DNA of 64,000 bases, taken from contig MU271158.1 of the NCBI GenBank assembly GCA_021432605.1, forward strand, positions 62,001 through 126,000. Reading direction: 5' to 3'. Origin of the DNA: Coniochaeta sp. PMI_546 (Eukaryota; Ascomycota; Sordariomycetes; Coniochaetales; Coniochaetaceae). Of the stretch, positions 1 to 64,000 are shown in pieces. The notes beneath the pieces were generated by a model that searched no databases, was not told the origin of the DNA, and worked only from the letters and a program-made list of their open reading frames with translations. How positions within the stretch are numbered: position 1 is the stretch's first letter; the number at the start of each line of letters is the position of its first letter. A program made the translations under genes and the position numbers.

Positions 1-2019
1 CGGTGTCTATATCCATGTCTGCGACACGTACGAAGCTCGTCCTGAACCACAGTTTATGGCCAAGCCAAAAGACAAGCACTATCGGTAGAGCCATGCACTG
101 CAAAAAGAACCCCTGTGCGCGGTCAGATGCGCTCACAGGTTCGTCGTCGGTCGGTATTGGCGCGATGGCAACCCAGATCTGGGCAATCAGGATCAAGATG
201 TTGCATATTAAACCAATCCAAGAGCCAATAGTCCCGGCTTGAGCGCGGAAGGCAAGGTCATGAAGGGATCGGTGTCTCTGGTTCCATGCCTGGCGGAAGC
301 GGATGTGTGCCAAGCAGATGCTGCCCCACGTGAACAGCGAGCTGAGCCCGCTGATGGCAAGAAGCCAGTCAAAGAAGTCGCCCTGTGCTTGAGCGTTGAC
401 CAGATACGCCAGTAGTCCGAGGGCCGAAGCGAAGAGGATAGCCACCAGTGGACGACCGCGGCGGTCAACATAAGCAAATATCTTGGGTGCCTGGCCTTGG
501 TCAGCCAGGGCGGCCAGAGTCCGCGAAGATCCGAAGACGGCAGAGTTGCCGACACTGAGGACAGCTATCAGGATAACCCCGTTCATTATTCCGGGAAGTA
601 CAGTCGACCCTGCGCTCTCGATAGCGATGACGAACGGGCTCGCCGACGCATCGGCTGAACTCTGCGCCCCAAGAAGACGGGGATCGTCGTACGGGACCAA
701 GAGACCGACCAGCGTTAGGGCGACAATGTAGAACAGGCTGATACGCCAAAAGACCTGTTTGATGGCAGTGGGGAGAGACTTCCTCGGATTCGCTGTCTCT
801 GCAGCAGCGAGTCCAACGAGTTCGGTGCCGGCGAACGCGAAAGCCGCGGTGACAAACACACTGCAAAGCCCCTTAAACCCGTTGTGGAAGGCGCCCGGGG
901 TCTGCCAGTACTTCCCTCCTATGTACCCTTCTGTCGGCGTACCGCCAATATTTATCACAATCCCCAAGAGGCTATAAGTCCGGTGTTAGAGGGCACAACT
1001 GGATGGCAGACATGGATGACAAGGTAGACGAAAGGCAGTACGGGAGAACGGGAGAACGGAATCCAGGCTTACATGAATCCTATAACAGCCGTTATCTTGA
1101 CGATGGCGAATATGAACTCGGCCTCGCCATAGCCCTTGGCCCCAAACAGATTGATGGTAAGGATGGTGAGAAGGAATAGTGTGACGAAGACGGCCTTGTT
1201 GACTTTGACATCCCAGTAGTCGATGGTCATGGCTGCCGCGAGGATTTCGAGAGGAAGGACGACCAACCACTGCAGGGCGTAACTTGGGGTAGGTGTTAGT
1301 AAGAAGTTCATTATCTTAAGGGGCACGGTAGAAAGTCCACCGGGTTACACCGCCATAGGGGGAACAACGGAATACAAAGATCAGACATACTTCCAGCCCA
1401 TTGAGAACCCCCACGAAGGGTCCAAGAAGCGAGTAGCAAAGGCGGAGAATGAACCGGCCACAGGGAATATCACTGCAAGCTCGCCGAGCGCCTGGACAGT
1501 GCAATAAAGCATCGCGCCAATGAATAAGTAGGCGAGAAGGACTGAAGCTGGCCCACCGACAGCGAGTGTCTTTCCCGAAGCAACGAAGAGCCCAGTGCCT
1601 GTAGCAATCCAGTCAGTGGCCCAGTCTTAGTCAAGGCAAACTCAGTTGAACGAAACGTGAGCCACGAGGTGCAGAAACTACTCACCGATGGAGCCGCCTA
1701 TGGCTATCATTTGCAGATGGCGGCCCTTGAGCTCACGGGAGAGCGAGGAATTGGCCGTTCTCGCATTTGCTGATTTTATGTCGTAGTAACGGATGCCGCC
1801 GTTGCTGTGGCTGCTGCTAGGGACGGCGTTGGTGTACGACTGACTATCGCGGCGGAACGAGTCGACCAAGTCATGAAGGGTGGCCTGGAAGGTCCCTGAA
1901 GGGACTCTGGTGCTTGTCTCTACCGGCCGTTCACGTACTGTGAAGGTGCTCCCCTGACCAAGGCTCTTCACCTTGGTCGGGGTGATGCTGTCCATCTCTA
2001 TGTCCCTGTCGTACGGCAT
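1..2019 (-). CDS. Amino-acid permease (APC/YAT family), 3' end off the window
   Basis: Plasma-membrane amino-acid/proton symporter of the fungal YAT type. Four exons on the minus strand: 2019-1686, 1598-1391, 1282-1073 and 971 to the left edge. Joining them gives the family hallmarks in order: a hydrophilic N-terminus of about 95 residues, the first helix entered through IAIGGSIGTGLF, then GWNYALQWLVVLPLEI, then the GTELVGLAAAE segment and NPRKSLP. The reading frame reaches base 1 in the usual C-terminal VADMDIDT stretch, so only about 20-30 residues are missing. Introns have GTGAGT, GTATGT and GTAAGC donors. The start at 2019 is the first ATG and gives a normal cytoplasmic tail. Substrate range cannot be read from sequence. 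Confidence 0.93.
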
Positions 2020-3831
2020 CTTGAAAAGCCTTTGTGACTGATGAGAGGTGGATAGGTCATTGATGGCAAGGACCGTCCGATATATCCATCGAGGCGCTTC
2101 CAGGCAAGCAGATTAGTAGAATGAGTGTGCACTAGGGCACAACTCAAAGAGGACTGCCAGATCCGAGTTAAGAAATACGGAGAGAGGTAGTCGTGTTATC
2201 GATGCCGGGATACCTATCCAAAAGTGAAAATAGGTCGACCAGTCGATTCAAGGACCCCCCTTAACCCAGCGTCGGCGGCACTTGTTCCAGTGTTTTTGAT
2301 GCAGGAACAAAAATGGGATGATTGAGATTGAAATCGGCAACGGCAAAAACATCAGGCGTCCCACATGCGACATGGATGATGGCCACACAAGACGGGGATT
2401 ACGCCCGTACAATGCCCCACCTTAATCTTTCCGAGGTTGCCATTGATGATTGTGCGCTCCGCTGCGTTATCGACCAACCGTGCTACAGTACAGTTCCATC
2501 GTGTCGCATCATACTTGTCCTCCACGTGGATACACGCAGTGTGTCCTGCGATATAGCATAGTAGAATCCATAACCAAACAAGGTTCAAGGTACCTACCGG
2601 GGAGCCAGAAATGAACAGATCGATGGTGTCGGTCAACGTTGCCCCCATGCAGTCAAGCTTGAAGATGCACGGCCGCAACTCTTGCAAGGCCAACCTGGTA
2701 ATTCAAGCACAGAAGATTCAGGTACTACCATAAGGTACCTTACCATACCTGTACACCACACTAGAAAGTTCGATCCACAGTTGGTGGTTGTGGTGGGGTA
2801 AAGTTAGCGCATGTGCTAGTTTGCCTTTTCAGGGCAAGCGTCTGTTGCGATAGCGCCGCACGTGCGCCGGAGGGGCTGGCGTCATATTCTAGAAGTTGCG
2901 CGCGTTTTTCTATGCCAGCAGCCACCAGCGACCGAGTGTCCTTCAGAGGCAGTTGGTCAATGGTCACAGCTTCCTATCACGGTCGGTATCCATCTCGAAG
3001 ATAGCGTTCATTGGGTGAAGCTGGAGCGATTAGGCGAACGGCACACGCATAGTATTGGACTTTTCGCACGGACATTGCCACTATCGTGAGTTGTTGCAGT
3101 AGGCGAGGTCGGAAGCTGGCCTATTCTGGGCCTACTTTACACATGCGCATTACTACAAGTAGGTGCACACGGTTCACGTGTATGTAGCCAGTCACCCTTT
3201 TTGGTGCAGCGTGGCTGCCGTACTGCCGACTTGGAATACACGTGTACAGCTGCCCAGACACCGGTGTCTGCGCTAGCATTCGAATATGTTCCGTCGTGAA
3301 ACGGGCAAGCTTGAGGAGAGCTATTTGCGTCCAAGCGCGCCGAGGACGGCTATGTGTGGGCACTGTCGAGGCTGGGCACTGCGAAGCTAGACCAAGGGAG
3401 TGAGACAAGCTGACAAGCGATGTCCGCACCTTGCTGCTCTAACTCTTGGGAGTTCCCCTGTGCATGACGCACCTGGCATTGATGTGCGGGAGCTTGCATT
3501 ATCTGCGACCATGGTGTGCTCGAGGTAGCCAATCCTCTGCCATGATCACATCTGCTCAACCTGCTCTTCAGCGTGTCCACATGTCAATACAGTCAGAATG
3601 CAAGTGAGACGTGTCGTTGTTGATGACCTCTCTTCTGGGCTTGATGTTTGCAGTCCCTGTAGGAGTCAGACCTGCCAATGGTGGAGTGACTGGAGTACCC
3701 TTGTTGAACATAAGACGCTGTCATCAGGGGTTCCTCCCGCCGGATACCAATGACTAGGACGCTGGTATCATGGTCTTAAAAAGAGAAGATACGAGTCCGA
3801 GAACGAGAACAAATTAATTATTGGGATAAGT
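2020..3831. other. Intergenic, no gene recognised
   Basis: This holds the 5' flank of the permease and the 5' side is followed by the 3' flank of the next minus-strand gene. Short open frames occur on both strands, but none shows a family motif or joins to a neighbour through credible splice sites. No repeat or RNA gene was seen. Confidence 0.6.
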
Positions 3832-5239
3832 CTAGCTATCTCTCGGCAGTTCATCCATGTCTTTCAGGACCAACGTAGAACCTCGCCCCTGACCTCTATT
3901 GCTAGCCACCACTGCACGAGGCGGCCCTGCTTGTTTACTATTCGGATCTGATGCAGTAAACCCATGTGATCTTCCCACTGAGAGCTCGCGATTGAGACCA
4001 CCGACATCTTCAACCGTCACCTGGATTTCTGTTGTCTTCGTGACCTGCGATGTGGAAGCAAGCTGCTGGCCTCGTGGAATCAGCGAGTCAAGGCTCTGAC
4101 TGGGGCTAGGGTCGCGGTCGCCGGAGGACTTGTCGTCCCTCAGGTCAACCGATTTCTTCGACTGTGATATGCCGAAAAAGCCGCGTTTGTTGCTCTCACA
4201 ATTTGCATCATTGCCCATGTGAGCCGCCGAGCTCTCGAGTCCACGGCCATGCCAGGCATCGTGAACCGCTTTGTGGCGTTCGGATTTGCCAGAGGACACC
4301 GGGTCAAACTTGAACTTCGCCTTCTTGACACCAAGGTCCCTAACGAAAGAGGCCAAGGCTAGGGTATTTGCGGCGACGGTAGCGACGAGGATCTCGATGG
4401 ATGCCCACATAGACCGGGTGCCTTGGTAGCCGTCCTCGAGAATCACCTGGGGCAGACGGTAGACTGATATGATAACTGTCACAAGCCCAAGGGAGAACAG
4501 TCCGATCAAAAAGGCCTTGCGCGTGGGTGGTATCCGGCTCAGGACGATGATGGGGATTGGATACAGCACGAGAAGCACGTCGGTAAGGATGTTGCAGACC
4601 GCCATGGTCAGCAAGTTCGCATATCCCTGGCGACACTTGCCCCCCGGATCGGGCGAAACCTGCCAGTAGTGCGTGAATGGCTGACACTCCGCCAAGGTAC
4701 TGATCACGACGGCGAGGAACGTGACAATGAGAGTCCCCCGCAACACCATCATGGCTCTGGCGGACGACTTCTCCCGTGTGATGCCCTTCAAACGCCGGAA
4801 GAACTCCAGTGTTGCAGCCTTTAAAGTCCACAGTCTGTTATGATTCATGTCAGTATGTCGAGTCACCAACGGTCCGGAGCAAGAGCAAGACCCACGTCGC
4901 AGCGTCGAATATCCGGCTGAGGAGCACAAGACGGCTGCCAATCGACCGTCTCTGCAGTTCTCCTTCACTGAAGGCTATGCCGTTTATGCCGTCGAGATCC
5001 ACGTTGTTGGTGCCATATAGGAGGACGACATGAACGAGAGCCATGCGCACAAATAGGGGGAAAAGCGCAGCCGCCGCGATAGTATCCTCGCGAAACAGCT
5101 TCTCAACCCGGATGAGGCGACCTGACACCCGGAGGAGGATGAACGTCGCGCAGAATGCTGTAATCCACCAACATACCAACAATGTAGGTTTGTCTTCGCT
5201 GAAAAGCCGCGCCGGCGGAGCTGGTGAATAGAGCGACAT
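3832..5239 (-). CDS. PTH11-like integral membrane protein (fungal rhodopsin-fold domain)
   Basis: Predicted seven-helix membrane protein of the large fungal family often called PTH11-like receptors. Two exons, 5239-4896 and 4834-3832, give 448 residues. The intron is 61 nt with donor GTGGGT. Splicing restores the conserved third-helix segment (ATLWTLKAATLEFFRRL), which the unspliced frame breaks with a stop, so the intron is well supported. Next come the CQPFTHYWQV loop and a GKC cysteine motif typical of the family, then further helices to about residue 315. The remaining C-terminal tail of some 130 residues is hydrophilic and Ser/Lys-rich. No N-terminal CFEM cysteine domain is present. Ligand unknown. 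Confidence 0.88.
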
Positions 5240-7113
5240 GTTGTTCGTTCACTTGCGCCGGCTGCTCTCCTCACTGAGCTGCAACATTGAACACTCGAGT
5301 GTAGCGGGGGAAGAGTGTGGATGCCCTACCGCATATAGAAGAAAGATGGCCGATCAAGGTCAACAGCGGTTCCGGGGGTCGCTCTTTTTGCATATACACG
5401 AGCACACTTGTAGACCAGCTTAACTATTTTCGAGGGTCGAAGGTCATGGACCGTTCACGGAGAGATTGCCATCTGGGATGTAATAATGGAATAGTTGTTA
5501 CGATTCAGACCCAGGATCTTGTTACCTACTTGGGAGACACCGCAGCCATGATGCGCTAAGCACTATAGACACGGTGCCTTTAAGCCGCCATGTGGCTTTC
5601 AGGGGCAGGAACCATTCCCCCTCTCGTCCACACTACACGCTGCAGCAGGGGATGGTGACCTGTCAGGGGTGCAACCGAATCAACCAGGTAACGGCATGGT
5701 ATGGTTGCGTGATTTTGTGCCGCCAATCCGGGGGTGCATTGACTTGGTGGTAACCAACCCAATTCAGCGCTGTCGGTGTAGCTTGACCGAGGTCTTGCGC
5801 TGTAGCGAGTTTACGGCGTCGCCACTAACTGATCGTGATTCTTATCTCACAGCGGAGCTGTAGGGACAATCAGGGTAACATCTGGAGAGGGGCGCTCGTC
5901 GATTAATGTCGCATTCGCAGTCCATAGGGCTAGTTGGAGCATCCAGCATGTCTGGACCCTGCTGCATTCCAGGGGCGGAGATAGCCCCCTCTTCGGCGGT
6001 TCTACATGTATTGGGGTAAGCTGACCGCAATTGACTTTATCTTATCACGCCTGGAGAATATCATAACGCGAGTCGTTTAAGTCGCGTTAAAGTGGACTGG
6101 AATCGAAGCGACTGGTAGCCAAGACACGGCGAACATGCGCTAAGGGATGGGTGAACACCATCACCATTCAAACACTCGATGAAACGCCGACATGGTATCG
6201 ATACTGCTTGACCCCTGTCATTCTGGAATCTGTCTCTTGTGTGCAGTAGTGCGCATACCAACGAGGAACCCAGGAGGGGCTTGGCAACCATTGATCCAAA
6301 CTTTTGGACTTTTAGAATGGTTCGGGATTTAGGTTCATCGGAGTCTGGACTTTTGAGTGAACATGCCTTCGTGTTCATCGCGATCATATTTAATGTCACA
6401 TCGTTCCTTATGCATCTCCGGTTCCGGCCCAGCAAGACCTACGTGTAGTGTACACATGTATTCGATAGCTTGACGCTTGGGTCAGAACAAGTACAAGTCC
6501 TCATTCTCGGCAAGCAACCCGCTACGAACACGGCCCGGCACACATTGTCGTTGACTGCAGCCGACAGCTGAGCAGCACATGCAGACTCCTCGCTTAGGCC
6601 TTTTAGCTCTGGCAGGTGATGAGCCGAGGTGCAACATCCAACTTTCAGACCACATTGGCCAGATTGTTACCAGGAACGGCGCTGGCACCAAATTCAGCCG
6701 TATTTCGACTGCACTGGTCTGATTTCGTAGCGTATTTCTGGGGCTATTCAGGGCTTGACTGCTCCGTGTCACCAACCACAGTCAGCTGCCGTCCAATCAC
6801 TCTCATGCAAGCCTATTGTGAACTAGCCACTGCTTGCATACGGATCCGTACATACCACTCTGGTGCATCTCAGACCCGCAGTGGTTCTTAGCTGCAGCCA
6901 ACGTCATCGCTCCGAAGCAGGACATCTAAAACCTCAACTTCTCGAAGTAGCACCGACTTGCTAGATATGGGAGATGGACTCCATATTTTCCGCGATTACC
7001 ACAAGTCTGGGAACCTGTCTTCTTCCATGTGCCCAATAGTCGAAAGGCTGACCCTTACTGCATAACGTTTCTCTGGCCCCATTGTCCCGACCACTGAGTT
7101 TGCCGTAATATTA
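5240..7113. other. Intergenic, no gene recognised
   Basis: About 1.9 kb between the membrane protein and the tail of the Zn2Cys6 regulator. Only short open frames without motifs were found on either strand. No repeat or RNA gene was seen. Confidence 0.6.
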
Positions 7114-9358
7114 TCATCCGCACCCTATCGAGCTCGGGCACCCATCTACAATCATATCCCAGTCGTTCCAGGTTATCGCCGCCGGCGAGAGCCACTGTCT
7201 AGGCTGCAGTGTACATAAGAAAGCCTCAAGCTGTTGCGACGTCGTGTGCAGTAATGATGGCGAGTACGGCTGCCCTTCGGAGGCTCCCGACAGAGGCGGT
7301 GTGAGAGGGAGCAGTGTTTGTGGCATCTCATGCAGAGAATCATCCCTGCTCTGGGTAAGAGGACAGGAAGCCGCACTGTCACAGACGTTAGCACTAGGTC
7401 AAGCGCAGCGATACTGAGGTCAAGGGAAATCAGAAACTCACCTCAAATGCCTGAGAACGGGGGCTGCCTTCTCGCATATGCGGCTCCTGCCGGTCACCGC
7501 GATAGCCTCGAAGGTGCTTACGGAAGCCTCAAGTTCTTGCCGAAGAGATGCAAGGTAGTCTGCATCCAGGTCCGTGCTAGTCCCGCAGATATATGCAATA
7601 AACACAGCGGCGTGGAAGGCGTGAAAGCTCCCCAGACCGTGATTGTACCATTGATACGGACGGAAGGTATCGTTGTCGTAGAGGAGCCGGTGTATGCCGA
7701 GCAAAGCTGAAGCACTTTCGAGGCACCGGGTCCGCGATGAAACAACCTGGCCGGGTGCATACTGCTGGATTCTGGCGCCACCCTCTCTGTGAGCCTGCAC
7801 CAGGACAGGCCTGTGGAGAAGAAGGAAGAGCTGATGGGAGTAACCAAAGAGAATGTTCAGGTGTACGGCGTGGTGGCTTGGAAGGCTCGCGTGCCGGGTG
7901 TCACGCAGATATTTGAGATTCCATGCGTCTTGTTGGGCAGAGATCTCCCTGTCGAAATTCGATATGGCCTCGTAAGTCGGCAGGCTGTTCTCGGAGAACA
8001 GGTGAGTGCATATACGGGCGCAGATGTCATACAGCCGAAATTTGTATAGCAGGTACGACATCTGCGATGGAGCGTCACGGTGTTCCGCCGATGATTGCGT
8101 CGTTGCCGCTCCTGTTGTGAGCTGATCGTCATCTACGTCGAGGGGAAGCTTGACGCTGCCCCGGATGGGTACCGTGTCTATGCTTCCTAGGCACGTGTTT
8201 TGTATCATATAGAGCATCGTCAGCGCGGCCCAGCATCGCCGGCGCTGCTCTGCCTCCACCAGATCAAGGTCGAAGTACTCAGGATCCACGTGGCAGCCTA
8301 GCGAGAGGGCGACATTCCTCGTCAGGCCAAGTAGTGCCCAAGACTGGCCGTGGCTGTGGTTGATGCCGTAGATTAGAAGAATGAGCGTCTGCAGGGTTTG
8401 CAGGTTCTGTCTCCAAAGGTAGTGATCTCCTTCCAAGCACCGGAAAGCAGCAGCTCTGTAGCGTGACGTCAGGGTGGAGATGCTCTTCGACGCGTTGGAG
8501 CTTTTCCCAAGATCGCGAAGCAGATCGCTACCCTCGTCTAGAGCTGTTACCGCAATGCCCAGAACGGCAAAGAGCAGGGCGAGCCAAGAGAGAGGCGTGC
8601 TCTCAGGGTGCGCGCGGAATTGTGCGTAGTCGGCAAGGAAGGTCGGGTCATGCAAGACATGGAAAAGCTACGTCAGAGATCAGTTCACTCCTCTTCTACA
8701 TGTAAGGGGCTAGAAATCTCACCGGCGCAAAAACACTCATGTAGACATCCTTCAGCTGGTTACAGTGTGACATGGCGGGCAGGGCTGATAGGATGTCGTC
8801 AAGCTGAAACCTTCCTGTCGTGAAGGGAAACTCGGACTCTGCTGTTAAAGCATCAACCTCGCCGCTGATACTATCAGCCATCGGGCTGCTTGTCAGAACG
8901 GACGACCATCTTGAGGATAGTGGCTCGTAGCGTTCGTGGCCGGACGGCAACTTGACAAGGGAGCCTCGAGCACCACGGCTCCGCATCGAGGTGCGAGCCT
9001 GGGATCCGCCTGAATCATCAAAGGGTGATGAAGTTGCCGAAGTATCTGCCGTCGGCTGAAACGAGGTATCATTGGCGTCACCGCCGACGAGGCTCTCGAG
9101 CTTCCGAATCCGCTCCAGAAGCTCACTGTTGGTGGCCTCCTGACTCTGATCGGCCACGGCAGCTGTTAATACCTGAGGACGCGGAGCTCGCCGACTGTAT
9201 AAGTCCCGGAGGAACACACATTCGTCAGCGGGAACCCCTCGTCTCACGCAGGTTGCGCATGGACCGCCGGCGCTGCTTGATGTTCGAGGGCAGCGGATCT
9301 TGCGCTCCCGACACGGTTCGCAGCTCAGGGGCATACGCCGATTCACTTGCGTAGGCAT
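7114..9358 (-). CDS. Zn2Cys6 transcription factor with fungal-specific factor domain; likely regulator of the adjoining cluster
   Basis: Three exons, 9358-8723, 8667-7442 and 7375-7114, give 707 residues. The N-terminal binuclear zinc cluster has Cys13, 16, 23, 34, 37 and 47 (spacing C2C6C10C2C9C). A Ser-rich linker follows with a coiled segment around residues 80-95. The fungal transcription-factor middle homology region begins near FHVLHDPTFLADYAQF, formed across the first splice junction. A canonical GTGAGT donor falls at what would otherwise be the end of exon 2. Splicing it to a third exon restores the usual C-terminus (QWLSPAAITWNDWDMIVDG). An in-frame ATG at 9460 exists upstream, but 9358 puts the zinc cluster at the usual place and leaves a GCGGA repeat array in the 5' region. 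Its neighbours are a transporter and catabolic enzymes whose promoters carry the same repeats. Confidence 0.92.
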
Positions 9359-9410
9359 GTTAGTGTAGTCTTTGACTCTGTAGTTGTCAATACTCTCCGT
9401 GGTACAGAAG

Positions 9411-9440
9411 CCGCGGAGAATGCGGAGAGAGCGGAGATGG
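9411..9440 (+). promoter_or_regulatory. Three direct GCGGA repeats upstream of the Zn2Cys6 gene
   Basis: GCGGA begins at 9413, 9422 and 9431, an exact 9-nt period, 53-82 nt upstream of the chosen ATG of the regulator. The first copy sits in CGCGGAGAAT, which recurs exactly at 14371-14380. CGG is the half-site bound by Zn2Cys6 proteins, so autoregulation is a reasonable inference, not shown. Confidence 0.5.
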
Positions 9441-10108
9441 GCAGTGGAGTTATAACTCATATTTTGCCAGGGCAGTCAAGGCACCCCATCCTCCCATGAC
9501 AAACAAATTGCGTGCACTGGTGGAGGAATTGGTGTGGTGGAGAACCCCGGATTTCCACAAACGTCCCTACTAAGGTGCCTTACCTGCGGATCTTTGCGGG
9601 GAAGATGCACTGCAAGTGGGAATGACAACAGCAGGGTCACGCACTATACCACGGTCAAACAGAACCTTACGTTATGAGAACCAGGGCTACGAAGAAATCC
9701 ACAAATGCAGCTCCGCTGGCATAGTATAGTGAATATCCTTAAGATTGGCGAATGGCCTAAAGTTTAATTAGACGTGAGGATGAGACAGGAACACGGAATT
9801 CATTCAGTGATATGACCAGCAATCAACAGCATTCGTGTTCGCCTCGGATACGGTTTGGTACATCACACCACATGTAATTCCTATGCTAGTGGCCCCATAT
9901 CACGGGAAGTTTCTAGGCTTCAGACCTGGCCTAACCATCTGGTTGTTGAGCGGCATTCACACAAAATGTTCTCTGTCAAAACGAAAAAAAAAACTGGTCA
10001 AGAACACTCCATGAGAGGTCGGCTCTCAAGATTGTGTGACGTGCATTGCGCATCATATATCACATGTTGCTGGTCTCTTCACCCGTCTGACAAACACAAA
10101 GAAAATCC
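9441..10108. other. Intergenic, no gene recognised
   Basis: Promoter side of the regulator and 3' flank of the transporter. It contains a short A9 run near 9984-9992. Nothing else was seen. Confidence 0.6.
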
Positions 10109-10949
10109 TCATTGTTCCTTGGTAAGGGGAAAGACGGGAACAGTGAATGGCGTTGTGCCTCCCGCATAGAGCCCTGCGCAACCGGCCCAATCTGTAGAGA
10201 TAAAAGAGAGTCAGCAGTGTTTTTCTGCTTCTTAGAAGGATAGATACTTGCAGCTGAGAAAAGCGACGACATAGCCGCAAGCATAGCCTGCCGTTAATAC
10301 ACTCTGGCTTTCTACCATGTAGCCGACAGCAAGAAGAAGCAGACAGACATCCAGCGTGGCCAAGTCCAGTAGCAGAACCCATGAGCTGCGCACAGCAGCG
10401 ATGGTATATATGACGGTTAGGATGAACCAAGCCCACAGATAGAGGGATATGGACTGGCCAAAATCCGGACTCAATGCCCCAGTCTTCGCGTCAGTGTACG
10501 CAGCTATTATACCGGATCCAGGCAGGTAAATCATGCTGTAAGATAGGTTGAATGCGCCATACGAGGTGAACACCGTGGCACCAAAAGTATTTCCAGACAC
10601 GAACTCAAATATTCCGACAAGGTACTGGCATATGCCTCCAAAGAAGATTAAGACGGAGATCAGCACATTAGGTGTTTGGATCCCACGAGCATGGACACCG
10701 AAGCTCGATATAAGGAACATTCCTGTGAACTGTGATTAGACCTCTGGCTTTGCATAAACAATAGTATAAGATGGCCAACGCACCTGTTGCAAATGACAGC
10801 AGGCCAAGAGGAGAAGGGTTGGCGAGACGTCGGTGGATGACAGGAAGGGCAGGCTGGCTGCGATCCTCGATATGCCCGCCTGCCGTTCGAGCACGCTCCA
10901 GGTGCGAGTTATTACTGGAGGTTTCAATCTTGTAATCGGTAGAAGCCAT
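10109..10949 (-). CDS. GPR1/FUN34/YaaH (AceTr) family transporter, Ato-type
   Basis: Small six-helix membrane protein of the acetate/ammonium transporter-like family. Exons 10949-10784, 10722-10252 and 10191-10109 total 720 nt (239 residues). The signature NPSPLGLLSFAT in the first helix is clear, followed by LISSFGVHARGI and five more helices, ending with a C-terminal FTVPVFPLTKEQ of the family type. The second intron has to use a GC donor (GCAAGT) to keep frame, giving FLSYWAGCAGLY. No GT donor works. Family members move acetate or other small carboxylates. Its gene is divergent from the FAH/hydrolase fusion with 647 bp between, so uptake of a cluster substrate or handling of an acid product is an inference. 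Confidence 0.9.
10192..10251 (-). other. GC-AG intron in the AceTr transporter gene
   Basis: Sixty-nt intron starting GCAAGT, the classic GC-donor consensus, and ending CTACAG. A GTATCT two bases further in would shift the frame and lose the conserved final helix. The GC choice makes the three exons sum to 720 nt. Confidence 0.75.
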
Positions 10950-11311
10950 CGTGATGCAGTTGTTAGGGAAAGTGTTGGTGTAAAATGAGCTGGACTGTAT
11001 GAACCAACTGACAACGCTGATGCAGTCTGATCATGCCTTATATCAACATCGCTTATGCACGGCACTACCAGGTCCACTAAGCCAATTCGAAGGGATTTCC
11101 TCCCCCAGGCTTCAGGGTCGTTGCGCCAAGCGAAACCCTTGACCGTCGTCGGGACAGAATGCGCCCCATGCCATTCACTCAACTTGTCCGTTCCCCGGAT
11201 TCGTTCGAACGGAACGCGGCGAGGGTGCGGTGTTGTCTGTTGGTATCATGCTAGCGTGGTCTAGTACCCCCGGGTTCCTCGAATTGCATGAGTGTTAGCT
11301 GGGGCTGATCC

Positions 11312-11352
11312 TCCGCCAAGTCCGCGCATGTCCGCGCATGTCCGCCCTCCGC
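11312..11352 (-). promoter_or_regulatory. Array of five GCGGA sites in the divergent transporter/fusion promoter
   Basis: Read on the plus strand, TCCGC begins at 11312, 11321, 11331, 11341 and 11348, i.e. GCGGA on the minus strand with spacings of 9, 10, 10 and 7 nt. Two copies lie in a perfect 10-nt tandem duplication at 11321-11340. The array lies 245-285 nt upstream of the fusion gene's ATG and 360-400 nt from the transporter's. Confidence 0.5.
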
Positions 11353-11428
11353 TTGACCCACGCCTCAATTTTAGTTGCGCGGGGTTGAGTTGCTGACCAA
11401 ACGGCAGTCAAATTATCGACTGTCAATC

Positions 11429-11439
11429 GCGGAGGCGGA
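11429..11439 (+). promoter_or_regulatory. Paired GCGGA sites near the FAH/hydrolase fusion gene
   Basis: GCGGA occurs at 11429 and 11435 on the plus strand, about 160 nt upstream of the fusion gene's ATG. These two are in the orientation opposite to the five-copy array. Confidence 0.4.
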
Positions 11440-11596
11440 TCGATATCGAGCGCAGACAAGCTCAAGTGGAGTACTGGATCCTGGGAAGGCCTGCGAGGTG
11501 GCTAGTCTTTAAACATGTCGCAGAACGAGAGCTTTGGCCGCGCATTATCACCTGCAACTCCTATCCATCACGAACTACCGCAACAAAGCTAGCAAC

Positions 11597-13487
11597 ATGG
11601 GATCCCACACACAACACTTAACAAACTATGCCGCCTATGTCGACCCTGACACGGGGCTGCCGCGTGTCGGGCACCTAGACATTGACAACGATACACTGCA
11701 ACCTTTGAGTTTACTGTCGGGGACACCATTGCAGGATCTGTACCAGGTCATTGAGGCGGGATCATCAAACATCATTGCCGCTGGAAGCCCTATTCATGCC
11801 TCCACGGTGAAGAAGCTGCCGCCCCTTTCTGGACGCGATATCCTCGCCGTGGGGAAGAACTACATGGAGCACGCACGGGAGTTCAACAGTTCCGGGTACG
11901 ATAGCTCTGATAAGGTCGACCGACCGAGCCACCCTGTAATCTTCACCAAGAGAGCTACTTCTATCATTGCAGACGGTGAGGATATCTTCCCGCATGATGG
12001 ATTTACCGAAAGCCTCGACTATGAGGGCGAGATTGGTGTCATCATTGGCAAGTCAGGTTTCAGGATCAGCGAACAGGATGCATGGGCGCACGTCTGGGGC
12101 TATACCATCATCAACGATGTGACAGCTCGTGAGAGGCAGCGGGATCACAAGCAATTTTACATAGGCAAGTCGGCGGACACGTTCTGCCCCATGGTCAGTA
12201 CTCTTACTTGTGTCGGAGCGGGCATCGTTAGCTGACGCAGAGGTTGTATAAGGGTCCAATTGCCGTCCCCAAGGAGGACATGCCAGCAACACTCCGCGTA
12301 CAGACGCACGTCAATGGAGAGCTGCGGCAGGATGCAACCACTAAAGATCTCATCTTCTCGATTCCTACGCTGATTGCCAGCATGTCGGCGGGCCAGACCC
12401 TACAGTCCGGCGATGTATTGGCTACCGGAACGGTATGTAATCTTGCCCAGCACCGCTTCTTGTCTGTCGCGCAATTACTGAATCACCACAGCCTGCCGGC
12501 GTGGGTATCGGCAAGAAGCCGCCTATCTTCCTCCACCCCGGCGACGAGATCTCTGTCACTGTAGCAAGGCTCGGGACGCTCCGCAACAAGGTCGCTGCAC
12601 CCTCTGCTACCAACACGACCGTCGAACGCGTGGCGATGCACACCGTGTTCAGTCTGACCAATGCCGCCAAGACTATCAGTGGCAAGGTTGGACTGACAGA
12701 GATCAACGCGAAGCCACTGCACTATCAACGCCTTGGGTCGGGAAGCGAGTCTGTCGTCTTCGTTCACGGGCTCGGCGGGACCAAGGACTACTGGACGCCG
12801 CTCATCTCTGCCCTTTCTCTGTCAGACTCGGCTACCCTACACCTTTTTGACCTGGAGGGACATGGACTCAGCCCGACTCATCCCCTTAGCACGCTGACCA
12901 TTGAGTCATTGGCTGCCGACGTCGGCGGCGTGTTCCAAATCGCTGGTGTATCGTCTTCCAACCCAGCAACTCTCGTGGCTCATTCGATGGGTTGCCTTGT
13001 CGCCATGAGATTCGCGCTAGACAACCCAGACCTGGTGAAGAAGCTCATTCTTGTGGGCCCACCGCCATCTCCGCTTCCCAAGGCCGCAAGCGACGGCTCG
13101 TACGCTCGCGCTGCTTTGGCGAGGAGCAAGGGGATGAGTGCCGTGGTAGATGCTGTGGTGGGCGCAGGCACTTCTGAACGAACCAAGAAGGAGAATCCCG
13201 TCGCCGTGGCGGCCGTGCGTCTCAGTCTGCTGGGACAAGATCCGGAGTCGTATGCAAAGGCCTGCCAAGCCCTGGCTGGAGCGACGCAGTCTCTGGACGT
13301 GGAGCGTCTGGAGATGCCGACTCTGATCGTCACTGGAGACGAGGACAAGGTATCACCGCCTGCGCTCTGCGAGAAGTATGTAGGCAGGCTCAAGGATGCG
13401 CGACATGTGGTCTTGCAAAATACCGGTCACTGGCACGTGTACGAGGATGTTCAGGGAGTTGCACAGAGCTTGAAGGGTTTTCTGTAG
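11597..13487 (+). CDS. Fusion enzyme: fumarylacetoacetate-hydrolase domain plus alpha/beta hydrolase
   Basis: Three exons, 11597-12193, 12253-12432 and 12492-13487, give 590 residues. The N-terminal half is an FAH-superfamily fold (FAHD1/HpcE-like): GKNYMEHAREF, the acidic metal site in DYEGEIGVIIGK, NDVTARERQ and the GPIAV segment rebuilt by splicing to an AAG acceptor at 12250-12252. The C-terminal half, from about residue 335, is an alpha/beta hydrolase. It has oxyanion HGLGG, the nucleophile elbow AHSMG (Ser424), an acid near Asp544 in GDEDKVSP and His572 in TGHWH, and is closest in feel to 3-oxoadipate enol-lactonases. The join is in one exon without a stop, so the fusion is real in the DNA. 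Two-step lactone or C-C bond cleavage of a ring-cleavage product is inferred. The ATG at 11597 is the first in frame. Confidence 0.92.
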
Positions 13488-13682
13488 TTATGTTCCACAT
13501 TCTACATGCAGACAGAGATAGATAAATGGCTTCAAACTCGAAATACACGCCTTTCCTCTTACTACTTCGGGATTGAAACCCAAGTCAACTTAAGTCAACA
13601 CGTGTTACAATGCCAGTCACCATCATGTTCTAAGTCTTAGAGCGTCCATGTGGGACACGAGAAAAATGTAGCTACACAGGCG

Positions 13683-14141
13683 TCACAGGTAGTCTGCGCC
13701 CCAGGGCCTGAGACCCACGAACTTCGGCCTCTCCTTGAACTTGTTCCTCACCCCTGAGGTCCTGCCCACACGCAATACTCGCCCCTGTTGCAATTCCCCC
13801 TTCCCGTGAAATCGACGGAATTGCCAAGTGCAGTCATGGCCGCGGAAAGGCTGCAGAACATCTTGGCCACCAGGATGCTCGCTGATGAACTCTGTACAGT
13901 CGTAGATGATGTTGTCGATGACGAGCCAATGTCGCCCCGACATAGTTGATGCTGCCACTACTGACATGTGTATGAAGGGCAGCCCGTCATCCGGAACAGA
14001 TGGCGAGACAGAGCGATAACTCTCGGGGTTCTCGGGATCTTCGACAAGAACCACTGAAGCGCCAGACTCAAGGGTTGATTTGATGAGAGGTCTGCCCGGG
14101 GTCACGGCTTTGGTCTCGACGCTTCGATGCATCCACCCCAT
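13683..14141 (-). CDS. Stand-alone cytochrome b5-like heme protein
   Basis: Single exon, 152 residues. A cytochrome-b5 domain occupies about residues 70-130: HWLVIDNIIYDCTEFISEHPGG. The likely axial ligands are His89 (HPGG) and His112 (RFHGKG), 23 apart, close to the usual 24. There is no signal peptide and no C-terminal membrane anchor, so a soluble electron carrier is expected. The first 65 residues match nothing I recognise. It is tail to tail with the FAH/hydrolase fusion (195 nt between stops) and head to head with the amidohydrolase, sharing its promoter. A redox partner for an oxygenase elsewhere in the genome is possible, since none lies in this window. Confidence 0.85.
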   Translation of the reverse strand: MGWMHRSVETKAVTPGRPLIKSTLESGASVVLVEDPENPESYRSVSPSVPDDGLPFIHMSVVAASTMSGRHWLVIDNIIYDCTEFISEHPGGQDVLQPFRGHDCTWQFRRFHGKGELQQGRVLRVGRTSGVRNKFKERPKFVGLRPWGADYL

Positions 14142-14360
14142 GGTCGGTCGATGGCAGAAGCTAAGAAGAAAGGTGTTGGACTGGTTCGATGACCTGTGGG
14201 TGGAAGCGGCTTGTCCAGATCACTCATTTCTGGGTTTCCAGCGCGTCTCATCACTGGCATTAGCCCCTTTCCTCGTCATGTCCGAGACACGCCTTTGTCA
14301 ATTTGTCCGTGAGAGCTCCGTCGCATTCCCGCCATGGCCGCATGCTGCAGTGGGGTACAG

Positions 14361-14380
14361 CGCGGAGAAGCGCGGAGAAT
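14361..14380 (+). promoter_or_regulatory. Tandem CGCGGAGAA repeat between cytochrome b5 and amidohydrolase genes
   Basis: Two adjoining 10-nt units, CGCGGAGAAG then CGCGGAGAAT, lie near the middle of the 549-bp divergent promoter. The second unit is identical to 9412-9421 in front of the Zn2Cys6 gene. The same 10-mer also occurs once inside a coding exon at 54711-54720, so it is not unique to promoters. Confidence 0.5.
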
Positions 14381-14690
14381 GGCGCAGATCGTCAGGTCAA
14401 CACGAGTTCCGGGTTGTCGGTTCTGCACTAACGGGCTGACTTACAGACTACTGTGACTTAGCAGTTTCCCCGCATCTGCTTCCCCATGGGGTAGACAGGT
14501 GACCCCTTGAGACCGTGACACAGCAGAAGCGGACTTGAGACGGGACTCTGCAGACATTGCGAGGAAGTAAAAGATGAGTTAAAGATCATTGGGGGATCCA
14601 ACGTCCCAGAGACAAAGTGTCCTTATCACGGCCCAAAGAAGCTGTACCTACCAGTACCACAGGTTAATTACCCAGATTTATTTTCGGATC

Positions 14691-16523
14691 ATGGCTGCGA
14701 CAGTTAGAACGCCAGGTACGGTGTCATGGGAGTCGTGGTCTCTCGACGACTTGAACAAGGCCGGCACCGCGAGGCACTCCGAAGGCTTTCCTCGAAACGT
14801 TGCTTACATCGAGAACCTCAGACTCGACCCAGACTTACAACCAGCCAAGTATGAAATTTCCGGTACTCATCCCCAATCGAAAATCCTCATCACAAATGTC
14901 AAGATCCTCGATTCCACAGGTAGAGAGCCGTATTTGGGTGATGTGTTGATCCAAGGTATGTTTGCCTCGCAGGAAGGTGGGCAGGACACGTTCACAAGCA
15001 CTTACTCAACGTTAACAGGCGAGAGAATTGCTGCTGTCGGTGATGTGCCAAATAAGACCGATCTAGAAAAAGACCCTACAGTCAGGGTCTTCAGCGGGAA
15101 AGGACGGACGCTCATGTCCGGGCTCGGAGATGGTCACACCCACTTTACTTGGAACGGTGGCGACCTTGCGAAGCTGGGCGAGCTAGGCGTCGAAGAACAC
15201 GTTCTCTTGACAGTGAAGAGCGCACAGTGCTTCTTAGACTCGGGCTATACAATGTATGTACCCAATCATCATCTTCTCAATGTCTGAACCGGACTGAAAC
15301 AATCGCTAGGTGCTTCGGGGCTGCATCTGCGAAAGACAGACTTGACGTGGTGGTGCGGGACGCCATCAATGCTGGAGATGTTCCGGGCCCACGGTACCTC
15401 GCAAACGCCAGGGAGATTGCTAAGCCCGAGGGCGAGCTGGTCGCCAGCATTACTGCGTTCGCCGAAGGCGCCGAAGGTCAGTGAGTCCGCATGAATCCAA
15501 ACTTGAGACAGAGAACTGACGAGACTCGGCAAGGCATGCGCAACGTTGTCAGGCACAACATTCAAGATATTGGCGTCGATAACGTCAAGCTCAGTATGTC
15601 TGGAGAGGACATTTGCGAGAGCCGCTCGGCGCAAGACTGCTTCTTCACGGACGAAGAGACGGAAGCAGCCGTTGATGAAGCGCACAAGTATAAGAAGCGG
15701 GTGTGTGCGCATGCGAGAGCGCGAGACTCTGTGACCATGTGCATTCGCCATGGCGTGGACGTAATATTCCATGGATCGTATGTCGACGATGAAGGTATGA
15801 TGTGTGGTCCTGGACTCAGATCCTGGACTGTATCCTTGAGTTCATCAGGGCGCTGACGTTGACCGTGCACCGTAGGTATGGAAATGCTGGAGAAGACAAA
15901 GCATAAGCAGCTCGTCGTTCCAGCCATCAACTGGCTCTGGGCTACGTCGTTCGAGGCCGAAGCTTTTGGATACAGCCACGAAGCAGCTGAGAAGGCAGGG
16001 TATAGAAGGGAGCTAGAGATTGCCGTCGCAGGGCTGCGTGAGATGCACCGGCGCGGGATCGTAGTCCTCCCTGGAGGGTAAGATGTCGTCCATACCCGGT
16101 ACGAGAACCTACAAGATCACTAACCTGTGTAGCGACTATGGCTTTGCCTGGACACCTCATGGAACATATGCCCGGGACCTCGAACATTTTGTAAAGCTTC
16201 TGGACTTCACTCCACATGAAGCTATCATCGCTGCCACGGCAGGAGTTGCCGCACTTATGATGAGAGGCCACGAGCTGGGTAAGATCCAGCGGGGATACTA
16301 CGCCGACTGCATCCTCGTCAACGGCGACCCACTAGAGGACATCACCGTCCTGCAGGATCACGACAAGCTGGACGTCATTCTCATCAACGGGAGAGTGCAC
16401 AAGGCGGGTCGGAAGGAATACATCATGGACACGTCTGGCACTTTGTCTGCTGGTATAAATAGCACCAAGCATCTGGAGGTGGACTTCCCGGAAGCGAAGG
16501 CAGCGATGCAGAAAGCGTATTGA
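14691..16523 (+). CDS. Metal-dependent amidohydrolase (imidazolonepropionase/prolidase-like)
   Basis: Six exons, 14691-14955, 15019-15253, 15310-15476, 15534-15794, 15876-16077 and 16133-16523, sum to 1521 nt (506 residues). It is a TIM-barrel amidohydrolase with the HxH metal motif in GDGHTHFTW, later metal/active-site candidates in CAHARARD and VIFHGSY, and an acidic GGDYGFAW near the barrel end. The C-terminal beta-sandwich is typical (GKIQRGYYADCILVNGDPLEDI). No signal peptide, so cytosolic. Such enzymes hydrolyse cyclic or linear amides and peptides, and the substrate cannot be named. Divergent from the cytochrome-b5 gene with shared GCGGA repeats, so it probably belongs to the same regulon. 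The ATG at 14691 is preferred over an in-frame non-ATG extension. Confidence 0.9.
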
Positions 16524-17169
16524 AGACTGACCTTGCATAAGGGAGTTTTTTCTCGGTAGCGTATCGGTATTTTGTAACGTATATGTATGGGACGTCGAAT
16601 AACAGTTTCAGGCTTTCTAGGGATGTCAAGCCGTCATCACTGGGTATCGCAATGTATTTAGTTGCAATGCACTATCAAAAAGAAGCGAGCATTCCATGTA
16701 ATGAAGAAAGATCATCATATTGAATAGATAATGAATCAAGAACATTGCATGCATCGGCCTTCTGTCTGATTTAGGCTGGGGTCTAGTCCATGTACTCGAT
16801 GACTCTCTAGACGCCAATATCTAAGGTACTGTATCTTCCCAAGATGACCAACGACCAACGACCAGCTCCAACCTCCTCTCAATGAGCATGGCCCATGCTT
16901 GCTTCGCATTGTTTCCAGCCTGCTAAATAAATTTCAAAAAAGCAAATTGCCATTGCATCATGAGGTCAAATCTGATTCTCATCGCATCATGTCACACGGG
17001 GACTTCTCTGGGACTGGTTTGTCTGGGGAGGCGACTGAGCAAGGCCCCACGGGGGGAAAATGCTTGTGGTGATCAAGCTCCGCACAGCTGAAAACCCGCT
17101 GGTCAAAGAGTGCCGTAGAAGCTGCGCCGCGCTGTGGTGGTTGCAATATGCCACCGGAAAGCCGAACGT
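16524..17169. other. Intergenic, no gene recognised
   Basis: Shared 3' flank of two convergent genes. Only short unsupported frames are present. Confidence 0.6.
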
Positions 17170-18411
17170 TTATCGTGAAATGTAGTCGACAACGGCCAAT
17201 GACTTATTTCTTCTTGAGTACGAGACAACGGACTTGAACCTCGTCGTCCTCACCAACCGGGACTTTGGGGTATCGTCTTCTGGATTCTCCTCACGTTCCT
17301 TTTCTATCCTCGCTTTCAGGCGTTTACACCGGAGCCTGTACCTTTCCAGCGCGTTAGACTGTTGCATTTGGCTTCGTCCACCGCGATCGAGCCATGTCTT
17401 GTTTTCCTCCCAGTCATATGCCACGATATGCTCGCGAGGGATCGCGTTTTCGACCAAGTACTCGTTCCTGTGCCATATACGAGAACCGAGCTTCAAAGCC
17501 TGTAGGAGATGCCGTACTTCGAACAACCGTGAGAGGTGGTGGTCCCAGTATTCACCTGTCGTCGAAATCTTCAGCAACTTGATCCCTGTATACCCTCGTG
17601 CCTCGAAAGCTGCTGCAAAGTTCACCGCTCTACGGAGCTCGCTGCTCGTCGATAGAAAGGGACTTGGCTGCCGGCAGATCCACGCAAAATGGTTCTGCAA
17701 ATGCCGCTGGAAAAATAGACCGTTAGTGGTGAACAGCTTAAGGCCGCGCGCTCCTATTCCCTCGTGGGGCATCCCGTCATGGACTGCACGGTACAGGAAT
17801 CTGGGCCGTGTGGCTCCAACACATGTTCGGATCGGGACCGAAATGTCTCTAAGGGCCTGTCCATGGATAAACCCTCCGGTGTGAGTGATGGAAGCCTGTG
17901 GACACTGTTGAAAAGCCAACGAGTGACTTGTTCGCAACTCGGCGAGAAACTCTGATGTGGTCCAGACTTTGGCGTTGGTTCCGGTGTATTCATTCGCTTT
18001 GCTATGGACCAGCCAAGCAGGTGCATCTGGCCAGTCATGATATGGGGTTTTTTCGCGCGCCCATCGTACGACGCCAAGTACCTCGATCGGGATGTCGCTA
18101 TGAGAGAAGACGTCAGGGCCGGAAGCTGGGGGAGATGTCGCCTTAGACGTTCCACAGTCCTCAGGAGCTGAAGACGATGGCATTGGTGTTGCTTCGCCAT
18201 CCACGCTATCAGTATCGCTAGAGTCGGGGGAAGTGTCTTGTTCAGAGTGTGTGCTGTCGTAATCGAATGACGCGTGAGAAGAAGGGCCTTGACCTCCGGT
18301 TTTGTTGAGCACCAGTTTGTCTGGAATGAGGCCTTGCTCAGACCGCGGGTGGTGACTATGAGCTGATGATGATGAGGGAGACACTGTCTCCTCCACATTG
18401 AGGAAATTCAT
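17170..18411 (-). CDS. DUF7587-type protein, possibly ADP-ribosyltransferase-like fold
   Basis: Single exon, 413 residues. The first 100 residues are low-complexity and Ser/Asp-rich. The conserved part spans about residues 195-345: an arginine in RFLYRAVHDG, a Ser-Thr-Ser in PFLSTSSELRRAVNFA and a late acidic element in NEYLVENAIPREHIV. This order resembles the R...STS...E layout of arginine-type ADP-ribosyltransferases. It matches what I remember of fungal DUF7587 proteins. The last 75 residues are basic with a helical KARIEKEREE stretch. The fold assignment is inference, since the family has no proven activity that I know. No signal peptide. Confidence 0.75.
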   Translation of the reverse strand: MNFLNVEETVSPSSSSAHSHHPRSEQGLIPDKLVLNKTGGQGPSSHASFDYDSTHSEQDTSPDSSDTDSVDGEATPMPSSSAPEDCGTSKATSPPASGPDVFSHSDIPIEVLGVVRWAREKTPYHDWPDAPAWLVHSKANEYTGTNAKVWTTSEFLAELRTSHSLAFQQCPQASITHTGGFIHGQALRDISVPIRTCVGATRPRFLYRAVHDGMPHEGIGARGLKLFTTNGLFFQRHLQNHFAWICRQPSPFLSTSSELRRAVNFAAAFEARGYTGIKLLKISTTGEYWDHHLSRLFEVRHLLQALKLGSRIWHRNEYLVENAIPREHIVAYDWEENKTWLDRGGRSQMQQSNALERYRLRCKRLKARIEKEREENPEDDTPKSRLVRTTRFKSVVSYSRRNKSLAVVDYISR

Positions 18412-20238
18412 GGATGGCTGTGGGTGCTCTTGTTCAAACGGTGATACTCATCAGCCGATCGTGAGAGTGAGCGAGACCGTTGTAAGAGAAATGAAGCTGT
18501 AGAGTATAGAGCAGATTGTTGTTAAGACTGCGTGAAGGCGTCATTGAGACTGCTGATCAATTCGAATGGGAGACTTGCGCTTTCTTGGGAGTATGAGGAG
18601 GAGCTACTTCGCGATGAGCTGCACAGTTCGCTTCTTGTTGTTATGGAATCCTTTGTTTCTACCCTCGATAATCGCTATACCTCAGACACCACGAGTTAGT
18701 GAGGTATCAGGTAGGATCGCTGTGGCGGAACTTTACCTCTTGCAAGCGGCCCGACCAGCGTGTTGATCCACGTTTGAGACTGTCCTGGCCTTCCAAAGTG
18801 TATGTTCTTGTGTCAGAGTCAGTAGTGAGACCTGTGGGGGAACGTATGATAATGTCGGCAGGGTCGAACTGCGCTGTTGCCCGCGGAATGTGAACGTATG
18901 TGCCTATCGTCTCGCTGGTTCGCGCTTCTCCAATAGGGCAAGTGCGTTAAGGAAAAGAGTGTGCGAAAAAGTTCCAGTGTCTGGTGTTTCTTCCAATGAA
19001 CAGCTTCAGAGTAGACCTAGGTATCTGACTTGCGAGTCCAGCCCGTGGCTGACAACGGACTTGTTGTTGTTGACGAGATCCAGAAGGCCTGACCGCCGTT
19101 ATCCTTCAATAGGCGTGGAAGGTCGTAGAACAATCTGAGGAGGTTGAAGGGAAGTTGAAGTGATCAAGAAGCGAAGAAAAATCTGAAGGAACGGGAAGAA
19201 AGTCTTGGTCGTTGAGAAATTAGGAAAACGGAGGGTGAAGAGACAAGGCAAGGTTCCTTAATGTCAACATGCTAATAATCACTGAGAGGAAGGTGCGAGA
19301 CGAAATGGAAAAGAATGAGATAATTACCTCACCAACAAACATTTACCGCATTTGCACGTTCACACGGCAGGTGGGCTGGGAAGCCGGCATTTTCAGAGGA
19401 AAAGAAGAACAGAGAGACAAATGATCTGCCAGCCTTTCTGAGAAGAGAGAAGAGACGATGACAGTCCAGCCCAATCGTCAATTCCTTTGGCCATACAGCG
19501 TTCTCCCCTATAAGATATGTCAAGTACCTGATCATGCCCACATGTACCTGAAAACCATTCGTTTCTCTCTTAGATAGGTAGTCACGTTTTTGGTGAGGTG
19601 TATTGAGTTGCTATGCGACAGTTCAGCCACAGAATATGGAAAAGCATCACTTGCTTGTCGAGGCTAGTCCTCGAAGCTTTCTGACCACCCAAGGGCTGCA
19701 TACTGCCATTCTAGATGCCCCAATGTGGGACTCCAGGCGCATCCCCTGTGCTCAAGCTCTGCGATGGGTGTTTTTGCGCAACTGCTTCCATGTCACCGAT
19801 GCGCAGGCCTGTTCTGACCCGGCCGTACGGTGACTGACCTAACTTGCTGTAGTGGGCGCAGATTTCCGCAGAACGTACGGGTCTCGAATGTCTATCCTCC
19901 TCCTCCGTACAACTATTTGTTCCTGTTGTCCTGCTAATTTCAATTGTGAACAGCAGTTAGCACGACATACATGCATGACCGCTTCACAGTCCTTCTCGGC
20001 GCCCGAGATCTACCACGTGGCCAACCTAGCCCTCCTGTCAAAGTTATCACGTAGTTGAAATTAAAAGCACGAGACAATGTGAGACACGAAGACATTGTTC
20101 CAATCAGCGGCCCCCCTAGTCAAAGGTATCAACAAGTAATGAGTCTATGAGCGGAGTACGTGTACGGCGGAAAGCGGGTAAGAGACGCCACAGTAATCAA
20201 CAAACATCTCAAGCTAAGGACTATCCTACGACCAGCGG
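18412..20238. other. Intergenic, no gene recognised
   Basis: 5' flank of the DUF7587 gene and 3' flank of the decayed hydrolase. Short frames on both strands lack motifs. No repeat or RNA gene was seen. Confidence 0.6.
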
Positions 20239-21860
20239 TTATCCACCCCTCATCTGCTCCTTCTTCAGCTGCAGCGGTGGGACATCTGTATCATGTGCCC
20301 AAGCGAGCGTGTCAATGCCAAACTCGCTGGAAGACTTGAATACAGCCTTCCAAAACAGGGGCCCCTCATTCGAACCCACCCAGCGGCCCCGTCGAGAGAG
20401 CTCGTTGTGCGGCAGCAGCCACGTGAAGTCGTCGTCTTCGTAATGATTGAGCTTGAACTTCTCCGAGTCTAGGCCATGGAAAGCCCAGTACAGTCCGCCC
20501 TCTTCAGCGGTGACGACGATCTTGAAGACGTGAGCGGCTTCCCAGTACGTTCCGGCGTATTCGTGGAGGGCTCGCGGCGAAGTCCCGTTCTTGCGCGCCT
20601 CGCCTAGCTCCGTGACGAGCTGTGGATACCACTTCAGGTTCTCGGCGACTGATACGTAGGCGGCCGCGATGAAGTCGACTCTCTCAGACGATGGCACGTT
20701 GAGGATTTTCTGAAAGAAGAGCCTTCCAACCCAGTCCGACACGTCGTCAAGGGCCAGAGAGTTGGACAGGCCGACAATCACGTTATCGGTGTTCGAGAGG
20801 ATCATGACGATGGACAGAGCTCCGGGGAGGCTGCCTTGGTGGAAAAGGAATGCGAAGAGGGAGCACCCTTTCCGATGGTAGGCGTGCTGTCGGGCAAGAG
20901 GCCGCCATTGGTGCCAATCTAGCCCATCCTGTTAGGAAGCTGCACTCTAGCCCAGCCATATGCGTACTGCACCTTGTTTCGCGACGGCTGTTCCATCGGA
21001 ATCTTCGCGGAGGTGAGGTAAGCCACTTGCTTGAAGGGCGAGTCCGTCGTAGACGTTGTACCGGTGGCGAACTAGTGTTTGAAGCTATCGCCGAACGTCT
21101 TGTACAGCTTCAGAAGGTTTCGGATACGGGAACGCATACCGCCGCTCGGTCCGGCAAAGCGGTCGTTCCCGGCTTTCGGGCACGGGATGGGGCAAGTAGT
21201 TATGTCGTCTAGGGAGTTGTAGCACTTGGCAACGTTGCTGGTGTCGGATGGTGGCTCATGCGGAAACTACGATCGAGGTCCAAGAGCTCAAAATGCGGCT
21301 GCAGAGGATTTCACGCTACGACTACCCGCTCACCTCTTCGATAACATTTCCGGCGAGAGCATACGAGAGGTTGTTGTAGGAGAACTGAGCCCGGAAAAGG
21401 AGCAAGCGAATCTACGGGGTTACATATTTGATGCCTTCGTTGCCCGGGATATGAATGTTGTTCTCGCTACCGACGACCAGGTTATCCACGCAGGACATGC
21501 CCGACGGATTGAACAGAAGATCGGTTATGGTAAGGCAGTTGTACAGCGTGTCATTCTTAGGTTGGAAGGTCGGAAGCACATCTTTGACCGGGGTATCCCA
21601 CTTGAGTTTGCCCTCGTCGAGCAGGATACCGACCGCCGCGGCGGTCATTGCCTTCGTCAGCGAGCATAGAGAAAATATAGTTCCCTCGTCGAAGCCAAAG
21701 TCGGATTGGAATACGGAGACGCTGCTTTTCATCACGGCTAGAGAAAGTCCAGGCGTCCCTCCAATGCTCACCAGGCTCTCAATAGTGGGCTGCAGCTCGC
21801 CGAGGCGCAAGGGAAGGTCCGCCACATTGTTGATGGCCGTATTAATACGAGCAAGCGCGG
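20239..21860 (-). pseudogene. Decayed beta-lactamase-like serine hydrolase (CubicO/class C type)
   Basis: Residual protein similarity runs in order along the minus strand: the SxxK motif region (SLCSLTKAM), a damaged RTGMS-type segment (NPSGMS), the YxN motif in QFSYNNLSYALAG, NVIEEVSG, AGPSGGMRS, the C-terminal GTNGG region and a clean C-terminal domain to QLKKEQMRGG at 20239. Between them I count about six or seven in-frame stops and two frame changes. Nearly all the stops are TAG where the family expects CAG or TGG, i.e. C-to-T at CpA on one strand or the other. That is the pattern left by RIP or by ordinary transition decay. The N-terminus is unclear. Intact relatives are common beside fungal secondary-metabolite genes. 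Confidence 0.85.
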
Positions 21861-22889
21861 GTCAGTGACTTGATACAGGCAGGCTCCAGAGCTGGGGCAA
21901 CAATACCTGTTGACTGGCAGATTTCAAGACGACGCCAAAAGAACAGCCGCATTCGACAAAGGCTGCGCGTTGATAGAATGGTGACGGCAACGATGAAGAC
22001 TGCGGGGATGAGAGCTCGCCGTAGTAAACACGTGTAATTGCTCAACGAACAGTCAAGGCTTGGAGCGGTCGTTGGATGGTAAAGGCAACCGGCAGTCTTT
22101 TACTGCATCACGAAGATGAATAAAATTAAAACAAATATCACGCCGGCCTCTGCAGGGCAAAACTCGCAGGGTAGGAATGCGTGGCGTTTTGCGTGTCTTT
22201 ACTGCCCGATTCCAAGCCCGTAGGGAGGAACGGAAATCACACCCGAGGCAGAGACGACATTTTCGGTCAAATTCGGTGAATGGCACTGAACAGCACCGAC
22301 TGCACACAGCCTAAACCACGTCTCAGAAGGTGTATGAGATTCCGCCCGGCGAGTGTGGCATCACACTCCACTGGCTTCAATGGCCTTAATGACAATCAAG
22401 CCCGCAAACATCAAACATGGTACCTTAGTACACTGGGTCAAACCCCTGGCAAACAAACGCTGTTAGGATCAGGTAAAAGTCGTCGCATCGACAAGTTGGG
22501 GTTCGTGCAAAGTCACGAGGTGTACTGGACGTAGATGGTCGTCGTATGACTGTGGTTCCCATATTCGTCACACCACCCAAGATTCCGAACGTCCGAGGAA
22601 AGTATGATTGAATGAGACTCATGATGGCGTGGTTCAGAAGTGGACTTTATAACTGCCGGCATATCAGTCGTTCCCCTGGCGGTGCGTGCTTACTCGGAGC
22701 GCTTTATTGACAATAACTATACGCCTTCACAATGCCTAAGAAGAGAAGCTTTCTCTGGAATCTACAGGACTAGCTTCAAATCATAGGGCGGACACGATTC
22801 TTCTTTGCAACAAGTTGCTGATCGATGGGAGAAGATCCATCTCTCTACACGTCAAACGCCGACAATTCGATACACAAGAATCTCAAAAC
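21861..22889. other. Intergenic between the hydrolase relic and ppsA
   Basis: A hydrophobic frame at 21842-22045 (minus) might be the old N-terminus of the hydrolase relic, but it does not connect cleanly. The rest is promoter of the PEP synthase gene. Confidence 0.45.
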
Positions 22890-25289
22890 ATGGCAGCTGC
22901 TGGTGTTCCTGGGGACCTGGTCCGTAATTTCGAGGACCTGAGGCGTGGCGATGTTGGCGTGGTTGGTGGAAAAAACTCGTCACTTGGCGAGATGATCAGT
23001 GCCCTCGAGGCCAAAGGAATTGCCGTCCCGACGGGGTTTGCGACCACTGCGGCTGCATATTGGCACTACGTCGACGCCAATGGCATCCGTGACAAGATAG
23101 CTGCATTAGTGACGGAATGGCAAGAGGGTAAACTGACTCTAGCTGAGACGGGCCATATGGTGCGCAGCTTGTTCATCCGCGGTACCTGGCCAGCTGATAC
23201 AGCCGCCGCCATCAGGAAAAGTTATCACGAGCTCTCGACCAAGGCCGGAATTGCGGACCTGAGTGTTGCCGTTCGCTCCAGCGCGACGGCCGAGGACCTA
23301 CCGGACGCAAGCTTTGCCGGCCAGCAAGAGACTTATCTGAACATTTCGGGTGTCGACGCGCTCTTGGATGCTTGTCGCCGCTGCTATGCTTCGCTTTTCA
23401 CCGATCGGGCCATCAGCTACCGTCAAGTTAAGGGCTTCGATCATATGAGCGTTGCACTCTCGATTGGCGTACAACGCATGGTTCGCTCTGATCTCGGTGG
23501 CTCCGGCGTCATGTTCTCCATCGACACGGAAAGCGGCTTCGACAAGGTTGTGCTGATCAACGCAGCGTGGGGGCTTGGTGAGAATGTTGTCCAGGGCACC
23601 GTCAATCCAGATGAATATCAAGTCTTCAAGCCACTCCTAGGCAATGCCAAAACAGTTCCTATCTTAGAGAAGAAACGCGGCGACAAGGAGATCAAGATGG
23701 TCTATGGCAATAGACAAATGCCCACACGAAACGTGCCTACCTCAAAGGCAGAGCGAGCCGCGTTGGTGCTCAATGATAACGAAATCCTCCAATTGGCACG
23801 TTGGGCATGCACCATCGAGCAGCACTATGGGCAGGCGATGGACATGGAATGGGCCAAGGATGGTGTCACGGGCCAGCTATTCATTGTCCAGGCTCGGCCC
23901 GAGACTGTGCACTCACGCCGTGATGCTGCTGCCGTCTTCAAGACGTACAAGGTCAGCAACAAGAGCCGCGTGCTCGCCACTGGCCGTTCGATCGGCGATT
24001 CGGCCGTATCAGGCCAGATCTGCCTCATCGAATCCACCAAGGACATCGACAAGTTTGTGGATAACTCGATTCTGGTGACGCAAGCGACGGACCCGGATTG
24101 GATGCCTATCATGAAGCGGGCCGCGGCCATCATCACCGACCACGGCGGGCGGACCTCACATGCTGCTATCGTGAGCCGAGAATTAGGTCTCCCCGCAATA
24201 GTAGGCACCGGCAACGCTACCTACGTGCTGCACAGTGGCCAAGAGGTTACCGTCGACTGTGCCGAGGGAGACACGGGCTTCGTGTACGAGGGCATATGCG
24301 ACATCGCAACTGAGTCGACAGATCTGTCCGAGCTGCCCGACGTTCGAACCCACATCATGCTCAATCTAGCCGACCCGGCGTCTGCATACCGCTGGTGGCG
24401 ACTCCCAGCCGATGGCATCGGCCTTGCACGCATGGAGTTTGTCGTCAGCAACGCCATCCGGGTCCACCCAATGGCGCTTGTGCACTTTGACCAGTTAAAG
24501 GATGCAGCTGCCATACGTGAGATTTCTCAACTTACAACAGGGTATGACAGCAAGCCCGACTACTTTGTCGACAAATTATCGCACGGTCTTGCGGCCTTAT
24601 GCGCTGCGGTCTATCCCAAGCCGGCCATAATTCGCATGAGCGACTTTAAAACGAACGAGTACGCCAACCTCATAGGCGGTGCTCAGTTTGAGCCCAAGGA
24701 GGAAAACCCCATGATCGGCTTCCGTGGTGCCTCACGCTACTACTCGCCGCTCTACAAAGAAGGGTTCGAGCTGGAGTGCCGCGCCATCAAGCGACTGCGC
24801 GAGGAGATAGGTCTCACCAACGCCGTCATCATGATCCCTTTCTGCCGGACAATCCACGAAGCCAAGAAGGTTCTAGACGTCATGGCCGACAACGGGCTCA
24901 AGCGGGGCGAGAATGGATTGCAAGTCTACGTCATGTGCGAGATCCCGTCCAACGTCATCCTAGCCGCCAACTTCACCGAGCATTTCGACGGCTTCTCCAT
25001 CGGCTCCAACGACCTGACGCAGCTCACCCTAGGTGTAGACCGCGACTCTGGTGAGCTCTCTGACCTCTTCGACGAGCAGGACGAGGCCGTCAAGTGGATG
25101 ATCGCGCGCGTTATCTCGGTGGCCCGCCAGAAAGGTTGCAAGATTGGCCTCTGTGGACAGGCGCCGAGCGACCATCCGGAATTCGCCAAGTTTCTCGTTG
25201 AAGCCGGTATCGATTCCATCTCCGTAATTCCCGACAGCTTCGTCGCGGTGAAAAGGCATGTCATTGCCAGCGAGCGAGCACTGGCATAA
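22890..25289 (+). CDS. ppsA: Phosphoenolpyruvate synthase, bacterial type
   Basis: Converts pyruvate, ATP and water to PEP, AMP and phosphate, feeding gluconeogenesis. Single exon, 799 residues, about the length of bacterial PpsA. The order is an ATP-grasp pyruvate-phosphate dikinase N-domain (about 15-345, with VGGKNSSLGEM and VRSSATAEDLPDASFAGQQET), a swivelling phosphohistidine domain with GGRTSHAAIVSRELGLPAIVG (His424, equivalent to E. coli His421) and a PEP-binding TIM barrel with GSNDLTQLTLGVDRDSG and GLCGQAP (Cys755). ATG 22890 is chosen because the upstream in-frame extension starts at TTG. Lack of introns amid intron-rich genes and the rarity of this enzyme in fungi suggest transfer from a bacterium. 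Tail to tail with L-lactate dehydrogenase. Confidence 0.96.
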   Translation: MAAAGVPGDLVRNFEDLRRGDVGVVGGKNSSLGEMISALEAKGIAVPTGFATTAAAYWHYVDANGIRDKIAALVTEWQEGKLTLAETGHMVRSLFIRGTWPADTAAAIRKSYHELSTKAGIADLSVAVRSSATAEDLPDASFAGQQETYLNISGVDALLDACRRCYASLFTDRAISYRQVKGFDHMSVALSIGVQRMVRSDLGGSGVMFSIDTESGFDKVVLINAAWGLGENVVQGTVNPDEYQVFKPLLGNAKTVPILEKKRGDKEIKMVYGNRQMPTRNVPTSKAERAALVLNDNEILQLARWACTIEQHYGQAMDMEWAKDGVTGQLFIVQARPETVHSRRDAAAVFKTYKVSNKSRVLATGRSIGDSAVSGQICLIESTKDIDKFVDNSILVTQATDPDWMPIMKRAAAIITDHGGRTSHAAIVSRELGLPAIVGTGNATYVLHSGQEVTVDCAEGDTGFVYEGICDIATESTDLSELPDVRTHIMLNLADPASAYRWWRLPADGIGLARMEFVVSNAIRVHPMALVHFDQLKDAAAIREISQLTTGYDSKPDYFVDKLSHGLAALCAAVYPKPAIIRMSDFKTNEYANLIGGAQFEPKEENPMIGFRGASRYYSPLYKEGFELECRAIKRLREEIGLTNAVIMIPFCRTIHEAKKVLDVMADNGLKRGENGLQVYVMCEIPSNVILAANFTEHFDGFSIGSNDLTQLTLGVDRDSGELSDLFDEQDEAVKWMIARVISVARQKGCKIGLCGQAPSDHPEFAKFLVEAGIDSISVIPDSFVAVKRHVIASERALA

Positions 25290-25499
25290 TTGGGTACCTT
25301 AGGCAGTGATAGAAGTATGCGGTACATGTCAGATAATTGGTAGTTTTTGGCATTGAAACTAGTTAACCCGCTTCGTGTAAAGAAATGTTAATTTTTTATC
25401 AAATCTAAACCGGTAATACATATATGTGGTATTTTTTACCATTTTTGTCAAACAAAGGCCACTTGAATACGCCAGACTACATCTTCCCGCCTTCCTATC

Positions 25500-26571
25500 T
25501 TACTGATCCTCCTGAATTCCGTCTATCTCGCTCCGGAGCTTCCTCGCTGATTCCGCTATCTTAGCTTCCTCATCGCTATCTAAAGACATCTGGATTGTCC
25601 TGATAATACCCTTTCTCCCCAGGACCACGGGTAAGCTGAAGTAGCAGCCAAACTTTGGCTGGAAATGGCTAATGGGACGAACATTGCGCTTGTCCGAGAG
25701 GATAGACGAGCAGATGCTGGACACAATGGATCCCATCCCAAAAGGAGTTGCCCCTTTGGCCTTGACTATGCTTTTCGCTTGGTGTCTGCACTCTTCTGCA
25801 AGCCCGACACGGTCCACAAGGCTTTCAGAAGAGAGAGATTGGTTGAGAGGGACGCCGCCAATTGTTGCCGCAGACCACCCTACAACCTGGGAATCTCCAT
25901 GCACGCCCAGCGCATAGATGTCTATTGAGTTAGCTGCGACCTAAGAAATTGGTTAGCCTAGCCACAGGAGCACATAGCGCTAATATAGACGCACTCCAAT
26001 TCTGTCCGCCATCAGTCCACGAAGACGGGTTGAATCGAGAAAGGTCCCTGAGCCCAAAACTTGAGACGGCGGCAGTTTGGAGATTTTCTGAGCGAGAGAC
26101 GTGAGCAAGTCGACCGGGTTTGCTACGACGACTAAAATTGCGTCTGATCTGAATGGTCTCATTGCATTGACCACATTCCGAACAATCGAGATGTTACGGT
26201 AGGTGTATTCGATGCTAGTTCCACCTGGCAGACCGTGACATTAGCTCGTGCTCGCAGCACGATACGCAAGCATTCATGTTGTTATCTGATGCCTTACCGA
26301 GATAATGCTTGGACCCTGCAGTAATGACAATAATGTCGCATTGGCCTGCTTCATGGTACGTGGCCGCTCGCACGCGCGTGTTGCTGTTGCTGCTGTAGGC
26401 CACATCCGACAGATCGCGGATCTGAGCATCCCTTAGGTCGATTTTGATGTCGACTAGAAGAAGTTCATTTGCGATGGAGCCGAGGACGAGCGCGTAGGCA
26501 GCTGCACCGCCGACTTGGCCAACGCCAACAATTGCGATCCGAGAAACTGGTTTTGTGGTTTCCGACGACAT
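25500..26571 (-). CDS. L-lactate dehydrogenase (NAD-dependent)
   Basis: Interconverts pyruvate and L-lactate. Exons 26571-26298, 26224-25995 and 25940-25500 sum to 945 nt (314 residues). The Rossmann motif GVGQVGGAAAY is at residue 15 onward, followed by ITAGSKHYLGG, VVANPVDLLT, GSGTFLDSTRLRGLM (substrate arginines) and the catalytic His182 in ALGVHGDSQ, then WSAATIGGVPL. The usual EHGD is VHGD here: the catalytic His and Asp are kept, but the preceding Glu is Val. Both introns are phase-checked by the conserved motifs. Convergent with ppsA, 210 nt between stops. Together they could route lactate to pyruvate to PEP, an inference from position. Confidence 0.94.
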
Positions 26572-28532
26572 TTCCGTAGTTAAGGTGAGTTGGTGTTTCT
26601 TAGTCACCTACCAAGGGCAAATGTCACTTTAGTGCCCTCTCACGTATGATATAGCACACCAGGTCAGTGTGCTGATTGCAAGGTGATGAAAGGATGTCAT
26701 GACCTATTTAGTGGGTGGTGTGATAGCACGGGGGAAGGTTTGAACCCCTGCATCACACTCCAATATACATTTAATCATGACCGTCGTATCCGTCAGCTTT
26801 CCAAATCTGGAGACGCTGGCTGCTGGACTGCAAAGCTTAGTATAGACGGTCTGCCGCGGTGTGTCACATCACGTGAAGCTACGAGCAAGGGAACATGTGG
26901 AGGAAAGCGTATCTCCTGACAGTGGTATGATTAGGCTTTGTCCTCCAAATGCACGGCCGGAACACATCGCCTGGCTAGCCCATTATGGGTATTGCTTTAT
27001 TGTTGGACGTGTACTCGAGTCGTTGTAGAGGAAGTACAAAGTAGTCAATCCCATGCATGTCTCTTCGACACCATTGCCAAGCCTATGGTTCGTAGGACTA
27101 AAGACCTGGACCTTGCCCAAACTCTTCCCGACGTGATAACATTTCTAAAAAGCATTAGGCGTGATGTTCGAGAAAGAGCCTCCATATTGTCTTCAAATAG
27201 ACTCGACTGTTTTCGAGGGTTCAGTAGCTATCACCTGCATCGTACCTTTTGTTTCCCGCCTTTCCATCTCACTACGGTTACCACAAGCCTAAGTTCATCA
27301 AGTACGTCTCGCACAAGTCTCATCGAGTAACTTCAATTCGCAAACTAAAGCATGAAACACAACTACGAACCCAGAGCATGATACTGTTGTGTCCTAGGGC
27401 AATGTTAGGCAAACATGCACGGGAATGCGTTGCTGAGCTACTGTGAAAAGCAAGTGCTTGTTTTCTGTTAGGAGCTCTGGGTCTTGTCTTCGGCTCACCT
27501 TTGATTATTGCATAGAAGTTGCTTCGTCTTCGTCAAATGTACGCAGACTACGTAGAAGAGACGGTTCGGTTCAAGCTACATACTATGCACGAAGCCTAGA
27601 GCCTCCTGCCCTTCATAACAAATGTTGCCATAGTCATTTAGATACCTACTCTAGACACACCACATGGTACAACCGGCTCATATACTCAAAACACTCAAAA
27701 ACTCACTCCACCGGTCCGTTTCTTCACGATTCTTACACCTAACACGACTCGTCGCTCAGATCTTAACGATATCACAGCATCTTGGGATCTGCGCATGCTC
27801 AGTAACGAATGGCTCGGGCGTCAGACGCCAAACCGAGAAAAAGGAAGATGAGAGCGCGATGCAATTGTCTTCAGCAGGACAGTTATGGAGTTGAACTGCA
27901 CCTGCTTTAAGCTTCATCATGTTCATGTGCCTATCGATTGATAAGACGTTATGCAACGGGTGGGTTCTCTATGGGCAAGGCCCATAACTTGTCGTCGTCG
28001 TGCACAATCTTATCAACCGATTCAAGTCTTAAGGACTGTCAGCTTGAGCCAAGTTGACGACCTTGCCGGGGCAACGAGTAACGAGTATAGCCGCCGATCG
28101 ATCCCTGGACCACGGGCAGGCATTATTGTGTGATGTTCGGTTCTGGTTTTGAAGCAAATCCACACGCAACGAGACGACGCTAAATGCACGCGTTCACTGG
28201 CGCGAGCCGACTTCTGATGGTGTTGGACACTTTGACGTGAGTGCTTGGAATCCCTGCGGATAGCTTCCATTCTTTGTTCTGTCTTGATGTTCAATTAGCC
28301 GCTGGAAGAAAACGTGATGTTCCAATAATGGTTAGCACCGATTTAGTTGTGCGGCATTTTGACCGAGTTTGACGCCACTTCTCCTCCACCTTTGTTCAAC
28401 TACCACAATGCTGTGACAATTGATACCCAGCAGCCTACGTCGTAATATATTATAGACCCGTTTTTAGACGCGATACGACGTAGCCTTGAATCCATACCAG
28501 AATCTATCACGGAGGCGAAAGCAGCTCGGAAG
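26572..28532. other. Intergenic, no gene recognised
   Basis: About 2 kb between two divergently placed genes. Several overlapping short plus-strand frames (26.9-27.9 kb) lack motifs and credible joins. No repeat was seen. Confidence 0.55.
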
Positions 28533-30273
28533 ATGGGCGACCACTATGCCACCACCAACGAGTCTGAACCGAACATCAAGCAACAGGGAGAAACGACAGA
28601 CTCAAGCGCGCAAAGGCCTCAGGGCGATCTTGCCAACAAGCTAGAACCGAAACATAGTGATGATGGCTATGCGAGCGCCCTGCCTTCTGAAGAAATCCCT
28701 GATAAACTGCAGCCCGATGACAGCAGTCGGAGCCAACCAACTACTAGCGCTGCCCTCAGCGAACCCGCCGCAGATAATGCTTCGGTCGGAGCACCTAGCG
28801 TGTTCTCTACTGGTCTAAATGTGTGATGCACCCCAGCGAACTTACTGACTTGATCACGCATCCTGACATGAGAGCTCCCCAGGTTGATGAACAGCAGTGA
28901 CGGCGACTCTTCCGTCGGCGATCTTGATAGGCCGTATGTTATCTCCTCTCGATCACGAATGCCGATGAAATATGCCTAACGCGTCTTCCCAGATCATCTA
29001 GTGTCTCTGCGACCTCAAGCGTCTTCGACTTCGTTGAAGAGCACGGCCGGACATTCCACAGATACAAAGCAGGCAGTACGTTATGTCCTCAAACATGAGC
29101 GTATGGAGTTACTCACGCTTACACGCAGAATACCTTCTACCGAATGACATTGTGCGTAATAAGCAACCCGCCATATACCACAACTGGAGCAGGTTCGCTG
29201 ACATCCGATAGCCGGAACGAGAGCGTCTAGGTATTCCTCACCCACAGAGGCATCGATATGACGGGCGCGACTGACATTTATCAGATCTCCAGCATGCGAT
29301 TGCCATGCGGCTTTTCGGGAAGCTTGCATTAGCTCCTATCGACAACCCGCAGAGGGTCCTGGATATTGGGACTGGTAAGAGGCGTCACTTGCCAGTGTGG
29401 CATACAACAGACTCGGAGCTAATGTCATCATCACTAGGCACTGGTATATGGGCTATCGAGTTCGGTAGGCTACCACCGGATCCCTCACGGCAGCCTTCAT
29501 TCACTCACTAGCCTATAGCAAACGAACATCCCGCATCTGACGTCTTAGGGACAGACCTCAGTCCCATACAACCGGAGTAGTACGTCGTCCTTATCCGTCT
29601 GTGCACGATCCTTACTCACCTGTGCAGTGTCCCGCCAAACTGCCACTTCGAAGTCGATGATGCCGAAGACGTATGGGTGTTCAACGACAAGTTCGACTAT
29701 ATCCACTCCCGATACATGGTCGCTGCTTTCAGTGATTGGCCCAAGATCTTCCGCTCCTGTTACGAGAACCTGAATCCCGGCGGCTGGGCCGAGTTCCAGG
29801 AGTACTACGTGGAGTTTCAGTGCATCGACAACTCCCTCGCCGGCACCGCTCTGGACAGATGGAACAAGCTGATTCTGGAAGCGGTTGAAAAGACCGGGCG
29901 CAACGGTCGTGCCGCCGCCCGGTTCCGCAGCCAGCTGGCCGCCGCCGGTTTCGTCGATGTGGTGGAGCGTAAGTTCGCGTTGCCGGGTAATGCTTGGGCC
30001 AAAGGCGAGAACGAGAAGATGCTGGGTCTGATGCAGATGACGAATATGCTTGATGGACTGCACGGGATGTCCATGCAGTTGTTTACGAGGATGCTAGGTT
30101 GGAGCGCTGAAGCGGTCGAGATCTTCCTTGTTGACGTGAGAAGGGACTTTAGGAACAGGGACATACATTTCTACTTCGTTGTGTAAGTCTACCCGCGCAT
30201 CTTGTGCACACATCATGATGGCTGACTCTTGTACTACAGGTACGATGTATACGGTCGGAAGCCGACTCTTTGA
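28533..30273 (+). CDS. LaeA-like SAM-dependent methyltransferase, ten exons
   Basis: Exons: 28533-28822, 28883-28933, 28993-29075, 29129-29151, 29212-29230, 29285-29374, 29438-29464, 29519-29579, 29628-30182 and 30240-30273. They sum to 1233 nt (410 residues). Each junction is forced by frame and family conservation: RYKAGKYLLPNDIPERERLD, then LQHAIAMRLFGK, the SAM motif VLDIGTGTGIWAIEF, and DVLGTDLSPIQPEYVPPNC. After these come FDYIHSRYM, a NPGGWAEFQE motif and a C-terminal YDVYGRKPTL. The first 110 residues are disordered, as in LaeA and its many paralogues. The family includes the global regulator LaeA, but most members are of unknown target. The first donor (GTGATG) is the least certain. 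Confidence 0.88.
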
Positions 30274-30736
30274 TGCAGTTCACAATCCACGTCACGGGCG
30301 TACTACTGTGTAGAGTGGAGATCCCAGACTTATGGAATGCACAAGGAACTAGCGATCATACTATAAACCGGATTGATAGCTTCGATTATGGGTAGTCATT
30401 GATGTGCATTGGCCATCTGCTGCTGCCGCATGCAGCATGGCTCTGTGAAGGTGGTGCATGTGAAAAGTTTAGACACACCTATCTGACACGCTCTTTAGTA
30501 GATTTTACAGCCAGTTTTAGGTCGCATCCAATGTTCAGAGTAATGCGAGTCGGGCCTGTGAGACTCACCTGCGTAAAGTGCAGTGAGAATGGTTAACCCC
30601 GCGTCGAGGGAACATAAAGACGTATACTAATTAGGCTGCCACTGCCTTGAGTACAAAAAAAATGAGTTGACAGTTATAGGAAGAAATTGCGGAGCCGTTT
30701 TCCAGTCAAGTCCGGTTAGCCCGGAACATATCCGAA

Positions 30737-30807
30737 GCATCAGTGGTTTAGTGGTAAAATCCATCGTTGCCATCGATGGGCCCCGTGTTCGATTCACGGC
30801 TGATGCA
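30737..30807 (+). tRNA. tRNA-Gly (GCC)
   Basis: A 71-nt cloverleaf: acceptor GCATCAG pairs with CTGATGC, D-arm GTTTAGTGG, anticodon stem CATCG/CGATG with loop TTGCCAT (anticodon GCC), T-arm CCGTG-TTCGATT-CACGG and discriminator A. No intron. A run of six T follows directly. Confidence 0.95.
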
Positions 30808-30809
30808 CA

Positions 30810-30815
30810 TTTTTT
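30810..30815 (+). terminator. RNA polymerase III terminator of tRNA-Gly
   Basis: Six T residues start two bases after the discriminator base, the normal Pol III stop. Confidence 0.8.
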
Positions 30816-31528
30816 GCCCCTCTTTGAATCTCACATAGTCCGTATTTGGTGCTGTGCACCTATATTTCTTAAATGTCGGTTTGACTTTTTTTTTTTTATA
30901 CCAAGTTGAATTGACTGCTACTTCGGACCATAGAGTGCCGAAAGTCCCTCGATAAGGACGCGCGTATCGGAGCGGTGACGGCGAGCCAAGAGGACAAGAT
31001 ATTAGCTTCCCCCGCAAGCACCGTTAGCTTGGGCCGTCGGAATCCTGCTGGGACATCACGGAAGACCGATAAGAGCTGCGCGATGGAGATTTTTGAAGTT
31101 GTAGGATTTTGACCCCGGTCATCGCGTACATAATGCTTTTACAGTCACGGCCATTCTTCAGCTCTATCAGCTCGTGGCTGGTCTAATGAGCTCTTGGAGG
31201 TCCACGCTAATGACAGCTCCCAGCTTCGTCTCGGCACCCAGTATGCCCTCTATGTCGCCGAACCGGACTGACGGTACCTGCTGGTAGCCCGAAGTCGTTA
31301 GATCTCAAGGCAACAACTCAACTAAATGACTTGGCACATGGTGCTATAACATGTCGGCGAGACAGCTTCAGTTAGCGGCGATAAGGATCGGGCTTTGCAG
31401 AGTAGCTTCAGTTTGCATATAAGTCACTCGGAGTCTCATCATGGTTCAACGTGAATTACAGTAGTCATAGGCACTTGAGCAGCTTTCTGTAACAGGAAGA
31501 AAAAGTTCTAAGCAGTCATCCAGTCGAG
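30816..31528. other. Intergenic upstream of the asparaginase gene
   Basis: Contains an uninterrupted T tract near 30886-30897. No gene was recognised. The last few hundred bases are the presumed promoter of the asparaginase. Confidence 0.6.
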
Positions 31529-33066
31529 ATGGGTTTCCGATCTCTCTCTGCCGCCGTCAAGGCCATCGCTGTGGGTGTTACACTGTGGCCCATAGCTCAT
31601 GGCAGCTGCACTTCAGATCCCTCAGAACTAGTCTGGATCTCCAGGAACTCCTCACTCCCAAAAGTTGTGTATGTGTAGCCCATCTTATCCATCGAGAATG
31701 GTACTAACAGAAGGCAGCATCTACAGCGCTGGCGGTACCATCCTGTCTGCCTCAAACTACAGCCGTCTTGACAATGTCAACTACGGTTCAGGTGTAGGGC
31801 CTACACCCGAGCAGCTGATTGCTAATGTCTCGGAGGTCTTGAGTGTTGCCCAGCTTGCTGTCGTCCGCTTTCCGGCCTCTGGAGGGAGCTCCGGCCTGAA
31901 CTCATCACTGTATCTCAACATCAGCCAGTATGCGAACCGCCAACTATGCAGCAAGAACTCCGATATTGTTGGTGCCATCATGTTTCATGGCACGAACACG
32001 TTGGAGGAAACGGTAAAGTCCCTGCTCCAAACATTGCTCTTTGAGGTCAAGCGTGGTCACGAGAGTGCTAACCTGAGCAGGCGTTTGGCGTCGATGTGAC
32101 TTTCAACTGTTCGAAGCCATTCATCGCCACCGGTGCCATGAGACCAGACACCTATGTCTCACCCGATGGCAGATCCAACTTCTTCCAAGCCGTTGCAGCG
32201 GCTGTAGCACCTTCATCCCGAGACCGTGGAGGACTCATCGCTTTCAATGACAGGTAAGAAACATAGCCTTAGAACAGCGTGCGCGATACTTCTCAGGGAG
32301 ACAAGCTAACATCTTTTAGGATCACGTCTATTTACTACTCCACCAAGCTCAACGCCAACACGCCTGACACGTTCAAGGCCCTTGAACAGGGAAACCTTGG
32401 GGCGTTCCTCGGTGGCCAGCCGTACTACTTCTTTGGGCCTTCTTATCCCACAGGACGTCCGCACTTCGACATCAGCAATACCACAGTACTGCCTTCAGTC
32501 ATCATCCTCTACGGCCACCGTAAGTTGGCCAACATCAACCTGCTTCTCGAGTACAGGGCCTGCCCACTAATACGAACCAGAGGGCTTCGATGCCTCTTTG
32601 ATGTATAGCGCCGTGGCCAACGGAGCCAAGTACGTAACGCACACCCTAATATATGCGAACGGGAACTAATTTCTGAACTTCAGAGGTCTCGTAGTGCTAG
32701 GACCTGGCGCAGCCCAACTCAGTCCCAGTGCCAGGGCAGCTGCAACAGAGCTATACAAGCAAGGCATCCCCACGATTGCAGTAGCACGTCCGGTCACCGG
32801 AACTGGTGTCCCTGGTCCTAGGCCCGGTCCAGTGTAAGATCATTCTTTGCACCCGCCGGTGTTTTCTGTCCACAAGGGTACTGACAAATTTTGCCATGAA
32901 CAGTTTCTTCTCTAGCTACGTCGGAGCAGAGCAGGCCCGGATCGTGCTCCAGCTGGCCATCAATGCTGGCTACACCCTTGACGAGATTCGCGATTTGTTC
33001 GAGGGTCCGCTGCGTGACGCGGTGTATACACCGAGCGCTAATCAAGAGTGGTATTATGCAACCTGA
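31529..33066 (+). CDS. Secreted L-asparaginase (type II-like)
   Basis: Hydrolyses asparagine to aspartate and ammonia outside the cell. Seven exons, 31529-31668, 31718-32012, 32081-32253, 32320-32519, 32581-32629, 32684-32833 and 32904-33066, total 1170 nt (389 residues). An N-terminal signal peptide is evident (hydrophobic to WPIAHGSC). The first catalytic Thr is in IYSAGGTI (Thr54), rebuilt by splicing GT to C at 31717/31718. The second motif reads HGTNTLEET (Thr139-Asn140) where the common signature has HGTDT. Other family blocks follow: GAMRP, FNDRITSIYYSTKLNANTPDTFKA and EQARIVLQLAINAGYT. The Asp-to-Asn change affects a residue that helps bind substrate in bacterial enzymes, so activity may differ. 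Confidence 0.92.
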
Positions 33067-33327
33067 GGACGCCCATACTGGGGAAAAGATATCAGAGCGA
33101 TATAAAATAGACAGACATACATCTTAGATACATCTTAGATAGCATCGCCATAGTTCCACTTCCCCTAGGACGCACTACAATCTTGTGGATACTTGACTTA
33201 AAAGCATGGTGGTATCTATCTTGACATACAGACAGCGATCATACAAACGTCCACCTGTGCAGTAAATGATTGGAGATAGCCGGGCAATACCGGGCCACTT
33301 TTCAGCCCAGCTCTAATGTCCTTCACA

Positions 33328-35051
33328 CTAGACAGCATTCTCCTTTTCCCCCACCCTCTCCAGAGACTGCCTCACGACAGCCTCTCTCTCAGCCAATATC
33401 GCATCGGCTTCGTCGTGTCTCTCCTGTGCACGGAGGCACTTTTCCAAGAACACCAGTCCGTCTAAAAGGTCCGAGTCGTCATCCTCCTGCACGGCCTTGG
33501 CAATATCGATGGCATCTCTATACAGAGCCTCAGCTTCACAGAGCCTGCCCTGCGTAGCGCGGATCTTGCCCAGGACGGAAATGTAGTTGTACGCCATTGG
33601 CGGAAAGCTTCGCAAGACCGCCTCCCTGGACGGGTCGTCCAGCACGCGGGTGACGATGGCAGCAGCTTCCTCGAGCCTGTCCTGTTTGCGAAGGAAGCTC
33701 GCCAGATCGACTGTCACCACAAGGTTCCTGTAGTCAAAAGTCGGGAGTCCCTCCAAGCTGCTGTAGAGGTGTCGCAGATGCACCTCCTTCTCATCGACCG
33801 TCGCGTCGCTGAGGAACATACTCCACATCTTAGCCTCCAGCGTCTTGATGTGATGTTCACCGAGATGCGCCCCGAAGCGCGTTGCCGCTATCAGGGCGCA
33901 GTGTCTCGTCTGCTCCGGGCCGAGCTCCTCCAATCCCAGCAGCAGATTTCTCCAGATGCTGGCCATGGCATGCCGCTGTCCGTCGGGCTTGGCCGCGGAC
34001 AGCCCGTCCAGGTACTGCAGCAGCTGGATGGCTAGGAAGTCCATGCCGGCCTCGCGTAGCCGCCGGACGAGGTCTAGTATGCAGTACAGCATGGTTGGGT
34101 CTTCGCCGGCCAGCACATCCGGGAGCTCTGCAAAGCACACCCGCGTCATCTTCATTCCTTCCGGACCGGTCTGGGCTGGAGTCTGCAGCAGGCGAAAGGC
34201 GAGCTTGAAGCGCTGGTGGAACTCGCTGAGGCGCTTGTTCCCATCCTTGAGACCCGTCTCAGTTGAGAGGAAGACGCGCTCGTCGACCGGCGACACTGAG
34301 ACCCATCGGCGGCCGGAGAAGCACCCGTCATAGTAGTCTCGGATCGCCCTGTAAGTATCCTCCGGGATCCGGAGCGCCGGCGGTGGTGTGAGGTAGACCG
34401 GAGAGACCGGAGATATCGGCGAGATGAGGGAGACCGATGAGCCCGGTGAGCCGGGGGTCGAGCCTCTTCTGTCCGGCGGCCGCTTCCTCACAGCCACAGC
34501 ACTCGACGATGGTGATGACTGCACGTAGAGGTTCCCGGCCTCAACCTGCCTGCGTATTGACCCGCGGCGCCTGAGGTACCTCTCAACTTTGTCAAGGTCG
34601 ACGCGCTTGCCGTTCAGGAAGACCTCTGTGGGCTTCTGCTCTGCCACGCGCTCCGTCTTGGCCTTGAGGATCTGGGGGATATCGGCAGCTCTGGTGTACT
34701 TCCAGAGGCCCCACCGCTTGAAGCGGGTTTTGTACATCTTATTCCTGCGCATGCGTGAGAAGATTTGATGCGCAAAGTGGATGCACCCTGGCTGTCCAAC
34801 GGTGTGATATTCTCTGTCCTGTAGGAAGAAAGAAAAAGGGGAGAAAGAAAAGAAGGAGAGAACCAACGCCGATTACTGCCTGCAGAGTTACTTGAACAAA
34901 CTTACGTCGCCGACAGTCCATGGTTAACTTCCATGTAGTCCTTGAGCTCAGCCAAGGTCATGGTCTCGTACAGCTGGGTGATGGTGGCCTTGTGTCGATC
35001 CCAGTCATCCTCAGCCGCCCACTTCCTGGCAGCAGCGGCCGTTTCCGGCAT
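33328..35051 (-). CDS. Clr5-domain protein with TPR-like C-terminus
   Basis: Two exons, 35051-34906 and 34744-33328, give 520 residues. The N-terminal Clr5 domain (about residues 15-75) is complete only after splicing a 161-nt intron: WDRHKATITQLYETMTLAELKDYM continues into NHGLSATNKMYKTRFKRWGLWKY. A basic, Pro/Ser-rich linker follows, then an all-helical half with tetratricopeptide-like repeats (for example the LGKIRATQGRLCEAEALYRDA segment). Clr5 is named after an S. pombe silencing factor. Fungal genomes carry many such Clr5-plus-repeat proteins of unknown role. The intron is longer than others here, and its 3' end reads open, so an unspliced start inside it is a less likely alternative. 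Confidence 0.82.
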
Positions 35052-36195
35052 GGTGTGCGATCACGAAATATGTGTCCAGTGGGCGGTAGATGATGCGGTG
35101 AGGATGCGAGAGGATGGTGGGTAGTCCCTGCAGCGGGGAGTATTGCGAGCATTTGGGATGGAGATGCGACGTTTGACGGACGTTGATGAAGCGATTGCGG
35201 ATGGATGATTTGATCCAAAAAGATCCGAGAGGTGCTCGGTAAATGAACCGTCTCTGTGTTACCACCCTTAAGGTATGACTGAAGGGGGGCGCGTCAGCAG
35301 GTGGTCGCCAAGGATAAGTCACGTTTCGCCAAGGGTCGCTGATGACTAAAACTCCAGCTCAGGTCTCCCGTCCTTTTGACTTGGGATGAAACGCAACAAA
35401 GATTCGAGGAGCTTAGCATAGACGAACAGCTGCTTTTGTTGTGAGGGAGAAGGTCTGTTAGACCTGAGCCAGTTAACTCGTGTTAACACTAGACGGACGA
35501 ACCAAACTGTATTCACTCGAGCACCCACACCCTGAAGGGTTGATGCTGGCGCGGAAAATCGAGCACTAAGGAAGGTGGCGGGATGGAGGGGCAGCAGACC
35601 CCTAACCCTGAGAACTGGTTCATGTCGACTCTGAGGCCATTCTGGCCACAACATCACGAACAGGTAGATACTTTGTGTCAAATCACCTCTCGCAGTCCGG
35701 TAAAATGAGGCCACGTACTCGCAAGAATCCGAAGTGGTGTTAAAGCATATACTTCTACGCCTGAAGTTCACCAACTGTGCCATTAGCCATGTCTATCCAC
35801 TGCTAATTCGACGCTGACTTGCTTGAGACTCCTGGTAAGCGTATCCCGACAGACTGGCCGAGACTAAGCAGCGAATCCTGACAGATGCAAGTATAGCTTA
35901 ACAGGGGTTGGATTCGCCATATACACCTCTTGAGTTGCTTGTCGCCTTCTCCAGTCCACGCTCCAATGCAGCTTCAATGTTCTGTTGACAAGAAACACAT
36001 CATTACCCACCCAGCAGTGTTTTAGAGACAGCCTCCAGTGTTGCTTGCTCATTACTTGAAGTTCCGTGAACATATACTCCGAATGTGTTGATCCTCTTAC
36101 GGTTGGCCTTCTGAACGACCTTTTTTCTTTCTGTGCGTCAGTTGCCATTGCTTCGGGCGACAGGCTTGGACGTACTGTACCTTACAACTGCAGAG
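35052..36195. other. Intergenic, no gene recognised
   Basis: Upstream of the Clr5 gene. A 145-codon minus-strand frame at 35346-35783 has no recognisable motif and no signal peptide, and I judge it chance. Confidence 0.5.
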
Positions 36196-36390
36196 CTAGC
36201 CATATGAGCAGGCACAGCCCTGCCGCTGCGCCGGATCGAAGTTGGGATAGGGAACGCAGAGATAGCCTCTTGCACAGGCCTTGCCTGTAGCACCGCAGGC
36301 TTGATCCGAGCATGGGCCTGTGTACGCCGCTTCCGAAATGGCACTGAGGGAGAGGACTCGGAGGGACAGGGACAGTATAGAAGACCACAT
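36196..36390 (-). CDS. Small secreted cysteine-rich protein, effector candidate
   Basis: Single exon, 64 residues with an ATG start. A short hydrophobic leader runs to about Ala21-Ala22. The mature part of some 43 residues has six cysteines (in TGPCSDQACGATGKACARG, then GYLCVP and QGCACSYG). Six cysteines in a peptide this short suggests three disulfides and export. I recognise the general look of fungal small secreted cysteine-rich proteins but no characterised relative. The frame could continue into an extra exon downstream, so the C-terminus is open to revision. About 650 nt of empty sequence separates it from the beta-mannanase gene. Confidence 0.6.
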   Translation of the reverse strand: MWSSILSLSLRVLSLSAISEAAYTGPCSDQACGATGKACARGYLCVPYPNFDPAQRQGCACSYG

Positions 36391-37040
36391 GACGAATCTG
36401 CCTCAAAAAGGTTGAGAACAAAGGCCACTGAGAAGGATGCCCTTTTTCAGTAAGTGATGCGCAATGTTTTTGCCAGCCGTAGGCGAGTATTTATGCTTTC
36501 GTGTGCCAGGGCGGAGGCACGGTCGAACTCTAAGAGCCGGGGAAAACAGACGGCGACAACCAGTGCCAAGGGGCCAAGCAGTATAAACAAGGAGGAGTAA
36601 ACAGCTCAGTGACACAGCATGCTCTGTTTATGCCTCTCTATCGATGATTCGACCATGCCAGACCATGGCCGACTTCTCGTCCCGCAGCTATTTTATCTGA
36701 GCAACGTCAATCTGTGTGCCGACTTGCAGACCGCTTCGTCCTGGACTGTTCAGCTCAGCGTACAGACTAGACGTGGCGCACATGTACCCGGCTTGGCCCG
36801 CCTTTGCATGCGTCACCAGTAAAGACTTCGATATGGATTTCTCTGGGCATAAGGAGGCCAATGCTTCCGCAGTACGACTCCAGGCGATGTTCGGTCTCTT
36901 GCTGAGCGTTCGGCGTTGGCCTCCACCTGATCACCATCGACGATAGAAACTTCGCCCCGAAAGCAAAAATGTCATCAACACACAGAAGGAATATTATATA
37001 CTATAAATTACCGACACATACTAACCCTCTTCCACAGGGC
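36391..37040. other. Intergenic, no gene recognised
   Basis: 5' flank of the small secreted protein and 3' flank of the beta-mannanase. AT-rich near 36990-37020. Nothing else was seen. Confidence 0.6.
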
Positions 37041-38424
37041 TCATGCCCTCTTCCGACTACACTTATGGTTCAGCGCCTCCACCTCCTTAGCATGCTGATA
37101 CACCAACACCTGCGCCTCCGCATCATCCAAGTAAATCGTGAACCCATCATCATTATTCCTCCCGTACGAGTACCCGGAGAACCCAAACTGCCAATACATA
37201 TCCCCAGCCAGCCTCTCCTCGATACCGATCCTCTGCCACCCGCCGACGACCTCCACCCTGGTCGCATTCTGCACCGTCCCCAGATTCTGCAGTCTGGCCG
37301 CGGGCGTCAGCCAGCCGTACTCCTCGTGCACGACCGGCTTCCCGGCCCTCCTGCCGGCCGCAGCGTGGTCGCGGATCCACTGGTTGGTCCACTCGACGGT
37401 CTTGCTCCACCAGTCCGGGTAGCTGTGGAACACCCCGAAATCGACGTTGGGCAGGGAGATCTCGTGGTCGAAGTCCCCGCCGTCGGCGCCGGCGTAGGCC
37501 CAGTCGTCGGACTTGCCGTTGAACTCGCCCTCGCCGCCCCAGGTGACGAGGTGGTGCGGGTCGAGCGTCTTGATGTAGGTGCTCATCTCGTCGATCCAGG
37601 CCGAGAGGACGGCGGGCGCGCAGCTGTCGCTGCGTGGCAGGTTGCGCACGCCGTCGGCGCCGCAGCGGGGTTCGTTGGCCAGCTCCCACGCCATGATGGC
37701 TGGTGAGTTGGCGTAGCGGGTGACCAGCTCTTTGACGTAGCGCTTGAATGCGGATTTGATCACGGGTTCGCGGTAGAACTTCATGCATGAGTTAGCATCT
37801 CTGAGAGTTGAGTTGGATCAAATCGGCTGATCAAGTTGCTGTACGGGAGGTGGACTCACATCGTCGTGGTACTTGAAGCCGAGATTGGTGGTGTACACGT
37901 CCATTCCACCGTAGTCTGCCCAGTTGTTGGTCAAGGTGACAACGAGTTTGATGCCTACTTTGGTGGCAGCATTGACGACCTTGTCGAACGGTGCGACGTC
38001 GATGGTCGACGTGCCATTGGCCCACCATTGGAAGACAGTTTCCGTACCACCTGCGCCTTCGTTGCCGTACTTTGGTAGGCCATTCGGATCGTATGTGACA
38101 TTCTTATCGTTGAAGCCCCATGTGCGGAAGACTTTGAGGCCTGCTTCTTTGGCTGCTGTCATGCCCTTCTCGACGTCGGCTTGGTCCTGTGATGCACATG
38201 TTTAGCAGGCGGTCAGGGGATGAAGGCGAATGTGACACACGTACGCCACTGAACGGAAAGTAGTATGCATTGGAGCCGGCAAAGTAGAAGTCCTTCCCAT
38301 CGAGCTGGAAGTGGTCTCCCTTGGTCGTTACAAACCCGGCCGGTACTGCACGAGATGAAGGTACAGCGACAGCGCAAGCCGCGAGATGGCCGAGCAAAGC
38401 AACTGTCAGACGATGCAGCCCCAT
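37041..38424 (-). CDS. Secreted endo-1,4-beta-mannanase (GH5, subfamily 7 type)
   Basis: Cuts internal beta-1,4-mannosidic bonds in plant mannans. Exons 38424-38245, 38186-37860 and 37778-37041 sum to 1245 nt (414 residues). A signal peptide ends near [12 protein letters not shown]. The catalytic domain follows directly, with no cellulose-binding module. Hallmarks: [32 protein letters not shown], the acid/base Glu205 in WELANEPRC and the nucleophile in VVHEEYGW (Glu321 or Glu322), with [14 protein letters not shown] near the end. The last intron uses an AAG acceptor at 37779-37781 behind a GCTAAC branch site. Confidence 0.96.
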
Positions 38425-39036
38425 CTTCGCCTACTTTCCCAAGTCAACAGAAGGTGTTCCAAAAGTTGAACGGCGATGTTAGAACGTGAATTCGTGGCAT
38501 TTATATTTGCCTGTGTAACTCACTTACACCGCGACGCGACGTTGCCGAATTCGACAGGCGGAGCGTCTCGACCCGCGCCCCCAAGGATGTAACCTTGGCA
38601 CCATGGAGCCGCCTCCGCCGACAAACAGCTAAAAGTTAGTCTCGGGCCAGCAAATTGCGTATACCCGGGGCCACGGAACCTTTCCTTCAATACTAGTGTC
38701 TGGTTGTTGGGAGTTCCTGGGTGCGGAGATGCGTGAGGGGGACGTAGGATCGACGACGTCAAGCGTCTATTCCAGCAGGAATGGACGAACAACAAGGGCC
38801 CATGTGCGGCGATAATACTGTAAATGCTAGTATTTCCATTCAAGAGAGACAGGAAGTGAGTGACCAGAGCGGTGCCTCATAGCTTTCGTCCCAGATGTGT
38901 CGTTCTACCACCGACATCGCTTCAAAATACATTCCTAAGATCAGTGACACATCCTCCTCCGGGACAGGCGCTGCGCGACGCTAACCCGGCAACGCCAAAC
39001 AAGTATATTAGATACATAAAACAAGCGATGGAACGA
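38425..39036. other. Promoter of the beta-mannanase and 3' flank of the TRP-like gene
   Basis: A TATA-like ATATAAAT lies on the minus strand at 38499-38506, some 75 nt upstream of the mannanase ATG. No gene was recognised in the rest. Confidence 0.5.
38499..38506 (-). promoter_or_regulatory. TATA-like element of the beta-mannanase gene
   Basis: ATATAAAT on the minus strand, 75 nt before the ATG at 38424. Position and sequence fit a fungal TATA box. No expression evidence. Confidence 0.4.
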
Positions 39037-41355
39037 TCATGTTCCGTTCTCGTACCCTGCACCACGCTGCCAGGGACTAGTACAGACCAACACGTTAGCA
39101 CAATTAAGTCCATTGATAAGCAAGCTCTTGTCAGGCGGTACATACCTAGGATTATTTTCCGTCCGATTATGATGCAACCTTGATCCGTTCGCCGAGTAGA
39201 GCGACGGGTCAGAGTATGAGCCCGAGTCCCGCATAGGGGATACCTGGTACCTCCTGTGGTCTTCTGATACTCCGCCCTCAGCCGGATCCTGACCGAACGG
39301 TGCAGGGGAGCTGTGGCGGTCGCGGTAGGAAGCAGACGCTGAGGACATGCTGGGCTTTTCGTAAACGTGTCTGCCGCGAGCATCGGAGGACTCGTAGTCA
39401 TCGTCGTCAAGCAGGTCCACGTGGTTCTTCGCACCACGAGCCGTGACAGCCAGCGCATCCAGCTCGGGGTTGGTGCCGAGGTTCGTCTGCGACTTGATGA
39501 AGGACGTCCGGTCGTCCAACATGTATTGGTAGCGGTTGTCCGGGTTTTTCTGGAAGAAGATTATGATGGTTGTGATGATAAGCATCAGGAGTAGGACGAG
39601 AGCAAAGACGTTGTTGAGGATCCACAACACGACTCCGATCACGCCTGTTACCAATGGTGGCTGGTCGAACACGTTCGTGAAGATGAGAAGGAAGACGGCG
39701 TTGATAAAGTTGATGGCGTAGATGGAAATGTTGAACGAGTTGGTGCTCTTGTCCATCCATGGCCGCAGTACACTCGCTGCGATGAGAGCGGCTGCCTCGA
39801 TAAGTATAAGGGCAATGGCTTGCAAAGTTCCCTTGTCCTGTGCAAGAGCGATAAACATAGACTTGATCAAGACGTGGCCGAGGACGGGAGCGAAGAAGTA
39901 GTACCCAGACGCTCGGTAGGGTACGTATAGGAAACCCCATTTGTTGAGGGTCTGCGGATCGGAGAAGAGGATATAGGCCGGATTTCGGTGGAGGCTGATG
40001 GAGCGGCGCGCGATACTGATGATTTTGAAAGCGGCATATCCAAGAAGGGCGAGGGTCCCAAAGAAGAAGAAAATGGCCAGGACGACCTCGGCTGCCGAGT
40101 CGCGCTGCGTCAGCTCCCAGAGGCAAAGGATGGAGACGACCGGGAACCCTATCAGGCACACGCGGTAGAGAATGCCCTTGAGGACAGTCCTCCAGCCGTT
40201 GCGGAATTCGAGAAATGCGTCGCCCTTGGCTAGGAACCCACAGCAAAGCCTGAAGATGAGGACAAACAGGGCGCTGAAGACGATAAAGATGCAGAAGAAG
40301 GTCAAGCCGGTCATGAAGAGGTTGGTGGACTCGATACCGGCCGCAAAAGCGACCCTCTGGATCCCGTATACGACATAGCTTCCGGAACCGGTCTGTATAT
40401 TCGCTCGTTTGGCGAGAGCAGCCGCGGCTGGTGTAAGAGCTTTCGGGGACATGGCGGCTGCCCTGGAGAAGAGGGTTCCTGCCGATTGAACGACCTGGAC
40501 TTGACTCAAGTCTCGCTTCTCCACCTGCACAGAAGTGGTCGTCAGAGTATCAAAGAGGGTCGAGGGCGTGCCACCGGTTGCACGCTGATACCATGTGAAT
40601 ATCTGCTGCATAAAGTCGACCTTGATGATGCCCATGCTCCACTGGAAGTCCTGAGTCCACGCTCGGGCGACAGGGGGCAGCCTAATGCCAGTCAAGCCAA
40701 GCATGGCCTGGGCCTGAAAGTAGCCAAACAAGGAGACGGCTCCGGCCGCGATATGCGAGGCCGCGTTTGTGTGGCCGAGACCCGAGACCAGCGCAGATGA
40801 CAGAAGCGCGAGGATGGCCACAGCAGCCGTCGCCCACTTCACGCCAGCAAGATTGATCGTCTTGCCGTTCGATATGTTGGCCTCGACACACGCCGCACTA
40901 TGTCCAGCCTCGTCTCCTTCAGTCATATTGATGTAGATTCGAGCCGTGGCATCGAGGTCGGGGAAGGTGTAGGCGATGCCTGGGATCTGGCTGGTGGCCG
41001 ACTTGTCGATCTGGATGTTGAAAGGCAGCACGAGGTTTCCGGCCCTCATAGGGCACAAGCCGGCCAGGTCGCTGTTGGGGTCGCACGGGTCGATCGTCCT
41101 CCGCAGGAACTCGTAGCCGTAGGCTGATATGGCGACATCGAAGACAACCTTCCCTGTTATGGAGCTGACGGCGACGATGTTGGCAGACACGGTGCCATTG
41201 TTTGGGGTGAAGACGAAGTTGAAAAGTCTTGCCGTGAAGCCCGAGTTGTCCTGGCAGGTGTTCAGCGAGCTGGAATGGAGCAGCGGCTCGTCCGCGACGA
41301 CCGACGGGAGAAAGACGGCGGCCGAGAGAAGGACGGCTGCGATTGACCGTGACAT
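39037..41355 (-). CDS. TRP-like/flavin-carrier (FLC) family membrane protein
   Basis: Exons 41355-39146 and 39076-39037 give 749 residues. The signal peptide ends at VVADEP. An ML-like lumenal domain (about 20-170, N-glycosylation sites such as NMT and NIS) is followed by about nine to ten membrane helices and a hydrophilic, Ser/Asp-rich cytosolic tail with several acidic residues in a row (DLLDDDDYESSD). This is the PF06011 TRP layout of yeast Flc1-3, linked to FAD uptake into the ER, cell-wall upkeep and calcium homeostasis. A 69-nt intron near the end (GTATGT to CTAG, with GCTAAC) is inferred because its removal gives SPWQRGAGYENGT. Since it is a multiple of three, retention would also stay open. 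ATG 41376 is a possible alternative start. Confidence 0.92.
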   Translation of the reverse strand: MSRSIAAVLLSAAVFLPSVVADEPLLHSSSLNTCQDNSGFTARLFNFVFTPNNGTVSANIVAVSSITGKVVFDVAISAYGYEFLRRTIDPCDPNSDLAGLCPMRAGNLVLPFNIQIDKSATSQIPGIAYTFPDLDATARIYINMTEGDEAGHSAACVEANISNGKTINLAGVKWATAAVAILALLSSALVSGLGHTNAASHIAAGAVSLFGYFQAQAMLGLTGIRLPPVARAWTQDFQWSMGIIKVDFMQQIFTWYQRATGGTPSTLFDTLTTTSVQVEKRDLSQVQVVQSAGTLFSRAAAMSPKALTPAAAALAKRANIQTGSGSYVVYGIQRVAFAAGIESTNLFMTGLTFFCIFIVFSALFVLIFRLCCGFLAKGDAFLEFRNGWRTVLKGILYRVCLIGFPVVSILCLWELTQRDSAAEVVLAIFFFFGTLALLGYAAFKIISIARRSISLHRNPAYILFSDPQTLNKWGFLYVPYRASGYYFFAPVLGHVLIKSMFIALAQDKGTLQAIALILIEAAALIAASVLRPWMDKSTNSFNISIYAINFINAVFLLIFTNVFDQPPLVTGVIGVVLWILNNVFALVLLLMLIITTIIIFFQKNPDNRYQYMLDDRTSFIKSQTNLGTNPELDALAVTARGAKNHVDLLDDDDYESSDARGRHVYEKPSMSSASASYRDRHSSPAPFGQDPAEGGVSEDHRRYQVSPMRDSGSYSDPSLYSANGSRLHHNRTENNPRYVPPDKSLLINGLNCANVLVCTSPWQRGAGYENGT

Positions 41356-42804
41356 GGTCACTGTTGAGGCCCACATTGCGCCTCAAATGCGAGCGATCAT
41401 CGACGACGACAGAGCGAGCTGTCGGTGCAGGCCACGGTATTGCGTCGATATATATATGATCTTCACAGGCAATCCTCGACGCTTAACGTGCCGCCAATGA
41501 TGGTTGTCGGCGAGATTCCGTATGTGTCGTGTCGTCAGCGACCTGAGGAAATATTTATCGGGACCTGATCCCGGACAGCAGGATCGGATGTGACGGCGAC
41601 AGAAACGAGTGTCCTATTACTGGCCTGGTTCGTCTAAACGATGGTGTTCATAACGAGAGTCATGTCCGCAAAGAGGGCTTCGTCGTGTGGTTGAGGTTGT
41701 CGCGACAAAGCCAGGAGGAAGCGGGAGTTGATACGTGTAGGGATAGATTGAAATGCTGGGACGCTGGAATGCTGCAGCATGTCGGATGACGGATGACGGA
41801 GCGCATCATTCAGCGCATCAGTCAGTCCCAAGTTCACACCCAAAGTCGGGGCCAAGTCAGTGGCGCAGTTCTCGTATTCAAGGCTTTTACGGCAGCAGGG
41901 AATCAACCCCGCAAAGTTAGGCGAGTACTCCTCCCATTGCCTCAGATTGCACTGCATAAGAAGTACACATTTAGCCACATTTCACTGCAAAACCTGGAAT
42001 AAGTAGGTACCTCTAACCAAACGACCTCTACGCGCTAGAGATCACGAGAGGAATTCCTGTACGAGAGAATCACCACTGCTTGGCATGGAGAGACGCGTAC
42101 GCAGATGGCACCACGCTGCACCTGCACTGCATCACCTTCGGCCCTGGAAAAACACACAGTGGTGACAGTGTTATATCGTATTGAACCTTTCCGACGGTTC
42201 AGCCCTGCCTGGCGTGCCTCGACTCTACCTGCTCCCTGGGTTACCGCATATGCCACCGGAGCCATGTGGGGAAGAAACAAAGCTTGGCAGGCAGTGGGAA
42301 CCCCTCCGCATTCAGCGGGAGACATCTCCGCAAGCAGCCTAGCCGAGCAAAGTAACGCTGCAGATTCACGATCCAGTCATCGAGACATCGAGACGGCCTC
42401 GTACTATCTACGACGTGCGACCAACAATTTCGAGATCTGTGATGAATGAAGAATATAGGAAATTTAGCACTGACTGTTAATTTGAATAGCATCTGGCACG
42501 CACAAACAAGGATTATCGACATACAAGATTCGACTAACTGACTGCGTGCCTGACTTGCAGTCAAACGACGACGACAACAGCGGGACAAAATACTACCGCC
42601 ATGCTGAACCGCTGATGCACTCTTCCTCATCTGGATAGGCGTCTGCAACGAACAAAGGCTTATCACGTCAGCCCGGTCGCTTATCACGCAATGTCCTTCA
42701 GCGACGACCATATTCTTCATAATGGCGCCGTTTATATGCTGCGAGATTTCTCGAAAAGCCTCGAGAAGCTGTCAGGAATGTAGCTTCTCTTCTCGGTCAC
42801 CAAG
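41356..42804. other. Divergent promoter region, no gene recognised
   Basis: About 1.4 kb between the TRP-like gene and the BTB-like gene. It includes an alternating TA run at 41449-41458 and a near-tandem TGACGGATGACGGA at 41784-41798. Frames here are short and unsupported. Confidence 0.55.
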
Positions 42805-43904
42805 ATGTCCAAAGTCTACGAGGTAGACCCCGAGGCGGATACCTTGATCATCATCGCGGGAGCGCAGCAAACCCCCGCGACGAACGCTACGGTTGTCCCC
42901 TCCAAGCGGCCGAGGAAGTCGGATGTGCAGGTGGTCAACGGCGTTGACAACAGCCAACCGGGCGACCTGCGAATCAAGGCGTCGTCCAAACACTTGAGCT
43001 TAGCGTCGAGACCGTTGAGGAACAGGCTTTCTACGGCGAACGGGAACTCGCCAACCCTCCAGTACGACGGCCGCGTGCACCTTAGAATAGAAGGCTTTGA
43101 CCCAACGGCAGTCACCATCGTCCTCAACGCTCTCCATGGCAAAAGCTCCAGGATTCCGAAGTCTCTGGATCTCGAGACAATAACCAAAGTCGCTTCGTTT
43201 GTTCAGGCATTTCAGTGCCACGAGGCCGTGGAAGCCTATGCTGAGCGATGGATCTCGCGACTCAAGACGCCGCCCCCAACCAAGTATACGCCCGAGATTG
43301 TCTCGTGGATTTTCATTTCCTACGTGTTCCAGCAACCGGACTTGTTCAGAGCTGCAACGCGGACGGCAATCTCGCAAGGTCCCGCCCTGGTAGTCGGACA
43401 GTCCCTTCGCATTCCCGACAAAGTCACTGGTAAGAGCTGGTTTTCAGAATAACACGCACTGCCGCTTACATAGTTACAGAGGCCATCGAGACCAGGAGAC
43501 AGCAACTGGTCGGTAAGGTAGTCTCAGTAATTCACAGCTTGGTCGACGAATTGAAGGACGGCAGCGCCTCTTGCACTCAGGGATGTGACTTGTTCCTTCT
43601 CGGGTCACTCGTCAAGGCCCTGCATCAGTGGAATCTGTCCGAGCCCTACGCTGGCATCAGCTTCGATGCAATCACCCGGAGTCTCCGCGAGTTGCAAGAT
43701 CAGGTGTGGTATGTCGGCGCACCGTTTCCAAGCAATCCCAACGGCGCAGGAAAGACGCACTCGAACAGTACTTCGGTCAAGGAGGAACGCAAAGATCGTT
43801 TCGCGGCACACTACTGCGGGATTCGGGGTCTGATTAACCCTAAGCTTTACTCATTGGAGGTTTCGGTTGATGGGCTTGACTTGGACGATATCTTGGGCCA
43901 TTAG
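42805..43904 (+). CDS. BTB/POZ-like domain protein, function unknown
   Basis: Exons 42805-43429 and 43480-43904 give 349 residues. The layout suits fungal BTB-like proteins: an N-terminal strand with YEVDPEADTLIIIAG, then FKASSKHLSLAS-like sequence (IKASSKHLSLASRPLRN), HLRIEGFDPTAVTIVLNALHG and a helical region (VASFVQAFQCHEAVEAYAERWI). The IVSWIFISYVFQQPDLFRAAT stretch fits the post-BTB helices. No DNA-binding or kelch domain is present. The intron is 50 nt with GTAAGA donor and ACAG acceptor. Convergent with the permease to its right, with only 71 nt between stops. Confidence 0.82.
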
Positions 43905-43975
43905 GCTGCACTATCGCGCATTCTCGATTCGAACATGTTACATGAATTCGGACAAAGCTGAACAGGTACAGGCGA

Positions 43976-45756
43976 CTACATGGGTGTCTCACCATGGTCG
44001 ATCTCCTCAATGGTCCTCTTCGGGCCCGTGAACCAATGCCTCCCTCCGAGGCCGAATGGCAGCACCCAACCGACGAGACTGACGATGGTGACAATACCGA
44101 TGCAAACAGGTGCATAGTTGAGGGTTTCCTAATCAGTGTCAGTGGATATTTCTTTCTAAAGGACTTGGCGTGAGCAACGATACCTTTGTCACCGGGTACA
44201 GCTGCGGGAGCAGGAGCACGGAGAAGAGCAGCATGATGTACAGGATCGCGATAGTCCCTAAGATCGGACTATACCGTCCAAGATTCCACTTTGCCGGCTT
44301 GAAATTCTTCCTACCCACCGTGTATCGCGCGGTAATTGGGATCAAGTAGCTGAAATTCGTGGCGATCGCCGCAGTTGCCGTTATGGCGGAGAATGCCACA
44401 TTCGAGCCGATGACCGCCAGAGTGATTATGATACTCAATGCGCACACGAGATAGGCCGCGTTAACCGGGATCTTGTTCTTGCTCAAACGTCTGAAGTACC
44501 TCGAGAACGGCAGGACGCCGTCGCGAGAGATGGCGAACGTGACTCGTTGTGCAGACATGAAGCAGCTTGCCGTGGCACACGTCGAGTCCACCCAGAGTAT
44601 AGCCAGGACAGCGACTGCGCCGTTTGGACCGATGAGTTGTACGAGGTATTCGGCCCAGTTGTTTGAGTAGGTGGCTGCTATGATACCATCGAAGTCTTGG
44701 ATGCAGAACAGGATGATGATCAGGGTCTTGAACGAGAGTTAGCTATGCGCTTTTCAGGCCTCGAGTTACCACTGATGGCAAAAACACTTACCGGCATCGA
44801 CAGGAGCCAAGACGAAAGTGTCGCCATCCACATGCCCTTGGCGACGACATCTGAAGCTTCGTGGGTCTCCTCCGCAAGATGCGCAGAAGCATCATAACCG
44901 AAAAACACCCACGCGCCAAAGAGGATACCGATGATCCAGCAGTACGAGTCACTCGCCTGCATCTCATCACCGAGATTGATACCATTGTAGAACCTGTCAA
45001 AGACACCAGCACGCGTCTGGAAGTGCCCTGAAGCCTTGGCGGGGAACCAGGTCCAGTACAGCGCAAAGAGGGTGAAGAAGATTATGACCGCAAAGCGGAA
45101 GTAGATCTGCAGCACCCGCTGAGAGATGATGTTGGGCGCCATGGCGAACAGCATCCCGATGGCGGTGAGCAGCCAGGAGAACCAACCCTGGTACAGGATC
45201 TCGGAGTCGGGGTACTTGATCTCCAGCGCCGCCAGGAGGAAGTTTGTCGAGCCCTGCTGCACGCCGGGGACAATGCTCGCCTATCCTGCGAAGTTCCACC
45301 ACGCCGTCATCCAGCTGAGGAAGGGTCCCCATTCATCCCCTCCGAGCCGGTATGCCCAGAAGTAGATACCACCAGCTGTCGGGAAGGCTGCGGCGATCTC
45401 GGCCATGACCAGCGACACGAGGACGGAGAAACCCCCGACCATTGACCAGTTCGCAAAGCCCGCCTTGGGGCCGCCTGTGTAGCAAATCCAGCCGAAGAGG
45501 ACAGGGATGCCGCTGATGAAGTTCATGGACGTGAAGGTCGCGGCCCAGTTCTCGAAGAGACCAAGGTGGCGGAAGAACTCTGTAAGGTATCAGTCAACCG
45601 TTGCTGTACACGAGCTGGCATTACATTGGATCAAAGACCTTGTTTGTATCCCAGATTTGCCAGGTGCTGCTCGTCCTCGGACAACTGCAGCACCTCACCT
45701 GCCTCAACCCGGGGGGCGACATCGATGGAATCGTCGATGTTTACTTTCTCCGCCAT
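43976..45756 (-). pseudogene. APC-family permease (GABA/choline type) with one in-frame stop
   Basis: Exons 45756-45639, 45579-44792, 44726-44184 and 44128-43976 sum to 1602 nt. All splice sites hold, and the protein would have about 533 codons and roughly twelve helices. Family landmarks: QLSEDEQHLANLGYKQEFFR, NFISGIPVLFGWICYTGGP, AEIAAAFPTAGGIYFWAY, VFFGYDASAHLAEETHEAS and SRDGVLPFSRYFRRL. At codon 139 (45281-45283) the frame reads TAG exactly where the family has Trp (AWWNFAG-x-ASIVPGVQQG). No intron can remove it. Everything downstream is conserved, so the stop is young, a sequence error or a site of read-through. TGG to TAG is a CpA-to-TpA change on the opposite strand. Confidence 0.85.
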
Positions 45757-47089
45757 GGTGTTTCAGACGCCGAGGCCACTGTCGTCAACTTGGAATCGGT
45801 GTTTGGGAAGAATGATGCAGGATGCTGAGTAGCAATCCAAGCCCCTAGAGGGAGGGACTCCTCCTGCCTTATTGTAGTAACTTCTCCGCACGACAGATCG
45901 ACGCCGGGATGTCTTATGATAAGCAGAACATTGCGTAGAGATGTCTATCTACAATAGTCGATTCGTTCCTGGGCGTTATCAGGCACCGCGTGTAAGCTCT
46001 GTGCGGCCTCGACCCCGCAACCTGGGCCTTATCTTTGACCATGCAGCTCGCCCCCAATCATCGACCATCCTCCACCAAAGTCACCACCCAAGCTAGGAAT
46101 CCAGCGGTACATCTAGCGTCGCGGGTGAGGGTCTGTATTCGTGTAAGAGAGGAATAGACTTCCACCTGGTGGTGAGCCGACCTCGGTCGAGCTATCAGTC
46201 CTGGACTAGCTCACCGTCGCGCGAAAGTCCGATCTTTTTATCTCGAAGCAAGAGGCGGCAGGTGAAGGGAGGAGAGGGGAAACTCAGAGTCCTGTAGGAT
46301 ATCCTTGCCACATTCGGCAAAGTTAGGCGTGCGGTCGCGATAACACTCAGGTCGGACCGACCGCCTACCGGATACCGTGCTCCACCATGGCCTCCGGTTT
46401 GTCCACACGGCATCGGGATGGGCCGAATTGCTCTACACGTGCCAGCATCCACAGGACCACAGAAAGAGGCAACCCATTTGTGCAGATTTCCTTTGCGTGT
46501 TTGGTGGCACGATGCTCTCTTTTAACGTAGCACTTTGCCGGGTCGTAGCTCACAGGAACCCTGTCTAGCACAAACACTGACTTCTGACACTGTCAGTTCT
46601 CAGACGGCCATTGTCTCAGTCTCTTGGCAAGCAAGGATGATCGAAGTGCAGAGGGATCTCTGAAACCTGGGAGCTGGGACATCTGAAACCGCGCGCCACG
46701 ACTCCACACCATTCTGTCGCGAGTCGTTGTGGACGACCAATCAATGAGGATTCGACGCTCTGTTTCAGGAAGTTCCTCAACCCCGAAGTCTAGAACACAA
46801 GCTTCTTCAGCATCTTGGCGGTTGATCTGCCCTCCTAGCCCGGGGTATGGCAGTTACACGTGTACAGACGGCTAATATGCCGAGACTACAAAGTCTCTTT
46901 CAAGCGCTCTAATCCGATTCCTTTCGTGTGTTTGTCGGGGTTGGTATCTTCTTTTGTCATGGTTGCATTTTTTAGACAGGAAGGACACAGGAGTAAAACG
47001 GAATCTATGACTCGATAAACGGCGGCAAAGATATCAGGCATTGGACGACAGCAAATCGAGGTATCAGGAATACTCTGCCAACGAGGACC
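45757..47089. other. Intergenic, no gene recognised
   Basis: Divergent promoter region of about 1.3 kb between the permease and the mucin-like gene. Short frames without motifs. No repeat was seen. Confidence 0.55.
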
Positions 47090-48352
47090 ATGTATTGGAA
47101 GAGCTTTGTTCGCGCAGGACGCGGGAGAATGGACGGTCTTGAGGATGTGCATCTGAAGCGGTCTCTTCTCCTGTCCAGAGACGATGTACCAGCACTGCCA
47201 GACATCGATGACAGTGACGATGATGTCGTGGGTCCGGACACCGAGACAGAGGATGACGATGAGCCAGCGACGCCAACGACTGCTTTCCTTACGGTCGCCC
47301 CCTCCTCGACCTCGAATCCAATCTTAAGCTCCTCTACCAGGTCCATTCCGACCCTGACGGCTATCGCCCACACACCTACCTTCCCGTCGTCGACTACGAC
47401 GACTCGAGCAGCCAAGGCCACGTCAACATCACCATCTACACCTGTCGGCTTCACGACGGTAACGTCACCTACAGCTCTCCAGTCATCCGTGGCTGCATCG
47501 TCTCTCACAGTCACAAGGGTGACGGGCTCGGCCTTTCTTATCTCAGCAAGTAACCTGCCAGTACCGAGCGGCGCCGTGCGACCGCAGCAAGACGAAAAGC
47601 CCTTGCTTAACAGCCCTTCGAGTTCGAAGCTTTCGCCAGGTGCAAAAGCTGGCATTGCTATTGGAACCATAGGTATGTCTGTCCAAGCTTACACGCAGTC
47701 GAATTCTAGCTGACAAGCTTGAACCTCGACAGCTGCGGTGGCATTGCTCGCCGCTCTAGGGTTTCTCATATGGAAACGACGAGCGAGACGCAGCGCCAGC
47801 AACAGTCCGGGGCGGCCAATTGACGCAATACCGTCTAATGTCACATCGCAGCCGGAGAACGTCAGATCCCAATCCGAGATCATGGATGAGCTGATGGCTT
47901 CTGCATATGCAACCCAAAACGGTGGTGACATGTCTCGCGCATACCTGGATGAGAAGAGGAACGGCGATGGCTCCGCGCCCGCGGTCACAGAGCAGCCTCA
48001 GATCCGCAGATCCATCGCGAGCTGGCTGAGACGACACCATCCCCTCGACCTGAACCCGCTAGGGGGACGCAGCAGTACGGCATCGGCACCAAGGACAACG
48101 ATCAGTCAAGAGAGCGACCTGTCACCACCCCAACCTGCACAAAGGAAACAAGACCAGACCAAGTTCGTATCAGTATGGTCCGACTCAACCCCGGACTCTT
48201 CGTCCTCGGGCGGCACATCCATCATATCGTTCTACGGAAAAGGGTCGCGGTACTTCAGCGACTCGATTCGAGGCACCTGGATCCTCCCGCCGCGGGCAAA
48301 GTCACTCGCCAGTCAAGGCGGCGAGAGTAACAACGGGTCGGCATACGTATGA
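47090..48352 (+). CDS. Mucin-like single-pass membrane protein (Mid2/Wsc-sensor-like layout)
   Basis: Exons 47090-47672 and 47733-48352 give 400 residues. After an acidic patch (DIDDSDDDVVGPDTETEDDDE) comes about 120 residues very rich in Ser and Thr, then SPGAKAGIAIGTIG running into a single membrane helix (AVALLAALGFLIW), a basic stop-transfer KRRARR and a Ser-rich cytosolic tail. This is the layout of fungal cell-wall stress sensors, but no WSC cysteine domain is present. I see no signal peptide after this ATG. An upstream exon may be missing from the model, or the protein may insert by its helix alone. Function is not established. Confidence 0.7.
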
Positions 48353-48868
48353 ACAGGGCACGGGAATGTAGGATAGGACACGCTGTACCCTAACGTTGGG
48401 TAGGAATAACACAAGCACAGATATACCTTGGGACTGGGTCCGGTAGAGTCAAATAGGGGCTTGTATGAAATTGTACATTGGACTTCAGCGTGGGATACAA
48501 GGGACGGTCATGCCGCATAGAGAGCGGACAGAGTTAACCACATTACCGGCTCCAATCACTCGGCTTGTCAATGAGCGACCTGGAAGAGCTAAAAGGGTTG
48601 TGTATGTCGACTGACTGTTGTAAATGGACATCGAGAACACAGGGCGGAAAGAGTCGTCGATGGGATCATCTATTTTCAGGTTACGACTGGACCAAAGTAT
48701 AACCTTTAACTGAACCAATTTATTGCAATTATAACTGCGCTGTGCATATGGAATGCAAATGTGATATCCTCTTGCCTGCCACCACTGTCACCTTTGCTCT
48801 CAGAACCACCTGTCATGCTTCACCTGAAGTCGTCCTCGCACGTGGTCCAGAACGTCACATGTCCTCCT
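48353..48868. other. Intergenic between convergent genes
   Basis: 3' flanks of the mucin-like and ankyrin genes. No gene was recognised. Confidence 0.6.
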
Positions 48869-50665
48869 CTAATGACCCTGCAGAATGGAGCACGGATTAT
48901 AACGTAGGCGCGCCAGAGGACAGACGTCAGACTCTTGCCTGGGGCTATCACCTACCAATATATCATGAGCAGTCCGGCCGTTGACCCTAATATTTGGATT
49001 CGCGCCCTGCCTGATAAGCCATTCAAAGAAGGCCATGTAATGGCAATGAGGCGGAGGGTCAGGGTCACCTGGGTCCCCCATCGCCAGTCGCCCAGCATAC
49101 CGACGACAGACCGCATGCAAAATCGGCATTGGCTCGGCATCCTCGTCCTCACTATCGTCCGCGCCCCCTCGGATGTGCATGTCATTGATATCAGCTCCTC
49201 GCGCCATTATGTCTCTCACGACCTTAGTGTTCAACTCCCCAGCACATATTGGGCCGCCACGAAACCCCACACTCATACACCAGACATACTGCCACATGAC
49301 AAGGCTAGCATCTTGTCGAGGTATATCATTTATCAACATTGTCGTCAGGATACATTCGCCGGCCAAGTCCTTGAGAGGACGTTTATGACAATCGTCCCAT
49401 GCCGTGTAGTAAGCAAGAATGAACGCCATTTCGTTCCTGGCTGCACCATGCTTGATAAGAAGTTCGATTGCCGCGCGGAACGTGTCGTTAGTAACAATCT
49501 GGACGGATCTTCGTGATCTCCAGGTCCTGAGCAGGAGTTGAAGGCATGACATCGGTTTTCTCGAGTCCAAGGAGCTGTTGTCATACATGGTAGCAAGTCG
49601 TCCTAAGCCGTCGGGGGATGCGCCAGCATTCAGTAACAATTTGAGCCCTTCCACCGGTTTGAGTTCCTCATAGTCCCACCATTCTCCATCTACCGTTCGG
49701 ATAAAATATAGTAAGGGCGTGTATGGGTGGGATATTCCGGGCTGGTCATTTAGCATGACCTCAGTGACCTGGTTGAAGTCCCCGCCATTGTCAAGGCAAG
49801 CCTGTATCCAAGGGGCTCCTTTGATAAAGCCATCTTCTGCCAAGATTTGCGCTACTCTGAAAAGCGGACGGTGCATGGCCGGGTCGTTGACTTCCCGTAC
49901 TTCGACACCATGAATACTCGCGCCTCGTTCGATCAGGAGGCGGAACGCGGGAAAGGACCTGTTGGATATAGCCTCCGGCAGGGGGGCGTAGCTATACTTG
50001 AGGACCCAGTTGTAGTGAGTTCGGTTTGGATCGGCGCCTCGGTCGAGAAATAGCTGGATAACTTCAAGGGGAGCCTCGAATCGAACTAGTGGAGCGAGCA
50101 GATAGCTCACCCTGCCGTCCTTGTCGAGTGCCTGGACTTGTTGATCAAGCCCCGCGTCGAGATAGAGCCGGAAAAAGGCCTCCGAGGTAGGGTGTCCGGC
50201 CTTTGCGATAACGGCTTCAATCAAGTCGTGCAGCTTATCCTCTGATACAAGCCCCTTCAAATCTGGGCCGTCGAGGCGAGCACCAAGCTCAATCAGAGTC
50301 CGAAAACTGTCTATCGAGTCTCTTAAGGCAGTGAGATACAAGGTCAGTATGGCAGACCGCTGCCCGATGCTTACTGGTCTTGCTCTCCGGAGAGCTTTCG
50401 TACCGTAAACGATATTGACAGAGGCCCCATACGAAGCAGCAAGGCGTATGATATCTGGACGATCAAATGAGCATGCAAACAGCATGGCCTCGTTGAGGAC
50501 GTCCTTGCTCCTGTAAACCTCCACTTCGGCAGCAGAGTGAAGTTTTTTACTGCATCTTAGCAGTCGAGTGCCATCCAAGGGGCAGAGATAGCTGACGATT
50601 TGCCACAGCAACTCCTTCGGAAGTGCTTCTAGTCTGGAGGTCATCTTGGCCAGGAAATGTTGCAT
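48869..50665 (-). CDS. F-box-like ankyrin-repeat protein
   Basis: Single exon, 598 residues. An F-box-like start (LEALPKELLWQIVSYLCPLDGTRLLRCSK split over residues 11-40) is followed by ankyrin repeats through to about residue 585. The repeats are recognisable by blocks such as IQLFLDRGADPNRT, FRLLIERGASIHG, LKLLLNAGASPDG, AIELLIKHGAA and FEWLIRQGANPNI. Fungal F-box/ankyrin proteins are thought to be substrate adaptors of SCF ubiquitin ligases. The partner is unknown. A second ATG seven codons in is also possible. A TATA-like CTATATAAA lies about 95 nt upstream. Confidence 0.88.
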   Translation of the reverse strand: MQHFLAKMTSRLEALPKELLWQIVSYLCPLDGTRLLRCSKKLHSAAEVEVYRSKDVLNEAMLFACSFDRPDIIRLAASYGASVNIVYGTKALRRARPVSIGQRSAILTLYLTALRDSIDSFRTLIELGARLDGPDLKGLVSEDKLHDLIEAVIAKAGHPTSEAFFRLYLDAGLDQQVQALDKDGRVSYLLAPLVRFEAPLEVIQLFLDRGADPNRTHYNWVLKYSYAPLPEAISNRSFPAFRLLIERGASIHGVEVREVNDPAMHRPLFRVAQILAEDGFIKGAPWIQACLDNGGDFNQVTEVMLNDQPGISHPYTPLLYFIRTVDGEWWDYEELKPVEGLKLLLNAGASPDGLGRLATMYDNSSLDSRKPMSCLQLLLRTWRSRRSVQIVTNDTFRAAIELLIKHGAARNEMAFILAYYTAWDDCHKRPLKDLAGECILTTMLINDIPRQDASLVMWQYVWCMSVGFRGGPICAGELNTKVVRDIMARGADINDMHIRGGADDSEDEDAEPMPILHAVCRRYAGRLAMGDPGDPDPPPHCHYMAFFEWLIRQGANPNIRVNGRTAHDILVGDSPRQESDVCPLARLRYNPCSILQGH

Positions 50666-50757
50666 GAAGCGTTTCTTAAGTCTGGTGAAGTGTTTGCGGA
50701 AGTCTGCTGTAGGAACTGTCGAGGAAGCACTGCATCTATGGGTGGGTTCGAGGGTGT

Positions 50758-50765
50758 TTATATAG
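50758..50765 (-). promoter_or_regulatory. TATA-like element of the ankyrin gene
   Basis: TATATAAA on the minus strand about 93-100 nt upstream of the ATG at 50665, a normal place for a fungal TATA box. Confidence 0.4.
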
Positions 50766-51244
50766 GCGTGGTCGACTAAACGATGTCGTGATGGCAGTCG
50801 GAGTAAGTTGAGGAATCACGGGGATACGAGTTGCTTCAAACATTGGCCTGAACTCTGCTCCGTGAGAATCATCTTGAATCTCAGCAATTGTAACACATAC
50901 CATGACACAGCAAAGGCTTCAAGACGCGGTGAAATTCACAGAGACATGTTGCGACCAGGACGAACATTTAGTCGCCTCCTATACATAGACATATATGGCG
51001 TCGCACGATATTATGACCCTGACGACATATTAAGAGATAATCAAGGTATTTGCGTGGTCCCCGCCACGTGTGGAGGTAGAGGTCGGGTGTCGAGTGCGTA
51101 CAACACGCCATGGAGGAAGCTATTCACCTGCCGGGTGTCCACTAGTGATTGAAGCTGGATCTCCAATATGTTAGGTGTTCCGTCGATACGATGGCCCTGC
51201 ATTAAGAATATCTCCAAGTGTTATCTAGATGCAATATCAGTAAT

Positions 51245-51480
51245 TCACTCCGTTCTCATAGAGATCATAGAGGTAATGTAGGTAGTCATATGCAAGCCTT
51301 GCCTCGTCCCAGGCCACCTGACAACCCCTGCAATCGTGGAACTGCTGATGGGATCTGTCCTGGAGATCTCGCGTGTCAGTGCACACATGCGAATGATCAT
51401 GTAACGAATTGAGAGCTCGTGAAGGTATGGTTTCTGTTGCGGAATCTCCTCTAGATAGGGACAAGCAGCCAAGTAGATTG
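51245..51480 (-). CDS. Doubtful short coding fragment
   Basis: A minus-strand frame of about 78 codons reads like protein in its first half (ACPYLEEIPQQKPYLHELS, then IRYMIIRMCALTREISRTD). It may be an exon behind a TGATAG acceptor at about 51481. A possible leader exon near 51670-51620 does not give a clean phase. An overlapping frame ending AYDYLHYLYDLYENGVNY is an equal candidate. I recognise no family, and this may be a relic or chance. Confidence 0.22.
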
Positions 51481-52592
51481 TGTCCCCAAAGTGCTATCAG
51501 TGAAGCCAACGGCACTCAAACACCAGTCATGGTCACAGTCCGAATTGAGATTGATTCAGATGGTGGCACAAAGTTTATGTAGGTAGGGAATGGCAATCGA
51601 CAATCTTCACCGAAGTTAGATACCAAGCAATTGGTTGGCGTGGTTGAAGCTCGTGTTGGATTGGCTCATAACAATCTCTGAGCTTAGGAACTTAGGATTG
51701 ACATTATGTGTAGTAATATGACAGGAACTCAAAGGCTTGGAAGAGATTTTAGGGTTGAAGGCATAAGAATAGCTTACGAGGCGTGTGCTGCAGCTTGATG
51801 GCGCCGTGGCTTTCGTCTCTGCAGCACACACCTACACGTCCAAAAGACCGTAAACCTCCATGTAGGTTGCTAGACGTCGTCGCTCTGGAAGGATTGGATG
51901 GACTTGAAGAGCCGCATCTTGCCAAGGCCTGTTCTTTCCTCAAACGAGAACGACCTTTCAAATGGCTGAGTCAACCAAAGTCCAGCTTTTGTTGCTGACC
52001 ATCATCGAAGAGCGAATCCAGCCCACAAAGGAAAGGCGGGGGAGGGGCTTTTAGTGGAGCTGCTGTCAGGTATTGGTGGGGTAACGCAAGAGCTGGGGAA
52101 ACACCGAGAAAGCAGCGGGAACGAGATCAGATCTGACAATGTCCAATGATCCAAAGAACACCTACATCAGCCCTATATTATTCCCGGAATCTTGATGTCA
52201 AAAGAAGCGTGCTTCAGCAAATGCATGTAGGGCCTCGTTCCGAACTTGAAGCCTGATCAAAACAGCCTAGCGTTCGGCAGATACGTGTGTACGTACCTCA
52301 ACTCAGGAGCTGGGTGGGGAGGGGCATGTACACGTGTAGTGTACTAAGGTACCTAGGTGGCCATTCGCAGCTGGGAATCCTGGGGTAAGTACCTGGGTAC
52401 CCTCGTTGAGGAGATAAATCGGGGTAATTTAACACAAACATCCGGACAGCCGTCCGTTCCCGGCCATGCGTAGCGTCGATTGAGCCCCAAGTCCGAAGAG
52501 GTCCCCCGCATGAAGACAGCAGCAGCAGGAAACCGTGCCTCAGCCCACTCGCCACGCACACACGCATCGCACACGGACGACACGCCGCAGCC

Positions 52593-55262
52593 ATGGATGC
52601 CACGGAGCCCGCTGCAGGTACCGCGACACTCGAAGAGTTGCGGCAGCAGGTCAAGGCCGAGAATGACCACCGCAAGGTCGCCGCCTGTCTGGTCTGCCGC
52701 CGCAGCAAGGTCAAGTGCGAGCGGGGTCCCGTCGGAGATCGATGTCGGCGATGCATCCAGCTGCACACAGAGTGTGAACGGCCAGCCTTTCATGTTGGAC
52801 GGCGGAAAGGAGTGAAGAAGTGAGTCGATCTCATCAGCACCTCGGGCTTCATGACTGATCATCGCCGCAGCAAGCGCACTGGGCTCGACAAGGCCCTGTA
52901 TCAAGTCGAAGAGGCTCTCCGGCAGGTCAGCCAGAACGCACACAGTATCGATGCCACTAGGGCAGTATCAGAGCTCAAGGCTCTACTCCAGGCTAGCTCC
53001 CAAGGACAGCAAAGAAGCTCCGCTGGCGTTGCTGACAGGAAGCGCCGCCATGTCACGGCCTCTGCCGACAGCCACGACCAGGAGTCTTCATCCGAAACCG
53101 AGGATCACGTCGAATCTCCACAGAGCGAGAACAGTGCTCGTCAGATATCCTCCCCCGTATCGTCGTCGCGGAATCCCCGGGAAGAAAGCCTGGCCGTGGA
53201 CGACGCCGAGAATCCCCTACAGCTGCTGGCGAGGGCATCCAACCTCCACCTGTCGCCACCGTCCAGTGACCATGCCGCTTCAGGGGCAACAGGGTCAGGC
53301 TCCATGCAAAGCATCTTGAATCATACCAATAAGGACATTGCCGAGATAGAGAGATTCTTCAACTCGACGCAGTTTTCGCTAGATACAGATGCTGACATGG
53401 ACCCGATCAACCTGGGACTTCTATCTGAGGAAGAGGCCGAAGCCTTGTTTGCATTGTAAGTCTAATAAGCTCTACATCTGTGACATGACACTGACATCGC
53501 GTCCAAGTTTCCACCAAAACCTGTCACACACGCGCTGGGGCCTTGATCCGCTGCTTTACACCCCACCCTTTACCCGCGCTCGCTCCTTGTTTCTGTTCAC
53601 CTCCATCACCGCCATGTCCGCACTCTTCATGCCATCGGCAGGCGCTCTGTCACGACGCCTTTCTAACCACTGCAAGACGCTTGCGAATCGTGTAATTGCG
53701 ACGCGATGTCGCTCCGTGGAGATTGTGCTGGCCTTCATGATCAATGTGCCATGGATGTTCCCGGGCAAGCACAGCGCAGACGACGACACTTGTTGGTACG
53801 TGTCGATGGCGGCAACTATATCTCTCGACTTGTCTCTCCACAAGACCCTGGTGCCGCTGGACTCGCACAATGCCGAGCCACCAATCAATGTGCCAAGGGC
53901 AGATTGCATAGATCCCAAAGCAGCCCTTGCTCTGGACGGATTCCATGACGTCGATCCTAGCTCTGAGTTCGGCAGGAGGTTGCTACGCCGCCGAGAACGT
54001 ACATGGATTGCCTTGTTTGTGCTCGAAAGAGGGTGAGTGCCCCGTTGACATACATCCCGGTTTTTCTGCTACGGGCGCTGACAACTTCACAGCATGTGCC
54101 TTGCTCGTGGGCGGACATACACAATACCTCATACCCCAATCATAAAAGCATGCGATCGATGGCACATATCCGACATCGCAGATAGCATGGATGGTCATCT
54201 TGTGTCCATGGCTGTCTTAAGGAGAGATCTAGTATGTCTGAGCTGGCTATCCTTGTACATTTTCCGACCTCTGACTTCGGGCAAAGGACAAACTCTTCGC
54301 TACTATTCGCTCGCTGTGCGACGAGGCCCTCGACAGCAGAAATAACGGGTCGGCAATAGCACACTCGTGAGTTTTTATTATCCATCGCCAAAATATATGT
54401 AAACCGTAACTAACTCTCGTCAGAATACAACTCACTATAGAGCAGTTCTTCGAGCGATGGCACGCGAACTGGGGGCACTCAATAGGCACCGGCCCAGGTC
54501 CGATTACCCCGATGGTTTCCGAATCCGACAGTCTACTAACAACTCTCTACAGACTCCCGCCTACCGCCATACGTGCAGATTCTAGTCACTCACACCCGGT
54601 TATCCATATATGGCAGCGTTATCAATCACCCCACGGCCGCCGTAGAAGTGCGCCACTTCTTCAGAGCCGCAGGCCTGTCATCCGCACTCCACGTGATGCG
54701 AGCCGCCATCCGCGGAGAATCAGAGCTGAAGTCGATGCCAAACAACACGGCCATCATGGTCTCGTTCGCAGCCTGCTTCGCGCTCCGCCTAAGCTCCCAG
54801 TTCGCTGGAAACCCCAACCTCGCCCAGAGCGTCAGGACGCTGATCGAGGAGACGGCCGACGTGCTGGAGCGAATCGGCACCATAACGCTCCACAGGAACG
54901 GGATATCAACCCTGTACGGCAAGTATCTACGCCACATCGTCAGGAAGGCGGCCATCGGGACCGAGACCATCACGCCCTCGGCACGCACAGCGGTCGACCC
55001 GATGCAAAGCCAGGTCAACGCGTTTCAACAGCTGGGTCACGTCGGCCCCGTACTCGCGGACCCCATCGTCTCGCAGCCGTACATGGAAGCCAGTCCCTGG
55101 TCGGAGCAGTTCCAGTTCTCGGCCATGTCGGACGACCAGGTCATGGAGGCGCTGAGCCGGGTGGGCAACGACTTCGATCCCAGCTTTGGCGGGTTCCCGT
55201 GGGAGGACACGGCGACGTTGGATTGGATGGATTGGTCCAACTTGCCGGAGTACAGGCTCTGA
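52593..55262 (+). CDS. Zn2Cys6 transcription factor (second in window)
   Basis: Seven exons, 52593-52819, 52871-53455, 53508-54032, 54093-54231, 54287-54366, 54424-54497 and 54553-55262, sum to 2340 nt (779 residues). The zinc cluster has Cys32, 35, 42, 51, 54 and 61 (C2C6C8C2C6C). A helical stretch around residues 85-115 may dimerise, and a long Ser/Asp-rich linker follows. The fungal factor domain runs from SHTRWGLDPLLYTPPFTRA through the RRRERTWIALFVLERG motif to about residue 640. The C-terminus is acidic and aromatic (WEDTATLDWMDWSNLPEY), a plausible activation region. No catabolic or biosynthetic cluster is obvious beside it, so its target is unknown. Confidence 0.92.
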
Positions 55263-55996
55263 CGCGCCTGGACTTGTTTTGCATGTGTTCTCTGGTAGTC
55301 TCCGACATCGGTGTCTTGGCTTGGTTATTCGGAGTCTGGTCTTTTGCTTCTCCTCTGTATATACCAACATGTAACGACGTGCGGAGTATCAGCTTTCTAA
55401 CGCGTTGTCTAAGATACCTGGTTACAGTGCTAAGCACTTCTCCTGCATGCATGGAGTCGTGTTAATTGGCGTAGTTGAGCGTCGAACATCACTGTAATGT
55501 GTTGCGTTAGAGCCAAGTCCAGCAACAGACTCAAGCTCACAACTTGGCGCCATTGCCTTAGTTACTTATAACCACTCCTCATAGATGCTTTCGGATGCTA
55601 ATACTAGGCCTGGAGACTATGTCACCTTCCTTTTTGACACAGCAGCTTTGTGTATTCCAAAGACGACGGTTCGTTGATGGCCAAGTACCCCAATTCATGG
55701 TCCCTGCGGCCGCAGATTTCGATGCCGGAACGAGATCTCAGGGGTCTCAGATCCCCACATGTTTCTCGAACGATCTCGGTCATTTAAATGGCCCCGATTT
55801 CAGTTTATTTTCCCTCGGTTGCTGGGGGTCGAGCTCAGACAGCTTCGCGGGGCGAGTCGCAAATGTCATGAGATGCAATAAATAGGAACTTGTGACTGAA
55901 CAACAAGACGACCAGAGTAGCGCTGTATTATTCGTGCATTTCTTCTAAAGCGGAAACTCAATTCCCGGGTTCAATTGAGGTACCAGTCTTCATATC
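55263..55996. other. Intergenic, no gene recognised
   Basis: 3' flank of the transcription factor and promoter of the SKL-ending protein. No repeat or RNA gene was seen. Confidence 0.6.
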
Positions 55997-56830
55997 ATGT
56001 CAAAGCTCTCGCCCGCCCTCAAGGGGCTGATCAATGCGCCGTTTGCGCGCCCAGGGCAAACGCCGGCGCCGGCGAACATCCGCAGCGTTTACGAGCGCAT
56101 CGCGAGAGAGGCGTCGGAGAAGAAATACGGGCGGAATCCGTGGTTGACACTCTCTGCGGCGGCGACATTCACACTCAACTCGCCCGACGCGTTACAAGCC
56201 CTCTTCCAGGTGTCCCAGCAGTCTCACCAGCCTAAAGAAGCAGCCGAGCTCATTCGCGAAGTCGGCCTGAAATGCATCAGTTTCAACGGTATCCCGCGGA
56301 CAATCAACTGCCTCGGAGCTTTCAAGTCGGGACTCGACGCCTCGGTTCAGAGCCAGCTCTCCACAAAGTCTTCCCGGAAAGTAGATTCCTCCAACATTGA
56401 CGCCACGAATGCCCGCGGCCGCCAATTGTGGGAGTCGATCTATGTACCCTTCGATGGCAAGCTCATCGACAAGCTGGCCGAGTCTCATCCCGACCTGCCG
56501 GTCTATATTCTGGGCAGCCACTATGGGCCGCTGCTTTCTGACCCTCCGGAGAGAAACGGTCTTGCCAGCGTTGGTCGGGGATTGACGTCAATCGTGGCCG
56601 TCGCGTGTCTGCGCGCCCAGACAGGCGTTGGTCCGCAGGTGCTGTCTCACGTCTTCGGCCTGCGCAAGGCGATTGAGCAGGGCGCACACCAGACAGAAGC
56701 TGCCGAAGACGTGGATGGGATAGAGAGGCTAGCCACTGACGAGGGATGCGAGTGGATCTTGAAGAGCGTCGACAGCATATCTGAGGCGATAGGTGGCAGC
56801 TTTGCACAGGCACGGCAGTCGAAGTTGTGA
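55997..56830 (+). CDS. Peroxisomal AhpD-like protein (C-terminal SKL)
   Basis: Single exon, 277 residues. All-helical protein that I place with the AhpD/carboxymuconolactone-decarboxylase-like superfamily from its overall look: a KEAAELIREVGLKCISFNGIPR segment split around residues 77-98, RTINCLGAFKSGL, and YILGSHYGPLLSDP. The CxxC redox pair of true AhpD is not present. The last three residues are SKL, the canonical type 1 peroxisomal import signal, and an upstream basic/polar RQ supports it. So a peroxisomal matrix location is well supported, while the reaction is unknown. Convergent with the CoA-transferase gene, 245 nt between stops. Confidence 0.82.
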   Translation: MSKLSPALKGLINAPFARPGQTPAPANIRSVYERIAREASEKKYGRNPWLTLSAAATFTLNSPDALQALFQVSQQSHQPKEAAELIREVGLKCISFNGIPRTINCLGAFKSGLDASVQSQLSTKSSRKVDSSNIDATNARGRQLWESIYVPFDGKLIDKLAESHPDLPVYILGSHYGPLLSDPPERNGLASVGRGLTSIVAVACLRAQTGVGPQVLSHVFGLRKAIEQGAHQTEAAEDVDGIERLATDEGCEWILKSVDSISEAIGGSFAQARQSKL

Positions 56831-57075
56831 GCGTTGGCGTCATGATATAGACTTGTATATACAGCGCTTTAAAGCCAGCTAATGCACATAGCGAACAATG
56901 CTTCCAACCAACGTCTTGCTCCATTGCAATACATGACAAGAACGTAATTGACACCCAAGATGGCTTCGCCAGAAACAGAAAAGACAGATGCGCGCCAAAC
57001 GATGCCCTCTATTGGCAGGAAGTACAACATGCGACCGTGAATATGCAAAAGCTGAAACAAATGTCTATCACGACG

Positions 57076-58959
57076 CTACTCCATCGGCTTCAAATCAGCA
57101 GCGACCTCGAACGTCGCATCCGTCTTCTCTCGGATCTCGTCGACGGTGACTCCCGGCGCGTGTTCGGTGAGGGTGAGTGTCCCCTTCTGGCGGTCGACTT
57201 GGAAGACGCACTGCGAAGAAACAAGGGTCAGTCATGGGCCTTGTCGCTCGGGTATAGGGAGGGATTGTAACTCACGAGATCAGTTATGATGGTGCTGACC
57301 ACCTTGGCTCCCGTCAACGGAAGACTGCAGTCTTGGACGATCTTGGACGAGCCGTCCTTGGCCACATGCTCGGTAGCAACAACGATTTTGGTGTTGTCCG
57401 GGTTGGAGACGAGATCCATAGCACCGCCCATGCCCTTGAAGACCTTGCCCGGAATCATGTAGTTGGCCAGATCGCCGCAGGCGCTCACTTGCAGGGCGCC
57501 GAGGATAGAGACGTCAACGTGACCGCCCCTGATCATACCGAAGGACTCTGAGCTGTCAAAGACCGCGGCACCGGGGACGAGCGTGACTGTCTCCTTGCCC
57601 GCGTTGATGATGTCGGGGTCAACCTCCTCCGGCAGGGGGTATGGGCCCATTCCAAGGATACCATTCTCGGACTGAATCCATACCTTCTCTCCTGGTGGCA
57701 GGAAGGACGGTGCCAGTGTCGGGATGCCTGTCATCGTCAGCCAATAAGTTTACTCATTCAGGCTGATCGGCGACGCTTACCAACTCCCAAGTTAACATAG
57801 TAACCAGGCTTGAGCTCCTTCGCGGACCTTCGAGCAATGCGGTCCCTCCGCGCCAGGGCGTCATTCTTGGGCTGCACCTTTCCGTCGACGTCGCCCTCCG
57901 ACCTCGTCTTGACAATCTCCAGCTTCTTCTCCACCGTCGCGGGAACAATGCGATCGACAAAGATGCTCGGCAGGTCGACGTCGTTGGGGTCAATGGCGCC
58001 CACCTCGACGATCTCCTCGGCTTCCACGATCGTCACCTTTGCCGCCTTGGCCATCAGCGGCGCAAACGACTTGGTAGTGTACCGAAACGTGCAGTTGCCG
58101 GCCTTGTCAGCCTTTGAAGCGCGAAGAATAGCCACATCGCCCGGCAGCGCCGTCTCCATCATGAAGGTCCGCCCGCCAAACTCCCTAGTCTCGCGCTTGG
58201 AGCCGCGCTCGAGCACCTTGCCCCCGGGACCCATGCGCACCGGAATGTCGCCCGTCTGCACCAGAGAATTGACGCCGGTAGGCGTGAAGAAGGCCGGTAT
58301 ACCGGCGCCCGCACACCTGATGCGCTCCGCCAGACTGCCCTGTGGACAGAGCTCGACGGCGATGTCGCCGTTCAGGTACTTCTTCTCCAGCATCTTGTTG
58401 CTGCCCAGGAACGACAGCACCAGCCGGTCCACCTGACCGGCCGCCACGAGGGGTGCCAGCCCGCCTTTCCCCTCGACGCCGGCATTGTTGGAGACGCAGG
58501 TGAGCGAGTGGAGGTCATCCGGCCCGCGCTTGTGCAGCGCCGTGATAATGGTTTCTATGACGTAAGGTCAGATTAGCCTGAAGTTTGCGCCTCCGCAAAG
58601 CCCTACAGCGGATTCCAGCTGAGAGAACCCGCCTGGAAATACACACCTGCAACCCCGCAGAGACCAAAGCCAGAGCTTAGAATGACCGATCCGCTCTTGA
58701 TGTCCGCCACGGCCTCGTCCGCGCTGCTGTAGAGCTTCGACTTGGACCGGTCGACCTTGGGCGGCTCAGGGCTCTTGTGCGTGTAACTCGTCGCGTAGCG
58801 CACTGAACTTGGGCGCCAATTCCTCGAAGCTCCAGCCGCTGCTTGCGCGCATCTCAGAGCTTGAGGTATCCGGACGCTCCTCGCGGCGGCCAATTGCCTC
58901 GTCTCGAAGACGGCCAGAGTCAAGCCCGTCGGCCGGGAACATCTTATCGCTGTCGCCAT
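57076..58959 (-). CDS. Succinyl-CoA:3-ketoacid CoA-transferase (SCOT), mitochondrial
   Basis: Moves CoA from succinyl-CoA to acetoacetate, letting mitochondria burn ketone bodies. Exons 58959-58647, 58554-57781, 57727-57276 and 57210-57076 sum to 1674 nt (557 residues). The first 55 residues are rich in Arg, Ala and Ser without acids, a mitochondrial presequence. The alpha half has [29 protein letters not shown] and the CoA-transferase block [16 protein letters not shown]. The beta half has the catalytic Glu383 in [12 protein letters not shown], then [15 protein letters not shown]. The linker between halves is basic ([20 protein letters not shown]). All junctions are in phase. Confidence 0.96.
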
Positions 58960-59578
58960 ATTATATTAGTGTCTACCGCAAACTCCAAAAGTTTCCAGGA
59001 AAGAGAACAAGACTGACGCTGCGGCAATGTTGATCTTATTCAAGCTTGACCCGGTACCTTGACGGCGCCCCGCCACCGGGAAGCTGTGTCGGGTCTTCTT
59101 TTAAGGCCCGGCGACAAGCTCTCCGGCCTTGGGAAGCCCGGGAATTCGCACGCTACTTTTCGGGGCTTAGTTTCTCCCCCAGCATCACATATCACATGCC
59201 CTGTGAAGATGCAGCTGTAACTTCTATTACATCAATTTCTTTACAACTTTCGGCGCTTCATCAGGGTCTTTGCTCGTGCGTGCTCTGCTTACTGCTTACG
59301 ACCGACAGTGAGTCAGATCTCTCCGATGCAGAAATGTTGCCGAACACCTGGACGATCTATGGAATCGATTGAAATGGCATCATCATCGGCTGCAGGACTT
59401 GACTAGGTACCTTAGCTGCTGCAGCCATGCTTGCCGGCCGAACCGCAGTGGAGCGCCCTGGAGTCGGAAACCAAAAAGGAAACTGGTCCCCACACTACAA
59501 ATCCCAGCAGGCTCAACGTGGTTTAGGTCGATAAATACACAAAAAAAACACTCGCCCCATTCTGACCAGCAGGACAGC
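58960..59578. other. Promoter of the CoA-transferase gene; otherwise empty
   Basis: No gene was recognised. Short frames at 59.0-59.6 kb overlap the tRNA region and are unsupported. Confidence 0.6.
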
Positions 59579-59582
59579 AAAA
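59579..59582 (-). terminator. RNA polymerase III terminator of tRNA-Pro
   Basis: Four T on the minus strand lie directly after the discriminator base, the minimal Pol III stop. Confidence 0.6.
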
Positions 59583-59673
59583 GGGTCTGTCCGGGGATTG
59601 AACCCGGGACCTCTCGCAAGCTGAGCTTCAGGGTGTACCCTAAGCGAGAATCATACCGCTAGACCAACAGACC
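59583..59673 (-). tRNA. tRNA-Pro (AGG) with a short intron
   Basis: Minus-strand cloverleaf: acceptor GGTCTGT/ACAGACC, D-arm GGTCTAGCGGTATGAT, anticodon stem CTCGC/GCGAG, anticodon AGG in a loop reading TTAGGG, and T-arm CCGGG-TTCAATC-CCCGG. About 19 extra nucleotides lie just 3' of the anticodon, the standard place for a nuclear tRNA intron. Discriminator C. Confidence 0.92.
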
Positions 59674-60154
59674 GACGACTTAGACCCATGGCTGGGCTTG
59701 GTGTTGACTCACGTTGGGACGACTGAAGAGCGGTTGTGCGAAGGGAAGTGGATGGGGCTCAAGTTATTCTGTGGGTGACTGACTCGTGTTTCGCGAGAGA
59801 ACTCCCTTTTACTGTGTGTGGTATTCTGGCGATATGACGCCGGGTTAGGGTTCACAGTGGAACGAGTGGATGTAATAGAGAACGGTTACCGACTGTAGTC
59901 TTATTTGTAACTAACAGTCGATTCCTAATAATGGCGGCTTGTGTATCGACCCTCGGTAGCAAAGCCCTCCACTAATCATAGTACGTAGGAACCTCACTTC
60001 ATGTGTCTAGGAAAAACCTCAAGCCATGCCACCACACTGGCATCATCGCCATATCATCAAGGCGGTGCAATAAGGTACAGGCGGAAGAGCAGAAATAAGG
60101 GAGAGAAAACATTGCGCACAACCACCGGGTATCATAGTCTCCGTCGCCATCCTC
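59674..60154. other. Intergenic, no gene recognised
   Basis: tRNA 5' flank and 3' flank of the next minus-strand gene. Confidence 0.6.
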
Positions 60155-60698
60155 CTACAGCGCCTTATCCATCGTCCCCTTCTTCTCAAACTCCTTGTTG
60201 GCGAACTCCCTGTACCCTCCGCGCGCCACCTCCTCGTCGTGCGCCTGCTTGGCCTTGTCGCCCGTCAGGCTGTCGATGGCCGAGTTGATGTTGCCTCTCA
60301 GAGACTCGCCCAGGCCCTGGTATTTGTTAGCTACCTCTTCACACACAAGTGAGGAGCGGGTATGCACATACGTGGCCCTGCGCAAAGACGCCCTTGATGC
60401 CGCGCGCTGCTCGCTCGCCCGTGTTCTCTCTTCCGGTGACGCTTGCCGATGTCGTGTCGGCTGCGTGTGTGCCGTGGGAGGCTCCGATGCCTGCGCCGGC
60501 TGTAGTGGTCGATGCCCCGTAGCCGGCGGTACCAGCGCCTGTCGCACCTGCGACTGGCGCGCCGCGATGGTCTCTGTCAGAGTCGACTCGGGGGTCTACT
60601 GCGTTGGCGACACGGTTGCTGTGAGGTCCGTGAGTACCCTCGGGGTCGTTGTAGCCGGTGGTGCCGGCGGGGGCAGTCTGGTTGTAGTTCGCTGACAT
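60155..60698 (-). CDS. Small disordered Gly/Thr-rich protein, stress-type
   Basis: Exons 60698-60372 and 60316-60155 sum to 489 nt (162 residues). The N-terminal 100 residues are low-complexity, rich in Gly, Ala and Thr with few hydrophobics. The conserved part is C-terminal: GVFAQGHGLGESLRGN then INSAIDSLTGDKAKQAH, and a charged end FANKEFEKKGTMDKAL. Proteins of this make-up are widespread in filamentous fungi and often called LEA- or stress-like, but I know no proven function. No signal peptide or membrane helix. The 55-nt intron (GTATGT to CCAG) is phase 0. Confidence 0.78.
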
Positions 60699-61200
60699 TG
60701 TGGATGATGGTGATGTTGACTTGGGCTGATGAGTTAGGTCTATTCCTTTCTTTTGAAGCTATTATCAGTTTGGACTAGGAAAGACGTTATCTAGGGGCGG
60801 CCAGTTATGATAATATGGTAACAACCACTTGCCTTGACGTCATGGTGAGAGCACTTACAGTGCCCAAAAGGGTTCTTGTACAGCGACGTCATTCCGCCAC
60901 ACCCGGGCCAAGGATTTGCCGAGCTACCCTATACCTGCCAGCTTTATGCGTCTCGTAGGTGCCTTGCATTAATGCATTTTGAGATATCCATTGGAAACGC
61001 GCTAAGATGGTCAGCTCTACTATGACTGCAGACTGGACAGTATCTTTTTCCTTCTGCACCTTATTGTGGTAAAAGACCAGTTATTTCCGCGTTCCAGAAC
61101 AGCATGGTCCATCAAGCTCATCGTTCATCATGCGCAAGAAAACCATTATCATGTAACGATCTCCACCAATATCAGTTCCAAAACATCCCACCCCATAGCA
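60699..61200. other. Intergenic, no gene recognised
   Basis: Promoter of the disordered protein and 3' flank of the next gene. Confidence 0.6.
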
Positions 61201-61893
61201 TCACCGACATGCCGAGTACTTGGACCAGTCCACAGTCACAACTGGGTCAGCATAACACTGTGAGTCCGGAATGACCTCATACGTCCCATTATCCAACCCA
61301 GGCAGATCAGTACACTGCGGTAACAGCCCGACCGCCGTACAGTTCTCCGGCATGTGCTCCGCGAGGTACCAATCACCTTGCCTAGCCTCGACAAACTTGA
61401 GCACCTGCTTCGGATGCGCATAAGCCTCAAACCCTTGGTCGCAGATGGCAAACGTGCCTGTTCTCGGAGCTTGCAACGCCGGACACCGACGGTGATGCGC
61501 CTGCTTGCTGGAGACAGAGAAGCCCTTGGTTCCCGTGCCAATATTGACGCCCAGGTCGTACAAGGTTGGATCCCCTACCTCAGGCTGGTCGGACATGTCG
61601 ATAGCGTAAGGGTTGGTAGCAGTGCTCTCTAGTAGGATCGTCCCGTTGCCGCTGGAGAAGAAGTTGGACCCGTTCTTGAGCGGGATGGGTGCATTGAGGC
61701 CTGCGCCGATGTGTATCTCGCTGAGCTGCATTCCGTGCACCGGTGAGTCCTTGAAGTCTTTCGTGATGTCGGTCACGCTGATGACGAGTTTGAAGCCTTT
61801 GGAAAGGCCTGTTGCTGGGCACGATTCTTGAGGGGAGACAGGTGAGGCTATGGCGGTGCATGCCATCGCAATGAGTATTGCTTGGGCGACCAT
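61201..61893 (-). CDS. Secreted protein of a fungal DUF family (DUF7907-like)
   Basis: Single exon, 230 residues. The signal peptide is MVAQAILIAMACTAIASPVS. The mature protein has about six cysteines, several N-glycosylation sequons (NGS, NGT, NCT) and the blocks GFKLVISVTDITKDF, VHGMQLSEIHIGAGLN and LLPQCTDLPGLDNGTYE. I match it from memory to fungal secreted proteins labelled DUF7907. No catalytic motif is seen. Start at 61893 is chosen because the leader only becomes a signal peptide from there, although the frame opens 22 codons earlier. Confidence 0.78.
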   Translation of the reverse strand: MVAQAILIAMACTAIASPVSPQESCPATGLSKGFKLVISVTDITKDFKDSPVHGMQLSEIHIGAGLNAPIPLKNGSNFFSSGNGTILLESTATNPYAIDMSDQPEVGDPTLYDLGVNIGTGTKGFSVSSKQAHHRRCPALQAPRTGTFAICDQGFEAYAHPKQVLKFVEARQGDWYLAEHMPENCTAVGLLPQCTDLPGLDNGTYEVIPDSQCYADPVVTVDWSKYSACR

Positions 61894-62611
61894 TGTGCCG
61901 AGATGTAAACAATGGCGGAATATTGTAATGTGTTGATGCGAAAATTGGTCCAATCTCAACTTTGCAGCAACTGAGGTAAACAGGCTGATTGAGTTCAGAC
62001 TGATGATGGCACTTCACCTTCCTTAATTATTCAACAGCTGTAATGCGCCTGCCTCGCTGATCTTAAAGGTTTGCGGTTTCTCGGTTGTCGTCCCCGACTT
62101 TATACGTAGGTGTCATATGGTCTCGGTTTTGCCGATCCATCGTATTCGACGTTGCTTCGCAGGGTCGTATCATTTTGCCAGTCGCAACTCCCGGCATTTA
62201 CGGAGTCAGCTGGCCTTTAGTTGTGGCAGAGCGCTCGCTTTCAGATCCTTCTGCAGATCTGGATGCGTTCCTTCGGGGAAAACTGAGATTCTGTCTGGAG
62301 ACACAAAAGGCAACCTTGCCGCCTATACGTGTACCGGTCTTGTCTAATCGAGTTATATTGCAACAACTGACGGTGGAACTCAATACCCATTATAATCTGG
62401 TTGTATCCGACAAGCATCGCTGAACTTTTCTTTGGAGAGAAGCTATAAGAGATCGCTAAGCCTCCAACTTCACATCGAAGGCACTGGTATTGAAATGTGT
62501 AGAGATTTGACCAACAATATTCATCAGTCTACCTATATGGACTTGAAGTCCTTGGACTGGTCGCTTTGCACTGCGTCTCTCACCTCCACTAACCCATACT
62601 GCAGAGTCCTT
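61894..62611. other. Intergenic, no gene recognised
   Basis: Promoter of the DUF7907-like gene and 3' flank of the DUF8021-like gene. Frames on the plus strand here have no motifs. Confidence 0.6.
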
Positions 62612-63475
62612 TCATTGACGCAAGGTCTTCAGCAGATTTCGCTGCCATCTGCGCCCAAACGTCGTCCCATTCAACCCACAACCCTCTGTGATACACGCCG
62701 ACGCAGTGTGCAAATACTTGATCTTTCCACCCTCCACCCTAAATGCGTGACTGTCCGGCATCGGATCGTTGCCCTGCGTCCTATCAAGCCCAGGGAATCC
62801 AACAAATATGTCAACGAAGCCTAGTGTCTCGTCGACTACGTACCGCCTGTACGGAACATGGATTGTGCTAGGCCACACCATCACACAGTCACTTCCGTTC
62901 AGCGTACCTCGGGCGGGGAGGCCACCTTCCAGTCTATAGCATGGTGGACCCCAAGGAACAGTGACGCTCACGTTGCCAAACCGGTCAAAGTAGGCGTCAC
63001 CGGCGGCTTGGATGGTGGCCCGAGAGTCTTGCTTCTCTTTCGGGATGGGGTCCCAGTGCTCAGGTGCGTTGAGCTCAAGTGTTCCAGTTGCGTTGAAGAG
63101 CCAGTCGCCATTGTCAGTGACCACGGACTCGATGAGCGTCGCTTTCTCATTTGTGAACACCATCCTCGTGTGAATGACATATGGGTGCGGGTTGCTGGCT
63201 GCGATGATTTCGGTGAACGTGGCGCATTGCACAGTGTCGTGGGCACTGCGGCTGAAGTCGATCTTGATGGGCTGTGACAGGGTGCTCGTTTTGATGGTCA
63301 CTGGCTTGTTGTTCTCGGTGTATGTCACATTGCTGGTGGAGAATGCAGACACCGTGTTGCTCTGGCCAGCTGTCTGTGCGGCGACATATTGGTCTGTTGC
63401 CTTCGTGAGGAATTCCCGGCTACAGTCAGCTGAGACCATGGCTGCCAGCCCGGCTATGACTATGGAAGAATACAT
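62612..63475 (-). CDS. Secreted protein of a fungal DUF family (DUF8021-like)
   Basis: Single exon, 287 residues. The signal peptide is MYSSIVIAGLAAMVSA followed by DCSREFL, the typical start of this group. The core has SNVTYTENNKPVTI, PHPYVIHTRMVFTNEKAT, PWGPPCYRLEGGLPARG and FVGFPGLDRTQGNDPMPDSHAFRVE, with six cysteines and several N-glycosylation sites. The fold resembles SnoaL-like cone proteins (a helix-then-strands order), which I hold only as inference. No known enzyme activity. It follows the DUF7907-like gene on the same strand. Confidence 0.8.
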   Translation of the reverse strand: MYSSIVIAGLAAMVSADCSREFLTKATDQYVAAQTAGQSNTVSAFSTSNVTYTENNKPVTIKTSTLSQPIKIDFSRSAHDTVQCATFTEIIAASNPHPYVIHTRMVFTNEKATLIESVVTDNGDWLFNATGTLELNAPEHWDPIPKEKQDSRATIQAAGDAYFDRFGNVSVTVPWGPPCYRLEGGLPARGTLNGSDCVMVWPSTIHVPYRRYVVDETLGFVDIFVGFPGLDRTQGNDPMPDSHAFRVEGGKIKYLHTASACITEGCGLNGTTFGRRWQRNLLKTLRQ

Positions 63476-64000
63476 GGCGCGCGACGATGATACTGCCAGG
63501 AGAGAAGGGTTGGGAGAGAGATGGAGAGTAAGCTAACTAGACGTTCCCTAATCTGAACATGGTCCTAGAAGAGTGTGTGAATTTACAGCTATATACTGTG
63601 CTGTTTCCGAAACCTTGGGGAGAGACATATGCCGTTCTCCGACGAGATGGCCATTTTTCTGGTGCCGTTCCTCACACGGGCCGTGATGTCGTATAGAAGA
63701 ACAATGACAATGATATCACGATTTTCAGGGGAAAGCAGCAGACCCCGCTCCTTAATGGCAGCCGCAAGGTTTAGCCTACACGAGGAAATTGGAATATTGT
63801 GCATGCTATATAGAATCGCGGCTAGATAGGCGAGTATTTGCCGGATCTGACAGCAGCCCTTTCACTTAAGGGGTAAGAAATGGTCCAGCGCATCACTTTA
63901 CACTGCTTACCCCTGACTACTGCCTACCAGCTTGAAGGTGTGATGAAAATTTTCAGAAGATGAAGACTCTTGAGCTCATAACTTGAGTTAGCTGTTGAAG
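63476..64000. other. Promoter of the DUF8021-like gene, right edge
   Basis: TATA-like TATATAG at about 63590 on the minus strand. No other gene was recognised before the window ends. Confidence 0.5.

What the first reader, a model, noticed from the sequence alone, without database searches (positions are those of the whole stretch)
7114..16523. Likely uncharacterised catabolic cluster under one Zn2Cys6 regulator
Five neighbouring genes form a self-consistent set: regulator, small-acid-type transporter, FAH/alpha-beta hydrolase fusion, soluble cytochrome b5 and amidohydrolase. Gene content points to breakdown of a cyclic compound through amide or lactone hydrolysis and C-C bond cleavage. The arrangement uses two divergent promoters, and I know of no described pathway with this gene set.
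Basis: partly seen in the sequence, partly recalled or inferred. Interest (0 to 1): 0.75.

Follow-up and report, generated by a model that had tools for sequence, protein, structure and literature searches.

The report
Conserved fungal-bacterial three-hydrolase gene cluster
Five neighbouring genes in a Coniochaeta-like fungus form a real, apparently jointly controlled gene cluster whose three degradative enzyme parts also sit side by side in many soil bacteria, so it is probably an old, borrowed pathway for breaking down a compound that has not yet been identified.

Summary
In detail: five intact genes fill 7114-16523 (Zn2Cys6 regulator, GPR1/FUN34/YaaH transporter, FAH-alpha/beta-hydrolase fusion, short cytochrome b5, amidohydrolase). 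The grouping exceeds chance. All six GCGGA-N4/5-GCGGA matches of the window lie in the cluster's three promoter regions (0.22 expected). In other Pezizomycotina, fusion and amidohydrolase are tightly linked in 14 of 24 species named in both homologue lists, and the regulator with one of them in 17 of 34. In Aspergillus nidulans, consecutive genes of the fusion, cytochrome b5 and amidohydrolase families all fall in a napA mutant (PMC5371717). New here: bacteria, mostly Actinobacteria, carry FAH, hydrolase and amidohydrolase contiguous in that order (66 of 74 judgeable loci), usually beside a GntR-type regulator; the fungal protein fuses the first two. Catalytic residues are kept. Best reading: a bacterial hydrolytic operon acquired by an early fungus and placed under a fungal regulator reading tandem GCGGA repeats; it cuts an amide, then an ester or enol-lactone, then processes a keto acid. 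Direction of transfer and binding of the repeats are inferred.

The parts
7114..9358 (-). Zn2Cys6 regulator, 707 aa from the start at 9358 (741 aa from 9460); introns 8668-8722 and 7376-7441
   Evidence: Models; Pfam (on the 741-aa version); start by C. ligniaria orthologue
9413..9435 (+). Three tandem GCGGA repeats (9-bp period), 55-77 bp upstream of the regulator's start
10109..10949 (-). GPR1/FUN34/YaaH (acetate/small-acid type) transporter, 239 aa; introns 10723-10783 and 10192-10251 (the latter GC-AG)
   Evidence: Models; Pfam 224.2 bits
11312..11345 (-). Four tandem GCGGA repeats (9-10-bp period) in the divergent transporter/fusion promoter, 252-285 bp from the fusion's start and 363-396 bp from the transporter's
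11597..13487 (+). FAH-alpha/beta-hydrolase fusion, 590 aa; introns 12194-12252 and 12433-12491
   Evidence: Model; Pfam; homologues; folds
13683..14141 (-). Short soluble cytochrome b5, 152 aa, no intron; His89 and His112 fit the two heme ligands (ligand roles recalled)
14362..14376 (+). Two tandem GCGGA repeats (10-bp period) in the divergent cytochrome b5/amidohydrolase promoter, 221 and 315 bp from the two starts
14691..16523 (+). Amidohydrolase, 506 aa, five introns (14956-15018, 15254-15309, 15477-15533, 15795-15875, 16078-16132)
   Evidence: Model; Pfam; homologues; folds

Best explanation
The five genes are a self-regulated catabolic cluster. Its enzymatic core (FAH domain, alpha/beta hydrolase, amidohydrolase) is shared with a bacterial operon best represented in Actinobacteria. 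An early filamentous fungus most likely acquired that core, with FAH and hydrolase as one protein, and put it under a fungal Zn2Cys6 regulator; a cytochrome b5 and a small-acid transporter joined. The regulator most likely binds tandem GCGGA direct repeats (9-10-bp period) in its own promoter and in the two divergent promoters, so that the five genes switch together. Proposed chemistry: the amidohydrolase cuts an amide (its structural neighbours act on dipeptides or N-acyl amino acids); the PcaD-like domain cuts an ester or enol-lactone; the YisK/FAHD-like domain tautomerises, decarboxylates or cleaves the resulting keto/enol acid; the transporter moves a small acid; cytochrome b5 serves an oxidative step encoded elsewhere. 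Shown: genes, shared repeats, linkage, operon homology, intact catalytic residues. Inferred: regulator-repeat binding, direction of transfer, order of steps. Unknown: the substrate.
For: Repeats confined to the three promoters, few in the genome (270 double matches in 33.5 Mb; six triple matches at five places, two of the places here), and the only repeated 5-mer common to the three. Tight linkage of fusion and amidohydrolase in 14 of 24 species, of the regulator with either in 17 of 34 (hand count from the best 120 rows each). Joint napA dependence of AN2777, AN2778, AN2779. Bacterial FAH-hydrolase-amidohydrolase order in 66 of 74 judgeable loci, fused in 9; GntR-type regulator near FAH in 64 of 70. 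Amidohydrolase and hydrolase catalytic residues in 16 of 16 fungal and 39 of 39 bacterial rows; FAH residues in 39 of 39 and at least 15 of 16. Fungi one clade, support 100, in both trees.
Against: No substrate, no induction data for this fungus. Genes on different contigs in 4 of 24 and 6 of 34 species. The repeat pattern was chosen after inspection; genome-wide it is rarer than its reversed control (270 against 361; triple 6 against 8), so it is not a generally enriched signal. Repeats were not checked in relatives (no DNA available). The A. nidulans data concern one mutant and spores. Transfer is not proved: Actinobacteria apart from fungi is not rejected (p-AU 0.265). Cytochrome b5 and transporter have no match in 80 of 80 bacterial loci. 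No oxygenase sits beside the cytochrome b5.
Confidence: 0.6

Rival explanations
1. It is a detoxification cluster: a plant or microbial lactam, lactone or amide is hydrolysed to harmless products, as FDB1 and FDB2 do for 2-benzoxazolinone, rather than a nutrient being used.
For: Hydrolase-rich fungal clusters respond to lactams and lactones; an FAH-family gene next to a C6 regulator (FVEG_03394, FVEG_03393) is raised by 2-benzoxazolinone in Fusarium verticillioides (PMC10512309, passages), though I did not test whether it is an orthologue. The amidohydrolase folds like ochratoxin-hydrolysing enzymes. AN2777-AN2779 depend on the stress regulator NapA.
Against: Conserved as a three-enzyme operon in bacteria with varying transporters, and a keto-acid-processing FAH domain is more than detoxification needs. 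No efflux pump among the five genes.
Confidence: 0.2
2. It salvages or repairs a metabolite made inside the cell (for example a damaged or N-acylated acid), and is not for an outside compound.
For: FAHD/YisK enzymes are oxaloacetate tautomerases and are discussed as repair enzymes (PMC10825186, passages); the amidohydrolase family is also in Trichophyton rubrum and the regulator family in T. interdigitale and Microsporum, fungi that do not live on plants (recalled).
Against: A transporter and a dedicated regulator in the cluster and transporter genes near some bacterial operons suggest an outside compound.
Confidence: 0.12
3. The enzymes are one real pathway but the fungal set was inherited vertically from an ancestor shared with bacteria, not transferred.
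For: Direction is not proved: root unknown, long fungal branch, Actinobacteria as one group not rejected (p-AU 0.265).
Against: The best amidohydrolase rows listed are filamentous fungi (two Agaricomycetes among those named) and the tree places fungi among Actinobacteria (supports 88 and 81, quick tree).
Confidence: 0.15
4. The five genes are chance neighbours.
For: The transporter's linkage outside this genome was not tested, and regulator or enzymes lie apart in some species.
Against: Shared promoter repeats, linkage across several fungal classes, joint napA dependence in A. nidulans, and the bacterial operon.
Confidence: 0.03

Closest known systems
AN2777-AN2778-AN2779 of Aspergillus nidulans (uncharacterised)
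   Same: Consecutive genes of the same three families (FAH + alpha/beta hydrolase, cytochrome b5-like, amidohydrolase), lowered together in a napA mutant (PMC5371717, passages)
   Different: No substrate or regulator named there; regulator and transporter neighbours not seen; orthology not tested by sequence
Bacterial FAH / alpha-beta hydrolase / amidohydrolase operon beside a GntR (FCD) regulator, mostly Actinobacteria (unnamed)
   Same: Same three enzyme families in the same order (66 of 74 judgeable loci); amidohydrolase 44-64% identical; catalytic residues identical
   Different: FAH and hydrolase are separate in 57 of those 66; regulator of another family; no cytochrome b5 or GPR1-type match in 80 loci
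Bacillus subtilis YisK (FAHD family)
   Different: Stand-alone enzyme; here fused to a hydrolase in a cluster; activity not known
PcaD 3-oxoadipate enol-lactonase
   Different: The C. hoffmannii orthologue scores 103.8 against a curated cut-off of 255.85 (TIGR02427)
Prolidase / arginine carboxypeptidase / ochratoxin amidohydrolases
   Different: The Xaa-Pro dipeptidase model scores 175.7 against a cut-off of 500 for the C. hoffmannii orthologue; substrate unknown
FDB1/FDB2 benzoxazolinone clusters of Fusarium
   Same: Fungal hydrolase-rich clusters with a fungal-type regulator (PMC10512309, passages)
   Different: FDB1 contains the metallo-beta-lactamase MBL1, absent among the five proteins here

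Membership tests
Fungal catabolic cluster under a pathway-specific Zn2Cys6 regulator | Regulator and enzyme genes physically linked, in relatives too | tested here: met
   tight in 17 of 34 species for the regulator, 14 of 24 for fusion with amidohydrolase; apart in 6 and 4
Fungal catabolic cluster under a pathway-specific Zn2Cys6 regulator | Shared cis-acting site in the promoters | tested here: met
   Sequence only, no binding assay:
Fungal catabolic cluster under a pathway-specific Zn2Cys6 regulator | Joint expression | tested here: inconclusive
   Three A. nidulans genes of these families change together in one mutant (PMC5371717); none measured in this fungus
Fungal catabolic cluster under a pathway-specific Zn2Cys6 regulator | Induction by, and growth on, one substrate | not testable with these tools
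   Needs experiments
FAHD/YisK-type FAH domain | Fold and sequence relation | tested here: met
FAHD/YisK-type FAH domain | Metal-site acids and His-Glu pair (roles recalled) | tested here: met
   H92, E95, E143, E145 in 16 of 16 fungi and 39 of 39 bacteria; D174 in 15 of 16 and 39 of 39
Fumarylacetoacetase (tyrosine/phenylalanine pathway) | Curated equivalog TIGR01266 | tested here: not met
   Not among the 23 families listed for the C. hoffmannii orthologue at E <= 0.001
HpaG 4-hydroxyphenylacetate degradation enzyme (a name given to several orthologues) | Curated equivalog cut-offs | tested here: not met
   153.1 against 276.4 (TIGR02303) and 130 against 811 (NF011750) for the C. hoffmannii orthologue
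PcaD 3-oxoadipate enol-lactonase | Curated equivalog cut-off TIGR02427 | tested here: not met
   103.8 against 255.85 bits for the C. hoffmannii orthologue
Alpha/beta hydrolase (C-terminal domain) | Ser-Asp-His triad | tested here: met
   S424, D544, H572 in 16 of 16 fungi and 39 of 39 bacteria; roles recalled
Amidohydrolase superfamily with two-metal site | HxH, Lys, His, His, Asp ligands | tested here: met
   H128, H130, K241, H282, H302, D378 in 16 of 16 fungi and 39 of 39 bacteria; they align with 2qs8; roles recalled
Xaa-Pro dipeptidase | Curated equivalog cut-off NF051886 | tested here: not met
   175.7 against 500 bits for the C. hoffmannii orthologue
Ochratoxinase / ochratoxin A amidohydrolase | Hydrolysis of ochratoxin A | not testable with these tools
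   Only the fold is shared: 22-28% identity
FDB1 benzoxazolinone cluster | Metallo-beta-lactamase gene MBL1 | tested here: not met
   No such domain among the five proteins

The most novel reading that the evidence does not exclude
An actinobacterial three-hydrolase operon was taken up by an ancestor of the Pezizomycotina, arriving with or acquiring an FAH-hydrolase fusion, and was rewired to a eukaryotic Zn2Cys6 regulator reading tandem GCGGA repeats. It encodes an undescribed, widespread route for an N-acylated natural compound in which amide hydrolysis, ester or enol-lactone opening and keto-acid processing run in series, two of the steps in one polypeptide, with a dedicated cytochrome b5 for an oxidative step that fungi added.
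Probability: 0.4. Interest if true: 0.72.

Novelty: new member of a known kind. Interest (0 to 1): 0.56.

Why it matters
A three-enzyme module kept together both in soil Actinobacteria and in filamentous fungi must do something common in soil or litter, yet the searches made here named no substrate on either side. Fusion and amidohydrolase have no close second copy in this genome, and A. nidulans has genes of the same families side by side, so a few deletion strains, a growth panel and two purified enzymes could name a new pathway. It is also a compact test case of how a bacterial operon becomes a fungal regulon. Names now carried by many of these proteins, such as 'bifunctional 4-hydroxyphenylacetate degradation enzyme', fail the curated test made here.

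Tried and rejected
Substrate by gene neighbourhood: bacterial neighbours beyond the core vary. Branched-chain-type ABC transporter parts in Azospirillum, Reyranella and Noviherbaspirillum loci and also in L096; a flavin reductase in L060, L063, L066, L068 and L087; a POT-family transporter, Asp/Glu racemase and aldehyde dehydrogenase in Corynebacterium hylobatis; a class-III aminotransferase in some Actinomycetospora loci and L105. No single substrate emerged. My gene calling in these GC-rich loci was rough, so the counts rest on tblastn.

Wider regulon: the stricter pattern GCGGASAN{2,3}GCGGA has 42 sites in the genome (reversed control 41). Two lie about 3 kb from other GPR1-family genes; one proved to be inside an open frame, the other about 2.6 kb upstream. 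Of the three triple places elsewhere, two are inside long coding frames (L010, L011) and one (L009) is in an open frame that may be intergenic. Dropped.

Different regulator in Fusarium sp. AF-6: my first comparison used only the N-terminal exon and could not show it. A full comparison with the C. ligniaria orthologue gives 28% identity over 249 residues, against 48% for the linked F. falciforme regulator: same family, more distant, partial model.

Named families: NCBIfam gave no match over its cut-off for the seven enzymes scanned (two C. hoffmannii orthologues, five bacterial), and none for this window's cytochrome b5; regulator and transporter were not scanned there.

Papers: the only paper with most of the gene set is the NapA paper. 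PMC10512309 (abstract and passages), PMC12746152, PMC12625717, PMC7842363 and PMC8929692 were seen as passages and concern other gene sets. AN2779 is listed as raised in A. nidulans on suberin, apparently in the column that holds alcR (PMC4117967, passages): a hint only. The AN2779 match in PMC3415456 was false. A search on AlcR and GCGG repeats found no paper; the likeness of these repeats to AlcR sites is recalled, not tested.

Origin: whether the fungal fusion descends from the bacterial fused form is open: held together with it the tree is 3.74 log units better, p-AU 0.552.
Full report
WHAT THE WINDOW IS. It is contig 16, bases 62001-126000, of a fungal genome of 33.5 Mb in 24 contigs. The closest named proteins are from Coniochaeta: 83% and 82% (fusion, C. 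hoffmannii and C. sp. 2T2.1), 86% (amidohydrolase, C. hoffmannii), 82% (regulator, C. ligniaria).

THE OBSERVATION. Order: regulator (-), transporter (-), FAH/alpha-beta-hydrolase fusion (+), cytochrome b5 (-), amidohydrolase (+). One transporter intron has GC-AG ends. The regulator's start is moved to 9358, where the C. ligniaria orthologue starts. Other matches in the own genome are partial: at most 46% identical for the fusion, 33% amidohydrolase, 39% cytochrome b5, 41% transporter (a short piece), 32% regulator.

SHARED PROMOTER SITES. GCGGAN{4,5}GCGGA matches 6 times in the window, some overlapping, at 9413-9435, 11312-11345 and 14362-14376; mean of 100 shuffles 0.22, largest 2. The genome has 270 matches, against 361 for the reversed control pattern. 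At that rate the three regions together expect 0.016, and a match in each by chance has a probability near 1e-7 if sites fall at random. The triple repeat matches six times, at five places, two of them here (reversed control: 8 matches). I chose the pattern after looking. A test naming no pattern found GCGGA and its complement the only 5-mers repeated with a 4-5 nt spacer in all three regions; 1 of 2000 random triples of equal-length pieces of window 17000-64000 shares any (the random pieces include coding sequence). The repeat lies 55-77 bp upstream of the regulator's start, which suggests self-regulation (inference).

LINKAGE IN OTHER FUNGI. No fungal genomes could be searched, so I read locus tags and contig lengths by hand in the best 120 rows of the three homologue searches (of 1114, 3563 and 195 hits). 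Tight means tags at most 12 apart or one contig of at most 350 kb. The contig shown is the longest of a 90% cluster, so strains may be mixed. Fusion and amidohydrolase: 24 species are named in both lists. Tight in 14 (C. hoffmannii, Fusarium ambrosium, F. floridanum, F. nematophilum, Neocosmospora mangrovei, Thozetella, Dactylonectria estremocensis, Cosmosporella, Coniosporium, Ophiostoma, Paecilomyces variotii, Oleoguttula, Dothideomycetes NU459, Pycnora); same longer contig only in 3 (Clonostachys chloroleuca, Sarocladium, Mytilinidion); different contigs in 4 (Nemania NC0429, Neonectria punicea, Talaromyces rugulosus, and Thermocarpiscus on short contigs); undecided, different assemblies, in 3 (F. 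keratoplasticum, F. oxysporum, Bipolaris maydis). Regulator with fusion or amidohydrolase: 34 species. Tight in 17 (Dactylonectria, Thermocarpiscus, F. falciforme, F. torreyae, Trichoderma arundinaceum, Ophiostoma, F. venenatum, F. nematophilum, Thermoascus crustaceus, Pycnora, F. sporotrichioides, Diplogelasinospora, Exophiala, N. punicea, Coleophoma, Colletotrichum somersetense, Neophaeococcomyces); same longer contig in 5; different contigs in 6 (four Aspergillus species, Paraphoma, F. longipes); undecided in 6. A Colletotrichum jinshuiense gene model runs from the fusion into the amidohydrolase (P0100; the second part is 67% identical over 278 residues to the C. hoffmannii enzyme). A Fusarium sp. 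AF-6 model joins the amidohydrolase to a more distant regulator of the same family (P0219, 28% over 249 residues to the C. ligniaria regulator), so regulators may have been exchanged.

EXPRESSION. In Aspergillus nidulans, AN2777 (FAH, alpha/beta hydrolase fold), AN2778 (cytochrome b5-like) and AN2779 (dipeptidase, amidohydrolase) have consecutive numbers and all stand in the table of transcripts lowered in napA-deleted conidia (2.0, 2.0, 2.2 in its logFC column), a table of 201 genes (PMC5371717, abstract and passages). The family order is that of this window. Orthology was not tested by sequence, and the passages I saw do not discuss the three genes together.

THE BACTERIAL OPERON. An FAH-domain match is present in 72 of 80, a hydrolase match in 73, cytochrome b5 and GPR1-type matches in 0. 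Six loci have too little upstream sequence; of the other 74, 66 have FAH, hydrolase and amidohydrolase contiguous in that order on one strand, 3 have another arrangement, 5 lack one. In 9 of the 66 the first two are fused (Nocardiaceae and one Streptomyces). A GntR-type match lies within 2.2 kb upstream of FAH in 64 of 70 loci that could be judged, divergent in 56 (the three GntR queries carry GntR and FCD domains). The fungal fusion therefore joins operon neighbours, and the amidohydrolase beside it completes the set.

ORIGIN. Fungi form one clade with support 100 in the amidohydrolase tree (20 fungal, 46 bacterial rows) and in the three-protein tree (16 and 39). In the first they sit among Actinobacteria (SH-aLRT 88 and 81, quick tree); Proteobacteria, Bacteroidota and some other Actinobacteria lie outside, with the root at the midpoint only. 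In the second the fungal branch is long. Actinobacteria apart from fungi is not rejected (p-AU 0.265); fungi with the fused bacterial form is 3.74 log units better but undecided (p-AU 0.552). Transfer from an actinobacterium is my reading, not a proof.

HOW IT MOST LIKELY WORKS. Shown: co-located genes, shared repeats, intact catalytic sites, a conserved three-enzyme core. Inferred: the regulator binds the repeats and raises all five genes; the transporter moves a small acid; the amidohydrolase frees an acid from an amide; the hydrolase domain opens an ester or enol-lactone; the FAH domain finishes on a keto/enol acid; cytochrome b5, absent from the bacterial loci, serves a step that fungi added. 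The amidohydrolase in Trichophyton rubrum (P0239) and the regulator family in T. interdigitale and Microsporum argue against a substrate found only in plants.

VERDICT. The cluster is real and, as far as the searches made here show, uncharacterised: a new member of a known kind (a Zn2Cys6-linked catabolic cluster), made more interesting by its bacterial operon counterpart.

Noticed in passing
22740-25289 (+): One intron-free frame of 849 aa (stop to stop) with all three domains of a phosphoenolpyruvate synthase/pyruvate phosphate dikinase; unusual for a fungus (recalled) and perhaps another bacterial acquisition.
   Followed up: no
57758-58567 (-): Coenzyme A transferase domain, a possible keto-acid CoA-transferase gene; not linked to the cluster by the repeat.
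   Followed up: no
P0267, P0269, P0270, P0279 (Fusarium), P0271 (Talaromyces islandicus), P0277 (F. avenaceum): Gene models that join the regulator to a pyridine-nucleotide oxidoreductase, a TauD-type dioxygenase or a short-chain dehydrogenase (domain lists): possible extra cluster genes in other fungi, one perhaps a partner for the cytochrome b5.
   Followed up: partly
P0216, P0225: Amidohydrolase about 70% identical in Neolentinus and Heliocybe, basidiomycetes (recalled): a possible fungus-to-fungus transfer; they branch near the base of the fungal clade.
   Followed up: no
L081, L083-L087, L089, L101, L103: FAH-hydrolase fusion also exists in Nocardiaceae and one Streptomyces.
   Followed up: partly
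30737-30808 (+): tRNA-Gly (gcc), the only tRNA and the only Rfam match of the window.
   Followed up: no
39037-41382 (-): TRP-like ion channel with an ML-like domain in one long open frame.
   Followed up: no
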